Assembly (NCBI RefSeq): GCF_020687745.1
Contig: NZ_JAJEWK010000011.1
Coordinates: forward strand, 1-64,000
From: Chryseobacterium sp. MFBS3-17
GTDB taxonomy: Bacteria > Bacteroidota > Bacteroidia > Flavobacteriales > Weeksellaceae
Direction of reading: 5' to 3'
DNA: 64,000 nucleotides
Shown: positions 1-64,000 of the stretch, piece by piece
Layout of the letters: every line of letters starts with the position of its first letter
How positions within the stretch are numbered: the first letter of the stretch is position 1
The notes under the pieces: model-generated
What the model saw: only the letters and a program-made list of their open reading frames with translations
Told to the model about the DNA's origin: nothing
The model's database searches: none
Made by a program: the position numbers and the translations under genes

Positions 1-605
1 CTACCATCTGGGTCAATGTATCGAATAGGATTATTAAAAGCGTAGGCGTATGGCGAAAACCTTCTTGAAACTTCAGCAAGTGGGTCGTGTTGTCCCCAAA
101 TTACAGCATCCGGCATATAGAACCTCGCCCCATAATCATACATTCCCGTCTCTTGGAGTTCCTTGCCGTTGTACTTGTAATTCTGGTAAGATCCCACACC
201 AAAAACGGCTTCTTCTTCCTCGTTTCTTATAAAATTCATCCCGAAAGGATAATAGTCATTACTATCTGTTACCTGCGGGTTTTGGTAGCCATCATCTTTA
301 TAGCTTAGCCGCACATTTCCCAGGTGATCTTTGTACTGGTAAATATATTCATTATTTTTGAAATCATAAAAGCCTTCTGCGGTGGGAAAGAATTTCAAGA
401 CATCCACGAAATTGGTTTCGGTGGTGAAGGCGATGAAGGCTTCCATTTCGTAGGCATTGCCACCGGCATCCTGAAACATTTGCCATAACTCCTCGTCCCC
501 TACTGAGGAAGCGTAATGAAACCCATCCAGGTATTCTGTAGAGGAAGAATACATTTGCCCCTCAGGTCCGGTGGAAAGGAAGTTTTTCTTCAGTTTTGTT
601 CCCAT
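1..605 (-). CDS. Rhs/YD-repeat protein, C-terminal core part, truncated by the window edge
   Basis: The minus-strand frame from 605 to the left edge encodes the Rhs core end: YKDHLGNVRLSY near the middle, then YYPFGMNF, YKYNGKEL, YDYGARFYMPD and finally NPIRYIDPDG at positions 1-30. That last motif marks the junction where Rhs proteins switch to a variable toxin tail, so the tail lies beyond the left edge. The ATG at 605 follows directly after an in-frame TAA, so about 200 codons remain and the long YD-repeat body is missing. Rhs proteins are usually far longer. This is either a silent cassette or a 5'-truncated pseudogene. The toxin activity cannot be seen. Confidence 0.85.
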   Translation of the reverse strand, partial: MGTKLKKNFLSTGPEGQMYSSSTEYLDGFHYASSVGDEELWQMFQDAGGNAYEMEAFIAFTTETNFVDVLKFFPTAEGFYDFKNNEYIYQYKDHLGNVRLSYKDDGYQNPQVTDSNDYYPFGMNFIRNEEEEAVFGVGSYQNYKYNGKELQETGMYDYGARFYMPDAVIWGQHDPLAEVSRRFSPYAYAFNNPIRYIDPDG

Positions 606-647
606 TTAGCTGCTTCACCATTTAAAGCCTCAATTGATTATTTAGGT

Positions 648-1064
648 TTATTTTTTTGCATTTTTTGCCCATTCTGGTAGCTTTTTCCATCCTTCTGGAG
701 GTGCTGATTTTATACTATCTGGAACAGGAATATCTTGAAAAATGTCAGAATAAGAAGGGTCTTCTAAAGAGAATTGAACTAAATAACGTTTGCCAATCTT
801 GGGTTTTTTATTACTATTGTAATCATCAGTACTTGTGTATTTATTTTTGTTTACTGTATATGAATACATTACAGTTTTTGCATTCACTACAGGCCAATAT
901 ATTCTGTATACATATCCAATCGTATAATTCCCCTTTTTTATTGGATTATTTTTATAAAATATATACCAAATAACGGGGATAAATAAAATTAATAAAAAAA
1001 TTAAATTCCATTTAGAGTTTCTTACAAACAAATAGTAATGCAACAATTCCAATATTCTCTTCAT
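648..1064 (-). CDS. small membrane-anchored protein of unknown function
   Basis: 138 residues with one strong hydrophobic segment at about residues 20-36 (LIFLLILFIPVIWYIFY), then a polar, lysine- and tyrosine-rich domain of about 100 residues. I do not recognise the family. It starts 4 bp after the 1069-1491 gene and lies between it and the Rhs core, in the same direction, so the two were probably acquired together. The DNA is much more AT-rich than the housekeeping genes. In Rhs loci small proteins in this position are often immunity proteins or orphan cassette remains, which is inference here. Confidence 0.55.
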   Translation of the reverse strand: MKRILELLHYYLFVRNSKWNLIFLLILFIPVIWYIFYKNNPIKKGNYTIGYVYRIYWPVVNAKTVMYSYTVNKNKYTSTDDYNSNKKPKIGKRYLVQFSLEDPSYSDIFQDIPVPDSIKSAPPEGWKKLPEWAKNAKK

Positions 1065-1068
1065 AGAT

Positions 1069-1491
1069 TTACGGGAATTTATTTTGTATTACACTTGCGC
1101 TATAATCTGGTGTATTCATTAATACCGTTCCTACAGCAGAACCTGCAGTTTGCCCAAATCGTGTGGTAGTTTGCATATAACTACCTATAACCGTTCCTTT
1201 GAATGCTGAAGAACCGCTAATTCCTTTTGCTGCTGCACCTCCTAAAATTCCTGCTGCCGCTTGAGTGGAAAATTTTTGAGCACTTATTGTCCCATTAAGC
1301 AAACTGGTCTGACTATTATAAGAAATATTTGTAGACGCAGAAATTAAAGAATTTCCTACGTAGTTCATTCCCCCTGCTGCCGCACGAATCCTTTCGTGTG
1401 GCCGGAAATCTTCTGCCCTAAAAACCAAACCGACTGCCACAGGATTTGGATTTACATAATCTATTTCTGTTTTACTACACGGTTGATCCAT
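1069..1491 (-). CDS. hypothetical protein, possible orphan Rhs tail
   Basis: 140 residues. The middle is rich in Ala, Gly and Ser (for example AAAGGMNYVG and AAGILGGAAAKGISGSS), a composition common in the linker and pre-toxin parts of polymorphic toxins. No catalytic motif is visible. It precedes the small membrane protein by 4 bp and sits upstream of the Rhs core. It may be a displaced C-terminal module of an Rhs protein carrying its own ATG, but there is no DPDG junction to prove this. Function unknown. Confidence 0.45.
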   Translation of the reverse strand: MDQPCSKTEIDYVNPNPVAVGLVFRAEDFRPHERIRAAAGGMNYVGNSLISASTNISYNSQTSLLNGTISAQKFSTQAAAGILGGAAAKGISGSSAFKGTVIGSYMQTTTRFGQTAGSAVGTVLMNTPDYSASVIQNKFP

Positions 1492-1538
1492 AATTCATTA
1501 TTACCACGCGATGCAATCGTACGGCAGCGAAGAGATCA

Positions 1539-1910
1539 TTAATCTTCTGATCTGTAAAAATTTAATACTTCTCCTGTATTTCTGTTAATGTTAATATATA
1601 TCTTGCAATATCTGCAATTGTAACTCTTTACCACAATATGCCAAACTTTATTATCTGCAATTAAACTGATTTGATAAGGCTTGGCTTTTTTGGGATCAAG
1701 AAAATATCTCTTGCTAATTAAAATATCAACATACTTTATTGCGGTGTCTTCATCAGGGATTACATCTGTACCATAACGGTCTGTAATGGTACAAGGCAAC
1801 TGATCTATTCCTCTGTTTTTATCGCTACACTTTTGCCCTTCTTTATCTTGTCCCAAAATAAGTACTGGCATAAAGCATAACATCACCAAAACGTTCTTTA
1901 TCATCATCAA
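1539..1910 (-). CDS. exported NTF2-like immunity-type protein (YbbC/YhhH-like)
   Basis: 123 residues with a Sec signal peptide (residues 1-20, MLCFMPVLILGQ). The mature part has the pattern of the YbbC/YhhH NTF2-fold immunity family: IPDEDTAIKYVDILI, then KPYQISLIADNKVWHIVV, then a closing NTGEVLNFY strand. Such proteins neutralise Rhs or contact-dependent toxins. Its place upstream of an Rhs core and two small AT-rich genes fits that role. Four cysteines (C28, C40 and the pair in YNCRYC) could form disulfides in the periplasm. The family assignment is from motif shape only, and the cognate toxin is not identifiable here. Confidence 0.5.
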   Translation of the reverse strand: MMMIKNVLVMLCFMPVLILGQDKEGQKCSDKNRGIDQLPCTITDRYGTDVIPDEDTAIKYVDILISKRYFLDPKKAKPYQISLIADNKVWHIVVKSYNCRYCKIYININRNTGEVLNFYRSED

Positions 1911-1958
1911 TATAATAGGGCTTTTACGGGCACGGAACTGCTATTTCATCTCTCACCT

Positions 1959-4697
1959 CTATATCTTTTCCTTTGCCTCCATCATCTTGCGGTATTTTCC
2001 TTTGCTTTTGCGGATCCGGCAGCTTACTACTTTGTACTCGGGACACATGGCTTCACTGCAGTGCTCATCAGAGGTGATGATGTTCAGCATGACCTCGGGG
2101 AAATGGAACGTAGAACTCAGAATGCCGGGCTTCATTTCATCTGAAATACGCGCCTTGATGTCCACTTTGCCACGGGGTGATTCCACACAAACGAAATCTC
2201 CATCCTGTATGCCTTCCTTGCGGGCATCCTGTGCATTAATCAGCAGCACATCCTCGGTCAGAATTTCCACATTTCCGGTTCTCCTGGTCATCACACCGGA
2301 GTTATAATGCTCCAGTTCACGGTTGGTAGTGATGATGTACGGATAGTCTTTTCCGTATTTTTCTACTTCATTGCTTTCCCTGAAATCAACGAAAGTGAAT
2401 TTCCCCAGACCACGGTTGAATTCTGAGATATGAAGCATCGGCGTATCAATTCCCCCTGGTTTTACCGGCCACTGCAGGCCGTTTGTGCCCAGATTTTCCC
2501 AGGTAATACCGGCAAAGAACGGAACAATCTGCGAAATTTCTTCCAGCATGCCTTCCGGAGTATAGTCCGGCTGCGGATAGCCCATGCGGTTCATGATGTC
2601 CACAATGATTTGTCCATCTGGCTTGGTGCCTTCCAGCGGCTCTACCACTTGTTGCACCTTTTGTACCCGTCTTTCGCCATTGGTGAAGGTGCCATTTTTT
2701 TCCAGAAATGATGCACCCGGTAGAATGACGTCTGCGTGTTTTGCCGCCTCGGTCATGAAGAGTTCCTGTACAATCAGGAGTTCCAGGGAATCCATGGCCT
2801 TCATGACCTTCAGCGTATTGGGATCGGTCTGTACCACATCTTCGCCAATGAGCCACAGCGCTTTCAGTTTGCCTTCAATAGCGGCATCAAACATCTCCGG
2901 AATTTTCAGTCCCACTTCCGCAGGAACTTCACGGTTATAGAATACATTATAGCGCTGGTTAATCTCCTGCTGAGTCACATCCAGGTATCCTGCTCCCTGA
3001 TGGGGCTGGCAACCCATATCTGCCGCACCTTGTACGTTGTTCTGACCCCGCAACGGATTTACGCCTGCGCCTTTTTTGCCAATGTTTCCGGTAATCATGG
3101 CCAGGTCTGCAATCAGCTGCACGGTAAAGGTGCCCTGCATCTGCTCGGTAACGCCCAATCCGTGGAATTCCATGGCCGCATTTGCCCGAGCATAGGCAAT
3201 CGCTGCCTCACGGGTTAGATTTTTATCAACGCCCGTAATCTCCGAAAGTTCGTCCATATCCAGCTTCAGAATTTCAGCTTTCATGTCGTCATAACCTTCG
3301 GTACGGTTGCGGATGAATTCTTCGTCTTCCAGACCTTCGGAGATGATATAATACAACAGCATGTTCAGCATGGCGACATTGGTGCCGGGGCGGAGCTGCA
3401 GGTGATATTGAGCGTATTTGGCCAGTTCTATTTTGCGCGGGTCTATTACAATGCCCGTCACGCCTTTCATCATTCTCTGCTTTATTTTGGCACCGGTTAC
3501 CGGGTGCGCTGCCGTAGGATTGGCTCCAATGACCAGAATGCAGTCGGTGTACTCCAAATCAGAGATGGAGTTGGTTGCCGCTCCCGTTCCGAAAGCCCGC
3601 TGCATGCCCAAAGCGGTAGGCGAGTGGCATACGCGTGCACAGCAGTCTATATTATTGGTCCCGATGACGGCCCGCATGAATTTCTGCATCAGGTAGTTCT
3701 CTTCGTTCGGGGTGCGGGCAGAAGAAATTCCGGCAATGGCGTCTGGTCCGTGATTGGATTTAATCCGGTTAAATTGCGTCACGATATAATCATAGGCTTC
3801 ATCCCAGCTGACCTCGGTAAACGTTCCGTTTCTCTTAATCATGGGGCTGCGCAGACGGTCGGGATGGTTATAAAATTTAAAGGCATAGCGTCCCTTCAGG
3901 CAGGTATGCCCGCCGTTGGCCTCGGCATCGTATGGTGCGGTGATGGAGATAATTTCATCGCCTCTGGAAGCGACATCCAGATTACAACCCACGCCGCAGT
4001 AGGTACATACGGTGCGCGTTACGGTTTCCGGAATCAGTTCGGACATCTGGAATACATCGGTAATGGCATCTGTGGGGCAGGCCTGCGAACAGGCACCGCA
4101 ACTTACGCAGTCAGATTCCATGAAACTTACATCCATCCCTTTGATGATGTGGGCGTCATATCCGCGGCCGGCCATGCTCAGCACCATTTGTCCCTGCACT
4201 TCATCGCAGGCGCGCACGCAGCGGAAACAGTTGATGCACATATTGAGGTCAGAGCGCATATACGGATGGCTGGTATCTGGCAGGAAATGATTTTTGCCAG
4301 GAGCATCATAGCGTACTTCGGTAATTCCGGTGCGCTGCACTACTTGCTGAAATTCTGTTGGTTGCTCATCCATCACAAACCGGGATTCCTCCGGAAGGTC
4401 AGAAAGCACCAGCTCCATGATGTTCCGGCGCAGTGCGGTAATGTTTTCGGAATCGGGATACAGAAACATGTTTTCGGAAACCGGCGAGTGGCAGGAGGCC
4501 ATGGCTTTGGTCCTTCCGTTTTCTTCCAGTGCCACATCTACGCAGCAAACCCGACAGGAACCGAAAGGATCCAGATTGGGTGCATCACACAAAGTAGGTA
4601 CAGACTGCTGGCCCTTGTGGCGGCGCAGAAAGGACAGCATGGTTTCACCGGGTACAAATTCATACGGCTGATTGTTGATGTATGCGATATTGTTCAT
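1959..4697 (-). CDS. fdhF: NAD-linked formate dehydrogenase, molybdenum catalytic (alpha) subunit
   Basis: Oxidises formate to CO2 and passes electrons to the partner diaphorase subunit. Domain order: NuoG-like 2Fe-2S domain (CRVCC near residue 50), His-Cys type cluster region, two ferredoxin 4Fe-4S motifs (CINCFRCVRAC near 156 and CVSCGACSQACP near 199), then the molybdopterin domain with its own 4Fe-4S site (CTYCGVGC near 231). The molybdenum ligand is a cysteine in ARVCHSP (near 357), not selenocysteine; an arginine and histidine flank it as in other formate dehydrogenases. The C-terminal half is the molydopterin dinucleotide-binding region. I chose ATG 4697; an upstream TTG at 4703 is also in frame. 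It follows the beta subunit by a few bases, so they form an operon. No FdhD or gamma subunit is in view. Confidence 0.93.
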   Translation of the reverse strand: MNNIAYINNQPYEFVPGETMLSFLRRHKGQQSVPTLCDAPNLDPFGSCRVCCVDVALEENGRTKAMASCHSPVSENMFLYPDSENITALRRNIMELVLSDLPEESRFVMDEQPTEFQQVVQRTGITEVRYDAPGKNHFLPDTSHPYMRSDLNMCINCFRCVRACDEVQGQMVLSMAGRGYDAHIIKGMDVSFMESDCVSCGACSQACPTDAITDVFQMSELIPETVTRTVCTYCGVGCNLDVASRGDEIISITAPYDAEANGGHTCLKGRYAFKFYNHPDRLRSPMIKRNGTFTEVSWDEAYDYIVTQFNRIKSNHGPDAIAGISSARTPNEENYLMQKFMRAVIGTNNIDCCARVCHSPTALGMQRAFGTGAATNSISDLEYTDCILVIGANPTAAHPVTGAKIKQRMMKGVTGIVIDPRKIELAKYAQYHLQLRPGTNVAMLNMLLYYIISEGLEDEEFIRNRTEGYDDMKAEILKLDMDELSEITGVDKNLTREAAIAYARANAAMEFHGLGVTEQMQGTFTVQLIADLAMITGNIGKKGAGVNPLRGQNNVQGAADMGCQPHQGAGYLDVTQQEINQRYNVFYNREVPAEVGLKIPEMFDAAIEGKLKALWLIGEDVVQTDPNTLKVMKAMDSLELLIVQELFMTEAAKHADVILPGASFLEKNGTFTNGERRVQKVQQVVEPLEGTKPDGQIIVDIMNRMGYPQPDYTPEGMLEEISQIVPFFAGITWENLGTNGLQWPVKPGGIDTPMLHISEFNRGLGKFTFVDFRESNEVEKYGKDYPYIITTNRELEHYNSGVMTRRTGNVEILTEDVLLINAQDARKEGIQDGDFVCVESPRGKVDIKARISDEMKPGILSSTFHFPEVMLNIITSDEHCSEAMCPEYKVVSCRIRKSKGKYRKMMEAKEKI

Positions 4698-4709
4698 GGT
4701 CAAAAGGGT

Positions 4710-6362
4710 TTAGCTGAAGTGTAGGCTGAGTTCATCATTAAAATACTGCAGTGCATTTCTTGCCGGAAGCGGAATTCCGCCGCCGTGTGCACAAAGCGAT
4801 CCCTGCTGCAGGGTGCTCAGCAAATCCATAAACAGATTGCGGTCTATGGCTTTCATTTCGTGGGCTGCTCCCGAAAGCATCTGGTGGGCCCTTTTGGTGC
4901 CCAGACGACAGGGGAAACATTTGCCACAACTTTCAAACGCTGCAAATTCAAACAAGTGTTCCAGGTATTTAATCATGGGAAAATCTTCCGGAATACATAC
5001 CACAGAAGCATGTCCCAATAAGAATCCCTGGCTTGCAAAGGACTCAAAATCAATCGATAAACTGTTTATTTTCTCTATGGGAACAATTCCGCCCAGCGGT
5101 CCGCCAATGTGCAGTGCTTTCACGCCCTTCCGGAATCCGCCGCCATATTCTTCAATTACCGTGCCCAGGGGTGTGCCCATTTCCACTTCTACAATGCCGG
5201 GTTTCTGAAAGAGTCCGTCCAGCGAAATGAGTTTGGTGCCGCGGGATTTTTCGGTGCCCATGGCGGCATATTCCTTTCCGCTGTGCTGTACGATCCAGGT
5301 GGCTGCGGCCAGTGTTTCTACATTGTTGACCACGGTGGGTTTCAGGAAAAGTCCTTGTTTTGCAGGGAATGGCGGGCGTGTTCTCACCTCCGGTCTTTGT
5401 CCTTCTATCGCATTGATGAGCGCGGTTTCTTCGCCACAGATATAAGCACCTTGTGCCTTAATTACTTTAAAATTAAAATTAAATTCTGAGTTCAGGATCT
5501 GGTCACCCAGCAGGTTGAGTTCATGCAGTTTGTGGATGGCTTGCTGAATTATTTCTACGGCTTCCGGATATTCTGCCCGGATGAAGATTACGCCCCAGTT
5601 GGCTCCCGTGCAGTAGCCGGCCACCATCATCCCGAAAAGGACCATCAGCGGTTGCTCTTCCAGCAGATAGCGGTCAGAAAAAGCACCGGGGTCGCCCTCA
5701 TCAGCATTACAGATGATGAATTTTTCATCGGAAATCTCATTCCGGCAACTCTCCCATTTGATGTGCATGGGAAAACCGGCTCCGCCCCGGCCGCGGATTT
5801 CAGAATCGCGGATTTCTCCCAGAATTTCGGCAGAAGGTCTGGCCAGGGTTTTTTCCAGCAGTGTTCTGAACGCTTCAAAACTGCGGAAATCTCCGGTAAG
5901 TACGGGTCGTGCGGCAGATACGCTGTACCGTCCGTTTTTGGAATGCTTTTCTTTTTTAATGATTTCTGCAAGCTGGTTGATGCTGTTTCCGGAATAGTTC
6001 TGATTCTTATAACTGAAAGCAGAATTTTCGTGGCAGCGGCCCAGGCATGTCATGTGCCCTATGGCAGCGGCATCAAAATGTTCCAGAATTTTTTCCTGCA
6101 CTTCATCCTGGGTGCCGGCACACAGACAGGCAGAACCATTGCAGACATAGATTTCTTTGCCCCGATTTTCGGGCTTCATAAAATCGTAGGCGGTAATGCT
6201 GCCGTAGGTATTGGCGTCGCCCATTAAAAATTCATCGGCAAGCTTTGCCAGATGTGCCTCGGCGGGAGATCCGCCATCATTTACCGAAATCTGAGCCATC
6301 TGCTCAAAAAGATTTTTCTTAAGGCCTTTTCTGCCGGATAAGGCGCTGAGATTCCTGGACAT
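4710..6362 (-). CDS. fdsB: NAD-linked formate dehydrogenase beta subunit, NuoE-NuoF fusion
   Basis: 550 residues. The N-terminus carries a NuoE-type 2Fe-2S thioredoxin-like domain with all four cysteines (C74, C79, C106, C110). Next comes the NuoF domain with the FMN/NADH glycine-rich loop (GRGGAGFPMHIKW near 190), the SLBB region, and the 4Fe-4S site ESCGKCFPCR near 480 with the fourth cysteine in GSLCAHGGG. It takes electrons from the alpha subunit and reduces NAD+, as in soluble FdsABG-type enzymes; here gamma and beta appear fused. It is the first gene of the operon. Hydrogenase or complex I homologues look similar, but the adjacent molybdenum subunit settles the role. Confidence 0.9.
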   Translation of the reverse strand: MSRNLSALSGRKGLKKNLFEQMAQISVNDGGSPAEAHLAKLADEFLMGDANTYGSITAYDFMKPENRGKEIYVCNGSACLCAGTQDEVQEKILEHFDAAAIGHMTCLGRCHENSAFSYKNQNYSGNSINQLAEIIKKEKHSKNGRYSVSAARPVLTGDFRSFEAFRTLLEKTLARPSAEILGEIRDSEIRGRGGAGFPMHIKWESCRNEISDEKFIICNADEGDPGAFSDRYLLEEQPLMVLFGMMVAGYCTGANWGVIFIRAEYPEAVEIIQQAIHKLHELNLLGDQILNSEFNFNFKVIKAQGAYICGEETALINAIEGQRPEVRTRPPFPAKQGLFLKPTVVNNVETLAAATWIVQHSGKEYAAMGTEKSRGTKLISLDGLFQKPGIVEVEMGTPLGTVIEEYGGGFRKGVKALHIGGPLGGIVPIEKINSLSIDFESFASQGFLLGHASVVCIPEDFPMIKYLEHLFEFAAFESCGKCFPCRLGTKRAHQMLSGAAHEMKAIDRNLFMDLLSTLQQGSLCAHGGGIPLPARNALQYFNDELSLHFS

Positions 6363-6492
6363 TTTTCAAAAATTTGTTTGAGTGAAGTTAAGGAAAATTT
6401 TCCATCCGGTAAGTCTGAAATTTATGAGCCGGTTACTTCGCCGGGATGACGCGAATCTGCTATATTTGCAACAGTTAAATCCCTGATTAATT

Positions 6493-7140
6493 ATGTGGAC
6501 TTTCGTAGTAAGCAGCGTAGCATTTATGCTCATTTTATATTTCGTGTACCGTAGAAACTCCATCAGACTGCTGAATGATGATGCGGCAGTGAAACATCCG
6601 GCATTGTTGCTGCTGCTCAATTTTTCCGGAATCGTGTTATTCGGGATTTTCCCGGCTATGTTTCTGCCGTTTCCTGCATTTGAAATCTCCGGCTGGAATC
6701 TCACCCAATGGCTCACTTTAGTGGCATTGATGTGCGCTACTGCCGCAGTAGCATGGAACGTGGCAGACCGTGATTTAAGAAAAAGCCGGTTCACGGTAAA
6801 CCCCGCATTGCTGGGTTTCGGATTTCTGGGGGCTTATTTTGTACTCCGCATCCTGTTCATCATTTGTTATGAACTCTGGTTCCGGGGATTTTTGCTGGAT
6901 TTTTCCGTGGAAAAATACGGAACCGTAACGGCTGTCGTCATCAACGTGGTGCTGTATGTATTGCTGCATGCTTTCAACGGCAAAAGGGAAATGATTTCCT
7001 GCGTTCCTTTCGGAATTTTACTGTGTGCCATGGCATTATGGTTTGATTCTCCGCTGCCGGCTATAGGCATACATCTGGCACTTACGGTTCCGTATGATGT
7101 TCAGTTTGTGAGAATTAAGTCTGAAAAGAACTCGTCCTGA
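6493..7140 (+). CDS. CPBP-family intramembrane protease-like protein
   Basis: 215 residues with about seven hydrophobic segments. It holds the three CPBP/CAAX-protease motifs in weakened form: YELWFRG (normally EExxxR, so the first Glu is Tyr), YVLLH in place of FxxxH, and IHLAL near the C-terminus in place of HxxxN. The second Glu, the Arg and both His are kept, so it may still cleave within the membrane, or be a binding scaffold. A TATATTTG -7 element lies at 6461-6468, 25 bp upstream of the ATG, with a poor -33 partner. It is divergent from the formate dehydrogenase operon and convergent with surE. Substrate unknown. Confidence 0.75.
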   Translation: MWTFVVSSVAFMLILYFVYRRNSIRLLNDDAAVKHPALLLLLNFSGIVLFGIFPAMFLPFPAFEISGWNLTQWLTLVALMCATAAVAWNVADRDLRKSRFTVNPALLGFGFLGAYFVLRILFIICYELWFRGFLLDFSVEKYGTVTAVVINVVLYVLLHAFNGKREMISCVPFGILLCAMALWFDSPLPAIGIHLALTVPYDVQFVRIKSEKNSS

Positions 7141-7159
7141 AAGCCTTAGGTATTCAGGA
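7135..7159. terminator. possible bidirectional terminator between the CPBP gene and surE
   Basis: A 7-bp perfect inverted repeat TCCTGAA/TTCAGGA with an 11-base loop lies across the two convergent stop codons. There is only a short T run, so termination is likely weak. Confidence 0.35.
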
Positions 7160-7919
7160 TTTCAGACAGGGACTGAAGATGTTGATGTGCGGTGAGATCA
7201 AACTGTACCGGCACTACTGAAATATATCCTTCGGCGAGCGCATTTTCATCAGCATCATCTGCCTCATCCATATTATTGAAATAGCCGGTGAGCCAATAGT
7301 ATTTTTTGCCGTGCGGGCTGATTCGTTCATCAAAACTTTCTTCCCATTTGGCATGTGCCTGCCGGCATACTTTAATACCTTTTATTTCTTCTTTTTTCAG
7401 TTTCGGGATGTTCACATTCAGAACCACGCCTTTGGGAAGGGGATTCTCTAGTGTTTTGCGTACAATTTGCTGCACGTATTCCTTGCACTGATCAAAATCT
7501 GCCTCCCAGCTGAAGTCCAGCAGTGAAAATCCGATGGACTGTAATCCTTCCACACCTGCTTCTACTGCTGCAGACATGGTGCCGGAATAGATGACATTGA
7601 TGGAGGAGTTGGCGCCATGGTTGATGCCGGAAACCACCAGGTCCGGCCGGCGGTTAAGTACCTGATCCAGTGCGAATTTCACACAATCTACCGGAGTCCC
7701 GCTGAGGGAGATGTCCCGCTGAGGTCCGTCCAGCTGTATTTCTTCAAAGGTAAGGGTTGAATTGATGGTAATGGCGTGTCCTTTTCCACTTTGCGGGGAA
7801 TTGGGCGCTACTACGGTCACCTCGCCGATTTCATTCATAAACTCCACCAGTTTGCGAACTCCCGGTGCAGTAATTCCGTCATCATTGGTTACTAAAATAT
7901 GCGGTTTTTTAGTCATATT
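7146..7919 (-). CDS. surE: 5'/3'-nucleotidase SurE
   Basis: Nucleoside monophosphate phosphatase (SurE, survival protein E). The family signature is at the N-terminus: VTNDDGITAPGV, whose paired aspartates bind the metal, followed by VAPNSPQSGKGHAIT and SGINHGAN. The length (about 257 residues) is normal. Two starts are possible: ATG 7925 (MINMTKKPHIL) or ATG 7916 (MTKKPHIL); start usage between them is uncertain. It is convergent with the CPBP gene and divergent from the Prc protease. Confidence 0.93.
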   Translation of the reverse strand, partial: NMTKKPHILVTNDDGITAPGVRKLVEFMNEIGEVTVVAPNSPQSGKGHAITINSTLTFEEIQLDGPQRDISLSGTPVDCVKFALDQVLNRRPDLVVSGINHGANSSINVIYSGTMSAAVEAGVEGLQSIGFSLLDFSWEADFDQCKEYVQQIVRKTLENPLPKGVVLNVNIPKLKKEEIKGIKVCRQAHAKWEESFDERISPHGKKYYWLTGYFNNMDEADDADENALAEGYISVVPVQFDLTAHQHLQSLSEILNT

Positions 7920-8047
7920 AATCATTTGCCAACAAATTTAGATAAAAAACTGCGGTCAGTAATGAATTAGGTATTAAATTTGAAGTTCTGTAGCTTCGTG
8001 TAACAAAGATTATTAAAAACAGACCTATTATAACAGAATTATTAAAT

Positions 8048-10171
8048 ATGTTTAAAAATTTTAAACTCAATAAATTACTTTTATTCATCCCGCTCACGAG
8101 CCTGATGTTCTGCTTCAATGCACCACAGGATGATGACGAAAAGATGAAAACCATTATGGTAAGCGTCAAAAACACGCTGTCTTACCTACATTACAGCCCC
8201 AAACCCATCAATGATGCCTACTCCCAGGAAGTTTATGACAAGTATTTTGAAATGGTAGATTTTGGGCGGCGGTATTTTATCCAGTCAGATATGGACGAGT
8301 TCAGCAGACACCGTACAAAACTGGATGATTATCTGAACAACGGTGATCTCACCTTCTACAAACTTACGGTAGACCGTCTGTACCAGCGGGTAGATGAAAT
8401 AGATAAGATGACCAAAGACATCTTTAGCAAGCCTATTGATCTCAATCAGGACGAAACCCTGATCATTGAACATAAAATTAAAAAAGCACCGGCCAGTAAA
8501 GAAGAACAGTATAATGAGTGGCGAAAATTCATCAAATACAACATTCTGCAAGAAATGGAAACGCTGAACAGCAAAGAGGAAAGCCAGCGTAAAAAAAAGG
8601 ACAGTGTACAGAGATTCGGTCTGAAAGACACCATAAAACTGGAGATTCTGACCCCGGAGCAGAAAGTGACCAAAGCCACAGATGAGGTGAAGGACTATCT
8701 GGGTGAAACCTTTACCCGCTTCAAGAAAAGAAAAAAGATGGACTGGTTTACGGTGTACATGAATGCTTATTCTGAAGTGTTTGATCCACATACCAACTAT
8801 TTTTCGCCTCAGAACAAAGAGGATTTTGATGTGAATTTTACCGGTAAGGTCATCGGAATCGGCGCCATTATTCAGGAAAAGAAAGGAAATCTCTACCTGG
8901 GTGCATTGACGATAGGCGCACCAGCATGGAAGTCCAAGCAACTTACAGAAGGAGACCGAATTCTGAAGGTGAAAAGTCTTCCCAATAAAGAGGCGGTAAA
9001 TGTAGTGGGAATGCTCTCTGATGAAGCGGTAAGACTGATCCGAGGTAAAGAAGGAACCGAAGTGACCCTCACCGTAGAGAAGAAGGACAAGTCCATCAAA
9101 GAAGTGACCATGATCCGTGAAGAGGTGGCTATGGAAGATACGTATGCAAAAAGCATCATCATCAATTCTACCGATGGTAAAAAGTATGGTTTCATCAACC
9201 TGCCAAGCTTTAATGCTGAGTTTGAAAAACAGGAAAACGGCAGAAATGCATCTGACGATGTGAAGAATGAAATCATCAAACTCAAGGCACAAAACGTGCA
9301 GGCCATCATTCTGGATCTCAGAAATAATGGCGGTGGCTCACTGACCGAAGTGGGAGATATCATGGGACTCTTCATGAATACCGGTCCTTATGTGCAGGTG
9401 AAAGATGGCAACGGAAAGATCCAAACTCTGCGCAATAAAACCAATAACCCCATCTGGGCCGGCCCACTAATCATCATGCAGAACGAACTTTCTGCATCTG
9501 CATCAGAGATTTTAGCTGGAGCCATGCAGGATTATGGCAGAGCAGTTGTGGTAGGGTCTCCCCAATCTTTCGGAAAAGGAACGGTACAGACTTTCATAGA
9601 CCTGAATCGTTTTCTGAATACCAATGATGATTTCGGAGCACTTAAACTGACGATTCAGAAGTTTTACCGCATCACCGGAGAATCTACCCAGAAAAAAGGA
9701 ATAGAATCTGACATTCAGATGAAGGATTTCTATACATTTTCTGAAATCGGGGAGCGGTATGATGATTTTGCGCTTGCATGGGACCGTATTCCTGCGGTGG
9801 CATTTCAGAAAGTAAATGGTATAGATATTGAAAAACTGAAGCAGCGCAGTGCACAAAGAATGGCTTCAAATGCCAATTATCAGCTTTTGCTGGAATCTGC
9901 CCGGTGGAAAGAGCAACTGGATAAAGAAGAGAGCATTACGGTAAATCAGACCAAATTCTTCGAACTGATGAAACAGCGTAAGGATCAGATTAAAAAATTT
10001 GAGAAGCTGGATAAATTTAACAACGGTCTCAACTTCGTACAGTTCCCGGATGAAGCCGCCCGGATGCAGAAAGATGAAGCCTTTAAAAAGAAATCTGAAA
10101 ACTGGCAGAAACGTCTGGAGAAAGATGTTTATCTGCAGGAAGCCATTAATATAGTATCGGAAATGATTTGA
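8048..10171 (+). CDS. prc: tail-specific (carboxy-terminal) periplasmic protease Prc/Tsp
   Basis: Peptidase family S41. It has an N-terminal signal or anchor (residues 7-23), a Tsp-type N-terminal helical domain, a PDZ domain at about residues 245-340 (GIGAIIQ...GDRILKV), then the protease core and the DUF3340-type C-terminal region. The catalytic set is visible: Ser484 in NELSASASEI, Asp495 and Lys510 in SFGKGTVQ, with the spacing of E. coli Tsp. The length of 707 residues is typical. It degrades misfolded or tagged envelope proteins. It is a single-gene unit with a strong terminator directly after it. Confidence 0.92.
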   Translation: MFKNFKLNKLLLFIPLTSLMFCFNAPQDDDEKMKTIMVSVKNTLSYLHYSPKPINDAYSQEVYDKYFEMVDFGRRYFIQSDMDEFSRHRTKLDDYLNNGDLTFYKLTVDRLYQRVDEIDKMTKDIFSKPIDLNQDETLIIEHKIKKAPASKEEQYNEWRKFIKYNILQEMETLNSKEESQRKKKDSVQRFGLKDTIKLEILTPEQKVTKATDEVKDYLGETFTRFKKRKKMDWFTVYMNAYSEVFDPHTNYFSPQNKEDFDVNFTGKVIGIGAIIQEKKGNLYLGALTIGAPAWKSKQLTEGDRILKVKSLPNKEAVNVVGMLSDEAVRLIRGKEGTEVTLTVEKKDKSIKEVTMIREEVAMEDTYAKSIIINSTDGKKYGFINLPSFNAEFEKQENGRNASDDVKNEIIKLKAQNVQAIILDLRNNGGGSLTEVGDIMGLFMNTGPYVQVKDGNGKIQTLRNKTNNPIWAGPLIIMQNELSASASEILAGAMQDYGRAVVVGSPQSFGKGTVQTFIDLNRFLNTNDDFGALKLTIQKFYRITGESTQKKGIESDIQMKDFYTFSEIGERYDDFALAWDRIPAVAFQKVNGIDIEKLKQRSAQRMASNANYQLLLESARWKEQLDKEESITVNQTKFFELMKQRKDQIKKFEKLDKFNNGLNFVQFPDEAARMQKDEAFKKKSENWQKRLEKDVYLQEAINIVSEMI

Positions 10172-10195
10172 GAATATTTTTTCAGAACATATCAG

Positions 10196-10226
10196 TCAGC
10201 CGCCTTTTTTGGGCGGCTGATTTTTT
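10196..10226 (+). terminator. rho-independent terminator of prc
   Basis: A 9-bp perfect stem TCAGCCGCC/GGCGGCTGA with a 7-base loop is followed by six T residues. It begins 25 bp after the prc stop codon. Confidence 0.9.
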
Positions 10227-10256
10227 GAACAGCATCATGGCTTTCGGTTTTTTGGC

Positions 10257-10286
10257 CAAAAAAAACAGCCACGGTTGGTGACTGTT
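10257..10286 (-). terminator. rho-independent terminator of sodC
   Basis: Read on the minus strand, the stem ACAGTCAC/GTGGCTGT (one wobble pair) is followed by a run of eight or more T. It lies about 25 bp beyond the sodC stop codon. Confidence 0.8.
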
Positions 10287-10309
10287 TATCTGTTAAGGTT
10301 GAGGAATCA

Positions 10310-10882
10310 TTAGTTGATTTCAACACAACCTACTCTGCCACCGGCATTTCCCGTAGGCTGAGTCTGGAAGTCGTCTTCTTTCTCATGAATAATCAACGTT
10401 TTACCCACCAGATTTTTGGTTTCGTCTCCACCCAGACTCCATTGGTCGGTGGTGAAAGTCAGCACACCTGTTCCGTCTGCACCTGCTTCCAGATTACCGA
10501 TGTCTCCCATGTGGTGGTGCTCATCTCCCCATTTTCCGTGATCTTTGGTAGTAGGATTCCAGTGTCCGCCTGCAGATGAAGCATCTTCTGCAGAGCAATC
10601 TCCAAATTCATGAATGTGCACCGCATGAATCCCCGGCGTAAGATTGCGGGCTTCAATGGTAAGCGTTACTTCGTTTCCGTTTTGTACAAATGTTACGGTT
10701 CCCTCTGTGTTGGTTCCGCTCTTTGCATTGATATTGTACGACTTGGTAATCATATCTTCACGCTGCGTAACTACAGGTGACTGCTCCGTTTCGGCTTCAG
10801 TAGATGTTTCCTGAGTGGTTTTTTCCTGGTTACACGACAATAGTGCAAGTCCCAGCCCCAGGAATAACAGTTGTTTTTTCAT
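10310..10882 (-). CDS. sodC: Cu/Zn superoxide dismutase, lipoprotein
   Basis: Converts superoxide to H2O2 and O2 in the periplasm. The first 17 residues end in a lipobox (LLSC), so it should be lipid-anchored. Metal and structural residues are present: HAVHIHEFGDC with copper histidines and the disulfide cysteine, GGHWNP and HMGDIGN for zinc binding, IIHEKEDD, and the C-terminal GNAGGRVGCVEI with the second disulfide cysteine. A Thr/Glu-rich linker of about 25 residues joins lipid and enzyme. A promoter is visible upstream, and the gene stands alone between two terminators or spacers. Confidence 0.93.
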   Translation of the reverse strand: MKKQLLFLGLGLALLSCNQEKTTQETSTEAETEQSPVVTQREDMITKSYNINAKSGTNTEGTVTFVQNGNEVTLTIEARNLTPGIHAVHIHEFGDCSAEDASSAGGHWNPTTKDHGKWGDEHHHMGDIGNLEAGADGTGVLTFTTDQWSLGGDETKNLVGKTLIIHEKEDDFQTQPTGNAGGRVGCVEIN

Positions 10883-10926
10883 AGAGTTTGATTTTGTTTA
10901 ATGATGATAATTGGAAATTAAAAGGT

Positions 10927-10957
10927 TAAAGTTAATCCAATTTTGTGGTCTCCACAA
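10927..10957 (-). promoter_or_regulatory. Bacteroidota-type promoter of sodC
   Basis: On the minus strand, TTG at 10957-10955, a 20-bp spacer and TAACTTTA at 10934-10927. This fits the TTTG-N19/21-TAnnTTTG consensus with one mismatch in the -7 box. It lies 45 bp upstream of the sodC ATG. Confidence 0.5.
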
Positions 10958-11024
10958 TTTATTTAGGTGGCATCTTACAATTTTACAATAATTCGGGTGA
11001 ATTCTGAAAACGGATCTTCTCTGA

Positions 11025-11054
11025 ACGGTTCAGCAGCAGAATCTGACGGTTCAG
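11025..11054 (+). promoter_or_regulatory. LytTR-type operator: two ACGGTTCAG repeats spaced by 12 bp
   Basis: Two identical 9-mers ACGGTTCAG at 11025-11033 and 11046-11054 (identity extends to ACGGTTCAGCAG) have a 21-bp period. LytTR-domain regulators typically bind two imperfect 9-bp direct repeats about 12-13 bp apart. The pair ends 33 bp upstream of a TACCTTTG -7 box at 11088-11095, the place expected for an activator. The operon it precedes ends with a LytTR regulator gene, so autoregulation is likely. Confidence 0.65.
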
Positions 11055-11087
11055 CAGAAAATAATTTCATAAATATCGGAAGTCTTT

Positions 11088-11095
11088 TACCTTTG
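11088..11095 (+). promoter_or_regulatory. -7 box of the histidine kinase operon
   Basis: TACCTTTG matches TAnnTTTG, 10 bp upstream of the first in-frame ATG at 11106. No TTTG is found at -33, which suits a promoter that needs an activator bound to the repeats just upstream. Confidence 0.5.
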
Positions 11096-11105
11096 AACTG
11101 TTAAA

Positions 11106-12443
11106 ATGAGAGCAATGAACAGAAAAGCATTTCAGATCCTCAGCATTATTGCGCTGGTTACCGGCACGGCCTTCTTTGTGGTGTTCACTGGTACCAAAAC
11201 ACCTCAGAACTGGTTGCTGTGCGTGGCCATATCCTTCCTCTACAGCTTTCCTTTGGCCTTAGGAAACGGCTATATGAACCAATATCTGAACCGCCGTTAT
11301 TCCTGGACCGGTGATACCCGGAAAAGAGTAGCGTGGGGAATTGCCGGTACGGTGGTCCTGAATGTCCTGCTGGTTCTGGGAATCAATTATGTGGTATATA
11401 TCCTGCTGCTGAAAAACGATTCCGGGATGTTCTTCAGCGGAGATATGGCGGTGGTAAATTGGATTATGCTGAATGTGACCCTGCTCATTTCTGCTATTTT
11501 GCATGCGAAAAGTTTTATGGAGGAATGGAAAAGGTCTTCCCGTAAAGAAGTGGTGGAGCAGAAACTCATTGCCCGTTCGGCAAACGCCCAGTTCGAGAGT
11601 CTTAAAAACCAGCTGGATCCGCATTTTCTTTTTAATTCACTGAACGTGCTCAGCGCACTTATTGACGAGAATCCGGATAAAGCCCAGGATTTTACCGCTT
11701 CCATGTCCAAAATTTACCGCTATGTTCTGGAAGAGAAAGATAAGGAACTGGTGACGGTGGAGGCGGAGATTGATTTTGCCCGCACCTATTGCGAACTTCT
11801 GAAAACCCGTTTCGAGGAAAGCGTGAACTTTGAGTTTGATGTAGCGGCAGACGTACAGGACTCCTTTGTGGTGCCACTGTCCCTGCAACTGTTATTGGAA
11901 AACTGCATTAAGCATAACTACGCAACCGCCAGAAATCCACTGAATATCAGGATTTATTCTGAGGGTCAGTATCTGTTTATAGAGAACAATCTGCAAGTCC
12001 GCGAGCAGGTGAAAGAAAGTGCCGGCATTGGCCTCAGCAATATTGTGCAGCGCTATGCACTGCTCACCGGTCAGCATGTATTTATTGAGAAATCAGATGA
12101 TTTCTTCCGTGTAAAAATTCCAATTTTAAAAGAAAAAATTACAGCTATGAATCCAACACCCATCCCAAGCAACGAAGCCTACAGAAAGGCTGAGAAAAGA
12201 GTAAAAGAACTGAAAGATTTCTACGGAAACCTGATCTCCTACTGCCTGTTTATGCCGTTCCTGATCTTCATCAACCTGAAAATGACACCCGGATACCACT
12301 GGTTCTGGTGGCCGGTGCTGGGTTGGGGAATCGGCGTCATTTCTCACGCATTCCAGGTATTGCGCATCGGCAGGAACTGGGAAGAGAAACAAATCCGGAA
12401 AATTCTGGAAAAAGAAAATCAAAACAACAAGTACCATGGATAA
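11106..12443 (+). CDS. LytS/YehU-type sensor histidine kinase fused to a C-terminal 2TM domain
   Basis: 445 residues. The N-terminal 140 residues form four likely membrane helices. The His_kinase domain follows (Pfam family LytS/YehU): phospho-acceptor motif NQLDPHFLFNSLNVLS near residue 177, the N-box-like LLENCIKHNY near 262, and GIGLSNIVQRY for ATP binding. After the kinase ends (KIPILKEK near 340) a 2TM domain of about 100 residues begins at Met348 (MNPTPIPSNEAYRKAEKRV) with two helices and a basic end. The extra domain resembles the next gene, so a gene fusion is likely; Met348 could also serve as an internal start. It phosphorylates the LytTR regulator two genes downstream. The next gene overlaps it by 8 bp. 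Confidence 0.9.
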   Translation: MRAMNRKAFQILSIIALVTGTAFFVVFTGTKTPQNWLLCVAISFLYSFPLALGNGYMNQYLNRRYSWTGDTRKRVAWGIAGTVVLNVLLVLGINYVVYILLLKNDSGMFFSGDMAVVNWIMLNVTLLISAILHAKSFMEEWKRSSRKEVVEQKLIARSANAQFESLKNQLDPHFLFNSLNVLSALIDENPDKAQDFTASMSKIYRYVLEEKDKELVTVEAEIDFARTYCELLKTRFEESVNFEFDVAADVQDSFVVPLSLQLLLENCIKHNYATARNPLNIRIYSEGQYLFIENNLQVREQVKESAGIGLSNIVQRYALLTGQHVFIEKSDDFFRVKIPILKEKITAMNPTPIPSNEAYRKAEKRVKELKDFYGNLISYCLFMPFLIFINLKMTPGYHWFWWPVLGWGIGVISHAFQVLRIGRNWEEKQIRKILEKENQNNKYHG

Positions 12444-13035
12444 ACTGAACAGAAAGGATTTCCGCTACCAGCAGGCTGCCGGGCGGATCCGTGAAATCAA
12501 GGGTTATTATATCCATCTGGCGGTGTATGCAGCGGTAAACCTGGTCATTCTGATAGACTTTCTGACACAGCGGCCCGCCGATGGAGAAAACCAGCCGTAT
12601 AACTTCTTTACCGGTGTGCTGTGGGGTGCAGTCATCATCATCCACGCGGTGAGTATTTTTCTGCCGGGCATCCGCAAATGGGAACAGGCAAAAACCGAAA
12701 CTTTTTTAAAGCAGGAACTGGCTGGCAATCCGCAGAACTGTACCATGACGCCTGAAGAGGAAAATGCAGGCAAATTGCGAAAAGCCCGGGAAAAAGTGAA
12801 GAAGATAAAAGGATTCTACATCCACTCTCTGTGCTATGTGGTTGTGAATATCTTGATCATCACCATTGGACTGAACAAAGGAAAATCCATTACTGATATG
12901 GATCATTATTGGGTGGCCATCTTCTGGGGCATTGGACTCCTGAGCCACTGGGCCAGTGTTTTCATTCCGTATTTCATGCTGGGAAGCAAATGGGAAGAGC
13001 GGAAAATCCGGGAATATATGGATAAATACCCTTAA
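12436..13035 (+). CDS. tandem 2TM-domain membrane protein
   Basis: 199 residues made of two copies of the 2TM domain: residues 10-95 (AAGRIREIKGYYIHLAVYAAVNLVI ... WEQAKTE) and 110-199 (AREKVKKIKGFYIHSLCY ... WEERKIREYMDKYP). Each copy has two helices flanked by a charged amphipathic start and a W-E-x-x-K end. The kinase upstream ends with a third copy, so this operon encodes three 2TM modules. It sits between the kinase and the response regulator and overlaps the kinase gene, so it is probably a membrane partner of that sensor. The molecular function of 2TM domains is unknown. Confidence 0.85.
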   Translation: MDKLNRKDFRYQQAAGRIREIKGYYIHLAVYAAVNLVILIDFLTQRPADGENQPYNFFTGVLWGAVIIIHAVSIFLPGIRKWEQAKTETFLKQELAGNPQNCTMTPEEENAGKLRKAREKVKKIKGFYIHSLCYVVVNILIITIGLNKGKSITDMDHYWVAIFWGIGLLSHWASVFIPYFMLGSKWEERKIREYMDKYP

Positions 13036-13059
13036 CTTTAAGCACCCTGATTTGTTCTG

Positions 13060-13803
13060 ATGATAAAAACCGTAATCATTGAAGATGAAAAACCGGCTGC
13101 ACGGAAACTGGCACGGCTGCTCAGCACCATTCCGGATGTGGAGGTGGTACAAGTCCTGAATTCGGTAGAGGAAGGCTTGTCATGGTTTGGCAGCCAACCA
13201 CACCCCGATCTTATTTTTTCTGATATTGTCCTGGGAGACGGGCTTTCTTTTGATATTTTTGAAGAGGTGCCCACCAGAAGTTTCATCATTTATACCACAG
13301 CTTTTGACCAATATACCCTGAAGGCTTTTAAGCTGAACTCTATTGACTATCTGCTGAAGCCGGTGATGCCCGATGATCTGACCCGTGCGCTGGAGAAGTT
13401 CCGGAGTTTCCTCCCTTCTGAGCGTCCGCCTCATCCGGATGAAATAAAATCCCTCATCCGCAATGAAAAGCAAATATTATCCAGAATTCTGGTCAAAATA
13501 GGGTATAATCTGAAAATCATTTCCGTAGATGAAGTTTCCTGTTTTTTCAGTGAACATAAAATCGTGTATCTGCAAACGCGGGAACGGGTGTATCCCACAG
13601 ATTATACGCTGGATGAACTGCAGGATTTGCTGGATGGACGCCGTTTTTTCCGGGTAAACCGGCAATTCATTATTCACGCTGAAATGATTGCCAATATTTA
13701 CACTTCACCCTATTATAAAGTGGATTTGCTTTTTCAGCCGGAAACGGAAATTACCGTGAGCCGTGAGCGTGTGAAGTTTTTCAAAGACTGGCTTACACGC
13801 TGA
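13060..13803 (+). CDS. LytTR-family response regulator
   Basis: 247 residues. The receiver domain at 1-120 has the acidic pocket (IIEDEKPAARKL), phospho-Asp in LIFSDIVLGDG, the T/S switch in IYTTAFDQYTLKAFK and the Lys of DYLLKPV. The LytTR DNA-binding domain occupies about 140-245 (ISVDEVSCFFSEHKIVYLQT ... FFRVNRQFII). It is the output of the kinase encoded upstream. Its likely operator is the direct-repeat pair at 11025-11054 in front of the operon. Confidence 0.93.
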   Translation: MIKTVIIEDEKPAARKLARLLSTIPDVEVVQVLNSVEEGLSWFGSQPHPDLIFSDIVLGDGLSFDIFEEVPTRSFIIYTTAFDQYTLKAFKLNSIDYLLKPVMPDDLTRALEKFRSFLPSERPPHPDEIKSLIRNEKQILSRILVKIGYNLKIISVDEVSCFFSEHKIVYLQTRERVYPTDYTLDELQDLLDGRRFFRVNRQFIIHAEMIANIYTSPYYKVDLLFQPETEITVSRERVKFFKDWLTR

Positions 13804-13833
13804 TTAGGAAAGTGTTAAACGTTTGTAAGAAGG

Positions 13834-14232
13834 TTAATCTTTCATGAAAACCTGCAGATCCATCCGCAACCATTTGCCTTCCCATTCTTTGGCGGTTACT
13901 TTGGCGTAGAATTGCTTGCCAACATCCATTAACCTGGCAATCGTCTGATTCTTAGATTTGGGAATGTAGCCTAATTTGGTGTCTTTGTATAGTACTCTTA
14001 TGGCAAATGCGTCATACTGATTATCCGGTTCCCGCTTTAGTGACAGTTCGGTATGATCAGGAACAATTTCTTTTTCAATATCCTGAAGATTAAGGTAGGA
14101 TGTGCCGGCTACAATGGATTCCAGTGCCAGAATGTCTTCTTCAAAAGCTTTGAAAGTGATGGCGCCGGAGTTGATTAATTTAAATAATCCGCCATCTGTT
14201 CTGCGGAGTCCGGTTGCTTCAGGCTGATCCAT
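13834..14232 (-). CDS. HIRAN-domain protein
   Basis: 132 residues; the C-terminal 100 are a HIRAN domain: VAGTSYLNLQDIEK, then LSLKREPDNQYDAFAIRV and KLGYIPKSKNQTIARLMD. HIRAN domains (as in HLTF and Rad5) bind DNA ends or 3' ends at stalled forks; stand-alone bacterial copies are of unknown function. The ATG overlaps the end of the coiled-coil frame upstream by 14 bp, so translation is probably coupled. It is the last gene of the J-domain/HIRAN operon and convergent with the LytTR gene. Confidence 0.85.
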   Translation of the reverse strand: MDQPEATGLRRTDGGLFKLINSGAITFKAFEEDILALESIVAGTSYLNLQDIEKEIVPDHTELSLKREPDNQYDAFAIRVLYKDTKLGYIPKSKNQTIARLMDVGKQFYAKVTAKEWEGKWLRMDLQVFMKD

Positions 14233-14506
14233 AAGTGTCTTTGATGATTTCGTAGTCGGCTTGTTTTTCTTTCAGGTATTGTTGCAGGTCTTCAATTTCT
14301 TTGCGCAAAGAATCCTGTTTCTCCTGTATCCAGTCTTCATCCCTTATTTTATTTGCGATATTAAATGGAAAGTCATTTTCTAATTCAGCTATTTGTTTTT
14401 CCAACTCTTTTATGCCTTGTGTCAACAGGGCTGTCTGCAGCAGAAGATCCTCTTCATTCAACTCTTTTTCTGCTGTTTCTCTGCTTTTCAATTGCTCGTT
14501 ATACAC
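14219..14506 (-). CDS. coiled-coil part of a split J-domain protein
   Basis: 95 residues from a GTG start, almost entirely heptad-like (KELEKQIAELENDF, IEDLQQYLKEKQADYEIIK). It lies in exactly the same reading frame as the J-domain gene upstream, separated from it by one TAA and four sense codons. Reading that TAA as GAA would give one continuous protein (DLNQL-E-ALQIVYNEQLK). It is therefore most likely the C-terminal half of a gene broken by one base change, rather than an independent gene. It could still be made from the GTG. Confidence 0.6.
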   Translation of the reverse strand: MYNEQLKSRETAEKELNEEDLLLQTALLTQGIKELEKQIAELENDFPFNIANKIRDEDWIQEKQDSLRKEIEDLQQYLKEKQADYEIIKDTYGSA

Positions 14507-14518
14507 AATCTGCAGCGC

Positions 14519-14998
14519 TTACAGTTGGTTCAGATCTCCGTTTTTGTAAGCGGTATAAAACACATGCCACAGATCTTGCTGTTCACCGGTCAAATCCGGG
14601 TTGATATCCGGGTGAAGATTTCTGGCAATATTTCTGTAGATTTTTCGCAGTTCCATGCTGTCTTCCGGAGAAGCCAGATTACTGAGCACCGCTCTGCCTG
14701 TCACTACTTTATTTTTGGCGGTTGAGATTTCACCTACGGCCTGCTGCATCAGTTCGCGACCGCGGATTTCGATTTCGGTAAAATCCGGATATTTCCCGAG
14801 ATTAATGTCCTGATGGGCCCACTGAATTTTCTTTTTAAGCGTTCTGATTTCAATATTCAGCTCCAGAATTTCCACTTCATACTGGCCAATCTGGGTGGCA
14901 TACAACGCTTCCAACTGAACTTTGCCCCAGTTTTTCATGACGTCCAGGTCATTGAGAACCGAGAGGTATCCCGATTTCAATATTTTTAGATCATTCAA
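14519..14998 (-). CDS. J-domain (DnaJ-like) protein, N-terminal part
   Basis: 159 residues. Residues 1-110 are mostly helical and coiled-coil-like. The end holds a J-domain core: LRKIYRNIARNLHPDINPD, with the HPD tripeptide that stimulates Hsp70 ATPase, then a helix DLWHVFYTAYKNGDLNQL. The only start for the full frame is a TTG at 14998, right after an in-frame TAA, so the original ATG may also be lost. The frame stops at TAA 14521-14519 where homologous J-domain helices normally run on (NGDLxxLExL). With the 95-residue frame downstream it looks like one damaged gene. Its partner is probably the HIRAN protein. Confidence 0.6.
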   Translation of the reverse strand: MNDLKILKSGYLSVLNDLDVMKNWGKVQLEALYATQIGQYEVEILELNIEIRTLKKKIQWAHQDINLGKYPDFTEIEIRGRELMQQAVGEISTAKNKVVTGRAVLSNLASPEDSMELRKIYRNIARNLHPDINPDLTGEQQDLWHVFYTAYKNGDLNQL

Positions 14999-15048
14999 AA
15001 GTTAAAATCATTTGTGTGTGTTTAAGTGGATATTTCTGTAGTTTAGAT

Positions 15049-16236
15049 TTAAGCAATGACACCGCTGCCCAGCAGTTCTTCGCCGTCATACCATGCCGCG
15101 AACTGACCTTCGGCTATGGCAGACTGTGGTTGTTCAAACTCCATGAACAGCCCTTCGTCAAACTGATAAATCGTGGCTTCTTCCAGAGCCTGACGGTACC
15201 GGATTCTGGCCTGCACCTTCATGGATGCGCCGTTTTGCAGTCTTAAGTCTTCGCGCACCCAGTGCACTTCACTGCGGTCTATTTTCAGTGCTTTTCTGTA
15301 CAATCCTGGGAAATTACGGCCTTCACCTACAAAAAGCAGGTTATGGGTCATGTCCCGGTGGATGATGAAACAACTTTCCTTATGTCCGCCAATGCCCAGC
15401 CCTTTGCTCTGGCCTATGGTGAAATAATGAGCACCCTGGTGTTTGCCAATGACTTTGCCGTCTTCTTTTTTATATTCAATTTTAGCAGATAGATACTGCA
15501 ATTCTTCCAGTTTGGAACGGAATACCGGTTTTTCCTGATGAAATGCAGGGAAATCATCGAAAATTTCTACAATTTCACCTTCCTTGGGTTCCAGTTGTTG
15601 CTGAAGAAAAGTAGGCAGACTCACCTTCCCGATGAAGCAAAGTCCCTGGGAATCTTTTTTATCTGCGGTAACCAGCCCGATTTCTTTGGCAATTTCGCGG
15701 ACCTCCGGCTTGGTGAGTTCTCCAATCGGGAACAATGCTTTGGAGAGCTGCTCCTGGCTCAGCTGACACAGAAAATACGACTGATCTTTGTTCAGGTCTT
15801 TCCCTGCCAGTAGATGGTGAATTTCTTTTCCGTCCGGACCTGTGGTCGATTTTACCCTTGCATAATGGCCGGTGGCTACTTTGTCTGCACCCAGAGAAAG
15901 CGCTGTTTTCAGAAAAACATCAAACTTCACCTCGCGGTTGCACAGCACATCCGGATTTGGCGTGCGTCCTTTCTCATATTCCGCAAACATATAATCCACA
16001 ATTTTTTCCTTGTAAAGTTCGCTCATATCAATCACTTGGAAAGGAATTCCCAGTTTCTGAGCTACCATGAGGGCATCATTGCTGTCTTCTATCCAGGGAC
16101 ATTCATCTTCCAGCGTTACCGAAGCGTCATTCCAGTTGCGCATAAACAGTGCCACCACTTCATGGCCCTGCTGCTGCAGCAAATAAGCTGCTACGCTGGA
16201 ATCTACACCGCCGGAAAGTCCTACCACAATTTTCAT
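15049..16236 (-). CDS. mnmA: tRNA-specific 2-thiouridylase MnmA
   Basis: Adds sulfur to U34 of tRNA-Lys, -Glu and -Gln. The N-terminal PP-loop [15 protein letters not shown] binds ATP. The two catalytic cysteines are in [13 protein letters not shown] and [11 protein letters not shown], and the central and C-terminal beta-barrel domains follow ([26 protein letters not shown]). 395 residues is the usual length. It is convergent with nothing close and divergent from a beta-barrel gene. Confidence 0.95.
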
Positions 16237-16343
16237 ATTCTTTTGTTCAGATTTTAAAAAAGATAATCTATCTTTAGATTTGCAAAATTACGATAAACAA
16301 ATTTGATTTACAGAACTATAGTACATAGATAAAAACGATTATT

Positions 16344-16862
16344 ATGAAGAAAAACGGGTTACTCTTTTTCGTGCTGATTTCAGGTCTCGCCATGGCACAG
16401 ATTTCCACAGGAGCCACCAGTGGTAAATGGACGTTTGGTGGAGGAATAGGTCTTGGTTTCGGGAGCAATGGCTATTTTAATGTGGGAATTTCTCCGCGTG
16501 CCGGCTATAAGGTTTTGGACAATCTGGAAGTGGGGGCGCAGGGCAGCCTGAATTTTCAGTCCTCGGATTATTATAAATCCACCATGATCGGAATCGGACC
16601 TTTTGCCAATTATTATTTTGCGCAAAATTTCTACGCCAGCACACTGATGCAGCATTATTTTGTAAATTATACGGACAAGCTGTATGATTACAAGGCAGAT
16701 GCAGAAGAAACCGCCCTCTATCTGGGCGGCGGGTACATGCAGCGCATCGGGACCAATGCTGCCATGCAGATCGGGCTGATGTATAATGTACTCTGGCGGG
16801 AGAACAGCAGTATGTTTTCCAGTGGTTTTTCGCCCACCGTCGGATTTGTGATCGGAATATGA
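16344..16862 (+). CDS. small outer-membrane beta-barrel protein
   Basis: 172 residues with a signal peptide (MKKNGLLFFVLISGLAMAQ) and alternating aromatic/small residues typical of an eight-strand barrel: WTFGGGIGLGFG, YFNVGISPRAGYKV, LYLGGGYMQRIG, and a final strand PTVGFVIGI. It ends in a short C-terminal strand but not in the usual Phe. Likely an opacity- or OmpX-like porin-family protein of unknown role. A TAGATTTG -7 box at 16275-16282 lies upstream, with no good -33 box. Confidence 0.7.
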   Translation: MKKNGLLFFVLISGLAMAQISTGATSGKWTFGGGIGLGFGSNGYFNVGISPRAGYKVLDNLEVGAQGSLNFQSSDYYKSTMIGIGPFANYYFAQNFYASTLMQHYFVNYTDKLYDYKADAEETALYLGGGYMQRIGTNAAMQIGLMYNVLWRENSSMFSSGFSPTVGFVIGI

Positions 16863-16950
16863 TCACGGTTCAAATTTTGAAGTTTAATCAAAAATTAGCA
16901 GCAAAGAAGTACTTCTAAGGTCATTTTAACAAAAAATTATTAGTTTTTTC

Positions 16951-16981
16951 TTGTTTATTATGGCTTACACGCTTAGTTTTG
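16951..16981 (+). promoter_or_regulatory. Bacteroidota-type promoter of the 17009 beta-barrel gene
   Basis: TTG at 16951-16953, a 20-bp spacer and TAGTTTTG at 16974-16981, a full match to TAnnTTTG, 27 bp upstream of the ATG. Confidence 0.6.
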
Positions 16982-17008
16982 GGGCAGTAAAATTAAATTT
17001 GATTGAAC

Positions 17009-17884
17009 ATGAAAAAAGTTTTTTTAGCCATTTCCTGCCTGGGAATGTTGGCCGTAGCACAGAATGCGCACGCGCAAATGATTACAACTGCCCAAACCAT
17101 GCCTGCTGCAGGTACCGGTTTTTATGTGGATGTTCATGGAGGGTATAATCTGCCTATGGCGACTCAGAATGTGGGTTACTTCGGATATTATACCTATGGT
17201 CAGGGGATTATGAATTATGAATACAACCCCTCCGGAGCAGACCGGGTAGATGATGTGTTACTGTCTTTGGGCAAAGGTGCTAATTTCGGAGTGAATCTGG
17301 GGTATATGTTTACCAAAAATCTGGGTGCTGAACTTGGAGTTAATTATCTGATGGGTGCAGAATATACTGCCAGCCAAAAGGGCAGTGGAAATGATGTGAT
17401 CAATCAGACTTTGTCTGCAAAGATGTTGCAAATCAGCCCTACTGTAGTATTGCGCGGAAATTACAGCCAGCTGAATCCGTATGCAAAGTTCGGGGTATTG
17501 ATCGGAGCAGGTTCCAAGGTGACCTATGAAGAAGATGAGCGTTATGGTTCTTCTACCTACTACACCAAACAGGAACTGGAAGGCGGAACGCCTGTGGGCT
17601 TTACCGGTGCATTGGGACTGGACTATGCCATCAACAGTCAGTTTTCCGTGTTTGGTGAACTGAAAGCGAACAGCCTGACCTACAGCCCAGAGAAAGGTAA
17701 TGTGGTAGTGGCCAATTATAATGGTGAAGATGATTTGCAGTATTGGGATGTGGCCGACAGACAGACCGTTTTCAGTGACGATTTCGAGTTGAATTCAGAT
17801 CCGGACCAGCCTACACAGGCAAGCAGACTTGCACTTCCGTTTTCCAGCATTGGCCTCAATGTAGGTGTTAGAGTTAAGTTCTAA
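17009..17884 (+). CDS. outer-membrane beta-barrel protein
   Basis: About 291 residues with a signal peptide (MKKVFLAISCLGMLAVAQNAHAQ) and an OmpA/OmpW-like barrel: GFYVDVHGGYNLP, ANFGVNLGYMFTKNLGAELGVNYLMG, LNPYAKFGVLIGAG, GFTGALGLDYAINSQFSVFGELK, and a C-terminal strand SIGLNVGVRVKF ending in the Phe that BamA recognises. I chose the ATG at 17009 over an in-frame TTG at 17003. Specific substrate unknown. The gene stands alone and ends at a strong terminator. Confidence 0.8.
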   Translation: MKKVFLAISCLGMLAVAQNAHAQMITTAQTMPAAGTGFYVDVHGGYNLPMATQNVGYFGYYTYGQGIMNYEYNPSGADRVDDVLLSLGKGANFGVNLGYMFTKNLGAELGVNYLMGAEYTASQKGSGNDVINQTLSAKMLQISPTVVLRGNYSQLNPYAKFGVLIGAGSKVTYEEDERYGSSTYYTKQELEGGTPVGFTGALGLDYAINSQFSVFGELKANSLTYSPEKGNVVVANYNGEDDLQYWDVADRQTVFSDDFELNSDPDQPTQASRLALPFSSIGLNVGVRVKF

Positions 17885-17903
17885 CAGAAACTTTATAAAA
17901 CAA

Positions 17904-17936
17904 AACACCACCCGGCCGCCGGGTGGTGTTTCTTTT
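17904..17936. terminator. strong hairpin terminator shared by the beta-barrel gene and clpC
   Basis: A 12-bp perfect stem AACACCACCCGG/CCGGGTGGTGTT with a 3-base loop has T-rich sequence on the plus side and an A-rich flank that supplies T on the minus side. It lies between two convergent genes. Confidence 0.85.
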
Positions 17937-17953
17937 GGTATGATGCGGATTAT

Positions 17954-20479
17954 TTACTGTACCTTCTCTTTCTTGCCCTTGGGACTGCTGGCCTTTTCCA
18001 GGCCATCTTTGGCATCATTCAGTTTCAGGATGATGGTGTCTCCTTCTGCAATTTGTTTATTAACCAGCATTTCTGCTATCAGGTCTTCTATATACTTCTG
18101 CACGGCACGTTTCAGTGGTCTGGCACCAAAATCTTTATCCCAGCCTTTATCAGCAATGAAATTTTTGGCCTCATCAGTAAGTTCTATATGATATCCCAGT
18201 TTTTCAATGCGTGCATACAGTTTGCCCAGCTCCAGATCAATGATTTTTCTGATGTCTTCCTGCTGCAGCGAGTTGAAGATAATGATATCATCTATTCTGT
18301 TCAGGAATTCAGGCGCAAATGCTTTTTTCAGGGCGTTTTCTATAGTAGATCTCGCCCGGGCATCACTTGATGATTTTTTGGCTGAGGTTCCAAATCCTAC
18401 TCCGTCTCCGAAATCTTTCAAATCTCTGGTTCCGATATTGGAAGTCAGGATGATGATGGTATTTCTGAAATCTATTTTTCTGCCGAGGCTGTCGGTTACA
18501 AAACCTTCGTCCAGAATCTGCAGTAAGATATTAAACACATCCGGGTGTGCTTTTTCTATTTCATCCAGCAACAGTACCGCATATGGTTTTCTGCGGATGG
18601 CTTCTGTAAGTTGCCCGCCCTCTTCATAGCCTACATATCCCGGAGGCGCTCCTACCAGTCTGGACACTGCAAATTTCTCCATGTACTCACTCATGTCAAT
18701 CCGAATCAGCGCTTCATCACTGTCAAAGAGCTCACGGGCCATCACTTTGGCAAGTTCGGTTTTACCTACACCGGTAGTTCCCAGGAAGATAAATGTTCCG
18801 ATGGGTCTGTTGGGATCCTTCAGGCCGGCACGGTTTCTCTGAATGGCTTTTACCACTTTTTTCACCGCTTCTTCCTGTCCGATTACTTTTCCGTTCAGTT
18901 TGGCATCCATTTGCGCCAGTTTATCCAGCTCGTTTTTGCCTACTTTGGTCACCGGGATTCCGCTCATCATGGACACCACTTCGGCTACGTTTTCTTCTGT
19001 CACCACTTCCTTTTTCTCGCGTACTTCATTGTCCCATTTTTCCTGAGCCGCCGCCAGTTCCATAATCAGTCTTTCTTCTTCATCTTTCAGTTTTCTGGCT
19101 TCCAGGTAGTCCTGGGCTTTTACTGCTTTCTGCTTCAGTTCCTTTATTTCCTCTATTTTTTGTTCGTTGGAAATGATTTCAGTAGGCACCTTCATATTCT
19201 TGATATACACCCGGGATCCTGCTTCATCCATTGCATCAATAGCTTTATCGGGCAGAAAACGGTCTGTAATATAGCGGGCCGTCAGATTCACACAGGCAGC
19301 TACTGCCTCATCCGTATAGGTGACATTATGGTGGTCTTCATATTTGTCTTTGATCTGATTCAGAATCTGTATGGTTTCTTCTACGGAAGTAGGTTCTACC
19401 ATTACCTTCTGAAAACGTCTTTCCAGCGCACCGTCTTTTTCAATATATTGTCTGTACTCATCCAGCGTAGTGGCGCCGATGCATTGAATTTCGCCGCGTG
19501 CCAGTGCAGGTTTGAACATATTTGAGGCGTCCAGACTGCCGGTAGAACTGCCTGCTCCTACAATGGTGTGCAATTCATCTATGAAAAGAATCACGTCTTT
19601 GTTTTTTTCCAGTTCAGTCATGATGGCTTTCATGCGCTCTTCAAACTGTCCCCGGTATTTGGTGCCGGCTACCAGACTGGCCAGATCCAGCGTAATCACC
19701 CGTTTTCCGTACAGTACCCGCGATACTTTCTTCTGATGAATGCGCAATGCCAGACCTTCGGCAATTGCCGATTTCCCTACTCCCGGTTCGCCAATGAGCA
19801 GCGGGTTGTTTTTCTTTCTTCTGGAAAGAATCTGCGAAACCCTTTCAATTTCTTTTTCGCGGCCTATAACCGGATCCAGTTTTCCGTCCCGTGCCAGGGT
19901 CGTAAGATCCCGTCCGAAGTTATCCAGGGTAGGTGTTTTGCTTTTTCCGGAGCCTATGGTTCCGCCCGGTTTTCTCATCTGACCGTATTCCTCGCGTTCA
20001 TCATCTTCATCATACGCGCTCATTTTCGGAGTTTCGCCGGAGTTTTTGAGCATGGTCTGGTATTCCTTGGTGACCCGTTCATAATCTACATCATATGCGC
20101 CCAGGATATTAGAAGTAGGATCCTCAAATTTATAGAGGATGCCCAGCAGTAAATGTACGGTATTAATTTCTGTACTGCGGTATTGTCTGCATTCCAGTTC
20201 TGAGCGTTTTACGGCCTGATCTGCCATTTTGGTAAAAGAAATATGGGGAGCTTCCTCTGCCAGCGGGTTGATGGCAGTGGTGCTCATGGTTTCAATCTTC
20301 CTGCGTATTTGTGTAAGATCGGCATTCAGATTCTGAAGGATTTCCTTGGCAGAGTTTTCAGTTTTGAGGATGCCCAACAAAAGATGCTCTGTATTCAGGA
20401 ATTCACTTTTCAGTCTTCGTGCTTCGTTTTTGCTGTGTTTGAAAACTTTATCCAAACCATCTGAAAATTTATAATTCAT
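17954..20479 (-). CDS. clpC: ATP-dependent Clp protease ATP-binding subunit ClpC
   Basis: 841 residues. Clp_N repeats (residues 1-145), first AAA+ domain with GEPGVGKSAIAEG and LFIDELHT, a middle domain with a UVR motif (AVKAQDYLEARKLKDEEE), second AAA+ domain with GTTGVGKTELAK and LLLDEIEKAHPDV, and a C-terminal D2-small domain. A VGF loop (FGDGVGFG) in the second AAA+ domain is the ClpP-docking site. It unfolds proteins for ClpP degradation. The short middle domain and the loop separate it from the disaggregase ClpB. No CtsR or McsAB partner is in view. A TAACTTTG box lies upstream without a clear -33 box. Confidence 0.93.
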   Translation of the reverse strand: MNYKFSDGLDKVFKHSKNEARRLKSEFLNTEHLLLGILKTENSAKEILQNLNADLTQIRRKIETMSTTAINPLAEEAPHISFTKMADQAVKRSELECRQYRSTEINTVHLLLGILYKFEDPTSNILGAYDVDYERVTKEYQTMLKNSGETPKMSAYDEDDEREEYGQMRKPGGTIGSGKSKTPTLDNFGRDLTTLARDGKLDPVIGREKEIERVSQILSRRKKNNPLLIGEPGVGKSAIAEGLALRIHQKKVSRVLYGKRVITLDLASLVAGTKYRGQFEERMKAIMTELEKNKDVILFIDELHTIVGAGSSTGSLDASNMFKPALARGEIQCIGATTLDEYRQYIEKDGALERRFQKVMVEPTSVEETIQILNQIKDKYEDHHNVTYTDEAVAACVNLTARYITDRFLPDKAIDAMDEAGSRVYIKNMKVPTEIISNEQKIEEIKELKQKAVKAQDYLEARKLKDEEERLIMELAAAQEKWDNEVREKKEVVTEENVAEVVSMMSGIPVTKVGKNELDKLAQMDAKLNGKVIGQEEAVKKVVKAIQRNRAGLKDPNRPIGTFIFLGTTGVGKTELAKVMARELFDSDEALIRIDMSEYMEKFAVSRLVGAPPGYVGYEEGGQLTEAIRRKPYAVLLLDEIEKAHPDVFNILLQILDEGFVTDSLGRKIDFRNTIIILTSNIGTRDLKDFGDGVGFGTSAKKSSSDARARSTIENALKKAFAPEFLNRIDDIIIFNSLQQEDIRKIIDLELGKLYARIEKLGYHIELTDEAKNFIADKGWDKDFGARPLKRAVQKYIEDLIAEMLVNKQIAEGDTIILKLNDAKDGLEKASSPKGKKEKVQ

Positions 20480-20630
20480 GATGTTATCTCTATTTAAAAA
20501 AGTGTGTTCTGTTGTTTAATGCTAATCAAAGTTACAAATACTTTACCAAAAAAGGAATAATGACTTTCTGGCAGTTTTGGGTTTTTTATCTTCCTGAAAA
20601 TGATTAGCTTTGCCCTCCTAAAACAGTAAT

Positions 20631-20849
20631 ATGAGCCCGGAAATTGCCAGTTATGTAGGTTATGCAGCCTCTTTTTTTGTGGTATTAAGCTTTATTTTGA
20701 AAGACCTTAGAAAAGTAAGAATTGTTAATTTAATAGGCTGTATTCTTTTTGTAATCTATGGGATTTACAGCGGGATGTTGTGGCCTATTATCATTCCCAA
20801 TGCCATTCTTTGCTTTATTCAGCTCTATCATTTAGTGAAAAAAGATTAA
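20631..20849 (+). CDS. small three-helix membrane protein (YgjV/SemiSWEET-like)
   Basis: 72 residues with three hydrophobic helices (residues 4-22, 31-47, 50-66). The layout resembles half of a YgjV or SemiSWEET sugar-transporter bundle, with a short basic loop KDLRKVRIVN after the first helix. No PQ motif is seen. A TAGCTTTG -7 box is at 20605-20612 (TTTG 25 bp upstream, longer than ideal). The glycosyltransferase gene follows by 9 bp, so they are probably co-transcribed. Function uncertain. Confidence 0.6.
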   Translation: MSPEIASYVGYAASFFVVLSFILKDLRKVRIVNLIGCILFVIYGIYSGMLWPIIIPNAILCFIQLYHLVKKD

Positions 20850-20858
20850 CTTTTGGCG

Positions 20859-21959
20859 ATGAAAATTCTGGTTTCTGCCTTCAGTAATCTGTATACCGAT
20901 CAGCGTATCGAGAAAGTGTGCCGAACCCTGCACGAGAACGGATATCCGGTAGAACTTATCGGAAACGACTGGGGTGGTGCAGGCAAAATGGAACGTCCGT
21001 ATCCTTATTTCAGAATCCGGCATAAGGCCGGCTCGCTGCGTATGGCTTATGCAGAATTTCAATGGAAACTGTACCGGGAGCTGATGAAGAGAGCAGATTC
21101 CGGAACGGTGCTGCTGGCCAATGATCTGGATGCATTGTTGCCCAATGTGCTCGTAGCCCGTAAATTAAAAATTCCACTGGTTTTTGACAGTCATGAGATT
21201 TTCACTGAAATGCCTGCCATTCAAGGGCGCTGGACTCAGAAAATATGGCGGCTTCTGGAGCAGAAACTTGTGCCGGGTATGCGGTACATGATGACCGAAA
21301 GTTACAGTTATGCCGGCTGGTTCAAAGAAAAGTATCAGGTGGATTGTGTGGTCATCCGAAATATTCCGAGAATCATCACGACACCGGTTGAAATTCCGGA
21401 GAATAAGACCAAGATTGTTCTGTACCAGGGCGTTATCAACCAGTCCCGGGGAATTGCCCAGGCCATCAAAGCCATGAAACAGGTAGATGGCGCCGTGCTC
21501 AAAATTGCGGGTGATGGCCCCAAAAGACAGGAATATGAAACGCTGGCCATAGAAGAAGGCATGGCAGACCGGGTCATCTTTACCGGAAAGCTGCATCCGG
21601 AAGACCTTCGGAAACTGACCTGCACTGCAGATGTGGGCTTAAGTATAGAAGAAAACGGTGGGGTGAGTTATTTATACTCCCTTCCGAATAAAGTTTCAGA
21701 TTATATCCAATCACGGGTTCCGCTTGTCATGATTAATTTTCCTGAAATGATGAAGGTTTACCAGGATTTTAAAGTAGGAGAAATAGCCGAAAGTCATGAT
21801 CCCGCACATCTGGCCCAAAAAATAAACACGGTGCTGCAGCACGGACGCCACTTTTATTTGCCTGAACTGGAAAAGGCTGCCGCCGTTTTGAACTGGGAGC
21901 ATGAAGAACCCAAAATTTTAGCCTTATTCGAAAAGGTGAGAAAGGAAAACTTTCGCTAA
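20859..21959 (+). CDS. GT4-like glycosyltransferase
   Basis: About 366 residues with a two-Rossmann GT-B fold: N-terminal KILVSAFSNLYTDQRIEKVC, then VFDSHEIFTEMP in the middle, and a C-terminal nucleotide-sugar half LYQGVINQSRGIAQAIKAM, VLKIAGDGPKRQEYE, VIFTGKLHPEDLRK and GVSYLYSLPNKVSDYIQS with the E/N-rich donor site. Probable surface polysaccharide or glycolipid synthesis; sugar and acceptor unknown. ATG 20859 is preferred over an upstream TTG at 20853. It is followed by sufE 9 bp later. Confidence 0.85.
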   Translation: MKILVSAFSNLYTDQRIEKVCRTLHENGYPVELIGNDWGGAGKMERPYPYFRIRHKAGSLRMAYAEFQWKLYRELMKRADSGTVLLANDLDALLPNVLVARKLKIPLVFDSHEIFTEMPAIQGRWTQKIWRLLEQKLVPGMRYMMTESYSYAGWFKEKYQVDCVVIRNIPRIITTPVEIPENKTKIVLYQGVINQSRGIAQAIKAMKQVDGAVLKIAGDGPKRQEYETLAIEEGMADRVIFTGKLHPEDLRKLTCTADVGLSIEENGGVSYLYSLPNKVSDYIQSRVPLVMINFPEMMKVYQDFKVGEIAESHDPAHLAQKINTVLQHGRHFYLPELEKAAAVLNWEHEEPKILALFEKVRKENFR

Positions 21960-21968
21960 TTTTGCAGC

Positions 21969-22388
21969 ATGACAATTAAAGAAAAACAGCAGGAAATTGT
22001 TGAAGAATTTGAGTTTTTGGACGATTGGGAGCAAAAATACGAGTATATTATCGATCTGGGTAAGGAACTGAAACCCCTTCCTGAGGATAAGAAAACCGAT
22101 GATAACCTGATAAAGGGCTGCCAGTCCAAAGTTTGGATTGATGCGAGTTTCCGAGACGGTAAACTTTATTTTGATGCAGATTCTGATGGTATTTTACCCA
22201 AAGGAATTGTTTCACTGCTGGTTTCCATTTACAGCGGGCACACTACAGATGAAATTCTGGCTTCTGATTTCGGATTTATTTCTGAAATTGGCCTGCAGGA
22301 ATTTCTCTCGCCATCACGGGCCAATGGTTTGATGGCCATGACCAAACAAATTAAATTCTATGCAGTCGCCTTTCAGCTAAAAGCATGA
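21969..22388 (+). CDS. sufE: SufE-family cysteine desulfuration protein
   Basis: 139 residues. SufE takes persulfide sulfur from the cysteine desulfurase SufS for iron-sulfur cluster assembly. The acceptor cysteine is in LIKGCQSKVWI near residue 51, and the family core LLVSIYSGHTTDEIL and RANGLMAMTKQIK is present. The rest of the suf operon is not in the window. It overlaps the start of the GT9 gene by 4 bp. Confidence 0.93.
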   Translation: MTIKEKQQEIVEEFEFLDDWEQKYEYIIDLGKELKPLPEDKKTDDNLIKGCQSKVWIDASFRDGKLYFDADSDGILPKGIVSLLVSIYSGHTTDEILASDFGFISEIGLQEFLSPSRANGLMAMTKQIKFYAVAFQLKA

Positions 22389-23350
22389 CACGCATTCTGA
22401 CATACCGTTTTTCGGCATTCGGCGATGTAGCTATGGCCGCCGTGGTAGTGCGCGAATTCTTGGCGCAGAATACGGATGCAGAAATAGTCATGGTCTCCCG
22501 CCAGCAGTTTGAACCTTTATTTCAGAATATTCCGCGGCTCATCTTCAAAGGGGTCGATTTAGATGATTTTAAGGGATTCTTTGGTTTGAAACGTCTGGCA
22601 AAAGAACTGCTCACAGAATTTCAGCCTACCTGCATTGCTGATCTTCATGATGTCATCAGAACCAAGATTTTAAGACGGATTTTTCGTGGTAAGGGCTATA
22701 GAGTTGCGGTAATTGATAAAGGGAAAGAGGAAAAAGAACACCTCACCGATATCTGGAACCTTGAAAAAACACCATTGAAACAAACCGTTGAGCGATATGC
22801 AGATGTCTTCCGGGAGTTGGGCTTCGCATTGACTCTGTCTCATCAGCTGACGCCGCAGCAGTCTCCAAAATCAGGGATTGGTTTTGCACCTTTTGCGCAG
22901 CACCACGGAAAAATGCTGCCGCTGGAAAAATCCTATGAACTGGCTTGTCTGCTCTCAGAAAAGTATAAAATCTTCTTTTTCGGTGGTGGTTCCCGGGAAA
23001 AGGAAGTACTGGAAAAATGGGAGCAGGAAATTCCCAATACGGAAAATCTTGCCGGAAAACTTACTTTAACAGAAGAATTGGATAAAATTGCCGGCTTGCA
23101 GGCCATGATTTCCATGGATTCTGCCAATATGCATCTGGCCAGTCTTGCGGGTACCCGTTGTATTTCCATTTGGGGATCAACCCACTATTTTGCGGGATTT
23201 CTGGGCTACGGACAAAGTACGGAAGATGTAGTCCATGTGAAAGATCTTACCTGCCGGCCTTGTTCGGTTTTCGGGGATAAGGAATGCTACCGTGGAGATT
23301 ATGCCTGTCTGGTGGAACTTGATGTACAGAAAATAGCAGAAAAGCTGTAA
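22385..23350 (+). CDS. glycosyltransferase family 9 (heptosyltransferase-like)
   Basis: 321 residues of the ADP-heptose:LPS heptosyltransferase family. N-terminal RFSAFGDVAMAAVVVREF, then GIGFAPFAQHHGKMLPLE for the donor half, and the diagnostic LQAMISMDSANMHLASLAGTRCISIWGSTH that binds the nucleotide sugar. Likely adds a sugar to the lipopolysaccharide core at the inner membrane. Translation is coupled to sufE by a 4-bp ATGA overlap, an unusual pairing of Fe-S and envelope genes. Confidence 0.88.
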   Translation: MTRILTYRFSAFGDVAMAAVVVREFLAQNTDAEIVMVSRQQFEPLFQNIPRLIFKGVDLDDFKGFFGLKRLAKELLTEFQPTCIADLHDVIRTKILRRIFRGKGYRVAVIDKGKEEKEHLTDIWNLEKTPLKQTVERYADVFRELGFALTLSHQLTPQQSPKSGIGFAPFAQHHGKMLPLEKSYELACLLSEKYKIFFFGGGSREKEVLEKWEQEIPNTENLAGKLTLTEELDKIAGLQAMISMDSANMHLASLAGTRCISIWGSTHYFAGFLGYGQSTEDVVHVKDLTCRPCSVFGDKECYRGDYACLVELDVQKIAEKL

Positions 23351-23354
23351 TCAC

Positions 23355-24203
23355 TTAGAAAGTGATTCTGTAAGTTCCTGATGATGAGGTAGAGGCACGT
23401 TCTGCCTTCACATATTTTTTCACCCAAGATACAGAAGTAGATACTACGCAACCATCTGAAATGCCTCCGGACCGGCTGGCAGAAGTTACATTTCCTGCCT
23501 GATCTACCGTATAACTGATGCTGATGGTTCCCGAAGCCTTACAGTTGTGAACAGGCTGCGCACCGCCCCTGCCCATGGTTCCGGGAATAAAACCGACCAG
23601 TTTACGGTCTACCCCTATTCTGCTGTCGCCGTCACCATCTCCGCCCAGCGGGTCGCCTGCATTTCCGGTAGTTCCGTTCGTTCCCTGGCTTCCTGCTTTG
23701 GTTCCGCGGCCACGCAATAAATTGCCTACTGCGGCTGTACCCTTGCCGTCACCGCTGCCTTTTGTGGCATTGGCTGTAGTGGCTTTGCTACCGGTAGTTT
23801 TAGAAGTGGCGGTCTTTTTTGCTACAGGTTTTTCGGTGGTTTTGCTTATTTTGTCTACTTTGGCGGTAGTGTTTTTACTGTTGTTTCCGGTTATGATTTT
23901 CTCTCTCACCTCTGGTGCCGGAGTTTCTATTGCTGATTGCGACACCGGATCAGGATTTTGCAAATCCGAAAGGGCGGCCATAGAGCCTTCCTGCTCGGCA
24001 GGTTCTTCTAAGCCGTCACCATTTCTGTTGTCCCCGAAATTAATGAGCATGGCAGAGACCACTTCATTTTGAGCGGGAACCACGTGGGTTATTTTATAGA
24101 GAAAAACGAAAAGGAGCAGGGCAGCCCAAATCCCAAGAGTGATCATTCCGCTCTTGAATTTATCTTTTTGCTCTTCTCTTCTATTGATGCTGTAATAATC
24201 CAT
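23355..24203 (-). CDS. TonB-like energy transducer with low-complexity linker
   Basis: 282 residues. A single N-terminal membrane helix (about 21-40, ITLGIWAALLLFVFLYK), a long Thr/Lys/Ala- and Gly-rich periplasmic linker (about 100-205) and a small C-terminal domain with two cysteines: HNCKASGTISISYTVDQAGNV ... DGCVVSTS, ending in TYRITF. Third gene after ExbB and ExbD on the same strand, 9 bp after exbD, so it should complete the proton-driven complex that energises outer-membrane uptake. The C-terminal fold is only weakly TonB-like, so TolA is the alternative. Confidence 0.75.
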   Translation of the reverse strand: MDYYSINRREEQKDKFKSGMITLGIWAALLLFVFLYKITHVVPAQNEVVSAMLINFGDNRNGDGLEEPAEQEGSMAALSDLQNPDPVSQSAIETPAPEVREKIITGNNSKNTTAKVDKISKTTEKPVAKKTATSKTTGSKATTANATKGSGDGKGTAAVGNLLRGRGTKAGSQGTNGTTGNAGDPLGGDGDGDSRIGVDRKLVGFIPGTMGRGGAQPVHNCKASGTISISYTVDQAGNVTSASRSGGISDGCVVSTSVSWVKKYVKAERASTSSSGTYRITF

Positions 24204-24212
24204 TTCAGAAAA

Positions 24213-24614
24213 TTATTCTTCTCCTTTTGTGGTTGCAATTGCAATATTATACCGGTGCTTTTCTGCGATTTCCATTACAAAAACCACATCTTTGTGCAGG
24301 CTGTTCCTGTCTGCACGGATGGTAAAGGAAGGATTCTGCTGGTTTTGCAGACGGCCGTTGATGGCCGCTTCCAGTGCTTCACGGGTTACCGGATTGTCAT
24401 CTACAAAATATGTTCCGTCTTCTTTAATGCTTACGGCAAGTTCGTTCGGAATATTGGGATTTTCTACCTCGCCTTTTGGCAGTTTTACGTCTATTGCACT
24501 GATGTTGGATGCCGCAGAAGTCACCATAAAAAATATCAACAAAAGCAGAATTACGTCTACCATTGCTGCCAGACTGAATTCGGGATTTGCTTTGTTTCTT
24601 CTTTTCAGATTCAT
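24213..24614 (-). CDS. exbD: ExbD/TolR biopolymer transport protein
   Basis: 133 residues with one N-terminal helix (FSLAAMVDVILLLLIFFMVTS) that carries the proton-path aspartate (MVDVILLLL), followed by a periplasmic domain with a family end FVMEIAEKHRYNIAIAT. It works with the ExbB-like protein encoded 3 bp upstream and the TonB-like protein downstream. Confidence 0.92.
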   Translation of the reverse strand: MNLKRRNKANPEFSLAAMVDVILLLLIFFMVTSAASNISAIDVKLPKGEVENPNIPNELAVSIKEDGTYFVDDNPVTREALEAAINGRLQNQQNPSFTIRADRNSLHKDVVFVMEIAEKHRYNIAIATTKGEE

Positions 24615-24617
24615 AAT

Positions 24618-25319
24618 TTAAGGCTTATTGATGATATCTAAGAAATCAGTGGACATGTTTTGAACTTTCAGTATAAATTTATCAATCTTGGTCAGCAGCA
24701 GGTTATAGAAAAAATTGGAGGGTATGGCTACTGCCAGACCGGTTGCCGTGTGTCCCAATGCGGTATAAATGCCTTCTGAAAGCGTGCTGGGAGAAAATGA
24801 ACCTTCCATATTGGCCATATTGAAAAACGCCATAATAATTCCGATAACCGTTCCCAGAAGTCCCAGCATGGGCGCAATACTGGGGATGGACGCCAGCAGG
24901 TTCAGGTTTTTTTCCAGCAAAGAAACTTCAATTTGCCCCTGACTTTCCATAGCGCTTACAATGTCTGATACCGGTCTGCCAATGCGGGTAATTCCTTTGC
25001 CCAAAATTCTGGCCTCCGGCGTATTTTGTCTTTCACAATATTGTATGGCACTGTCCAGTTTACCGTCATTCAGCAGGTCATTCAGATTATTCATCATGTT
25101 CATGTCGTTGATTTTCAGCTGTCTGTTGATGTAGAATAATCTCTCCAGGAAAATGTACAATGAGAAAACCCCCAGGCAAAGCATGGTCACCATCACCACA
25201 TTGGCAAACAGATTTCCATGGAACATAATCTTCCAGAAGGAAAATTCGTGGGTAGTTACTTCCGGAGCCACCGTTTGTGCCTGCAGTAACATGAAGTTTG
25301 AGAGTTCAATAAATATCAT
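24618..25319 (-). CDS. exbB: ExbB/TolQ/MotA proton channel protein
   Basis: About 233 residues. Three helices with the family core LLASIPSIAPMLGLLGTVIGIIMAFFNMA and the C-terminal ALGHTATGLAVAIPSNFFYNLL. It forms the proton channel of the complex with ExbD. The open frame reaches 25391, but the segment before the ATG at 25319 is unlike a start and the ATG gives a normal ExbB N-terminus; ATG 25292 is another possibility. First gene of a three-gene operon. Confidence 0.9.
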   Translation of the reverse strand: MIFIELSNFMLLQAQTVAPEVTTHEFSFWKIMFHGNLFANVVMVTMLCLGVFSLYIFLERLFYINRQLKINDMNMMNNLNDLLNDGKLDSAIQYCERQNTPEARILGKGITRIGRPVSDIVSAMESQGQIEVSLLEKNLNLLASIPSIAPMLGLLGTVIGIIMAFFNMANMEGSFSPSTLSEGIYTALGHTATGLAVAIPSNFFYNLLLTKIDKFILKVQNMSTDFLDIINKP

Positions 25320-25410
25320 TAATATAAGGTTTGTTTGGGTTATAACGAGAATCGTAGTTGAATAGTATTGCAAAGCATACCATCCGGTCAATTATTTTTT
25401 TGTTTTGGTA

Positions 25411-25872
25411 TTAGTCTTCGTCCACTTCAATCTGATCCGGGCGGAAGTGACATTTGAGTTTAAACGGAATCAGATCATCAGATCCGGTATAGAAATCATC
25501 TACATTCCCGGTCCAGCACAGTTGCAGTTCGCCTGCATCATCATGATCAAAACTCAGGTTACTGTCATAAAGATAAGCGTCTTCATCATCATACAGATCT
25601 ATTTCCGTATAAATTTCGTCTTCGGTGTCCTCTACTTTGAAGTTTTGGGCCGAAAGTTCTGCGTCCGGAATGGGAAAATCGGAAACTTTAAGCAATAACT
25701 GGGGGAAATTGTAGTGCAGTGAATCGTCATCCACATGATCCAGAGAATCGTCTGTAATGATTTCTACTTCAAGGAAATGCTGACTGTTGATGTAAACCGC
25801 TTTGCAGTAAGTGCTTTGAATGTGATATTTAAGGGTTTCCTCAGGATGGTAGATTTTTAAAATCCCTTTCAT
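25411..25872 (-). CDS. acidic hypothetical protein
   Basis: 153 residues, very acidic (runs such as DSLDHVDDDS and YTEIDLYDDEDAY), no signal peptide and no membrane segment. I do not recognise the family. It is a stand-alone gene upstream of the ExbB operon, in the same direction and separated by about 90 bp. Residues fall into beta-strand-like patterns (LKYHIQSTYCKAVYI, LKVSDFPIPD). Confidence 0.6.
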   Translation of the reverse strand: MKGILKIYHPEETLKYHIQSTYCKAVYINSQHFLEVEIITDDSLDHVDDDSLHYNFPQLLLKVSDFPIPDAELSAQNFKVEDTEDEIYTEIDLYDDEDAYLYDSNLSFDHDDAGELQLCWTGNVDDFYTGSDDLIPFKLKCHFRPDQIEVDED

Positions 25873-26063
25873 TTCAATAAGAAAAAAGTATGTTAATTAA
25901 TTGATTGTTAATCTGGTTTAACAAAGATAAAAAATAGATTCATTGCGCAAAATTTTTTATTTGTTTTTTAATTATCATTCCGGAAATTCACCATTGACCG
26001 GAAAAAAGAATAATTTTATCTTTTCCATAAAATCAAGTAATTTAGCCCTCATAAAAATTCATT

Positions 26064-27857
26064 ATGAAAACTTTTTTTGTTAAAATTTTAGCCATAGCCT
26101 TCATCGCTGTAACCCTTGCCTCCTGCAAAAAGAAAGATGCGCCGCTTACCAAAGAATTTCAGATAAGTCTGGATTCCATTGCGGCCAATTACTATGAGCA
26201 ATACCTGAAGCTTTACCCGCTGGAAGCCACTGCACAGGGAGATATGCGGTATAATGACCAGCTGCCGGTCAATATTGATAAGGATTTCATACACAGTGAA
26301 ATCGCATTCTACAATTCCGTTATGGATCAGCTAAAAAAAATAGATTATGAACAACTTTCAGATGAAGATAAAACGGTGTATGATGTGCTGGAATATACCC
26401 TGAAGGACAAAACCGAAATGTATGTGTACAATCCTCAGCTGATCCCGTTCAATCAGTTCGGCGGTCTGCCACTCACCATGCCGCTGCTGGGGAGCGGGCA
26501 GGGTTCGCAGCCCTTCAAAACCGTAGAAGATTATGAAAACTGGCTGAAAAGAGCTGCCCAGTTTCCGCTTTGGATGGATACTGCTATTCAAAATTTCAAA
26601 GAAGGCATCGCAGCAAAGCATGTATTGCCGGAAAAACTGGTGGTGAAAATGATTCCGCAGATGAACGCTCCCGAAATCACAGCCGAAGATTATGAGAAGA
26701 ATATATTCTACGGTCCGGTACTGAATTTTCCGGGTAGTTTTACCCCAAAGCAAAAAGAGAAACTTACCAAAGATTTTCAAACGCTGATTTCGGAGAAATT
26801 AATTCCGAGCTACAAGAAAATGGCAGATTTCCTGGAGCATGAATACCTGCCCAATGCCAGAAAAACCGATGGTATTGATGCCCTGCCAAAAGGTAAAGAA
26901 ATTTACCAGTACTACGCGAAAAGCTGGACTACCACGCACCTCACTCCGGAGGAAATTAATAAGATTGGTCTGCAGGAGGTAGCCATGCTCAGAGCCGAAA
27001 TGGAAAAAGTGAAACATCAGGTAGGATTCACCGGCACATTGGAAGAGTTTATCCGCTATGTGCAAACAGATCCGGCTGCAATGCCTTATAAGAGCAGCAA
27101 AGAGGTGCTGGATGCTTTTAATGCCGTACTCACAAAAATAACTCCGAAGCTGAAAACCATGTTCAGTCAGAATCCGAAAACGCCTTTTGAAATACGCCAG
27201 ACCGAAAAATTCAGAGAAGCCACTGCCAGCGCAGAATACTATCCCGGTACGGCAGACGGATCCAGACCCGGAATTTTCTATATGCCTTTGCCGGATCCGT
27301 CACGGTTTAATGTGACCAGTGGTATGGAATCCCTCTTCCTGCACGAGGCCATTCCCGGACATCATTACCAGGTGGCACTGCAGCAGGAAAATACCAGCCT
27401 GCCCAAGTTCATGCGCTTCGGATGGTTTGGTGCTTACGGCGAAGGATGGGCACATTATTGCGAAACATTGGGTCCGGAACTGGGTTTATATACCGATCCA
27501 TATCAGAAAATGGGGTATCTGAGTGATCAGATGCTGCGCGCAGTGCGACTGGTTATAGACACCGGCCTGCACGGCGGAACCATGACCCGTGAGGAAGCCA
27601 TTACCTATTTTCTGAATAATATTTCTTATGATGAAGCTGCGGCAACTGCGGAAATAGAGCGCTATATGGCAATGCCGGGCCAGGCTTTGGGGTACAAGAT
27701 TGGTTCTATCAGAATCCGGGAGCTGCGTACGCAGTATGAGAAAGAACTGGGCAGTAAATTCAAGCTGGCTGCATTTCATGACGAAGTCCTCAGCCAGGGC
27801 TGCCTCCCGCTGGATGTGCTGAACAGAAAGATGGAAAGTTGGGCGAAGCGTCAGTAA
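26064..27857 (+). CDS. DUF885-family metallopeptidase-like lipoprotein
   Basis: 597 residues with a signal peptide and lipobox (VTLASCKKKD). The core holds LFLHEAIPGHHYQVALQQE near residue 430, the HE...GHH zinc-binding motif of DUF885 proteins (related to M32-type gluzincin peptidases), then GEGWAHYCE and MLRAVRLVIDTGLH, also typical. Probably a lipid-anchored periplasmic or surface peptidase; the substrate is unknown. It stands alone and is convergent with nth. Confidence 0.88.
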   Translation: MKTFFVKILAIAFIAVTLASCKKKDAPLTKEFQISLDSIAANYYEQYLKLYPLEATAQGDMRYNDQLPVNIDKDFIHSEIAFYNSVMDQLKKIDYEQLSDEDKTVYDVLEYTLKDKTEMYVYNPQLIPFNQFGGLPLTMPLLGSGQGSQPFKTVEDYENWLKRAAQFPLWMDTAIQNFKEGIAAKHVLPEKLVVKMIPQMNAPEITAEDYEKNIFYGPVLNFPGSFTPKQKEKLTKDFQTLISEKLIPSYKKMADFLEHEYLPNARKTDGIDALPKGKEIYQYYAKSWTTTHLTPEEINKIGLQEVAMLRAEMEKVKHQVGFTGTLEEFIRYVQTDPAAMPYKSSKEVLDAFNAVLTKITPKLKTMFSQNPKTPFEIRQTEKFREATASAEYYPGTADGSRPGIFYMPLPDPSRFNVTSGMESLFLHEAIPGHHYQVALQQENTSLPKFMRFGWFGAYGEGWAHYCETLGPELGLYTDPYQKMGYLSDQMLRAVRLVIDTGLHGGTMTREEAITYFLNNISYDEAAATAEIERYMAMPGQALGYKIGSIRIRELRTQYEKELGSKFKLAAFHDEVLSQGCLPLDVLNRKMESWAKRQ

Positions 27858-27866
27858 CGACAATCA

Positions 27867-28538
27867 TTAATCCGCCTCAGGCAGCGTTTCCGTCCCGGTG
27901 GGGCTGGTTGCCTGGGGCGTTTTTTCAAAAAGCATCCGGGTAATAAAATCTTTTTCGCCGTTGCCACGTGCCGGAGCATATTCTCTTCCGTAAAAGATAA
28001 TCTGCAGATGCAGTTTATTCCACGTGTGTTCCGGAAATAATTTTTTCGCATCACGCTCGGTTTCTGTGACATTTTTTCCTGAGGTAAGTTTCCATCGGGT
28101 CATCAGCCGGTGTATATGGGTGTCCACCGGAAATGCGGGCACACCAAATGCCTGACTCATAACCACGGAGGCGGTTTTATGCCCCACGCCGGGCAGGGCT
28201 TCCAGTTCTTCGAAGGTTTGGGGTACAATCCCCTGGTGCCCTTCCAGCAGAAGTTCGGACATCCGTTTCAGGTTTTTGGCTTTTGTATTGGCTAATCCGA
28301 TTTCTTTAATCAGTTCTTTAATTTCAAATACTTCCAGTTTTGCCATTCTTTGCGGGGTTCCCGCCACTGCAAAAAGATCAGGAGTTACCTGATTTACTTT
28401 TTTATCTGTGGTCTGGGCAGAAAGTGCCACGGCAACGAGCAGGGTAAAAGGATCCCGGTGATCCAGGGGAATGGGCGTGGCAGGATATAGTTTTTCAAGC
28501 GCTTCCATCACGGCAAGGGCCCTTTGCTTTTTTGTCAT
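27867..28538 (-). CDS. nth: endonuclease III-like DNA glycosylase without the 4Fe-4S cysteines
   Basis: 223 residues from ATG 28538 (the frame opens at a TTG 28559). Helix-hairpin-helix with the catalytic Lys (ALPGVGHKTASVV) and the catalytic Asp (FPVDTHIHRLMTR) are intact, so base-excision repair of oxidised pyrimidines is expected. The C-terminal C-x6-C-x2-C-x5-C cluster motif of E. coli Nth is replaced by YGREYAPARGNGEKDFITR with no cysteine. I believe similar cluster-less forms occur in other Bacteroidota. Convergent with the DUF885 gene, divergent from bcp. Confidence 0.9.
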   Translation of the reverse strand: MTKKQRALAVMEALEKLYPATPIPLDHRDPFTLLVAVALSAQTTDKKVNQVTPDLFAVAGTPQRMAKLEVFEIKELIKEIGLANTKAKNLKRMSELLLEGHQGIVPQTFEELEALPGVGHKTASVVMSQAFGVPAFPVDTHIHRLMTRWKLTSGKNVTETERDAKKLFPEHTWNKLHLQIIFYGREYAPARGNGEKDFITRMLFEKTPQATSPTGTETLPEAD

Positions 28539-28554
28539 TTTAGCGTTAAATTTG
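28523..28554 (+). promoter_or_regulatory. Bacteroidota-type promoter of bcp
   Basis: TTTG at 28523-28526, a 20-bp spacer and TAAATTTG at 28547-28554, both boxes perfect. The ATG of bcp is only 17 bp beyond the -7 box, so the leader is very short. The promoter overlaps the start of nth on the other strand. Confidence 0.75.
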
Positions 28555-28570
28555 AGCAAAATTACACATT

Positions 28571-29023
28571 ATGTTACAAGCAGGCGATCAGCTTCCGGAG
28601 TTTGAATTGTTGAATCAGGACGGTAACGTCATTAAATCTTCAGATTTCGCCGGTAAAAAACTGGTGATATTCTTCTATCCCAAAGCCAGTACCCCGGGCT
28701 GCACTGCGCAGGCCTGTGATCTGAATGGCCATCTGGGAGAGCTTCAAAAGGCTGGATATACCCTGATCGGGATTTCTGCCGATCCGGTAAAAAGACAGAA
28801 GAATTTCCACACAAAATATGGTTTTCAGTACGATTTACTTTCAGATGAAAGCCATGAAGTACTGGAAAAATTCGGCGTTTGGCAACTCAAGAAATTTATG
28901 GGCCGGGAATTCATGGGCATTGTGCGTACCACCTTTATTTTTGATGAGAACGGAATATGTACACGCGTGATAGAGAAAGTGAAAACTAAAGAAGCTGCGG
29001 CGCAGGTTCTGGCAGATGCTTAG
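28571..29023 (+). CDS. bcp: thiol peroxidase/bacterioferritin comigratory protein (Bcp, PrxQ)
   Basis: 150 residues of the PrxQ family. The peroxidatic and resolving cysteines are 5 residues apart (STPGCTAQACDL near residue 45), as in E. coli Bcp. A thioredoxin fold follows (LIGISADPVKRQKNFHTKYGFQYDLLSD) with the conserved RTTFIFDENG. It reduces H2O2 and organic peroxides with thioredoxin. A strong promoter lies immediately upstream. Confidence 0.93.
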   Translation: MLQAGDQLPEFELLNQDGNVIKSSDFAGKKLVIFFYPKASTPGCTAQACDLNGHLGELQKAGYTLIGISADPVKRQKNFHTKYGFQYDLLSDESHEVLEKFGVWQLKKFMGREFMGIVRTTFIFDENGICTRVIEKVKTKEAAAQVLADA

Positions 29024-29730
29024 CGGCGTTTGCTCTGTATCTTCCGGATCCGGCGTTCCATTTTGTCCGTCATTTCCTTCTGAATTTTCTTCTGTTCCTC
29101 AGCTTTCAGACGGGCCTCTTCCATTTGTTTCTGGAGGGCGCTGTAGTGCGGGTTGTTTTCACATTCTTTGCCATACAGTTCAAAATATTTTCCCATGTCT
29201 GTTTCTCCGGTCACCGCACCGGTTTTTTTATCCACATTCAAGGCATAATGGTTGATTTCAAAAGGACAGTCCAGTGACATTACCTTCCCGGCATGTACGG
29301 TGTAGCTGGCTCCATTATCGGTATAATTTGCAGCTACATCCTGATATTCAAAATCGATTACATATCCTTTGGCCACGGCTGCCAGAGCAGCTTCCTGAGG
29401 ATTGTCTATATCACCTATGAACGTCCGGAGACCCTCCGCATCCGTGATGTAGCGGGTTTGTCCACCTTTGGTATAGGCAATATAATAGTATCCGTGTTCG
29501 CGCTGATCAATAACAAAACCTGTAGCGCTGTTTTCGTACGCCGGCGGATTTTCCGGACGGATGACCGTGTTTTTACCATCAATATTCCGGATGACTGTCC
29601 AGCTGTCGGGGTTGCTGTTCGGAATAATGGCTTTCAGCAAATTCTCGGTATTGCTGAATAATTTTTTGCTTCCCTGTGCCAGAACCATGTGGCCGGCACA
29701 AAGGAAAATTACTAAAATATATTTCTTCAT
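29020..29730 (-). CDS. exported hypothetical protein with a basic coiled-coil tail
   Basis: 236 residues with a signal peptide (MKKYILVIFLCAGHMVLAQ). The middle region is beta-rich (GYYYIAYTKGGQTRYITDAEG, GASYTVHAGKVMSL) with two cysteines at about 155 and 187 that could pair. The last 45 residues are a charged helix (EEARLKAEEQKKIQKEMTDKMERRIRKIQSKRR). I do not recognise the family. It overlaps the end of bcp by 4 bp on the other strand. Confidence 0.6.
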   Translation of the reverse strand: MKKYILVIFLCAGHMVLAQGSKKLFSNTENLLKAIIPNSNPDSWTVIRNIDGKNTVIRPENPPAYENSATGFVIDQREHGYYYIAYTKGGQTRYITDAEGLRTFIGDIDNPQEAALAAVAKGYVIDFEYQDVAANYTDNGASYTVHAGKVMSLDCPFEINHYALNVDKKTGAVTGETDMGKYFELYGKECENNPHYSALQKQMEEARLKAEEQKKIQKEMTDKMERRIRKIQSKRR

Positions 29731-29806
29731 TTTATTTGATATTCAAAACGTTGCACATAGTCAGAACAAAAACTTGACCAACTTATTGCTTCCTCGCTTG
29801 AAGGTT

Positions 29807-30889
29807 TCAGATGAACTTATTTCCTTTTTTAAAGTTTTTCAGATCCTGTACATATTCCTTAATCAGCTGATCATGATCCCGCGGGCAAATCAGCAATGCT
29901 TTGTCGGTATCTACGATGATGTAGTTTTTCAGTCCGTCTATGATGGCGGCTTTGTTGCGGTTTTTCAGCCGAATCACATTCCCGCGGGAATTGTACGTCA
30001 TAACGTATTTGGAATTCACCGCATTTTTTTGTTCATCCTTTGCCGCATTTTCATATACTGAGGTCCATGTTCCCAGGTCACTCCAGCCCAGATCTGCCGG
30101 AATTACATATACATTCCGTGCTTTTTCCATGATACCGTTATCAATAGATATTTTGGCCACTTTCGGGTAAATAAGCTCAATGCAGCGTACTTCCTTTCCG
30201 GAATTATATTCGCAGGAATTGAACTGCTCTACCATATCGGGCAGATGGTCTGCGAAAGCTTTCTGAATGGATTTGGTATTCCAGACAAAAATCCCTGCGT
30301 TCCAGAGAAAATCGCCGCTTTCCAGAAATGTCCGGGCAATTTCCAGACTGGGTTTTTCGGTGAAGGTTTTCACTTTGGCAGCTTCAGAATCTCCTTTGTC
30401 TATAAACTGAATGTAGCCATAACCGGTATCCGGTCTGGTGGGGGTGATGCCCAGTGTGATGAGGTAGTCATGGTCCGTGGCCAGATCCAGCGCATATTGT
30501 ACTTTTTCCAGGAAAGTTTTTTCTTTCAGAATCAGATGGTCTGCCGGCAGGACGATGAGGTTGGCATCCGGATTGGTTTCCGCAATTTTATTGGCCATAT
30601 AAAGGTTGCAGGCCGCGGTATTTTTCATCATAGGTTCGCCTACAATATTGTTTTCCGGGACTTCCGGCAACTGACTGCGGGAAACGTCCACATACTCTTT
30701 ATTGGTGATGACGAAAATATTTTCTGCGGGAATAATCTGACTGATGCGGTCGTAGGTTTGCTGTATCATGGTACGTCCTGTGCCCAGAATGTCCTGAAAC
30801 TGCTTTGGAAATTTCTGCGTACTCATGGGCCAGAATCTGCTTCCTACGCCTCCTGCCATTATAACGCAGTAATTGTTTGATTGTGACAT
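29807..30889 (-). CDS. manC: mannose-1-phosphate guanylyltransferase
   Basis: Makes GDP-mannose for surface polysaccharides and glycans. Residues from ATG 30889: YCVIMAGGVGSRFWPMS with FPKQF is the nucleotidyltransferase signature, then IVLPADHLI, FTEKP and GDFLWNAGIFVW for sugar binding. About 360 residues, the single-domain length. The frame opens further upstream, but that part overlaps the SprT-like gene and lacks family character. It follows that gene by 2 bp. Confidence 0.92.
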   Translation of the reverse strand: MSQSNNYCVIMAGGVGSRFWPMSTQKFPKQFQDILGTGRTMIQQTYDRISQIIPAENIFVITNKEYVDVSRSQLPEVPENNIVGEPMMKNTAACNLYMANKIAETNPDANLIVLPADHLILKEKTFLEKVQYALDLATDHDYLITLGITPTRPDTGYGYIQFIDKGDSEAAKVKTFTEKPSLEIARTFLESGDFLWNAGIFVWNTKSIQKAFADHLPDMVEQFNSCEYNSGKEVRCIELIYPKVAKISIDNGIMEKARNVYVIPADLGWSDLGTWTSVYENAAKDEQKNAVNSKYVMTYNSRGNVIRLKNRNKAAIIDGLKNYIIVDTDKALLICPRDHDQLIKEYVQDLKNFKKGNKFI

Positions 30890-30891
30890 AT

Positions 30892-31482
30892 TTAACCTGT
30901 TTTTTCTACTCTGGCCATGGCTTTGAAAATGTATTTTTTGCCGGTCTCCAGATTGAGACAAATATAATTCTTTTTAAGTTTTTGTTCTATGATATATGTT
31001 TGCTTTTGGTAAATAAAGCGTTCTGCAGGCTGGGAGCCATCCAGAAATTCTGTGCAATCATCTTCCTCTTCTGTGTGGAAGTATTTTACCAGTTCAGGAC
31101 TCGCGGTGAAATTGGCTTTGGGAGATCGGGCATGGCGCACAATAACGGGTCTCAGAGGTTCCTCATAGACTTCTATGCTTTCCAGCAGCAGGTTTCGGAA
31201 CTGCGATTTCCACTCTGCCCCGTGCGGGGCTATTTCGGGTCCGAAATGTTTAAAGGCAAACAGATGAGCCAGTTCGTGGGTCAGAATAAAAAAGAATAAA
31301 TCTTTATTCCGAATAAAATTGACGGTAATCTGGTGTCCTTTGCCCGGACGTTTGCTGTAATCACCCAGCTTGGATCGGCGGTTACGGGTGATTTTGATAT
31401 GGATGGGAATACCGGTCAGCCACTTTCTGACATAGGGCATGGCGGATTCCGGCACGTATTCCTGCAAGGGTTCTAATGACAT
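30892..31482 (-). CDS. SprT-like zinc metallopeptidase-domain protein
   Basis: 196 residues. The SprT-like core is visible: ITVNFIRNKD, then FFFILTHELAHLFAFKHFG with the HExxH zinc site, then HGAEWKSQFRNLL with the third ligand. The C-terminal half (about 125-196) is a small beta-rich extension without the usual zinc-ribbon cysteines (a few single cysteines only). SprT/Spartan proteins act on DNA-protein crosslinks in eukaryotes; the bacterial role is unclear. Co-transcribed with manC. Confidence 0.8.
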   Translation of the reverse strand: MSLEPLQEYVPESAMPYVRKWLTGIPIHIKITRNRRSKLGDYSKRPGKGHQITVNFIRNKDLFFFILTHELAHLFAFKHFGPEIAPHGAEWKSQFRNLLLESIEVYEEPLRPVIVRHARSPKANFTASPELVKYFHTEEEDDCTEFLDGSQPAERFIYQKQTYIIEQKLKKNYICLNLETGKKYIFKAMARVEKTG

Positions 31483-31513
31483 TTCAACAAAATTCCCGGC
31501 AAAATACGGATTT

Positions 31514-32845
31514 TCAATCTAATGTAATCGGAATTCCAGCGTAGAAATTAAGCAGTTTCAGGCTGAAAAGGTAGTTGTATTTGGATTGTGCCACAGATCC
31601 CCGCGCATTGGCAAAATTGTTCCGGGCTACATTCAGATCATAAATAGTGGTGCGGCCTGCATTGTAACTTTTCTCGGCGTAATCCATGGCTAAGGCAGAA
31701 CTTTTTTCTGCTTCCACCGCCGCAAGGTAAGACTGATAGTTGGCTTCCGCATCAAACTGGGAACGCTGCACATTCTGCAGGACTTCCTGGCGTTGCATGG
31801 CCAGCGTATTACGGGCAATCTCCTGGTTGATTTTGGTCTGTTCTACCTGCAGACGGGTAATCCCTTTGTTAAAAACAGGGATATTTGCTGAAACGCCAAT
31901 TTGCTGCCCGAAGGTATCGGCATACTGCTGAAAGAAGGTACGGTCATTCACAAGGCCGTTATTTTTCACCAGAGAGTTAAAGTATGAAGAACCTATGCCG
32001 GCACTGGCACTGATGGTGGGCCAGAAGGCGGTTTCCGCAATTTCAGTTTGGGTTTCGGCAGATTTGATGCGGCTTTCCGCAGCTTTTATCTGTGGCTGAT
32101 TCTGAAATGCAATGTCAATGATATTTTCTGTGCTGTGCAACGGAGCCTGTGGACGCTGCTGAATGTCCACATCTTGTACATCAAAATTTTTATAATCTTC
32201 CAGCCGGAGCAATTGGGCCAGGTCAAAAAGACTTCTGGAAGTATTGATCTGCGCATTGTTCAGATTTTGTTTTTCGCGGGCCAGTGCTGCTTCTGCCTCG
32301 GCCAGTACGGTTTGCGGTGTGGTGCCTACGTCGGTGGTAATTTTGGCCCGGTCATACTGGCGGGTCGCATTTTGCAGGGCACTTTCAGCAATTTTTTCAA
32401 TTTCCTTGTTCAGGAGGATTTGCAGATACTGCTGTGCTACCTGCAGCGATATGTCGTTTTTGATTTTTTCCAGATCATAATTGGCTGCTTCCAGGTCGTA
32501 GTTTGTTTTGCGTACGTTCTTTTCCAGCCGTCCATTATTAAACAGCAGCAGGTCTGCACCCAGATTGGCACTGTTGGTAAAATTATCATTGCGCTGTGTA
32601 GTCCCGAAATAATCTCTTCCTTCTCCGAAAGAGAAATTATTGTTAATGGAAGCAGAGACCGAAGGTAAATGTTCCCTTTTGGCAATCTGCAGATAATTTT
32701 CCTGAATTTTTTGATTGTACATGGAGCCTGCCACCTGCAGATTGTTTTGCAGAGCATACTCCACAGACTCCTGAAGGGTCCACTTTTTTTGTGCATTCAG
32801 ACCAAAAAATGCAAGCCCGAAGATCAGAAACGACAGCTTTTTCAT
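31514..32845 (-). CDS. TolC-family outer-membrane efflux protein
   Basis: 443 residues with a signal peptide (MKKLSFLIFGLAFFGLNAQ). Two repeats of the OEP fold with long helices: NDISLQVAQQYLQILLNKEIEKIAESALQNATRQYDRAK and the matching second copy, plus FLAGs of the family such as YNAGRTTIYDLNVARNNFANARG. It is the outer-membrane channel of an efflux or type I export pump. No membrane fusion protein or pump gene is next to it here. Confidence 0.9.
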   Translation of the reverse strand: MKKLSFLIFGLAFFGLNAQKKWTLQESVEYALQNNLQVAGSMYNQKIQENYLQIAKREHLPSVSASINNNFSFGEGRDYFGTTQRNDNFTNSANLGADLLLFNNGRLEKNVRKTNYDLEAANYDLEKIKNDISLQVAQQYLQILLNKEIEKIAESALQNATRQYDRAKITTDVGTTPQTVLAEAEAALAREKQNLNNAQINTSRSLFDLAQLLRLEDYKNFDVQDVDIQQRPQAPLHSTENIIDIAFQNQPQIKAAESRIKSAETQTEIAETAFWPTISASAGIGSSYFNSLVKNNGLVNDRTFFQQYADTFGQQIGVSANIPVFNKGITRLQVEQTKINQEIARNTLAMQRQEVLQNVQRSQFDAEANYQSYLAAVEAEKSSALAMDYAEKSYNAGRTTIYDLNVARNNFANARGSVAQSKYNYLFSLKLLNFYAGIPITLD

Positions 32846-32941
32846 CGCTTATTTTTCTAATAAGACGCATCTGTAGTAAAATTGTTACATTTTTCTGCCC
32901 TGAAACTTTTACCGGTAGAAATCTTTTTCCAAATTTGCGGC

Positions 32942-34180
32942 ATGACACAAGCGCAATATCAGGAAGCCTTGGAATGGCTGTTCGTACAGATGCCGAACTA
33001 TCAGAAAGACGGTAAAAAAGCTTATAAGCCCGGCCTGGATAATATCCGTAAACTTTGCCATTATTTTGGAAATCCGCAGGATAAAATTCGGACCATACAC
33101 GTAGGCGGGACCAATGGCAAGGGATCGGTGAGCAATATGCTGGCATCTGTGCTGCAGGAAGCCGGCTACAGTGTGGGCTTGTACAATTCTCCGCATTTGG
33201 TGGATTTTACAGAACGTATCCGGATTGACGGAAGTCAGTGCGACAAAGAGTTTGTGTTTGATTTTATTGAGAAACTGAAGGCTTTACCGGGAGATATACG
33301 ACCCTCTTTTTTTGAATTTACCACCGTGATGGCATTTGAATATTTTTACCGGCATCAGGTGGATTTTGCCATTATTGAAGTAGGGTTAGGTGGCCGTCTG
33401 GATGCTACCAATATCATCAGGCCACTGGTCGCTGCCATCACGAATGTGGCACTGGATCATCAGGATATTCTGGGAGATACCATTGAAGCGATTGCCAGAG
33501 AGAAGGCAGGAATCATAAAGGAAGGTGTACCGGTGGTGTGCGGCGATGAAAGGGACGTTGTGAAATCAATCATCCGTGCCGTGGCAGAAACGCAACAAGC
33601 GGAGTATATAGATGCCACAGTTCTGGACGGAACTTTAGAGTCAGATTTAAAGGGACAATATCAGCATCAGAATAAAAAAGTGGTGGTAGGGTTGATGAAT
33701 GCACTGCGGGAGCAGGGAGTTGAAATTCCGCTGGGAAGCCTGGAGGATGGATTAAAGAACGTTCAGAAGAACACCGGATTCATCGGCAGGTGGTATCAGT
33801 TTTCTGAGGAGCCACTGATTATTTGTGATACCGGACACAATCAGGCGGGTCTGGAGCAGGTTTTTGAGCAACTGAACGGGATACAGCGTTTCAAGCATAT
33901 TGTTTTGGGATTTGTAAATGACAAGAAAATTGATGAGGTTTTGACGCTTCTCCCCCGGAATGCCGTGTATTATTTTGTAAAACCATTCATTAACCGGGGC
34001 AGAAGTCCACAGGAATATGAGGATTTGCTCAAAAAAGCAGAAATTAATTATGAAATTTTTCAGGATGTACAGTCAGGATATCTCTCTGCCTTACAAACGG
34101 TTAAAAATGATGAGATGATATTTATAGGCGGAAGCAACTTTGTAGTGGGAGATTTTTTGGAAAAAAATTTGGAGAAATAA
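32942..34180 (+). CDS. folC: folylpolyglutamate synthase/dihydrofolate synthase
   Basis: About 412 residues. ATP-binding loop HVGGTNGKGSVSNMLASVL, then YNSPHLVDFTERIRIDG, IIEVGLGGRLDATNII and the Mur-ligase C-terminal domain with ICDTGHNQAGLEQVF and VLGFVNDKKIDEVL. It adds glutamate to dihydropteroate or folate. The frame opens at 32882, but ATG 32942 gives the family N-terminus (MTQAQYQEALEWLF). It is divergent from the TolC gene, and the tRNA-Val promoter overlaps its last codons. Confidence 0.93.
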   Translation: MTQAQYQEALEWLFVQMPNYQKDGKKAYKPGLDNIRKLCHYFGNPQDKIRTIHVGGTNGKGSVSNMLASVLQEAGYSVGLYNSPHLVDFTERIRIDGSQCDKEFVFDFIEKLKALPGDIRPSFFEFTTVMAFEYFYRHQVDFAIIEVGLGGRLDATNIIRPLVAAITNVALDHQDILGDTIEAIAREKAGIIKEGVPVVCGDERDVVKSIIRAVAETQQAEYIDATVLDGTLESDLKGQYQHQNKKVVVGLMNALREQGVEIPLGSLEDGLKNVQKNTGFIGRWYQFSEEPLIICDTGHNQAGLEQVFEQLNGIQRFKHIVLGFVNDKKIDEVLTLLPRNAVYYFVKPFINRGRSPQEYEDLLKKAEINYEIFQDVQSGYLSALQTVKNDEMIFIGGSNFVVGDFLEKNLEK

Positions 34181-34198
34181 AAAAAGCTTGTATATTTG
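34168..34198 (+). promoter_or_regulatory. Promoter of the tRNA-Val pair
   Basis: TTTG at 34168-34171, a 19-bp spacer and TATATTTG at 34191-34198, a perfect consensus match. It partly overlaps the folC stop region and stands 37 bp upstream of the first tRNA. Confidence 0.8.
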
Positions 34199-34234
34199 CA
34201 ACACCAAAATTTGGAAATCCAAACAGCGGCACAA

Positions 34235-34309
34235 GGGTTCTTAGCTCAGTTGGTTCAGAGCATCTGGTTTACACCCAGAGGGTCGGGGGTTCGAATCCCT
34301 CAGGACCCA
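34235..34309 (+). tRNA. tRNA-Val (anticodon TAC)
   Basis: 75-nt cloverleaf: acceptor GGGTTCT/AGGACCC, D-arm with GCTC...GAGC, anticodon stem TCTGG/CCAGA with loop TTTACAC (anticodon TAC, reading GTA and GTG), T-arm GGGGG-TTCGAAT-CCCTC-type, discriminator A. The T-loop and 3' end (from 34289) form the left boundary of the island's direct repeat. Confidence 0.93.
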
Positions 34310-34436
34310 CACTTGTACAAATCTCTTCAGAAATGAGGAGGTTTTTTTTTGAAAATTTGGGGCAGTTAGCTCAGTTGGTTTAGAGCGTTGCGTTGACATC
34401 GCAGAGGTCACTGGTTCGAATCCTGTACTGCCCACA
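34289..34436 (+). repeat. attL: left copy of a perfect 148-bp direct repeat
   Basis: It runs from the T-loop of tRNA-Val(TAC) through the spacer and the whole of tRNA-Val(GAC) to two bases past its end. The identical sequence occurs at 49879-50026, and flanking bases differ at both ends. The pair frames a block with its own integrase, so they are att repeats. Confidence 0.92.
34360..34434 (+). tRNA. tRNA-Val (anticodon GAC)
   Basis: 75-nt cloverleaf: acceptor GGGCAGT/ACTGCCC, anticodon stem TTGCG/CGCAG with loop TTGACAT (anticodon GAC, reading GTC and GTT), T-arm with GGTTCGAATCC, discriminator A. A second, identical copy lies at the right end of the island. Confidence 0.92.
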
Positions 34437-34447
34437 TAAAAGGAAAA

Positions 34448-34474
34448 TTTCAGAGAAATCTGAGATTTTTTTTT
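34448..34474 (+). terminator. Terminator after the tRNA-Val pair
   Basis: Stem TTTCAGA/TCTGAGA (one wobble pair) with a GAAA loop, followed by nine T residues. It lies 12 bp inside the island, so the tRNA operon now ends at an element-borne terminator. Confidence 0.65.
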
Positions 34475-34574
34475 GTTTTATACTTTTGTGTAGAGTTAGC
34501 GGGGGGTCTCAAAAACTCACTTCTTCCATTCTGTATTTCTTAATAATCTTTTCATGCTTTAAAGGCATAAAAAG

Positions 34575-34605
34575 GGAACACCAATTATTTCCTTGGAACA
34601 CCAAT
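34575..34605 (+). promoter_or_regulatory. Direct repeat GGAACACCAAT, possible integrase or operator site
   Basis: Two identical 11-mers GGAACACCAAT at 34575-34585 and 34595-34605, with a 20-bp period, lie between attL and the integrase ATG. Such repeats next to att often bind the integrase arm domain or an excisionase. No third copy was noticed elsewhere in the island. Confidence 0.4.
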
Positions 34606-34631
34606 GTAAAACCTCATTAAAACACAAAAAA

Positions 34632-35828
34632 ATGAATACTATTAAAATCTTATTTGTAATAGATAAGGCAAAATCTAATAAACTCGGATTTGCTCCTTTA
34701 AGATGTAGAATTACCTACTTAGGAGAGAGGAAACCTTTTGCTACGGGATTATTTATAAATCCTAATAATTGGAATGCTCAAAAGCAGAAAGCAATTCCAC
34801 CAAATACAGACAATACGCAAATTAACACTCAACTAAGCCTGATTAAACAAGAAATTAATCAGGCTTTTTTATTTCTACAAGTTCAAGACAAGAATTTTAA
34901 TGTTGAAGATATTTACAGACAATACAAAGGAGAAACTATCAAAGAAGAAAAATCCATAATGGAGATTTTTAACCTGCACATTGCAAAGCAGGAAAAACTT
35001 ATTGGAATATCTACCTCCAAAGTATCAGTTGCAAAATTCTACCAAACCAAGAATCATGTAAAAAACTTCATTAAATGGAAATACAATAAGCAGGATTTCC
35101 TTTTGGTAGAAATGAAAATGTCTTTTATCACAGAATTTGAGTTTTACTTAAAAGCAGAAATGAAATTTGAGCAAAATACAATTCACAAGACTTTGCAGAG
35201 GTTTAAGCAGATTGTAAAAATTGCTGTGGGATTAGACTTTTTGGATAAAGACCCATTTCTTTTATTCAAGAATAAAAGACCTAAAAAACAGGTGGTTTTT
35301 CTAACTACAGAAGAATTACAAGCCATTGAGGAGCATAAATTTGCTACAATAAGGTTACAACAAGTAGCTGATATGTTTATATTTTGTTGTTATACAGGAC
35401 TTGCTTACAAAGAAATGGCAGGATTGGTAAGGAAAGATATTTTCACAGGATTTGATGGTAAAAAATGGATTTCAGTATTTAGGGAGAAAACCAAGAAAAT
35501 TTATGAAATACCAATATTACACAAAGCAGAGGAAATTTTGAAGAAATACCAAAATGAAGAAAAAGCACTTCCTAAAATCAGTAACCAAAGGTTCAATGCC
35601 TATCTAAAGGAAATTGCTGAAATTACAGGAATTGAGAAAAACCTTACTCATCATTTGGCAAGGAAAACTTTTGCTTCCACAATACTCCTTTATAATGATG
35701 TTCCAATGGAAATTGTATCTGAACTTTTAGGACATTCTGAAATGCAGACTACACAGAACCATTATGCTAAAGTGGTTAGAAAAAAGGTTAGTGAGCAGAT
35801 GGAAAAGGTGAACTCCAAGTTGAAATAA
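34632..35828 (+). CDS. tyrosine recombinase (integrase) of the island
   Basis: 398 residues from ATG 34632, the start that follows the repeats. An N-terminal arm domain, a SAM-like core-binding domain (about 100-200) and the C-terminal catalytic domain. Catalytic residues seen: the HxxR motif in HHLARKTFAS, His in LGHSEMQTTQNHYAKV, and the nucleophile Tyr in NHYAKV. The first Arg position is TGLAYKEM, without Arg, as is common in Bacteroidota conjugative-element integrases. Its gene lies directly at attL, pointing inward. It should catalyse site-specific integration and excision at the tRNA. Confidence 0.93.
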   Translation: MNTIKILFVIDKAKSNKLGFAPLRCRITYLGERKPFATGLFINPNNWNAQKQKAIPPNTDNTQINTQLSLIKQEINQAFLFLQVQDKNFNVEDIYRQYKGETIKEEKSIMEIFNLHIAKQEKLIGISTSKVSVAKFYQTKNHVKNFIKWKYNKQDFLLVEMKMSFITEFEFYLKAEMKFEQNTIHKTLQRFKQIVKIAVGLDFLDKDPFLLFKNKRPKKQVVFLTTEELQAIEEHKFATIRLQQVADMFIFCCYTGLAYKEMAGLVRKDIFTGFDGKKWISVFREKTKKIYEIPILHKAEEILKKYQNEEKALPKISNQRFNAYLKEIAEITGIEKNLTHHLARKTFASTILLYNDVPMEIVSELLGHSEMQTTQNHYAKVVRKKVSEQMEKVNSKLK

Positions 35829-35830
35829 AA

Positions 35831-35851
35831 AGGTGGGATTTATTCCCACCT
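35831..35851 (-). terminator. Hairpin between integrase and polymerase genes
   Basis: An 8-bp stem AGGTGGGA/TCCCACCT with a 5-base loop lies where two convergent genes meet. Read on the minus strand it is followed by a short T run. It overlaps the stop codon of the polymerase gene. Confidence 0.6.
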
Positions 35852-37282
35852 CTCAATTTTCAATGTTGGCTCTGCACCAATATATTTTTTCAATATTTCT
35901 TTTAATTTTTGCTCAACATATTCCACATTATCTTCTGTTGTAATAATGGAATCATGGAGTGTAAATAATGGAATTTCTGGTCTTTCTTCTGTAATTATTT
36001 TGCAGGTTTTATGTAAAACCAGATCTGCTTCCAAATTCTGTAAAACAACAGCCAATGTTGGATGATGACCATTTTTAATGAACTTTAAAACCTCATAAAC
36101 ATTTGGAAATTGTTTTTGAAACAACTGGATGGATTTGATAAATTTTATTGAAGAATTTTTACTGAATAAGGTGCTAAAAGTTATTTCTTTGGCAGCTCCT
36201 TTAATTTCCGCAAGAGAAGTTTCCTCAATTTCACCATTTTCATTTAATATCTTTCCAAATTCTTCATAAAATCTTCCACTTGAAACAATTTCTTTAAATA
36301 ATTGAACATCTGATTCTTTGGAAATTTTATCAATCAAAACTCCAAGCATAATAATAAGAGAACTATCAGATTCCAGGATTGGATGGGCTTGGATTATTCT
36401 ATCCTGCATATCATTTCTATCATACCCCTCTTTACTTAGTAAAGCTTGTAATAAATAGGGTTGGGAATTGGTTATATCAACAGCACAGAGTGTCTTTCCA
36501 TCAAATTTGATAAATTTTCTTAAGTTGGATTTGAGTTGGGTTAAATAAGTATGCAATCTTCCTGCTGTCTTATCTACAAAGAATAATTTTTGATTGTCTC
36601 TGTATAATTTTTCAATGGGATAAAGCCTACTGTTCAACCTCAAATGTGGGTAAGCAATGTCTGGATTTTTTAAGTCCTTTCTGTATTCTTCCATCAAATA
36701 ATTTGTTGCACCTTCAATATCAATGGTCAATTTTCCAAAAAACCAACTTTTCAAATATTCCAATTGATATGAAATTTCAAAATCTTGATGATCCCTCAAA
36801 TAAGTGATGTTCTTGATTAAAGGCCACGAAGTAATTTCAACTGGTTTTAAAATACTTCTGTATGCTTCTCTAAATCTTAATCCTGCTGAAACCACACCAT
36901 TTGTATAACTACTTTCCTCTACAATTTTATGTTCTTTCAGATAATTGATGTAATCCCTGTAATTCTTGATGATTGAACCCAAAATACTTTTATTAATGGG
37001 TGTAAATCCTGAATAATTTTCAATGGATTTCTTCTTTCTGGAAGGCAAAGAATAAATCAAATCCAAAATGTAAACAAATCTATCCCTTTTATAACTGAAT
37101 TGAGGAGGATTTTGGTTCAAAATCTTGTCAATATCCAATTTTTCAGGTAAATAAAGGACAAGTTTTGGGATAAATGGATAGCCACCTTTAGTTTTTTCTA
37201 CAAGTGATGCTTCTGCACTTGGGCTATTCTGCGTATTTAAGTGGGCTGTAGAAGCAGTTCCCACTGAATGACTTTGTGCCAT
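35840..37282 (-). CDS. compact family-A-type (PolA/T7 RNAP superfamily) polymerase of unknown type
   Basis: 480 residues. The C-terminal half has all polymerase motifs of the family-A palm in order: TAGRLHTYL (residues 239-247; like the TGRLSS motif), motif A LCAVDITNSQPYLLQALLS with Asp269, motif B GAAKEITFSTLFS with Lys365, LQNLEADLVL (like the QGTAAD motif), and motif C FTLHDSIITTE with His443-Asp444. Alignment to the Pol I fingers and palm is residue by residue. There is no exonuclease domain and little room for a full thumb. The N-terminal 240 residues look helical with a possible winged helix (SILGSIIKNYRDYINYLKEHKIVEE). HDS rather than HDE in motif C recalls T7 RNA polymerase. Likely the island's replicative or primase-like enzyme; DNA, RNA or reverse-transcriptase activity cannot be told apart. 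Confidence 0.75.
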   Translation of the reverse strand: MAQSHSVGTASTAHLNTQNSPSAEASLVEKTKGGYPFIPKLVLYLPEKLDIDKILNQNPPQFSYKRDRFVYILDLIYSLPSRKKKSIENYSGFTPINKSILGSIIKNYRDYINYLKEHKIVEESSYTNGVVSAGLRFREAYRSILKPVEITSWPLIKNITYLRDHQDFEISYQLEYLKSWFFGKLTIDIEGATNYLMEEYRKDLKNPDIAYPHLRLNSRLYPIEKLYRDNQKLFFVDKTAGRLHTYLTQLKSNLRKFIKFDGKTLCAVDITNSQPYLLQALLSKEGYDRNDMQDRIIQAHPILESDSSLIIMLGVLIDKISKESDVQLFKEIVSSGRFYEEFGKILNENGEIEETSLAEIKGAAKEITFSTLFSKNSSIKFIKSIQLFQKQFPNVYEVLKFIKNGHHPTLAVVLQNLEADLVLHKTCKIITEERPEIPLFTLHDSIITTEDNVEYVEQKLKEILKKYIGAEPTLKIERWE

Positions 37283-37350
37283 TACCCCCTCTCGAGAAGG
37301 AGCTGTGCCTTTGGGGTGTTATACCCAAGAGGTGCTTACAAATTAAGCAA
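37283..37350 (-). promoter_or_regulatory. Structured GC-rich leader of the polymerase gene
   Basis: Just upstream of the start codon, minus strand, are a hairpin TTGGG/CCCAA with about 8 loop bases and a second near-palindrome around CTTCTCGAGAGG. This 50-bp GC-rich patch stands out in an otherwise very AT-rich intergenic region (37283-37514). It could control translation or act as an origin element. Nothing else was found in the intergenic space apart from AT-rich DNA. Confidence 0.35.
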
Positions 37351-37514
37351 GTGGCATCAATAATTTGATACTACAAAATTACAAAAAAAATAGCACTTTT
37401 CCAAAAACTCCCAGAAGTTTTTTCAGTTATATTTCATTGATTTTCAAAATATTATTTCAGATTTTTCTGAAATATTTATCACATTTTTATTAACTTTTAA
37501 AACCTAAAAATTTT

Positions 37515-38543
37515 ATGCAATTAAGACAATCAGAACGAAAACAAGCCAAAATCAAGATGGCTCTGCAAGGAAGTGCAGGAAGTGGAAAAACTTATTCTTC
37601 ACTACTCCTAGCCAAAGGAATTACAGGAGGAAATTTATCCAAAGTAGCTGTTATTGACACAGAATATGGAAGTGCAGATTTGTATGCCCATTTGGGCAAT
37701 TACAACGTACTTTCATTAGCACCACCTTTTACACCAGAAAACTACATTAAAGCTATTGATCTCTGTGAAAGTGAAGGAATGGAAGTCATTATTTTAGACA
37801 GTATTTCCCATTGTTGGGATGAATTATTGGATTTTCATTCTAAATTGGCAGGCAACTCATTTACCAATTGGGCAAAAGTTACACCTCGCCAAAAATCATT
37901 TGTAGATAAAATCCTACAAACCGATGCTCATGTAATAGCCACGATGAGAACCAAACAGGATTATGTACTGAACCAAAAAGATGGAAAGTTTATTCCTGAA
38001 AAAGTAGGGCTTAAATCTGTCCAAAGAGATGGTTTGGATTATGAATTCACTTTGGTTTTTGATGTAGATATTAAGCACTTCGCAGTATCAAGTAAGGACA
38101 GGACAGGTTTATTTATGGGAAAACCAGAATTTATAATTTCTGAAAACACTGGAAAGGAGATATTAGATTGGTGCAGTACAGGAACTAGTGGTTTAGATGA
38201 ACAAAAAGAGGCTATAACCCCTCAAAACCCTGCTACAAATCAAAATCCCAACCCAACTTCAAGAAATGGAAATTTGCCACAAATTGACCCACAAGAAGCC
38301 TTTGAATGTCCTGAAAATGAAGAATCCTTTGCTCCAAGTCAAGATTTATCAGAAACTACAGAAAAAGAGGTTTTTGAAGCTATTGGAAAATGTAATACCG
38401 TACAAGAATTATATGCATTGTATAAACAATTTCCACAATTTCAGCAGAGTTTGAAGGTGGATTTTGAAGCCAAAAAATCCCTGCTCATCAATTTAACTAA
38501 TCCAAAAAACTTTTCACAAAATGGAAAATCAAGAATTCAGTAA
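37515..38543 (+). CDS. RecA-fold ATPase (AAA_24, Sak4-like)
   Basis: 342 residues. Walker A GSAGSGKTYSSLLLAKG near residue 19, Walker B EVIILDSISHCWDEL near 96, and an IATMRTKQDYVL strand with sensor residues. It matches the Sak4-type phage recombinase/annealing ATPases and the AAA_24 family. The C-terminal third (from about 240) is a disordered Asn/Pro/Gln-rich tail ending in a small helical part, a likely place to bind a single-strand DNA protein. Overlaps the DUF3871 gene by 23 bp. Probably works in island replication and recombination. Confidence 0.8.
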   Translation: MQLRQSERKQAKIKMALQGSAGSGKTYSSLLLAKGITGGNLSKVAVIDTEYGSADLYAHLGNYNVLSLAPPFTPENYIKAIDLCESEGMEVIILDSISHCWDELLDFHSKLAGNSFTNWAKVTPRQKSFVDKILQTDAHVIATMRTKQDYVLNQKDGKFIPEKVGLKSVQRDGLDYEFTLVFDVDIKHFAVSSKDRTGLFMGKPEFIISENTGKEILDWCSTGTSGLDEQKEAITPQNPATNQNPNPTSRNGNLPQIDPQEAFECPENEESFAPSQDLSETTEKEVFEAIGKCNTVQELYALYKQFPQFQQSLKVDFEAKKSLLINLTNPKNFSQNGKSRIQ

Positions 38544-39768
38544 AACTCCCAACATAATAGAAGAACATACTATCCATAACACCCTGCGAATTAGAAGCGT
38601 AGCAGAAACAATGCCTCAACATCAACAGGACAAGAAATCTTTACGGGATATTTTCCTTGATGGTGAAGTTGATTTTATGGATATAGAAGATGCAGAAGTA
38701 TTTTATCCCAGTAAAATGAATGAAATACAATCAGAATCCACCCTAACTCATCTAGTATTACAGGAGGTTGAACAAAAAGAAGTTCAACCTTTTTTATTGG
38801 AAAAAACTGGAAGTAGTCCTGTCATTTTATTAGACTATAAGAAGGAGTCCAAAGAAAAACCTTTTATTGTTGCTAATACTGAAGAAGTAGAATTAGAGCA
38901 TTTGAAAAATGATTGCATTATTCCTGTATTTAGCAAAGACAATGAAAAAACCATTGCCCACCAGGAATTTATTGATGTAGTGTATGGTGCAGTTTCGGAG
39001 TTGTTTCCTTACCAAAGTATTGCAGATCCAGAGATTAGAGTTTCGCATCAAATTAAAGGCAGAACACCTGATGCCATCCATTTAAATGCAAAAGATTTAT
39101 TAGAACATCAGAAGACCATTTATTATGAAAGAATGGCATTTCTGATTAAAATCCCCAGTATTACGCATTTTGTAAATGGAAATGAAATTTCACTTTGTGT
39201 AGGTGGCGTAAGAAGTTACAATCAGGAAAACCTATATTCCAAAAAAGCATTGGAAAAGTTTAAATTCTTCATTGGATTTCAGAATTGGGTTTGCATGAAT
39301 ATGTGCATTAATACAGATGGGTTTTTAGAAAATCTGCGAGTTTCAAATGCAAGTGAACTTCAAACTAAAGTTTTAGATGTAATGCAAAATTATAATGCAG
39401 AACTACATTTAATGGAAATGAAAGAGCTTTCTCAGGATTATTTATCAGAACATCAGTTTGCACAACTCATTGGTAGAAGCAGGCTATATCAACATTTACC
39501 AAAATCTGAAAAACTCAGAATTCCTGAACTGAATTTTAATGACAGCCATATCAACACTATGGCTAAAGATTATTATGAAGACCAGAATTTCTCTAGAATG
39601 GAAGATGGTAGGATTAACCTTTGGAGTGTGTTTAATCTGTTTACACAAGCTAATAAATCCTCTTATATAGACACTTTCCTGGACAGGAATCTGAATGCTT
39701 TTGAATTTTCTAAAGGTCTTCAGAAAGCTCTCAATGGTAATTCAGATTATCATTGGTTTTTGAGTTAG
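38521..39768 (+). CDS. DUF3871-family protein
   Basis: 415 residues. Family features include the stretch LEHLKNDCIIPVFSKDNEKTIAHQEF, EIRVSHQIKGRTPDAIHLNAKDL and ICVGGVRSYNQENLYSKK-like core residues, known from Bacteroidota mobile elements. The role is unknown; some relation to element maintenance or DNA modification protection is assumed for the family. The start lies inside the end of the RecA-fold gene, so translation is coupled. The first 120 residues are low-complexity. Confidence 0.8.
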   Translation: MENQEFSKTPNIIEEHTIHNTLRIRSVAETMPQHQQDKKSLRDIFLDGEVDFMDIEDAEVFYPSKMNEIQSESTLTHLVLQEVEQKEVQPFLLEKTGSSPVILLDYKKESKEKPFIVANTEEVELEHLKNDCIIPVFSKDNEKTIAHQEFIDVVYGAVSELFPYQSIADPEIRVSHQIKGRTPDAIHLNAKDLLEHQKTIYYERMAFLIKIPSITHFVNGNEISLCVGGVRSYNQENLYSKKALEKFKFFIGFQNWVCMNMCINTDGFLENLRVSNASELQTKVLDVMQNYNAELHLMEMKELSQDYLSEHQFAQLIGRSRLYQHLPKSEKLRIPELNFNDSHINTMAKDYYEDQNFSRMEDGRINLWSVFNLFTQANKSSYIDTFLDRNLNAFEFSKGLQKALNGNSDYHWFLS

Positions 39769-39773
39769 AGGAT

Positions 39774-39797
39774 ACCCACTTCAAATATGAAGTGGGT
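39774..39797. terminator. Bidirectional terminator between DUF3871 and PIN-protein genes
   Basis: A perfect 10-bp stem ACCCACTTCA/TGAAGTGGGT with an AATA loop separates two convergent genes. Confidence 0.8.
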
Positions 39798-39798
39798 T

Positions 39799-41799
39799 CT
39801 ATTTTAACTTTTGCTGTAACTTTTCTTTGTAAGCTTTAATATTAGATTCATTATAATATCTGATGAAAACATTTGCTAGGACAAAAACATTAAATACTGA
39901 ATAAAGACCAGTAATGACCCATCTTAATATAATATTTTTCTTAAATATTTCTAAGTTTTCATAAAACTCTATGAGGTTCCAATTAGAAAAAAATCCTAAA
40001 ATCAATAGAAATGCCACAAATAGCAGTAGAGAAAACAAAAGCATATATACTGATTTAATTTGCCACTTTTTAACTTCGCTATTTATTTTTTCCCATTCTA
40101 ACTGTTTTTTTAGCTCCTGAACCTCATCTTGTAAAACTAGGTTTTCCTTACCGAGTAAATTGGAATTTAAGCTATATTCATCAACTTTCTTATCAAAGAC
40201 TTTTATTTTTTTCTCTAATTTAGTATATAGTGCAGCTAGTTTATTATTTTTATTTTTTTCAATTAATTCTTGTTTGTCAGACTCTTCTTTAATTCTCTTT
40301 ACAAATTCTATTTTATTATCTTCTGATGCAATTTCATTTAATTCTTGCACATTCTTAATTTGGCTATTTGTAATTCTAGTTGCTAAATTTAATATGTCTT
40401 TTTCTGTTATATCTTCACCACTGTATTTAAATATATTATCTTCTAATTCCTTTATTACTGCTGATTTTGGAATAGAAGAATTGAGTGAAATCGAAATCAT
40501 AGAATTTAGTCCAATTTCGGCAAACTCATCCTCATTTAATTCTTTCTTTATCTCGGGGTTAGATAACCATAAAACACTTAGCAGTTCATCTGCCCTTATA
40601 CTTTCTGAAATAAATTCCTTTTGATATATACCTTCGTTCGTGTCGATATTATTAATCGAATTATTTACAAACCAGCATTTTGCTTGTTCAAATTTGGTTA
40701 CCTTTTTTCCTCTCTTTTCTTTTACATATAGTAATGCCGTAGCATCATGCAATGCTGAAACCTTATTTAATCTAACCTCCTTCAAAGATTTGTACTCCTC
40801 AGTTTGTTTTGCTTTGCTTCTCATATTATCTTGAATAAATAATATGAAGAAACCCATTTTGTTTAATGTGTCCTGAATATTATCTGCAATTCTTTCCAAG
40901 TCAACTTTGTTCAAACCTCTTCTTTCACAAGCATTTAATATATCCTCCGGATTTACATATTTTATTAGAGTTGAATTATTAATATTTTCCGCTTTTTTGT
41001 AAAGTAATTGTTGAATTTCTTTTATGGTGTCATTCATTAAAGAAATTTTATATCCTCTTCTCCTACTTAATTCAATGACCTTCTCACAAGTTTTTGTGGA
41101 TTCGGTTGTATTTAAATCCATTAAACTAATCACGAAATTTGTATCTAGTAAAAGTTCAACTTCGTCTTTATATTCACTTATTTCAAATTCTAAATAAGTA
41201 GAAATTAGAGATCCTAAATATATATTTTTTATCAAGTCGAAAATATTGGGAATATTTTTGAAATAGTCAATAAATTTTGCCTCTATGACACCATTCTTTG
41301 TATTTTCAACTTTTAGATCGCTATTAAGGTGCTTCAGTAAAGATTTTTTATTTTTATCAATATATTCAACAATGGAAAACTCTGTTTTATATTCATTAAT
41401 TTGACAAAATTCTTTGAATAAATTATTCAACTCAAAGATTTCTTTTGACTTCTCCTGATAAAGCTGCTCGTATTCGTAGAAATAATATTTTTTTATTTGG
41501 TAAGAATGATCACTGTACAATTTGAAATTCTCTTCACCAGAAACATTTTCTTCTGCCTGAATTTTTGCTAGGATCTTACTTAAAACTGGAATTGGTATTT
41601 CGAGAGAGAACATAGCGGTTATTTCATCAGAAATTTCAATAATAGATTTTCCAGCTTTGATACCTTTTGTATTAAGTGAGTTTAATGCTCTTTTTGCTAA
41701 AGGTAAAAAGTAGTCAATTGGTCCTTCAACAAAAGTTCCTGAATTTCTTATATGGGATAGCAAACTATAAGTAGTTGCTTTTTTTTGATTATCTGTCAT
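39799..41799 (-). CDS. membrane-anchored PIN-like nuclease
   Basis: 666 residues. Residues 1-205 are a helical domain (VEGPIDYFLPLAKRALNSL, a dense amphipathic pattern). Next is a PIN-like domain at about 213-390: Asp219 in LLLDTNFVISL, Glu261 in MNDTIKEIQQLL, Asp352 in ALHDATALLYV and CWFVNNS at 375-381 for the fourth site. Then a helical region, a coiled coil at about 505-580 and two membrane helices at about 584-604 and 625-647, so the nuclease faces the cytoplasm. I know no named system with this exact order. It follows the Mrr-like gene by about 74 bp. Probably an RNase effector of a defence or abortive-infection module. Confidence 0.65.
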   Translation of the reverse strand: MTDNQKKATTYSLLSHIRNSGTFVEGPIDYFLPLAKRALNSLNTKGIKAGKSIIEISDEITAMFSLEIPIPVLSKILAKIQAEENVSGEENFKLYSDHSYQIKKYYFYEYEQLYQEKSKEIFELNNLFKEFCQINEYKTEFSIVEYIDKNKKSLLKHLNSDLKVENTKNGVIEAKFIDYFKNIPNIFDLIKNIYLGSLISTYLEFEISEYKDEVELLLDTNFVISLMDLNTTESTKTCEKVIELSRRRGYKISLMNDTIKEIQQLLYKKAENINNSTLIKYVNPEDILNACERRGLNKVDLERIADNIQDTLNKMGFFILFIQDNMRSKAKQTEEYKSLKEVRLNKVSALHDATALLYVKEKRGKKVTKFEQAKCWFVNNSINNIDTNEGIYQKEFISESIRADELLSVLWLSNPEIKKELNEDEFAEIGLNSMISISLNSSIPKSAVIKELEDNIFKYSGEDITEKDILNLATRITNSQIKNVQELNEIASEDNKIEFVKRIKEESDKQELIEKNKNNKLAALYTKLEKKIKVFDKKVDEYSLNSNLLGKENLVLQDEVQELKKQLEWEKINSEVKKWQIKSVYMLLFSLLLFVAFLLILGFFSNWNLIEFYENLEIFKKNIILRWVITGLYSVFNVFVLANVFIRYYNESNIKAYKEKLQQKLK

Positions 41800-41873
41800 T
41801 ATGATGTTTATTGCAATAGCTATTTTTAGTTGTTAATTCACATAACCTTAAATAATTCCATAAAATTCTATTA

Positions 41874-43034
41874 TTATTCACCTCTCCATCTGAAGGCTTT
41901 CCTGTAACCTTTATTTTCAGCCTCCTCAACAGTTAGAACATTCTCACCACCATTGAGAACATTTTGGGTGATGTCATATTTCTGGTCGAATGGAAGATGA
42001 TAAATATAGGTTGGTAAACCATATTCATCTTTACCTATATTACACTTTATCCGTGGGTAATTTTTGTTATAAGGTATTGTCAATACCTCAATCCTCAGGG
42101 CTTCCGCAAATTCTAAGGCAGTGGATGATAATTCTGTTGTAGTTATAAAGACAGGCTTAAAATCTTCATTAAAAGGAATCCCAATATCCTCGAACAAAGA
42201 GCCTTTTGATTTATATTTATTTACTTCCCATTTATCTAAATAATATTTCATGGAAGTTCCAAAAAGCTGGTTTATAGCATTTTCATGAATGTTTTTTGTC
42301 TTACTCCAGTTTTTGCACTGAATTAGTAATGTCTCCTTTCCCTTCTTACAAATCAAATCAATACCTAAATCAGCTAAACCTTTTTTTATACCATGATATT
42401 GCACTTTGTAACCTTGTTGCTCATAAATATAACCAATATATCTTTCATAATCTTGACCAACTGCAGATTTGCTCATTTTTCTATTAACATATCTGTCTAA
42501 AGCTATTTGTAAAATTTCAGTTCGACTTAACTGTATTTGTTCAGTCTGTTTAACTAAGAGGTCAATTTTATCAGTCGTGTCTACTTCTACATCATCTAAA
42601 TATTTATCTTCACTTGTAATGTCAACAATTTCTTCTACATCTGGAATTAAACTCTCGATTTGACTAAGTTGCTGTTCAAGATCAAGAACTTTTCTTCTTA
42701 GTACCTTATTTTCTTTTGCAAACTCCTTCTGAGCTTCAAAACATTTTGTAGCGTATCTTCCTTTCGGATACACAATGCTTTTTTCATCTAGTAGGAAATA
42801 AAAATCAGCATATTTATCTTTTAACCACTCAACTGAAGTGAAAACGTTTTCATAAACACCTTTCAATTCTTCCTTATCATTATTGATTCCTTCTTTAAGC
42901 CTAATTAAACTTTCTTTTTCATTGATTATATTTTTTTCCGTAGTTATAAGTTTTTGATTTATAGCAACAAATTCCTCTTTAAGCGTTAAAAGTTCTTGAA
43001 GTCTATTATTTAATCTATTACTAAAAAACTTCAT
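41874..43034 (-). CDS. coiled-coil protein with a Mrr-like restriction endonuclease domain
   Basis: 386 residues. The N-terminal 130 are a coiled coil (QLLTLKEEFVAINQKLI, ENKVLRRKVLDLEQQLSQIES). From about 185 the PD-(D/E)xK domain of Mrr/Restriction_endonuc family: GQDYERYIGYIYEQQGY with the helix Glu197, DLGIDLICKKG with Asp226 and LLIQCKNWS with Gln239-x-Lys241, the Q-x-K variant. The rest is beta-rich (VFITTTELSS, IEVLTIPY). It probably cleaves modified or foreign DNA. Encoded 5 bp after the two-TM gene. Confidence 0.75.
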   Translation of the reverse strand: MKFFSNRLNNRLQELLTLKEEFVAINQKLITTEKNIINEKESLIRLKEGINNDKEELKGVYENVFTSVEWLKDKYADFYFLLDEKSIVYPKGRYATKCFEAQKEFAKENKVLRRKVLDLEQQLSQIESLIPDVEEIVDITSEDKYLDDVEVDTTDKIDLLVKQTEQIQLSRTEILQIALDRYVNRKMSKSAVGQDYERYIGYIYEQQGYKVQYHGIKKGLADLGIDLICKKGKETLLIQCKNWSKTKNIHENAINQLFGTSMKYYLDKWEVNKYKSKGSLFEDIGIPFNEDFKPVFITTTELSSTALEFAEALRIEVLTIPYNKNYPRIKCNIGKDEYGLPTYIYHLPFDQKYDITQNVLNGGENVLTVEEAENKGYRKAFRWRGE

Positions 43035-43039
43035 GGTAT

Positions 43040-43366
43040 TTATTTATAATTTTTGAGATTAGATTTCTGTTTATCAATTTCTTGTTCATATTGATACTCC
43101 AGATTCTTTATATGTTTGCGATTAATCAAACAATCTAAGTAATATATAAGCTCACGCATAATAAATTTGAAATTAACTATCATAAGAAAAGATCCAATAA
43201 GTAAAATAGCACCCGTCATGGTAGCTACCCAAGCATTAGAAAATTCAATTCCAAATGTTTGCAGTCTAGAGTTAAGCCAATTACCAAATATATAAGCAAC
43301 GGCAATAAATATTGCACCTCCAAATATTAAAGCAAAACAGCCTTCTTCGTCCCTACTATAACTCAT
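43040..43366 (-). CDS. small two-TM protein of the restriction cluster
   Basis: 108 residues with two hydrophobic helices (residues about 10-28 and 47-65) and a charged C-terminal helix (EYQYEQEIDKQKSNLKNYK). It sits between the type IIG enzyme (2 bp) and the Mrr-like gene (5 bp), so it is part of the same operon. The family is not recognised. It could be the membrane partner of one of the nucleases. Confidence 0.55.
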   Translation of the reverse strand: MSYSRDEEGCFALIFGGAIFIAVAYIFGNWLNSRLQTFGIEFSNAWVATMTGAILLIGSFLMIVNFKFIMRELIYYLDCLINRKHIKNLEYQYEQEIDKQKSNLKNYK

Positions 43367-43368
43367 AA

Positions 43369-46300
43369 TTATTGTTTTTCAATTAATTCAATTTCCTCCT
43401 CACTCAATCCATAAAGCTCATAGACCATCTGATCTATTTCTTTATCTGTACTAGCTATTTTGGATTGAATTTCTAATGCTTTGCTTTTTTCCTGATCAAA
43501 ATAATCTGCCCATTCTGCTTCTTCTGAAAGGGTGAGTTTTATTTTTTGTTTTGCCAGTTCTCTTATGTACTCTGGATAGGAGAGTTTGTACCATTCTAAC
43601 AATTTTTTTGATTTAATAACATCATTAAATCTTCTGGATATAGACTGCAAAAATTTATATATTATGTTGTCCAACTGTTCATTTAAGAGTAACATAAGAC
43701 TTGCCTTTTCAGAAATTCTAGTGTTGCCACTTTTCTTTATCGGGACGTTTTTTATGGAGGTCAGTGATATCCTTGGAAATAAATTTTGTTTACTCTTTTC
43801 AGAGGTGTTATTGATATAGAAACCCATAAGTCTAGAGTTTAGAATTGCTAGTAGTTCAAGCTTAAAATCTTCATCAGTTTTTACCAAAATTACAGCTTTA
43901 TTGCCTACACTTATGTCCTTGGACAGTGTGCAAAGTAAATTAGCCTTGCTAGGAATTTCCCTAACCATGATAGTATTTGTACTAATAAAATTTTTAGCAG
44001 GTTTATTATAATTCCATTCACCATATGAAACATACTCTTTGGTTGGTGCTAACCTATATCTCCCTATCATACTACCTCCAACTTCTGGAATATAAGTTTG
44101 GTTTTTTTTCTCGAGAGAATGGTAAATTCTGTTTTTTATCTGTTCTTGTGTATGAATAGAATTGTGATAGACTTGTAACCCTATTGTATATTCAGCAATT
44201 TGGTAAAGTGGTGTAGAGTTGTTTTTAATCTTTTTAATTATCCCAAAATATTCTGATTCTTCTAGTATTTCAAACTTTTCAAGATTATCTTGTACTTCAT
44301 ATGAATTTGTATTTAATGCCTTTGCGAGAGTCTCAGGAGATGGATTTTTTGATAAATCAGTTATAAATTCTACGTTTTTTCGCTGATTGAAATTTTTAGA
44401 AAGTATAAAAATTGCTGTGTTGACACCTGCAGTTTCAAATACCATCCCCTTAAATGTTAAGATTTGAATAATTGCTGTTTTAGATTTTATAAAAGCACGT
44501 AGTTTTTGCGAAGAAGGAATTGTTAAAAAAGAACTTGGTGTTATAAATGAAAGATAGCCTGCATCATTTAGTAAGTTTATGCTTTTTTCTATAAATATTC
44601 TATATAAATCAGGTTTGCCCTCTATAGTTGAGAAATTTGCTGTTAGGAATTTTTTTACACCAGGTTGAAGTTGCTGTTGAACATATGGCGGATTCCCAAT
44701 CACAACATCAAAACCACCTTTGGCAAATACTTGTGGGAATTCTTTTTCCCACTTAAAAGCTTTCTCACCCGCAATCTCAGGATCATCAATTAAGGAATTC
44801 CCGCACTTGATATTATCATTTAAACTGTTAAGCTTTCTGTTAGGTTCTGCTGTCCTAAGCCACAGAGAAAGTTTGGCTATTTCTACAGATTCCTCATTAA
44901 GATCTACTCCAAATAAATTATTCTCTAAAATACTCTCAGAATGGTAGGTAAAGGTGAAAGATGAGCCTGTAAGTTTTGTTTCCAATTCATCAACATAATT
45001 ATGCTCTGTGATCAAGAAATTGAGTGCTTCATTTAAAAATGCCCCGGAACCACATGCAGGATCTACAATAGTAAGTTGATGTAGCCAATCTCTATAAGTA
45101 TTCAATCTACCAAGAAGGTTTTCCTTAGTTTTTAGCTGTCTTTTTTTATCTGTGAAGTATTCCTCTTCAATGATGCCAATATCTAATTTTTTCTCTTCAC
45201 AAAGCTTTCCAACTGTATTTTCAACAATGTATTTGGTAATATATTTTGGGGTGTAAAAGACACCATCCTTCTTCCTCTTTGTTTTAGTTTTATCTATTTC
45301 CTGTCCCTCTAATTGAGCTTTGATTTCATCAATTTCATTCAGGGAATTTTCAAAAATATGTCCAAGAATATTTACATCTACTTCACTGGCAAAATCATAT
45401 TCTGAAAGCTTAGAAGCATGCTTAAAAAGCAGATCATCATCTATTGTAATTGAATCCAGAATTTCATCAGGTTTAAAAAGACCACCATTATATGCAAAGA
45501 CATCATGGTGTTTACCTTTAAAACCAGTATTAAGGTATCCAAAATATTTTTTGAATCTGTGATATAACGGGACATATTCATCCAGGTCCCGTAGTTTTTC
45601 CCATTGCTGTAAAATTAGCCTTACAGAGTTTGGTGGAAGTAAACCCCTGTCTTCTCCAAAAAACAGGAAAAGCAATCTATCTAAAAGCTTCTGAGATTTC
45701 TGGAAAAGTTCCAGTGCATCATACTGAGGATTTTGAGCAGTAAGATTTTGGAATAATTCTCTTTTAAAAACAGAATAGTCTTTGTACAGTTTTTTAGTTA
45801 TTGCATCTTCTTGGCTTAAGGATTCATCCTTAATTTTTCCAGGAATATTCTGCTGAATGTTTTCATATGCTAGACACAAATAAAGCAAGTTAAACTGCTC
45901 CTGATCAAGCTCAAACAGATTAAATTCAATATGTTCAATTGCATTGTCTATGTAGAGTCTCAACTTCTCAAAATTGGAAGTGATGACATATTTACAGTTC
46001 AGCTGGTTATTCTTATATCCAAATGCCTGATCCTCAATTTTTGATAGATCTGTTGTATTGGTTCCCTTAAGTTCAATAATTCCAACTACATTATCACCAA
46101 TAATAATTGCACCATCAGCTTTTTTACTGTCTTTTACATTTTTATATTCTGTGGTAAGATTAAAGTTTGGAGTTGGGTTTTTGGTATAGCCCAACACATT
46201 AACAAACAGGTCAATTAAAAACTCACCCTGATATTGTTCTTCCTTGGAATTTCTAATATTTTCCTGAATGGTGGGGTTGTGAAAGTGCTCACGAAATACC

Positions 46301-46377
46301 TCCCACTTTTGGGAAATTGTTTCTGGATTTTGAGTTTTTAAGTATTTGGTGATTACTGTTTTTTGGAATAGTGACAT
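43369..46377 (-). CDS. type IIG restriction-modification enzyme (Eco57I-like)
   Basis: 1002 residues with all parts of a single-chain restriction-modification enzyme. A nuclease site near the N-terminus (Asp88 in KKADGAIIIGD and Glu102-Leu-Lys104 in IIELKGT), a helical linker, N6-adenine methyltransferase motif I DPACGSGAFL (Asp439) and motif IV NPPY (562-565), and a C-terminal target-recognition domain with a TaqI-like fold (about 700-1000). It methylates and cuts on the same strand side of a target site unknown from sequence. It follows the SRAP gene by 9 bp. Confidence 0.9.
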   Translation of the reverse strand: MSLFQKTVITKYLKTQNPETISQKWEVFREHFHNPTIQENIRNSKEEQYQGEFLIDLFVNVLGYTKNPTPNFNLTTEYKNVKDSKKADGAIIIGDNVVGIIELKGTNTTDLSKIEDQAFGYKNNQLNCKYVITSNFEKLRLYIDNAIEHIEFNLFELDQEQFNLLYLCLAYENIQQNIPGKIKDESLSQEDAITKKLYKDYSVFKRELFQNLTAQNPQYDALELFQKSQKLLDRLLFLFFGEDRGLLPPNSVRLILQQWEKLRDLDEYVPLYHRFKKYFGYLNTGFKGKHHDVFAYNGGLFKPDEILDSITIDDDLLFKHASKLSEYDFASEVDVNILGHIFENSLNEIDEIKAQLEGQEIDKTKTKRKKDGVFYTPKYITKYIVENTVGKLCEEKKLDIGIIEEEYFTDKKRQLKTKENLLGRLNTYRDWLHQLTIVDPACGSGAFLNEALNFLITEHNYVDELETKLTGSSFTFTYHSESILENNLFGVDLNEESVEIAKLSLWLRTAEPNRKLNSLNDNIKCGNSLIDDPEIAGEKAFKWEKEFPQVFAKGGFDVVIGNPPYVQQQLQPGVKKFLTANFSTIEGKPDLYRIFIEKSINLLNDAGYLSFITPSSFLTIPSSQKLRAFIKSKTAIIQILTFKGMVFETAGVNTAIFILSKNFNQRKNVEFITDLSKNPSPETLAKALNTNSYEVQDNLEKFEILEESEYFGIIKKIKNNSTPLYQIAEYTIGLQVYHNSIHTQEQIKNRIYHSLEKKNQTYIPEVGGSMIGRYRLAPTKEYVSYGEWNYNKPAKNFISTNTIMVREIPSKANLLCTLSKDISVGNKAVILVKTDEDFKLELLAILNSRLMGFYINNTSEKSKQNLFPRISLTSIKNVPIKKSGNTRISEKASLMLLLNEQLDNIIYKFLQSISRRFNDVIKSKKLLEWYKLSYPEYIRELAKQKIKLTLSEEAEWADYFDQEKSKALEIQSKIASTDKEIDQMVYELYGLSEEEIELIEKQ

Positions 46378-46386
46378 AGTTGTATT

Positions 46387-47025
46387 TTAGAATAGAGAAT
46401 TCTGCTGAGTTAAATTAGTTGCTTCCAGTTCTGCTTCATAATTTGGAAAAGCAAAATCTTCTAATGGTATATCATCTAGCCATCTATATTGAACCTGTTT
46501 ATTGAGTAAAATAGGCATTCTTTGTTTGGTATTATGAATTTCAGACATCAGTTCATTGGCTTGTGTTGTAACTACAGTTACTGTTGGTATTTCTTTGCCT
46601 GTTTCTGGGTCTTTCCAAATATTATATAGACCACCTAAAGCAAAAATAGGTTGGTCTTTTACCTTTATCAGGTATTGCTCCTTATTTTTTCCCTTTTCAT
46701 CAAGCCATTGCCATTCGTGAAATCCATTGACCAAAATTAAACACCTTTGATTTACAGAGTTTTTATAGCTTTTCAGTTCATCAGCAGTTTCAATTCTTGC
46801 ATTAAGAGTTTTCTTTTGAAAATCCCTGTTTTTTGACCAAAAAGGTATTAATCCCCATTCAGCAGGAATAATATGGTCTGTATGTGAGTCCTTAATGATA
46901 GGAACTCTAGGATTTGCAAAACCATTAATTCTGAACTCTCTGTGATATGGTTCTCCAACATATTCAGCTCCAAAATATTCTTCAAGTTCTTGGGCTTCTG
47001 AAAGAAGTGAAATATAGTTACACAC
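46387..47025 (-). CDS. SRAP-family protein (YedK/HMCES-like)
   Basis: 212 residues with a GTG start so that Cys2 (MCNYIS) follows the initiator Met, as needed for the SRAP DNA-protein crosslink to abasic sites. The other catalytic residues are in LNARIETADE and CLILVNGFHEWQW, the His near MSEIHNTKQRMPILL. It shields abasic sites in single-stranded DNA. In phage and plasmid loci it may help survive the island's own or invading damage. First gene of the restriction cluster. Confidence 0.9.
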   Translation of the reverse strand: MCNYISLLSEAQELEEYFGAEYVGEPYHREFRINGFANPRVPIIKDSHTDHIIPAEWGLIPFWSKNRDFQKKTLNARIETADELKSYKNSVNQRCLILVNGFHEWQWLDEKGKNKEQYLIKVKDQPIFALGGLYNIWKDPETGKEIPTVTVVTTQANELMSEIHNTKQRMPILLNKQVQYRWLDDIPLEDFAFPNYEAELEATNLTQQNSLF

Positions 47026-47056
47026 AATAAAAATTAAAGATATAAAAATAGTAAAA

Positions 47057-47227
47057 TTACTCCAGTTGCTTCCTTAAATTCTGAATATCCTTTTGCAGGT
47101 TATCCAAAACATCCTTAAGGTTGGTTGTGTCCAGATTATTTAGAATAAATTCTTCTGTATTAATAGCACAGGCAAACTCCCAAATTTCATAAATATCTGT
47201 TAGTTTAATTTCATAAGGTTGATAGCC
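47057..47227 (-). pseudogene. 5'-truncated remnant of a helical protein gene
   Basis: A 56-codon frame with protein-like content (GYQPYEIKLTDIYEIWEFA ... LQKDIQNLRKQLE) ends in TAA, but it begins directly after an in-frame TAA and has no ATG, GTG or usable start near its front. The end of the frame forms a coiled coil. Probably the C-terminal scrap of a gene lost upstream. The family is unknown. Confidence 0.4.
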
Positions 47228-47320
47228 TTATCCTAATTAAAAAAAAATTGGACTACCACGAAATAAGATGTGAAAAAAAAATTCCAAAAAAATAAAATTT
47301 TCATAGTATTTACTCTTTTG

Positions 47321-47385
47321 TCCCCTCCCCTTACAAACTACCGCCACCTATGTTGGACTGGGGAAACTCCCCTGTCACCTTTTAA
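47321..47385. other. GC-rich patch with a hairpin in an AT-rich gap; possible origin
   Basis: Within the gap 47228-47492 (otherwise AT-rich, with several long A or T tracts) lies a compact C-rich and G-rich stretch including GGGGAAACTCCCC, a 4-bp GC stem. It may be a replication or transfer origin or a promoter element. No gene was found there. A second GC patch of this kind is at the polymerase leader. Confidence 0.3.
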
Positions 47386-47492
47386 GAAAATTCAAAAATT
47401 TCAGGCAGATTAAATTTTAGTTGATAGCAAGATTTGATTTGTAGAAGTGTAGTTTTTCTTTGGAGGTTTTTCTAACTCAAAAATCAACAACA

Positions 47493-47843
47493 ATGGTACG
47501 AATTATCAGTTACAAAACAAGACAAAAAGAAGATGGAACAGAATTTTATCTTTTAGAAGTTCAGGGTGGTATTGAAATGATTAAATCCCAAACAACAGGA
47601 CAATATTACGCTACAGCTAAGAAAGCCACAGTATCAACAACATTTGATGAAGATACCTGTAGAGGTTTGATAGGAACAGAATTTCCAGGTAAAGTAGTGA
47701 AAATCCAAACAGAACCTTATTCCTACACCATTAAAGACTCGGGAGAAACTATCAAATTGGAACACAGATTTGTGTATCTTCCAGATGATGTGAATTCTGA
47801 TGAAGAAATGCTTGCAAAAAAATTGGAAGAAGCATTTGTTTAA
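47493..47843 (+). CDS. conserved mobile-element hypothetical protein
   Basis: 116 residues from ATG 47493 (MVRIISYKTRQ); the frame opens earlier at 47460. Beta-rich core KEDGTEFYLLEVQGGIEMIKSQ, GQYYATAKKATVSTTFDEDTCRGLIGTEFPGKVVKI and LEHRFVYLPDD. I believe similar small proteins occur in other Bacteroidota elements. It stands alone with a terminator at its end. The role is unknown. Confidence 0.6.
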   Translation: MVRIISYKTRQKEDGTEFYLLEVQGGIEMIKSQTTGQYYATAKKATVSTTFDEDTCRGLIGTEFPGKVVKIQTEPYSYTIKDSGETIKLEHRFVYLPDDVNSDEEMLAKKLEEAFV

Positions 47844-47853
47844 AACATCTTAA

Positions 47854-47886
47854 AATCAGCCCTTCTTTAGGGTTGATTTTTTTTTC
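47854..47886 (+). terminator. Terminator of the small conserved gene
   Basis: Stem AATCAGCCCT/AGGGTTGATT (one wobble) with a short loop, then nine T residues, 11 bp after the stop codon. Confidence 0.75.
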
Positions 47887-48195
47887 AAAATGCATAAATG
47901 TCCAGTTTGTGTGGAGTATATATGATGTATGCACAAAATGGATTTTAAATAAACCTTGCATTAGCACGAAGCACCAATCAACTCTATATCATTATGTTGG
48001 GAGTTTTGCAAAATTTCTTCTACATATATATTATAGCGAAATTGTGGATAATTATTCTTGTATATTCTTGAGATTCTAGGTTAAAGCTGGACTATTTTGA
48101 GGTATTTAATCAGATAATTAGGAATCCAGTGTAATTTGGGAAATATTTTCAGAAAATATGTGAAAATTCATCTGTAACTCATAAATAGCCAAATC

Positions 48196-48404
48196 TTAAT
48201 TTTGAGTATACTCTGCATCAATTAAATATTTTGCTGAAATTTCCATTGCCTCTGCAATTCTGAAAAGGTCAAAAAAACATTTGGATTGGAACTCCCTGCT
48301 TCAATTCTTGAAATGTTGGACACATCCATTTTACCACCAAACTCTTCAATTTAATGACCAGTTGTACATGAGTAATCCCTTTGGATAATATCACTTCCTT
48401 ATTT
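48196..48404 (-). pseudogene. XRE-family HTH regulator, decayed by two frameshifts
   Basis: Reading the minus strand in three frames recovers a cI/XRE helix-turn-helix: SKGITHVQLVI in one frame, then EEFGGKMDVSNISRIEAGSSNPNVF in a second, then FRIAEAMEISAKYLIDAEYTQN with a stop at 48196. These match the usual pattern 'KGITQEQLA..., DQSNISRIERG.TNP..., LLKIAEALEIS..EL'. No intact frame joins them. It is the likely former repressor of the island. The rest of the gap 47887-48520 holds no other gene that I can see. Confidence 0.75.
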
Positions 48405-48520
48405 ACCAATTATTTGGAGATTTGGAATTATGGCTCATTTATATCCCAATAGATTATAGGATTGATATTATATATGGAAATGCACCTTACTTAAATATGA
48501 TTTATGATTAATCTATTCTA

Positions 48521-49708
48521 TTATGATGGGAGTTTTGATTTTATTTCATTGATGTAATTTGAAACTGTTGATTTTCCAATAGTATGTCCTTTAGATTTTA
48601 GAGTACTTTCAATTTCTCTTACTGATTTTTTCTCTGAATGAAGTTTTCTAATTATTGGCAAAACTTCTTCCTTTTTAGAATAGGTTTTACCCAATGTTGC
48701 AATTGAAGAAGAAAGAATTTGCCCCTCATTAAAAAATAGTAACTTTTCCTCATCAAACTTTAATACTTTAGAGTATTTCTTAATTTGTGAAGAAATATAA
48801 TTACCTTTTGTAATTGTTAGTGTTCTTTTCGAATCATCATTTGGATAGTGTTTTAGTTCAACCAAAACTCTCATTTTTGCTTCAAAAGCCTGCGAACCTA
48901 AAACATTATCTTTAGATGCTGTAAACTTATCAGTTCTTTTTCCAATATGATGTAAAAAAAGAACAAGACAGTTGTTGTTTTTACTGAAATTACTAAACCA
49001 ATTTAGAAACTCCCGTACTTTTGTGCTAGAATTTAGGTCACCACTAAAAATGTCAGTGAACGCATCTATGATAACCAAATCTGCTCCTACAACAGCTAAA
49101 TCATTCTCTAATATTTTGAATATATTTTTATTGCTGTCTTCACTGGTATCAATATCAAAAACAAATTTGATATGATTTAGATCTTTAATGGGTACATTAT
49201 TATCTCCAAACATTCCTTTGATTTGTTTCTTAAGAGAAACACTTGTTGAAGCAGGATCATCTTCTGTGCTAATATAAATTACATTTTGAGTATTTGCATC
49301 TAATTTGTACCCTAAAAAGCTGTCCAAATTGAAAGCAATAGATAATGCAAGTTGTCTTAAAAAAGTACTTTTTCCTGTGTCTGAAGAGCCCACTAAGGAC
49401 ACAACTCCTACTTTTGGAAAGATGGGGTCAAGCAATTTTGGAAGCTCTTCAAATTCAAGCTGAAAAAGTTTGAAACCTGAATATTTATCATCAATGAAAG
49501 AACTAGTATCACCTGAACTTTTAACTTTAGGTGGTTTTTTAACAGGAACTTTCGATGTTTCAGATTTTGGTGATTTAGCACTCGTGGTTGGCTTAGGAAT
49601 ATTAACATCTCCATAATCTTCATGTGAGGAGCTTGTTAATTTCCCACTATTTAAAAATTCAAATAACTTATTTGCTGCATCCAAATTATTCTTATCTTCG
49701 GTACTCAT
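48521..49708 (-). CDS. RepA-like RecA-fold ATPase/helicase
   Basis: About 395 residues from ATG 49708 (the frame opens at a TTG 49768). An N-terminal part with a Lys/Pro/Ser-rich linker (60-100), then AAA_25-type core: Walker A VGSSDTGKSTFLRQLALSI, YISTEDDPASTSVSL, Walker B DLVIIDAFTDIFSGDL and the sensor strand VLFLHHIGKRTD, as in plasmid RepA/RSF1010-type helicases. The C-terminal 50 residues form a helix-turn-helix (KSVREIESTLKSKGHTIGKSTVSNYINEIK). Likely helicase or initiator for the island's replication. It is next to attR, pointing inward. Confidence 0.8.
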   Translation of the reverse strand: MSTEDKNNLDAANKLFEFLNSGKLTSSSHEDYGDVNIPKPTTSAKSPKSETSKVPVKKPPKVKSSGDTSSFIDDKYSGFKLFQLEFEELPKLLDPIFPKVGVVSLVGSSDTGKSTFLRQLALSIAFNLDSFLGYKLDANTQNVIYISTEDDPASTSVSLKKQIKGMFGDNNVPIKDLNHIKFVFDIDTSEDSNKNIFKILENDLAVVGADLVIIDAFTDIFSGDLNSSTKVREFLNWFSNFSKNNNCLVLFLHHIGKRTDKFTASKDNVLGSQAFEAKMRVLVELKHYPNDDSKRTLTITKGNYISSQIKKYSKVLKFDEEKLLFFNEGQILSSSIATLGKTYSKKEEVLPIIRKLHSEKKSVREIESTLKSKGHTIGKSTVSNYINEIKSKLPS

Positions 49709-49878
49709 ATGCTTAATTTCTAAATAAATTTTATATAGAACATCAGACAACAATATTACATTGTCCAATGTCCAATATTATATATAGGTGGACAAATTTA
49801 TGAAAAAGGCACACTTTTAGGCATACCTTAATCAAAAATATTTGTAAATTACTAATTATCAATAAAAAAGACTATTAT

Positions 49879-50026
49879 GTTCGAATCCCTCAGGACCCAC
49901 ACTTGTACAAATCTCTTCAGAAATGAGGAGGTTTTTTTTTGAAAATTTGGGGCAGTTAGCTCAGTTGGTTTAGAGCGTTGCGTTGACATCGCAGAGGTCA
50001 CTGGTTCGAATCCTGTACTGCCCACA
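49879..50026 (+). repeat. attR: right copy of the 148-bp direct repeat
   Basis: Identical to 34289-34436 over all 148 bases. It starts with the final 21 bases of a tRNA-Val(TAC) gene whose 5' part is missing here. The flanks differ on both sides, so this is the true end of the island. Confidence 0.92.
49950..50024 (+). tRNA. tRNA-Val (GAC), second copy carried by attR
   Basis: Same 75-nt sequence as 34360-34434 and able to form a full cloverleaf. It lacks the operon promoter of the left copy; transcription would have to come from within the island (the upstream DNA is AT-rich, with a TAAATTTG-like box only on the other strand). It may be silent. Confidence 0.85.
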
Positions 50027-50243
50027 AATTCCATTTATTTCTTGTGTTTTCGTATGATTGACCTACGCTGCCTGAGATTCGGGAAGTAATCACTTTAAAA
50101 TTTGGCTGTTGTTTAGCTGAACGGGAAGAACGTTTTGTCTTTAACGCCGCCGGACCATCAGTTAGCTGAATGCTAAGCTCCTTGGTTTAGCCACAGTCAA
50201 TGTCTCATCAATCCTTTTCGAAAGAAGTACATCACCCGAACAT

Positions 50244-50325
50244 AGCCCGGATGGCAGCGGCTACCCCGCACAGATTGCACCATGGGGCAATCTGGAGGAG
50301 TAATAGCGGACAGCCGGTTACTCCC
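50244..50325 (+). ncRNA. candidate structured RNA (resembles the Flavo-1 class)
   Basis: The segment has a left arm AGCCCGGATGGCAGCGG, an inner 8-bp perfect hairpin CAGATTGC/GCAATCTG (50271-50278 and 50287-50294) and a right arm with TAGCGGACAGCCGG. This AGCCC..GAT..AGCGG / AGCGGA.AGC arrangement around a variable hairpin recurs in flavobacterial intergenic regions and recalls the Flavo-1 motif; I cannot confirm the match. It lies alone in the gap 50027-50354, which otherwise shows a weakly tRNA-like stretch and no gene. Confidence 0.45.
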
Positions 50326-50354
50326 GGCCAATGAAGCAATACCCGTGGTGCTCC

Positions 50355-50771
50355 TTATGATGGAAAGGGTGCTTCCGGGTTTTCCAGATATTTCTGGATT
50401 TCTCCCAGTCTTGCCGTTACCGGGAGCGAGAATATTTTACTTTCCTGCAGCCATAATTCCATGAAGTGCTTTGCTTTTGCGGCCAAATCTGGTGAAGGCG
50501 CGTTCCGGAAACAATAGAAAAACAGATTTCCCAACAGTTCGTACAGCGCTACCCGGTGGCCTGCATCTCTGGCCTCTACCCAGGAATTCAGTTCAGTGGT
50601 GCTCATAGCGGTGAGCTCTTCCAGACTCATTTTGAACACATCCCGGAGTCGGGTCTCAAACACCAGTTCTTCTTCTGCAGGTTCGCCTTCATTTTTGCCC
50701 AGAAGCATGCTGGCAATCATTTCTGAAAACTGTTTTACAATGCGGATGATATAATCTTTGTCGTGAATCAT
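50355..50771 (-). CDS. hypothetical cytoplasmic protein, DUF6483-like
   Basis: 138 residues, all helical (DYIIRIVKQFSEMIASMLLGKN at the N-terminus, ALYELLGNLFFYCFRN in the middle), no signal or membrane segment. The start resembles DUF6483-type proteins of unknown function; this is a pattern judgement. It follows the transporter-like gene by 11 bp, so they form an operon. Confidence 0.55.
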   Translation of the reverse strand: MIHDKDYIIRIVKQFSEMIASMLLGKNEGEPAEEELVFETRLRDVFKMSLEELTAMSTTELNSWVEARDAGHRVALYELLGNLFFYCFRNAPSPDLAAKAKHFMELWLQESKIFSLPVTARLGEIQKYLENPEAPFPS

Positions 50772-50782
50772 GTTTTAAATTT

Positions 50783-52186
50783 TTAGCCGAAGAACAGATA
50801 GGCCAGTCCGATGGCGGTGATGATGCCTACCAGGTCTGCCAGAAGCATGGCTCCCACGGTATAACGGGTGTTTTTAATGGATACTGCGCCATAGTACACG
50901 GCGATTACGTAGAATGTAGTGTCCGAACTTCCCTGCAGAACCCCTGCCAGTCTGCTGGCAAAACTATCGGGCCCGAAAGTGGTCATGGTATCTACCATCA
51001 TCCCGCGGGCACCTGATCCAGACAGTGGCTTGATGAGTGCCGTAGGTAATCCGTCTACAAACCGGGTATCTGCACCGGCATAGGCAGCCAGCCATTTCAT
51101 GCCGTCTATTATCACCTCAAAAACTCCGGAAGTACGCAGAAGGGAAATGGCGATGAGCATCCCTACAAGATACGGAATGATTTTCACACAGGTCCAGAAT
51201 CCTTCTTTGGCTCCTTCTATAAAGGCATCAAAGACATTTATTTTTTTATAAATCCCGCCCAGTACAATGGCAAAGAAAATGAGAAGGATGATTCCGTTGC
51301 TCAGAACCTTGGAGAAACTGGCGAGTTCTTCCTGACTCAGCCGTACCAGAAATACCACCAGAGCAGCAATGATGGCTGAAATGCCCCCCACATAAGCCAG
51401 TACAACTGGTTGAAAAAGATTGATTTTCTGTTTCAGGGACACAATAATCATGGCGGCCATGGTGGCGGCAAAGGTTGCAATGAGGCAGGGCAGAAAGACA
51501 TCGGTAGGGTTTTCTGCACCCATACTGGCGCGTATGGCGATGATGGAAACCGGAATCAACGTAAGGCCGCTGGCATGCAGAGCCAGAAACATAATCTGAG
51601 CATTGCTCGCTCGCTCGGTAGAAGGATTGAGCGTTTGCAGGCTTTCCATGGCTTTAAGCCCAAAGGGCGTTGCTGCATTGTCCAGTCCCAGTAGATTGGC
51701 ACTGAAGTTCAGCATCATGTGCCCGAAGGACGGATGGTTTTTGGGCACTTCGGGGAAGAGTTTGGAGAAAAATGGCTGAATCATACGGGAAAGCAGATTG
51801 ATGCCCCCGGCTTTTTCGGCAATGCCCATAAAGCCCATAAATAAGGTCATGATACCGATAAGTCCCAGGCAGATTTTCACGGCAGTTTCTGAAGTCCCGA
51901 TCACTCCGTCTGTAGCCTGAACGCGGTACACTTCAACATGCTGCTGCCCGAGATCTGCTTTGTAACCGATATGATTGTTTTCATAATGTCCTGTGCCGAG
52001 CAGAGCCTGCTTTGCTTCTGCCGTCATTTCAGCCATGGGTTTCTGGGTAATGGCTATGGTGTCACCGCCTTTGCCTACTACCATATCATTATAAATATCA
52101 TGGTATCCCGGAACGAAGAGATATTTGATGCTGGCCACCACAATGGCGATAATGATAAATGCTGACCAGATTCTGCTTAATACCAT
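50783..52186 (-). CDS. SpmA/SpmB-type nucleoside-recognition (Gate) membrane protein
   Basis: 467 residues with 11-12 hydrophobic segments. Two Gate (nucleoside recognition) domains in a row: the first carries GLDNAATPFGLKAMESLQ and the second GGIYKKINVFDAFIEGAKEGFWTCVKIIPYLVGMLIAISLL and PLSGSGARGMMVD. Together they look like a SpmA-SpmB fusion, here in a non-sporulating organism. Other names used for the family are 'spore maturation protein'. Substrate unknown; it probably moves a solute across the inner membrane. Confidence 0.85.
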   Translation of the reverse strand: MVLSRIWSAFIIIAIVVASIKYLFVPGYHDIYNDMVVGKGGDTIAITQKPMAEMTAEAKQALLGTGHYENNHIGYKADLGQQHVEVYRVQATDGVIGTSETAVKICLGLIGIMTLFMGFMGIAEKAGGINLLSRMIQPFFSKLFPEVPKNHPSFGHMMLNFSANLLGLDNAATPFGLKAMESLQTLNPSTERASNAQIMFLALHASGLTLIPVSIIAIRASMGAENPTDVFLPCLIATFAATMAAMIIVSLKQKINLFQPVVLAYVGGISAIIAALVVFLVRLSQEELASFSKVLSNGIILLIFFAIVLGGIYKKINVFDAFIEGAKEGFWTCVKIIPYLVGMLIAISLLRTSGVFEVIIDGMKWLAAYAGADTRFVDGLPTALIKPLSGSGARGMMVDTMTTFGPDSFASRLAGVLQGSSDTTFYVIAVYYGAVSIKNTRYTVGAMLLADLVGIITAIGLAYLFFG

Positions 52187-52261
52187 TTTTTGAAAATTTT
52201 TGATAAAAATAAGTTTTTTAACTCAGCAATGTCAAAAATCATGATTTATATCTGAAAAATT

Positions 52262-52294
52262 TTTGATTCATCAGTGCAAAGTTTTGTAACTTTA
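52262..52294 (+). promoter_or_regulatory. Bacteroidota-type promoter of the EF-G paralogue
   Basis: TTTG at 52262-52265, a 21-bp spacer and TAACTTTA at 52287-52294, one mismatch in the -7 box, 77 bp upstream of the ATG. Confidence 0.5.
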
Positions 52295-52371
52295 GTTCTC
52301 CAAAAAAATCCAAATGCACACCATTTCGTTTTTTGAAGGCTTGATAGAGAAACAGTTAAAAAATCTATATT

Positions 52372-54498
52372 ATGAGTGCACACACAAAAAATTTACGAAA
52401 TGTGGTCACATTGGGGCATTCCGGTTCCGGTAAGACCACGCTTATAGAGGCCATGTTATTTGAAGGCGGAGCCATTAAGCGCAGGGGAAGTATAGAAGGG
52501 CACAATACGGTAAGTGACAATACCGATCTGGAGCATGAAAGGGAAGCCACCATTTTTTCTCACCAGATGTTTGTGAACTGGCGCAAAAACAAAATCAACG
52601 TGATTGATACCCCGGGATTTGATGATTTCGTAGGGGGTGTGATTGCCTCACTGAAAGTGGCAGATACGGCACTCATTGTACTGAATGCTGCGGGTGGTGT
52701 AGAAGTAGGAACCGAACTGGTGTGGGAGTATGTGGAGCAGTTTGAAACGCCTGCAATTTTTGTCATCAACCAGATGGATCATCCGAAAGCTGATTTTGAA
52801 GCGACATTACAGCAGGCAAAAGAACGTTTTGGCAGCAAACTGGTGCCGTTGCAGTATCCGCTGAACTCCGGTGATGGATTTAACAGGATTGTAGATGCTC
52901 TGCGCATGGTCATGTATGAATTTCCCACTGAAGGTGGTAAACCGGATAAAAAGCCGATCCCCGAAAGTGAAATGGCCAGAACTGTGGAGATGCATAATGC
53001 ACTTGTGGAAATTGCAGCAGAGAATGAAGAGGGTCTCATGGAAAAATACTTTGAAGCGGGCACCCTGTCTGAAGAAGAGTTGGCCAAAGGAATCACCATA
53101 GCGCTGGCGCATCAGCAGTTTTTCCCGGTATTTGTGGCCTCCGGACTCAAAGATATGGGCAGCGGCAGAATCATGGGATTTCTGGAAGATATAGCGCCCT
53201 CACCGGCAGATCGCCCCAACCGGGTGATGGAAGACGGCTCCGAAGTAGCCTATGACCCCAACGGTAAAACCACCCTTTTTATTTATAAAACCAGTTCTGA
53301 ACCTCAGGTCGGGCTGCTTTCTTATTTTAAAGTCATCTCCGGAACACTGAAGCCGGGAGATGAACTGGTGAATGCAGATACCGGTGAGACAGAGCGCATT
53401 GCGCAAATTTTTGTTTCTGAAGGTAAGGACCGCACACCGGTGAATATGCTGGAGGCGGGCGACCTGGGGGTTACGGTAAAGCTGAAATCCGTGCGCACCA
53501 ATCATACACTCAATTCCAGAGGAACAGACCGTAAGGTAAGGCCGATGCAATTCCCTGAAAGCAGAATCCGCAAAGCCGTTTTTGCAGAAAATACTGCCGA
53601 TACGGAAAAACTGTTTGCAGCGCTGAATAAAATTAAAGAGGAAGACCCTACGCTGATACTGGAAATAGATCAGGATACCCACGAAACCGTGCTGGGCGGC
53701 CAGGGACAATTACACATTGACCTCGTGAAGTACAGACTGGAGAAAGAATACGGCGTGAATATGCTGATGAGAAACCCCAGAATCTCTTACCGGGAAACCA
53801 TCACCGGTAGCGCCGATGCAGAATACCGCCACAAAAAACAATCGGGCGGGGCAGGACAGTTTGGCGAAATCCATATGCGTGTAGAGAATTATGATGAAGG
53901 CATGGAAGACCCGAAAGGCATGAACATCCGGCAGAAAGATATTGAAGAACTTCCGTGGGGCGGTACTCTGGCCTTTTATTGGTGCATTGTGGGCGGAGCT
54001 ATAGACAACCGTTATATCGGCGCTATTAAAAAAGGAATTATGCAGCAGATGAAAAACGGACCCCTTACCGGTTCTCCATGCCAGAATATCCGGGTTGCTG
54101 TATATGACGGCAAAATGCACAGTGTAGACAGCAACGATATTTCCTTCCAGCTGGCTGCTTCGGGAGCGTTCAGGGAGGCATTCAGCAAAGCCAATCCGCA
54201 ATTGCTGGAACCGGTGTACCGGGTAGAAATCCTGTGTCCCGATGAGAGTACCGGAGATGTGATGGGTGATCTGCAGACCCGCCGTGCCATGATTTCCGGC
54301 ATGGATACGGAAGGGCATTATCAGAAAATTTTGGCAGACGTGCCGCTGGCGGAGATGAATGATTATGGCTCCACGCTGCGGTCCATAACAGGTGGTAAAG
54401 CCAAGTTTCTCATGAAATTTGCGGAATACCAGCTGGTTCCTCAGAATGTACAGCAGCATCTTATGAAGAGACATGCAGAGGAAAAGGTAGAAGCCTGA
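52372..54498 (+). CDS. elongation factor G paralogue (EF-G2-like)
   Basis: 708 residues with the five EF-G domains. P-loop GHSGSGKTTLIEAM, G4 NQMDHPKAD in place of NKMD, and switch II DTPGFDDF instead of DTPGH: the His that positions the attacking water in EF-G (His91-92 in E. coli) is a Phe. The C-terminal domains IV and V hold RRAMISGMDTEGHYQKI. A Bacteroides EF-G2 is known to drive translocation without GTP hydrolysis; this protein may work the same way. It is not the main fusA, which normally lies near the ribosomal protein genes. Single gene with its own promoter. Confidence 0.88.
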   Translation: MSAHTKNLRNVVTLGHSGSGKTTLIEAMLFEGGAIKRRGSIEGHNTVSDNTDLEHEREATIFSHQMFVNWRKNKINVIDTPGFDDFVGGVIASLKVADTALIVLNAAGGVEVGTELVWEYVEQFETPAIFVINQMDHPKADFEATLQQAKERFGSKLVPLQYPLNSGDGFNRIVDALRMVMYEFPTEGGKPDKKPIPESEMARTVEMHNALVEIAAENEEGLMEKYFEAGTLSEEELAKGITIALAHQQFFPVFVASGLKDMGSGRIMGFLEDIAPSPADRPNRVMEDGSEVAYDPNGKTTLFIYKTSSEPQVGLLSYFKVISGTLKPGDELVNADTGETERIAQIFVSEGKDRTPVNMLEAGDLGVTVKLKSVRTNHTLNSRGTDRKVRPMQFPESRIRKAVFAENTADTEKLFAALNKIKEEDPTLILEIDQDTHETVLGGQGQLHIDLVKYRLEKEYGVNMLMRNPRISYRETITGSADAEYRHKKQSGGAGQFGEIHMRVENYDEGMEDPKGMNIRQKDIEELPWGGTLAFYWCIVGGAIDNRYIGAIKKGIMQQMKNGPLTGSPCQNIRVAVYDGKMHSVDSNDISFQLAASGAFREAFSKANPQLLEPVYRVEILCPDESTGDVMGDLQTRRAMISGMDTEGHYQKILADVPLAEMNDYGSTLRSITGGKAKFLMKFAEYQLVPQNVQQHLMKRHAEEKVEA

Positions 54499-54525
54499 GA
54501 CTACGGTTTCTTCAGATTAAAATAT

Positions 54526-54549
54526 ACAGCCCGCCGGAAAGCGGGCTGT
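54526..54549. terminator. Terminator hairpin between EF-G paralogue and DUF6973-like gene
   Basis: A perfect 9-bp stem ACAGCCCGC/GCGGGCTGT with a 6-base loop. Genes on both sides converge on it; the T run is short. Confidence 0.7.
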
Positions 54550-54556
54550 TGTGCTG

Positions 54557-55069
54557 TTATTTTTCCAGATACACCAGTACATGTCCCGGCTTTTGTTCCA
54601 AATCGGTCAGGAGAATGGCGTCCCGGGTCATGCTTTTCAGCTTTTCCACAAAGAAACCGGCTTCAAAGAACTGCCGGTGTATGCCTTCCAGCATTTCCAT
54701 GAAAAGATCCATACCCACCTGGTTATTGTGAAGATCCATTTTGGTTTCCAGCGGTTTATTCGGGAAAAGTTCTTCGTGCATATCGGTGATTCGTTTGCAG
54801 AATTTCAGGGATTTTTTTGGCGATGAAATCTTACAGCAGTACATCATAATCAGACAGGTCCACAGCGCATGCCGGAACGCATTGCCCACTCCATTGGCCG
54901 AACTGGTTTCCGGAAAATTTTTGTGTGCGATGGCGAAAGACTGTATCGTGGCATAGAAACCCAAAAGAGACAGCAGCGGATGGGGAACCGTAATCCTGAG
55001 CAAGGTGATAATCTTTCGGAAACTCAGCGTAGAGAGCGTCTTGAATAATATGAGGGTGACTTTCCGCAT
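54557..55069 (-). CDS. DUF6973-like protein
   Basis: 170 residues from ATG 55069, chosen because the open frame further upstream crosses a strong terminator. Two membrane-like stretches at the N-terminus, then the pattern NGVGNAFRHALWTCLIMMY, MHEELFP and MDLHNNQVGMDLF, with paired His/Asn/Asp residues that suggest a metal site. The N-x-x-x-NAFRHALW ... HE ... DLHNNxxG pattern matches DUF6973-type proteins. Function unknown. Confidence 0.65.
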   Translation of the reverse strand: MRKVTLILFKTLSTLSFRKIITLLRITVPHPLLSLLGFYATIQSFAIAHKNFPETSSANGVGNAFRHALWTCLIMMYCCKISSPKKSLKFCKRITDMHEELFPNKPLETKMDLHNNQVGMDLFMEMLEGIHRQFFEAGFFVEKLKSMTRDAILLTDLEQKPGHVLVYLEK

Positions 55070-55072
55070 CGC

Positions 55073-55100
55073 AAAAAATCTCACCGGCGGCGGTGAGATT
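55073..55100 (-). terminator. Terminator of accD
   Basis: On the minus strand, a 10-bp stem AATCTCACCG/CGGTGAGATT with a CCGC loop is followed by six T residues. It lies 15 bp after the accD stop codon and 4 bp before the next ATG, which fixes that start. Confidence 0.8.
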
Positions 55101-55114
55101 CGGATCATTTTCGA

Positions 55115-55969
55115 TTAGTGTACGTTACTTAAAAGCCTTACGGTTTTGGAAACGGTTTCTTTAATCTCGGTTCTGCGTACGATGAAATCCACAAAGCCTT
55201 TTTCCTGAATGAATTCCGAAGTCTGGAATCCTTCCGGCAGGTCGCGGCCTATGGTTTCTTTGATGACGCGTGGACCTGCAAATCCGATCAGAGCGCCCGG
55301 TTCTGCCATAATGATATCCGCCGTCATGGCAAAAGAGGCGGTAATCCCTCCAAAGGTAGGGTCACAGAGATAAGCGATGTACGGAAGTCTGGCTTCAGAA
55401 AGCTGCGCCAGTTTACTTTGAACCTTGGCCAGCTGCATCAGGGAATACGTTGCTTCCTGCATTCTGGCACCGCCGGACTGGCAGATGATCATGTACGGAA
55501 GTTTGTGTTCCATGCAGTAATCTACCGCACGGCGTATCTTTTCGCCCATTACAGATCCCAGCGAACCTCCGATGAAAGAAAAATCCATACAGGAAACCAC
55601 CATTTTGGTTCCGTTTACTTCACCGGTGGCATTCCGGATGGAATCGGTAAGTTTGGTTTTGGCTTTTACCTCTTTCAGACGGTCTGTGTAGGATTTGGTA
55701 TCTTTAAAATTCAGGATATCTACACTTTCCACATTTTTGTCCAGTTCCGTGTATTTACCATTGTCAAAAAGCATTTCAAAAAACTCTTCGCTTCCTATGC
55801 GGACGTGAAATCCGTCTTCCGGGGAAACATAATTGTTTTTTTTCAGCTCGTCATGTTCCACAATTTTTCCCGAAGGGGTCTGATGCCAGAGTCCTTTCGG
55901 AACATCCTTTTTATCTTCGGTAGATGTGGTGATATTTTTTTCTTTTCTTTTAAACCAGTCAAATGCCAT
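55115..55969 (-). CDS. accD: acetyl-CoA carboxylase carboxyltransferase subunit beta, without zinc-ribbon cysteines
   Basis: 284 residues of the biotin-dependent carboxyltransferase. Crotonase-like core: [45 protein letters not shown] and [12 protein letters not shown]. The E. coli AccD zinc ribbon (two CxxC pairs) is changed: [31 protein letters not shown] keeps the spacing but has no cysteine. I recall such forms in other Chryseobacterium-type bacteria. It makes malonyl-CoA together with AccA, which is not in the window. Confidence 0.93.
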
Positions 55970-56088
55970 CTGCTTGAAATGTTAAATTAAATTGTGTGCG
56001 TACTGAATCAGAAGATTCAGCGCCTGCAAATTTAGGCTATAAAGTTTAAAATTTTGTCATTATTCAAACTTTATAGCCCGCTTTTGAT

Positions 56089-57159
56089 TTATTTGAGTGT
56101 ATTCACGTTGTTCAGATCTTCGAAGGCCTGAACCAGACGTGTGCCGAAAGTTTCTTCTCCTTTTCTGAGCCATACTCTCGGATCATAGAATTTTTTATTG
56201 GGTTTGTCATCTCCTTCCGGGTTGCCAATCTGGGTTTTCAGGTATTCCAGTTTTTCTACCATATAATCGCGGACTCCCTCAGTGTAAGCAAACTGCAGGT
56301 CAGTATCAATATTCATTTTGATGACGCCGTAATCGATGGCTTCACGGATTTCTTCCAGGCTGGATCCGGAGCCGCCATGGAATACAAAGTTCACAGGTTT
56401 CTCACCGGTATTGAATTTTTCCTGAACAAATTTCTGAGAATTATCCAAAATTACAGGGGTCAGTTTCACATTACCCGGTTTGTACACGCCGTGTACGTTT
56501 CCGAAGGCTGCCGCAACCGTAAAATGCGGAGAAATTGCTTTCAGCTTTTCATAGGCATAAGCTACTTCGTCTGGCTGGGTGTATAATTTGGAAGAATCCA
56601 CCCCGGTATTATCTACACCGTCTTCCTCTCCGCCGGTTACACCGAGTTCTATTTCCAGGGTCATGTCCATTTTGGCCATGCGCTCAAAATAACGGCAGGA
56701 GATTTCCATATTTTCTTCCAGAGGTTCTTCAGAGAGATCCAGCATGTGGGAAGAATACAGAGATTTTCCGGTTCTTTTATAATATTCTTCACTGGCATCC
56801 AGCAAGCCGTCAATCCAGGGTAAAAGTTTCTTGGCACAGTGGTCTGTATGAAGAATTACGGTAGCACCATAGGCTTCTGCCAGGGTGTGAATGTGGTGTG
56901 CACCGGCAATCCCACCCAGTATTGCAGATTTTTGCGCTTCTGCGCTCAATCCTTTACCGGCGTTGAAAGCCGCTCCGCCATTAGAGAACTGAATGATTAC
57001 CGGAGCGTTCAGTCTGGCCGCTGTTTCCATAGTGGCGTTCACATTGCTGGAGCCAATCACATTTACCGCCGGAAGCGCAAATTTGTTTTCTTTTGCATAC
57101 TGAAAAATGTCTGTAACCATTTGTCCTGTGGCAACACCTGCCGGAAACATTCTGCTCAT
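56089..57159 (-). CDS. fbaA: class II fructose-bisphosphate aldolase
   Basis: 356 residues of the E. coli FbaA (class IIA) type. Zinc ligands are visible in VILHTDHCAKKLLPW, NVHGVYKPGNV and NFVFHGGSGSS, and the catalytic Asp lies in the first motif. N-terminal AVNVIGSSNVNATMETAARLNAPVIIQFSNGG is characteristic. It cleaves fructose-1,6-bisphosphate in glycolysis and gluconeogenesis. A single gene with its own promoter. Confidence 0.95.
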   Translation of the reverse strand: MSRMFPAGVATGQMVTDIFQYAKENKFALPAVNVIGSSNVNATMETAARLNAPVIIQFSNGGAAFNAGKGLSAEAQKSAILGGIAGAHHIHTLAEAYGATVILHTDHCAKKLLPWIDGLLDASEEYYKRTGKSLYSSHMLDLSEEPLEENMEISCRYFERMAKMDMTLEIELGVTGGEEDGVDNTGVDSSKLYTQPDEVAYAYEKLKAISPHFTVAAAFGNVHGVYKPGNVKLTPVILDNSQKFVQEKFNTGEKPVNFVFHGGSGSSLEEIREAIDYGVIKMNIDTDLQFAYTEGVRDYMVEKLEYLKTQIGNPEGDDKPNKKFYDPRVWLRKGEETFGTRLVQAFEDLNNVNTLK

Positions 57160-57205
57160 AATTTTTTTGATTTTTTAAGATTATTGTGTTCAGATTTTTA
57201 TGCAG

Positions 57206-57237
57206 TAAAGTTAAGGAAATTTACGGGAACAGGTCAA
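57206..57237 (-). promoter_or_regulatory. Bacteroidota-type promoter of fbaA
   Basis: On the minus strand, TTG at 57237-57235, a 21-bp spacer and TAACTTTA at 57213-57206, one mismatch in the -7 box, 47 bp upstream of the ATG. It overlaps the end of nadK. Confidence 0.45.
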
Positions 57238-58100
57238 TTCCTTTTGTCTTTTCCCCAAAGCAGCCTTTCCCGCAGTTTATCATAGAAAGTAATGTCTTTC
57301 GGCAGCAGCAGATGCAGCTCAAAAGGTGCTTTTTTCACCCGCACCTCTTCATCAATATCCAGTTCGTATAATCTGGAATCCAGGGAGAGTGAATAGCTGG
57401 GTACCCGGCTTTCTACCTTCAGGCGTATTTCTACATCATCCTTCAGGACGATGGGGCGTACATTCAGATTATGGGGAGCAATGGGCGTCAGTACAAAGTT
57501 ATCATTGGTAGGCGCTATGATGGGGCCGCCACAACTGAGCGAGTAGGCGGTAGATCCTGTAGGGGTAGATACAATAAGGCCGTCTGCCCAGAAAACGGTG
57601 AGGAAATCATCATTGATGTAGGTGTCTACCGTTACCATAGCCGTGGTTTCCTTCCGTACAATGCTCAGGTCATTCAGCGCATAGGGGAATGAAATGTTGT
57701 TTTTTTCTGTAAATACTTCTATGACAGACCGTTTGCTCAGAATCAGATCTCCGGCCATGATACAGTCAATATTTTTGAATATATCTTCTTTACTGAAGCT
57801 GGCCAGAAAGCCCAGTCTGCCGGTATTGACACCGATCACCGGAATCTGAAGGTCCTGAATGTAAATCAGAGCATTCAGAATGGTACCGTCTCCTCCGAAA
57901 CTGAAGAAAAAATCTACTTCATGGTTTTTCAGATCATCCCGGGAGGCAAAGGTCTGAAAGTCTCTGGAGAACTGAAGATTCTGGGCGGTAGTTTCGTGCA
58001 GTACAGATTCTATATTACGGCCCGCCAGTTCAGAAATAAATCTGCTCAGGTAAAGGAAGGTGTCCAGGTCTGTTTTTTGCGAATATATAGCAGCTTTCAT
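57234..58100 (-). CDS. nadK: NAD kinase
   Basis: 288 residues. Phosphorylates NAD to NADP. GGDGT motif in FFFSFGGDGTILNAL, NTGRLGFLASF, then TPTGSTAYSLSCGGPI and ITPIAPHNLNVRPIVL, all diagnostic. It follows the CBS-domain gene by 15 bp and shares its direction, so they are probably co-transcribed. Confidence 0.95.
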   Translation of the reverse strand: MKAAIYSQKTDLDTFLYLSRFISELAGRNIESVLHETTAQNLQFSRDFQTFASRDDLKNHEVDFFFSFGGDGTILNALIYIQDLQIPVIGVNTGRLGFLASFSKEDIFKNIDCIMAGDLILSKRSVIEVFTEKNNISFPYALNDLSIVRKETTAMVTVDTYINDDFLTVFWADGLIVSTPTGSTAYSLSCGGPIIAPTNDNFVLTPIAPHNLNVRPIVLKDDVEIRLKVESRVPSYSLSLDSRLYELDIDEEVRVKKAPFELHLLLPKDITFYDKLRERLLWGKDKRN

Positions 58101-58115
58101 GTGTACCTGTGCGTA

Positions 58116-58769
58116 TTAAAATTCCAGATATTTCTGAAAGAAACCAAAACGGTCTTTCAGCAAGTCTTCTTTTTCGTCGTTATAATGTTTGTGAACTACA
58201 TGGTAACCATATCTCTCGAACGTTTCATCAATTGAGGTAAGGTTTTCACTGCTGATTTTAAGCGTAAGCCAGAAATTATCTTCGTTAATGGCGCTCACAT
58301 AGCATCCGTAGATTTTGGCGTTGTTGGACTCTACAATTCTTGCAATTTCCGTAAAAGAATAATGTTTGCTCGTAGTCTGTATGGTGAGAATGGCTCCCGG
58401 CTCAGAGAATAAGGGATATTTTGAGAATTCATTAAAAATGTCGTCACACGAGATATACCCCAGATATTTCTCAGTAAGTCCAATAACCGGTACTACATTC
58501 GCATTAAAGATATGAAAAAGTTTTACCGTATCCAGAATACTGCCATCTTCCAGAATTGCAAATCTTTCGAAATGGATTTCCAGACTTCCCAATGTTCCTT
58601 CCGGGCTCTCCTCCAGAAAACTCTGGCTCAGCGCCCCTGCAAACACGCCTTGTTTTTTAATAAAGACGTGTGAGTACCCGAATTCTTTGGCAAACTCACA
58701 GGCTTCCTCTATAGAATCCGACCAGTTGAAGGCAGGATAATCTTTCGAAATATAATCCTTAATAAACAT
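58116..58769 (-). CDS. CBS-domain protein
   Basis: 217 residues from ATG 58769 (MFIKDYISKDYPAFNW); the upstream part of the frame looks non-coding. Two CBS repeats form a Bateman module (about 15-130, with ILDTVKLFHIFNANVVPVIGLTEKYLGYIS as the second), and an ACT-like C-terminal region (AILTIQTTSKHYSFTEIARIVESNNAKIYGCYV). Likely binds an adenine nucleotide and regulates a partner. It sits upstream of nadK, so NAD(P) metabolism is a plausible context. Confidence 0.8.
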   Translation of the reverse strand: MFIKDYISKDYPAFNWSDSIEEACEFAKEFGYSHVFIKKQGVFAGALSQSFLEESPEGTLGSLEIHFERFAILEDGSILDTVKLFHIFNANVVPVIGLTEKYLGYISCDDIFNEFSKYPLFSEPGAILTIQTTSKHYSFTEIARIVESNNAKIYGCYVSAINEDNFWLTLKISSENLTSIDETFERYGYHVVHKHYNDEKEDLLKDRFGFFQKYLEF

Positions 58770-58838
58770 TACGCTAAAATAATAAAAAATACAGAAAATA
58801 ACAGACCGATGTGCATTTTGAAAAAAAGTAAAAATAAA

Positions 58839-58871
58839 TTTGGAGGGTGTCATTCTAAAAATGTATCTTTG
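58839..58871 (+). promoter_or_regulatory. Bacteroidota-type promoter on the plus strand, no gene downstream
   Basis: TTTG at 58839-58842, a 21-bp spacer and TATCTTTG at 58864-58871, both boxes perfect. No ORF follows in that direction; a hairpin terminator comes 37 bp later. Confidence 0.6.
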
Positions 58872-58875
58872 TCGC

Positions 58876-58943
58876 CTTTCATTTTTACTTTTTATTAGAT
58901 TTATTTCAAACTGCATTGTCCATCAGGGTTTTGCAGTTTTTTT
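58876..58943 (+). ncRNA. candidate short sRNA ending at a terminator
   Basis: From the predicted start about 5 bp after the -7 box to a terminator: 8-bp perfect stem AAACTGCA/TGCAGTTT (58908-58915 and 58932-58939), then seven T residues to 58943. The RNA would be about 65-70 nt with no start codon. The minus-strand genes on either side (a CBS-protein start and a methyltransferase end) do not explain a plus-strand promoter. Confidence 0.4.
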
Positions 58944-59481
58944 ATTTTAAATTTCTGAAAAACTCCCACATCATGATTCCCCCGCATACCGAGACATTCA
59001 GGGAGTGCTTGGTTCCCATCTGGGGTATTTCTATAAAATCATCATACAGCGGGAGTGCTTCTGCAGTAAGTCCCTCCACTTCATTGCCCAGTACCAGCGC
59101 ATATTTCTGACCTTTCTCTATGCTGTAATTTTCTGCACTGATGCTGTCTGTGGTTTGTTCTATTCCGGCTATAAGGTAGCCTTCCTTCCGCAATTGCTGC
59201 AATGCGTCTGCTATATTTTCTTCATATTGCCAGCTTACACTTTCTGTGGCGCCCAGTGCCGCTTTGTGAATTTCTCTGTGCGGGGGCACAGGGGTAATGC
59301 CGCACAATACGATTTTCTCTGCAATAAAAGCATCGGCTGTACGGAAGATGGCGCCTACATTATGCATGCTGCGCACATTGTCCAGTACCACCACCATCGG
59401 AATTTTTTCCAGTTGCCTGAAGCCTTCCACATCAATCCTTCCCAGTTCTTCCAGTTTCAGTTTTTTTGTCTGCTTGTTCAT
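58942..59481 (-). CDS. TrmH-family RNA methyltransferase
   Basis: 179 residues of the SpoU/TrmH knotted methyltransferases. Motif 1 VVLDNVRSMHNVGAIFRTADAF, motif 2 YALVLGNEVEGL and motif 3 IEIPQMGTKHSLNVSVCGGIMMWEF are all present. It methylates a ribose 2'-OH of tRNA or rRNA; the target base cannot be told. It has no extra N-terminal domain. Divergent from mutS. Confidence 0.92.
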   Translation of the reverse strand: MNKQTKKLKLEELGRIDVEGFRQLEKIPMVVVLDNVRSMHNVGAIFRTADAFIAEKIVLCGITPVPPHREIHKAALGATESVSWQYEENIADALQQLRKEGYLIAGIEQTTDSISAENYSIEKGQKYALVLGNEVEGLTAEALPLYDDFIEIPQMGTKHSLNVSVCGGIMMWEFFRNLK

Positions 59482-59608
59482 GATACCGGCAAAGATAAAG
59501 CATTAACCCGAAAGAAACCTGAAGAGATACCCGCACTGTGCTCTTTGTGCCACTTCAGTTTTTTGATTAAATTATTTGTATTTTTACGCTCCAATTTTTC
59601 TGAAAATC

Positions 59609-62194
59609 ATGGCCAAGGCAAAGAAAGAAACCCCCTTAATGACGCAGTATAATACCATCAAGGCTAAATATCCTGATGCTTTGCTTTTGTTCCGGGTGGG
59701 AGATTTTTACGAGACCTTCGGGCAGGATGCTGTACGGGCTTCACAGATTCTGGGCATCGTACTGACCAAGCGTAACAATGGCGAGAGCAGCATTGAACTG
59801 GCCGGGTTTCCGCATCATTCCATAGATTCTTATCTGCCGAAACTGGTTCGTGCAGGATTGCGGGTGGCCATTTGTGACCAGCTGGAGGATCCCAAATCGG
59901 TAAAAGGCATTGTAAGGCGGGGTGTGACTGAACTGGTAACGCCGGGAGTGACTTTTAATGACCAGGTACTGATGTCCAAAAAAAACAATTTCCTGCTGTC
60001 TGTGCACCGGGAAAAGGAAAATTATGGAATGGCGCTGGTAGACATTTCTACCGGTGAGTTTTTTATTGCCGAAGGACATGCAGATCAATTGCTGCACATT
60101 ATTGATACTTTTGATCCCAGCGAAATTATCTTTCAAAGAACCAAAGAATTACCGGATGCGGTGAAAAACCGCAGTACCTTCAGGCTGGAAGACTGGGCAT
60201 TTCAATACCATTATGCTACAGAGAAGCTCACGGCTCATTTTAAAACGGCCTCATTGCGAGGTTTCGGTATTGAAAAAATGACGCTGGGCATTACGGCAGC
60301 CGGTGCTGTTTTTGCGTACCTGGTAGAGGATACCCATCACGATTTGCTGGCGCATATTACCAAAATACAGCGTATTCCTCAAGAAGATTATCTGATGATG
60401 GATCCTTTTACCCTTCGTAACCTGGAAGTGGTGCTCCCCGCACACAAAGAAGGAAAAAGCCTGTTGGATATCATAGATAAAACCAGCACGCCCATGGGCG
60501 GACGTTTGATGCGCAGACGCATGATCCTGCCCCTGAAGAGTGTACAGGAAATAGAACGGAGACTGGCTCTTGTAGAGTTTTTTAATAATGAAGATCATCT
60601 GAAATTCGACATTCAGAATATTCTGAAAGGCATATCTGATCTGGACCGGCTGATGGGTAAACTTGCTGCGGAAAAAATCTCACCGAAAGAATTCGGTTAT
60701 CTGCGTCAAAGTCTTGCCGGCATACAGGAAATCCGCGAAAAATTAAGTGTGCATCATGATTTTGCTGCCTGGCTGGAGCCGCTACAGGATATGGCTCCGC
60801 TCATTGAATATCTCCACCATCAGCTGAATGCCGAACTTCCGGTTCTGCTTTCCAAAGGAAATGTTATCAGTGCTGGTGTTTCTGAAGAGTTGGATTACCT
60901 GCGTGGTCTTCAGAGCAAAGGAAAATCTTTTCTGGATGAGATGTGTGCCCGCGAAATCGAAAGCACCGGGATTTCTTCTCTGAAAATAGATTTTAATAAT
61001 GTCTTCGGGTATTATATAGAAGTGAGAAATACCCATAAGGACAAGGTGCCGGAAAGCTGGACGCGCAAGCAGACCCTGGTCAATGCAGAACGCTATATCA
61101 CAGAGGAACTGAAGGAATATGAACATCAGATTCTGGGTGCCGAGGAGAAAATTACCATACTGGAGCATCAGTTATACCGGGGGATTTGTGCCTACGTAAT
61201 GGATTTTATGGATCAGATTCAGTACAATTCCCACATCATCGCCCAGCTGGATGTGGCCGTCGGGTTTTCTGAGCTGGCCGTGACCGAAAGCTATACCAAA
61301 CCCGGACTTCATGATGGTTTTTCCATTGATATTAAAGAAGGAAGACATCCCATTATAGAAAATGCCCTGCCTTTGGGCGAAAAGTATATTCCCAATGACA
61401 TCTATCTGGATCAGGATACCCAGCAGATTATTATGGTGACCGGACCCAATATGGCGGGTAAGTCTGCCATCCTGAGACAAACTGCGATTATTTGTCTGCT
61501 GGCACAGATCGGGAGTTTCGTGCCGGCAAAGCATGCTCAAATTGGTATACTGGACCGGATTTTCACCCGCGTGGGAGCCTCAGATAATATTTCAGCAGGT
61601 GAATCTACGTTTATGGTGGAGATGAATGAAGCGGCCAGCATTCTGAATAATGTGACGGACCGCAGCCTTATTCTGCTGGATGAACTGGGCCGCGGAACCT
61701 CCACGTATGACGGGGTTTCCATAGCCTGGGCTATTGCGGAGTATCTGCATCAGCATGTTACGAAACCCAAAACACTCTTTGCCACGCACTATCATGAACT
61801 GAACGAAATGACCCTGAATTTTGAAAGGATCAAAAATTTCCATGTGTCCATTCAGGAGAATAAGGGGAATATTATTTTTCTTCGGAAACTGGTGCCGGGA
61901 GGCAGTGAACACAGTTTCGGGATTCATGTAGCCAAGCTTGCCGGCATGCCCGCGTCTGTAGTACGCCGGGCTTCAGAAATCCTGAAAACACTGGAAAGCA
62001 GCCGTTCCCAGAAAGATAATAAAGATTCTATAAAACGGCTTACCGAAGAAAACATGCAGCTTTCCTTCTTCCAGCTGGATGATCCGGTGCTGGAGAACAT
62101 CCGCGAGGAGCTCACGAAAATTGACATCAATACCCTGACGCCTATCGAAGCCCTTATGAAACTGAATGCCATCAAGAAAATGACCGGTAAGTAG
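59609..62194 (+). CDS. mutS: DNA mismatch repair protein MutS
   Basis: About 861 residues from ATG 59609 (MAKAKKETPLMTQYNTIKAKYPD). The mismatch-reading Phe-x-Glu is in FRVGDFYETFG, followed by connector, lever and clamp domains, and the ATPase with Walker A TGPNMAGKSAILRQTA, LILLDELGRGTSTYDG and the ATHYHELNEM switch. The C-terminal end (about 800-861) carries the helix-turn-helix dimerisation part. It recognises base mismatches and starts repair with MutL. Confidence 0.95.
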   Translation: MAKAKKETPLMTQYNTIKAKYPDALLLFRVGDFYETFGQDAVRASQILGIVLTKRNNGESSIELAGFPHHSIDSYLPKLVRAGLRVAICDQLEDPKSVKGIVRRGVTELVTPGVTFNDQVLMSKKNNFLLSVHREKENYGMALVDISTGEFFIAEGHADQLLHIIDTFDPSEIIFQRTKELPDAVKNRSTFRLEDWAFQYHYATEKLTAHFKTASLRGFGIEKMTLGITAAGAVFAYLVEDTHHDLLAHITKIQRIPQEDYLMMDPFTLRNLEVVLPAHKEGKSLLDIIDKTSTPMGGRLMRRRMILPLKSVQEIERRLALVEFFNNEDHLKFDIQNILKGISDLDRLMGKLAAEKISPKEFGYLRQSLAGIQEIREKLSVHHDFAAWLEPLQDMAPLIEYLHHQLNAELPVLLSKGNVISAGVSEELDYLRGLQSKGKSFLDEMCAREIESTGISSLKIDFNNVFGYYIEVRNTHKDKVPESWTRKQTLVNAERYITEELKEYEHQILGAEEKITILEHQLYRGICAYVMDFMDQIQYNSHIIAQLDVAVGFSELAVTESYTKPGLHDGFSIDIKEGRHPIIENALPLGEKYIPNDIYLDQDTQQIIMVTGPNMAGKSAILRQTAIICLLAQIGSFVPAKHAQIGILDRIFTRVGASDNISAGESTFMVEMNEAASILNNVTDRSLILLDELGRGTSTYDGVSIAWAIAEYLHQHVTKPKTLFATHYHELNEMTLNFERIKNFHVSIQENKGNIIFLRKLVPGGSEHSFGIHVAKLAGMPASVVRRASEILKTLESSRSQKDNKDSIKRLTEENMQLSFFQLDDPVLENIREELTKIDINTLTPIEALMKLNAIKKMTGK

Positions 62195-62240
62195 TGATTC
62201 ATACTTGAAAAATAATATCTTTGAATGAATTACACCAGGT

Positions 62241-63332
62241 ATGAAAAGAGATCTCTATATTGACTTTGCGAAGGGTTTCGCCACGCTTTCCATCATCTTC
62301 ATTCACACGGTTTTCTGGTCCGGGCAATTCTATGTACCCACGGAAATGCGCGTGCTTTCTTTACTGATTGATGTTCCGCTCTTCTACGCTTTGTCCGGCA
62401 TTACTTCCGGTGGCAATGTAGAAAAAACACTCTACCGGCTTTTGAAACTTCAGATTACGTTCATGATTTTCGTGACGTTTTTGTTTTTCCTGGATTATCT
62501 TTTCAAGGTGGCCGGCATCCATATTTTCGGGATGGAATGGATGAAAAATTTCTATTCTTCTTTCGGATCCAAATATGTGCCCCGAAGCATCAGTGATGTG
62601 CCGCAGTGGCAGAATCTGGGCAACTGGTACTTGCACCAATATACCAATGCAGATACTTTTCCTGTGGTAATGGGCAGTTTCTGGTACCTGAAAGTGTATT
62701 TCATTCTGACCGTTCTGGGAGTATTGATTCTGAGGTTTTTTAAAAATCATATCAATTGGTTTATTGGAATATGCTTCGGACTTACGCTGTTATTCAATAT
62801 TTTTCCACACTATTATCCTACGGGTCAGGTAGGCTATGTGGCACTTTATCTGGGGATTTTTCTGGTGGCTCACCAGTTGAAAGGCAAGAAGGTTCCACGG
62901 GGCTGGATTCCCGTATTGTATGGTATTTTGCTGTTGATTCTGATTTTTCTATTCCGCGAATATGGAAAGGAGTTGTTCTTAAAAATGAATAAGGCGAAGT
63001 TTCCACCGAAATTACTGTACGTATTTTGGTCATCATTCTCACTGGTCACCCTTTTTGTGCTCTATAACCGGCTGAAAATTTCAAAACCCAACTGGCTCAC
63101 CTACATTGGCAAAAATGCCATTTTCTACTATTTTGCACAAGGCATCAGTTCATCCCTCGTCTATTTCGCAGTAATTGCACTGCAGGACGAAATGAAATGG
63201 TGGGTTCTTCTGCTCCTCATTTATGCTTTGAATGTGGGTTTAGCAGTTGTCATTGCCGAAGCATTAAAGAAAGTAGATGCGCTGGGCTGGAAAATACTGG
63301 AGTTTTTACGCAAAAAAACCGCATCGGCATGA
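62241..63332 (+). CDS. membrane acyltransferase (acyltransferase 3 family)
   Basis: 363 residues with ten or so membrane helices. The first helix carries the family His (DFAKGFATLSIIFIHTVFW), with a matching arginine-rich region afterwards (LYRLLKLQITF). It transfers an acyl group to a sugar or surface polymer; the substrate is not known. A TATCTTTG box lies upstream without a good -33 partner. It follows mutS by about 45 bp and may be co-transcribed. Confidence 0.8.
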   Translation: MKRDLYIDFAKGFATLSIIFIHTVFWSGQFYVPTEMRVLSLLIDVPLFYALSGITSGGNVEKTLYRLLKLQITFMIFVTFLFFLDYLFKVAGIHIFGMEWMKNFYSSFGSKYVPRSISDVPQWQNLGNWYLHQYTNADTFPVVMGSFWYLKVYFILTVLGVLILRFFKNHINWFIGICFGLTLLFNIFPHYYPTGQVGYVALYLGIFLVAHQLKGKKVPRGWIPVLYGILLLILIFLFREYGKELFLKMNKAKFPPKLLYVFWSSFSLVTLFVLYNRLKISKPNWLTYIGKNAIFYYFAQGISSSLVYFAVIALQDEMKWWVLLLLIYALNVGLAVVIAEALKKVDALGWKILEFLRKKTASA

Positions 63333-63367
63333 GCAGATACGGTTCTATAAAATAATACTTGGGTGAT

Positions 63368-63601
63368 TTAGTTCTTGCGGCCGCTTCGGGCAATTAAGGC
63401 AATGATTACAATCAGTACCAATGCGCCGATTACCCAGTAAAGAGGGTTGGTTACCCATTCCTCGGTAGTCGTAGAGGTGGTTACAGATTGCTGTACTGTT
63501 TCAGTAGCCTCCTGTGCGAAAGCCAGAATACTGCAAAACAGCATGATGATCAGTAAGGTCAGTTTTTCGTAACGTCTCTTTATAAAATTTGTAGTTTTCA
63601 T
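63368..63601 (-). CDS. small exported membrane-anchored protein
   Basis: 77 residues: an N-terminal signal segment (LTLLIIMLFCSILAFAQ), a short Thr/Glu-rich stretch (EATETVQQSVTTSTTTEE) and a C-terminal anchor helix (YWVIGALVLIVIIALIARSGRKN). Unknown family. It is convergent with the acyltransferase gene. Confidence 0.55.
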   Translation of the reverse strand: MKTTNFIKRRYEKLTLLIIMLFCSILAFAQEATETVQQSVTTSTTTEEWVTNPLYWVIGALVLIVIIALIARSGRKN

Positions 63602-63771
63602 AATTCAGAAATTTAATGTTTGATGATAATTAAATTTCAATTTGAGTACCAAAAACATCAGCCACCCGAAACATCTTTAAATAATATAAGCAATTCTTAT
63701 AATTCTGAAAAGTTCCGGCTGGGCTGGTTTATGTTTTTAAATAATCTTAAATTTACCGAAAAATTAAGAAT

Positions 63772-64000
63772 ATGTTCAAACTGAAACTTCCTACAGATCC
63801 CCGCTGGGCGAATATTGCTGAAGGAAACCTGAGCGAAATCCTGACCGATCATGCCTGGTGCGAGCAAAAAGCTGCAACAAACGCCATTACCCTGATCACC
63901 ATGTTGCCGGAATATCCTGAAATCGTTACGGAATTGCTGGTCATTGCTCAGGAAGAGCTGGAGCATTTTCAAATGGTACATGAAATCATCAAGAAAAGGG
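63772..64000 (+). CDS. miaE: MiaE-like tRNA hydroxylase, truncated by the window edge
   Basis: 76 codons from ATG 63772 to the end of the window (MFKLKLPTDPRWANIAEGN). A MiaE-type di-iron pattern starts: LTDHAWCEQKAATNAITLI and later VIAQEELEHFQMVHEIIK, with the Glu/His metal ligands. MiaE hydroxylates ms2i6A37 in tRNA. The C-terminal half lies outside the window, so the call rests on the first third of the protein. Confidence 0.8.
   Translation, partial: MFKLKLPTDPRWANIAEGNLSEILTDHAWCEQKAATNAITLITMLPEYPEIVTELLVIAQEELEHFQMVHEIIKKR

Follow-up and report, generated by a model that had tools for sequence, protein, structure and literature searches.

A gene for a J-domain-like protein on the minus strand of the window (the whole 64,000-nucleotide stretch analysed here) is interrupted by a single premature stop codon, and the explanation that fits best, at a probability of roughly 70%, is a recent nonsense mutation that has started the loss of a dispensable gene pair, formed by the J gene and the HIRAN gene behind it. 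The frame extends from TTG 14998 to the stop codon at 14221–14219 (259 codons before that stop, the internal TAA included) and is cut once, by TAA 14521–14519. An earlier reading of this DNA (the sequence-only reading) had described two in-phase frames separated by this TAA, here delimited as 159 and 99 codons, and an intact HIRAN gene; both descriptions are borne out, the latter because 14232–13834 is open throughout. The part upstream of the TAA contains the HPD core of a J domain (Pfam DnaJ, E 6.5e-5, under the curated cut-off), and the part downstream reaches the cut-off of no Pfam family, the best matches being coiled-coil families. The features are collected in Table 1. It also lists genes of a low-GC (28–33%) integrative element observed at 34360–50025 of the window, the ends of which are a tRNA-Val(gac) gene (34360–34435) and an identical copy (49950–50025), with the identity extending 71 bases before and 1 base after.

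Table 1. Positions of the features discussed in the text, in window coordinates.
Feature	Position	Strand	Remark
2TM histidine kinase, 2TM protein and LytTR regulator	11106–13803	+	Block absent in three sister species
HIRAN gene, intact	13834–14232	−	Start overlaps J frame by 14 bases
J gene, 3′ part	14219–14518	−	99 codons (14518–14222) plus original stop; possible GTG restart at 14506
Premature in-frame TAA	14519–14521	−	Sense codon in 16/16 homologues
J gene, 5′ part, from TTG; HPD motif	14522–14998	−	159 codons
First in-frame ATG of J frame	14936–14938	−	Within conserved part
Out-of-frame ATG upstream of J frame	15009–15011	−	Possible shifted ancestral start (unproven)
Tyrosine integrase inside element	34593–35828		
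Mrr-type endonuclease inside element	41874–43034		
Eco57I/MmeI-like restriction-modification gene inside element	43369–46377		
SRAP gene inside element	46387–47025		

That the two frames once were one gene is apparent from the intact homologues (comparisons comprised one genome per species). With the 5′ part as the only query in the genus and family searches, a match was found in 6 of 296 family genomes, including the window's own. The five relatives (L002–L006) each have one uninterrupted frame of 257–265 codons, behind which comes a HIRAN gene that overlaps it. One of them, on the same contig of Kaistella yonginensis (Weeksellaceae) as L009, is L004, which is 72% identical to the window in the 5′ part and 67% in the 3′ part; another, L005, lies on the same contig as L008, of Chryseobacterium sp. 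HSC-36S06. A profile of the five reads across the stop of the window with an E value of 1.8e-107 and passes exactly one TAA, which excludes chance pairing of two frames. Profile searches of the order and of the phylum matched 292 and 250 of 395 genomes, respectively, at E 0.001 or better; most of the matches listed were short and confined to the J domain, and only full-length ones were used. From the best 30 full-length matches in the phylum, 11 further homologues (L051–L061) in other Bacteroidota were drawn. As an observation aside, matches to other J domains at five loci (L030, L035, L041, L046 and L050) also span one TAA and may overrun the start of an intact gene.

At the column of the stop, all 16 intact homologues (5 of the same family and 11 of other Bacteroidota) have a sense codon, encoding Gln in eight cases (all from one genus and close kin of each other), Lys in six, and Glu and Arg in one each; the five family relatives have Lys (4) or Glu (1). 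None of the 16 shares the stop, and none is split into two proteins; relatives with both properties had been named by the sequence-only reading as the observation that would speak against a broken gene, and were looked for. The single frame and the sense codon in every homologue thus uphold the proposed nonsense change in a once-intact gene. The more specific proposal of a change from GAA to TAA stands as far as a one-codon nonsense change is concerned, but not in the original residue: because Lys and Gln are usual in this column and Glu occurs once, Glu is not the best guess.

The beginning of the frame is unusual, too. Two stop codons are in frame just upstream (TAA 15004–15002 and TGA 15010–15008), the first start codon behind them is TTG 14998–14996, and the relatives start with an in-frame ATG four to six residues ahead of the position of this TTG. 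The claim that the sole upstream start is a TTG behind another in-frame stop is therefore accurate, and that the gene lacks an ATG holds upstream of the conserved part, but not within it, where an in-frame ATG is present at 14938–14936. Either TTG 14998 or ATG 14938 could be used as start. If the ATG at 15011 was the ancestral start, it would have been shifted by a small indel, which would represent a second lesion in a region too diverged for proof.

The age of the stop was approached via the degree of decay. Past the stop, the J gene contains neither a frameshift nor a second stop codon. The three nearest relatives agree with each other at 118 columns; the stop itself aside, the window departs from them at 14 of these, in 7 cases upstream and in 7 downstream of it, and each of these changes scores 1 or more in BLOSUM62. 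Radical window-specific changes (0 or less) amounted to 0 of 14 in the J gene versus 4 of 9 in the HIRAN gene; the intact gene has more of them than the broken one, a point against the preferred reading. Nonsynonymous divergence between the window and L004, the closest pair, was 0.194 after the stop versus 0.169 before it, a ratio resembling that of intact pairs (0.283 to 0.253 for L004–L002 and 0.309 to 0.234 for L004–L005); the exception was window–L005, with 0.373 to 0.233. Synonymous sites were saturated against all relatives compared (pS 0.67–0.96 over all pairs), which precluded a branch-specific dN/dS. In relative-rate counts, the window had more unique changes than L004 in the J 5′ part (11 to 8 and 19 to 5) and in the 3′ part (10 to 6 twice), as well as in the intact HIRAN gene (13 to 7 and 16 to 6), and the excess is therefore not specific to the broken gene. 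In 2,000 simulated runs, the gene was still without a radical change or a new stop in 5.3% of the runs after 10 neutral substitutions (0.013 per site) and in 0.4% after 20; the simulation thus puts the end of constraint, if it has come, at under about 1.3% neutral divergence. Together with the 14 conservative changes, this indicates that constraint is either still in force or was lifted recently. Signs of decay or of relaxed constraint beyond the lesion, as in an established pseudogene, were not found in the J gene, which from its sequence would mean that the stop is recent or that the gene is still used.

The same absence of decay is also expected from continued use and from a one-base sequencing error. 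Continued use, either of a functional truncated product or of two separate polypeptides, with translation of the second reinitiated at GTG 14506, four codons past the stop, is unlikely in our judgment. It would agree with the equally undecayed state of both parts, with the position of the HPD core upstream of the stop, and with the 95-residue frame which that GTG opens, and reinitiation there would also keep translation of HIRAN coupled; however, the gene is split in none of the 16 homologues, the 3′ part contains no ATG, and the sister species do without the pair.

Slightly less probable still, in our view, is that the TAA stems from an error of sequencing or assembly, or from a mutation confined to the culture that was sequenced. 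A single base suffices for this, and nothing else is decayed. On the other hand, the genome is 99.66% complete in 13 contigs, the 5′ end of the J gene is odd as well, and the contig does not appear to be generally affected. On its 223 kb, 329 pairs of in-phase stretches are present in which one stop is flanked by 50 codons or more on either side; the 15 highest-ranking pairs by coding score were inspected. In 11 of these, an ATG follows 0–9 codons past the stop, and they were taken as neighboring genes by this position alone; three are antisense to longer open frames (1,224, 561, and 237 codons); the J frame is the only interrupted gene in this set, which thus shows no sign of stop codons being read through generally or of a noisy assembly. 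Programmed or suppressor-driven readthrough of the TAA is very improbable: the frame is conserved on both sides of it, but the stop occurs in none of the homologues, no other likely case was seen among the 15 best pairs, and the only tRNAs found in the window, to which the search bearing on suppressors was limited, were three tRNA-Val. Of the verdict that the gene is "dying or read through", the first half fits the comparisons, whereas the second finds no support, the stop being a TAA that 0 of 16 relatives share.

A nonsense mutation at the start of gene loss also fits the distribution of the locus within the lineage. The 5′ part of the J gene and the HIRAN gene were each found in one of four genomes of the genus. 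All three sister species have four genes in the order prc, sodC, mnmA, and clpC, without 2TM kinase, 2TM, LytTR, HIRAN, and J genes; the block of the window comprising 2TM kinase, 2TM, LytTR, HIRAN, and J is thus missing between sodC and mnmA. The identities of mnmA, LytTR, and 2TM rest on Pfam, and prc, sodC, and clpC are what we take the remaining genes to be from recognition of their sequences. In K. yonginensis, the neighborhood consists of mnmA, a Fic gene, J, HIRAN, a reverse-strand gene, LytTR, and 2TM, and in strain HSC-36S06 prc is near the pair. Because the locus is common to another genus, loss of the block in the sisters appears more likely than gain in the lineage of the window. 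A stop in the first gene, with the whole block absent from the sisters, fits a loss in progress.

For the preferred reading, a recent nonsense mutation, the consequences can be envisaged as follows. The first gene of a conserved two-gene module, encoding a J protein with long predicted helices and preceding an overlapping HIRAN gene, would recently have gained the stop. Translation would end eight residues past the predicted helix III of the J domain; the product, no longer than about 159 residues, would keep the HPD core and lack the C-terminal third. HIRAN, the start of which overlaps the original J stop, would lose its normal translational coupling, and the pair would be dispensable and in the process of being lost in this lineage. 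In having one nonsense change, intact relatives, and a locus absent in sisters, the gene resembles ordinary recent bacterial pseudogenes, but it differs from them in having no decay so far.

The HPD motif of J-domain proteins (Hsp40, PF00226) is present in 17 of 17 aligned sequences, including that of the window. DnaJ is the best Pfam match for L004, L002, L003, and the 5′ part of the window; however, these score 23.4–26.5 bits and L059 scores 19.6, versus a curated cut-off of 27.8, and L060 and L061 have no DnaJ match, which is why the protein is called J-domain-like. Also different from other members is the predicted location of the J domain in the middle of the protein, between long helices, as judged from a poor model of the K. 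yonginensis protein (4-row alignment, mean pLDDT 60.4) that serves as a rough helix map only. The gene is not the dnaJ of this genome, in which the cut-off is exceeded by three further J-domain genes. The protein encoded downstream (13837–14232) clearly belongs to the stand-alone prokaryotic HIRAN proteins (PF08797, 53.3 bits versus a curated cut-off of 24.7), but is, as a difference, tied to a J-domain gene by its overlapping start. It also matches the profiles of the PADLOC candidate PDC-M03B (best E 3.3e-11); these are, however, 232–255 positions long, with the HIRAN match near their C-terminal end, and the J protein does not match them. The name PDC-M03B was not found in a literature search.

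HIRAN adjoins J in all 16 homologues with a J-profile score above 100 bits, a border set after the list was seen, and at least 14 of the 16 pairs have a HIRAN start that overlaps the stop of J. Near 18 weaker full-length J matches outside this set (58–95 bits; L062–L079), no HIRAN gene was detected within the fetched flanks. Other neighbors are a SNF2 helicase resembling BrxHI or HmaA (L089 and L091), a type IIG restriction gene (L093), a vWA protein (L094), and the R gene of a type I restriction system (L096, from the family of the window); at the remaining pair loci, none of them was detected by tblastn, for which some of these proteins served as queries. HIRAN is the sole constant neighbor of J; the others vary, and no constant association with a known effector gene, as in a defense system, was found. 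The SNF2 helicase (L089:1460–4294 and L091:2744–5578) is separated from the J-HIRAN pair downstream of it by about 40 bases. The notion of this helicase as a regular third member of the locus was rejected: it occurs at two of the eight similar loci L051–L058 (the nearly identical L089 and L091) and not at the other six, two of which offer little flanking sequence (L056 is a contig of 3.2 kb, and the contig of L053 ends 1.4 kb upstream). In eukaryotic HLTF, HIRAN and SNF2 helicase domains are fused in one protein, and the L089/L091 arrangement is a bacterial neighborhood of these domains.

Two further candidate assignments were abandoned. With regard to an origin from mobile elements, tblastn with the L004 J protein gave no match in 72,556 plasmid or 50,697 phage records, and of the 169 pattern hits from a scan of viral contigs with alignment A2, none was confirmed. 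With regard to a known defense family for J, PADLOC gave nothing for L004, the 5′ part of the window, L051, or L061, and only weak matches for L002 (E 0.066) and L006 (E 9e-4, to part of the MukB-like JetC model).

For annotation, the locus calls for caution, as it represents one interrupted gene, not two small proteins. A nonsense stop is in itself an ordinary event, and the conserved J-HIRAN pair is more interesting than the stop. The pair is tightly linked and sporadic in its distribution, seems little studied, and is possibly undescribed as such; the titles and abstract openings returned by a literature search contained no description of it. Judging from the domains, the J protein presumably recruits Hsp70 (DnaK) to a DNA or protein target bound by HIRAN. 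A more far-reaching proposal, which we regard as tentative and rather doubtful, is that J-HIRAN is an undescribed module of Bacteroidota in which J brings Hsp70 to a DNA end or a stalled fork bound by HIRAN, that it acts as an accessory of DNA maintenance or defense, repeatedly gained and lost, and that in the window its first gene has been knocked out naturally. A published article states that single-stranded DNA is bound by the eukaryotic HIRAN homologues fused to helicases, and it terms prokaryotic HIRAN domains uncharacterised (PMC11090510); with the latter in mind, it would matter if the pair ties the Hsp70 system to DNA ends.
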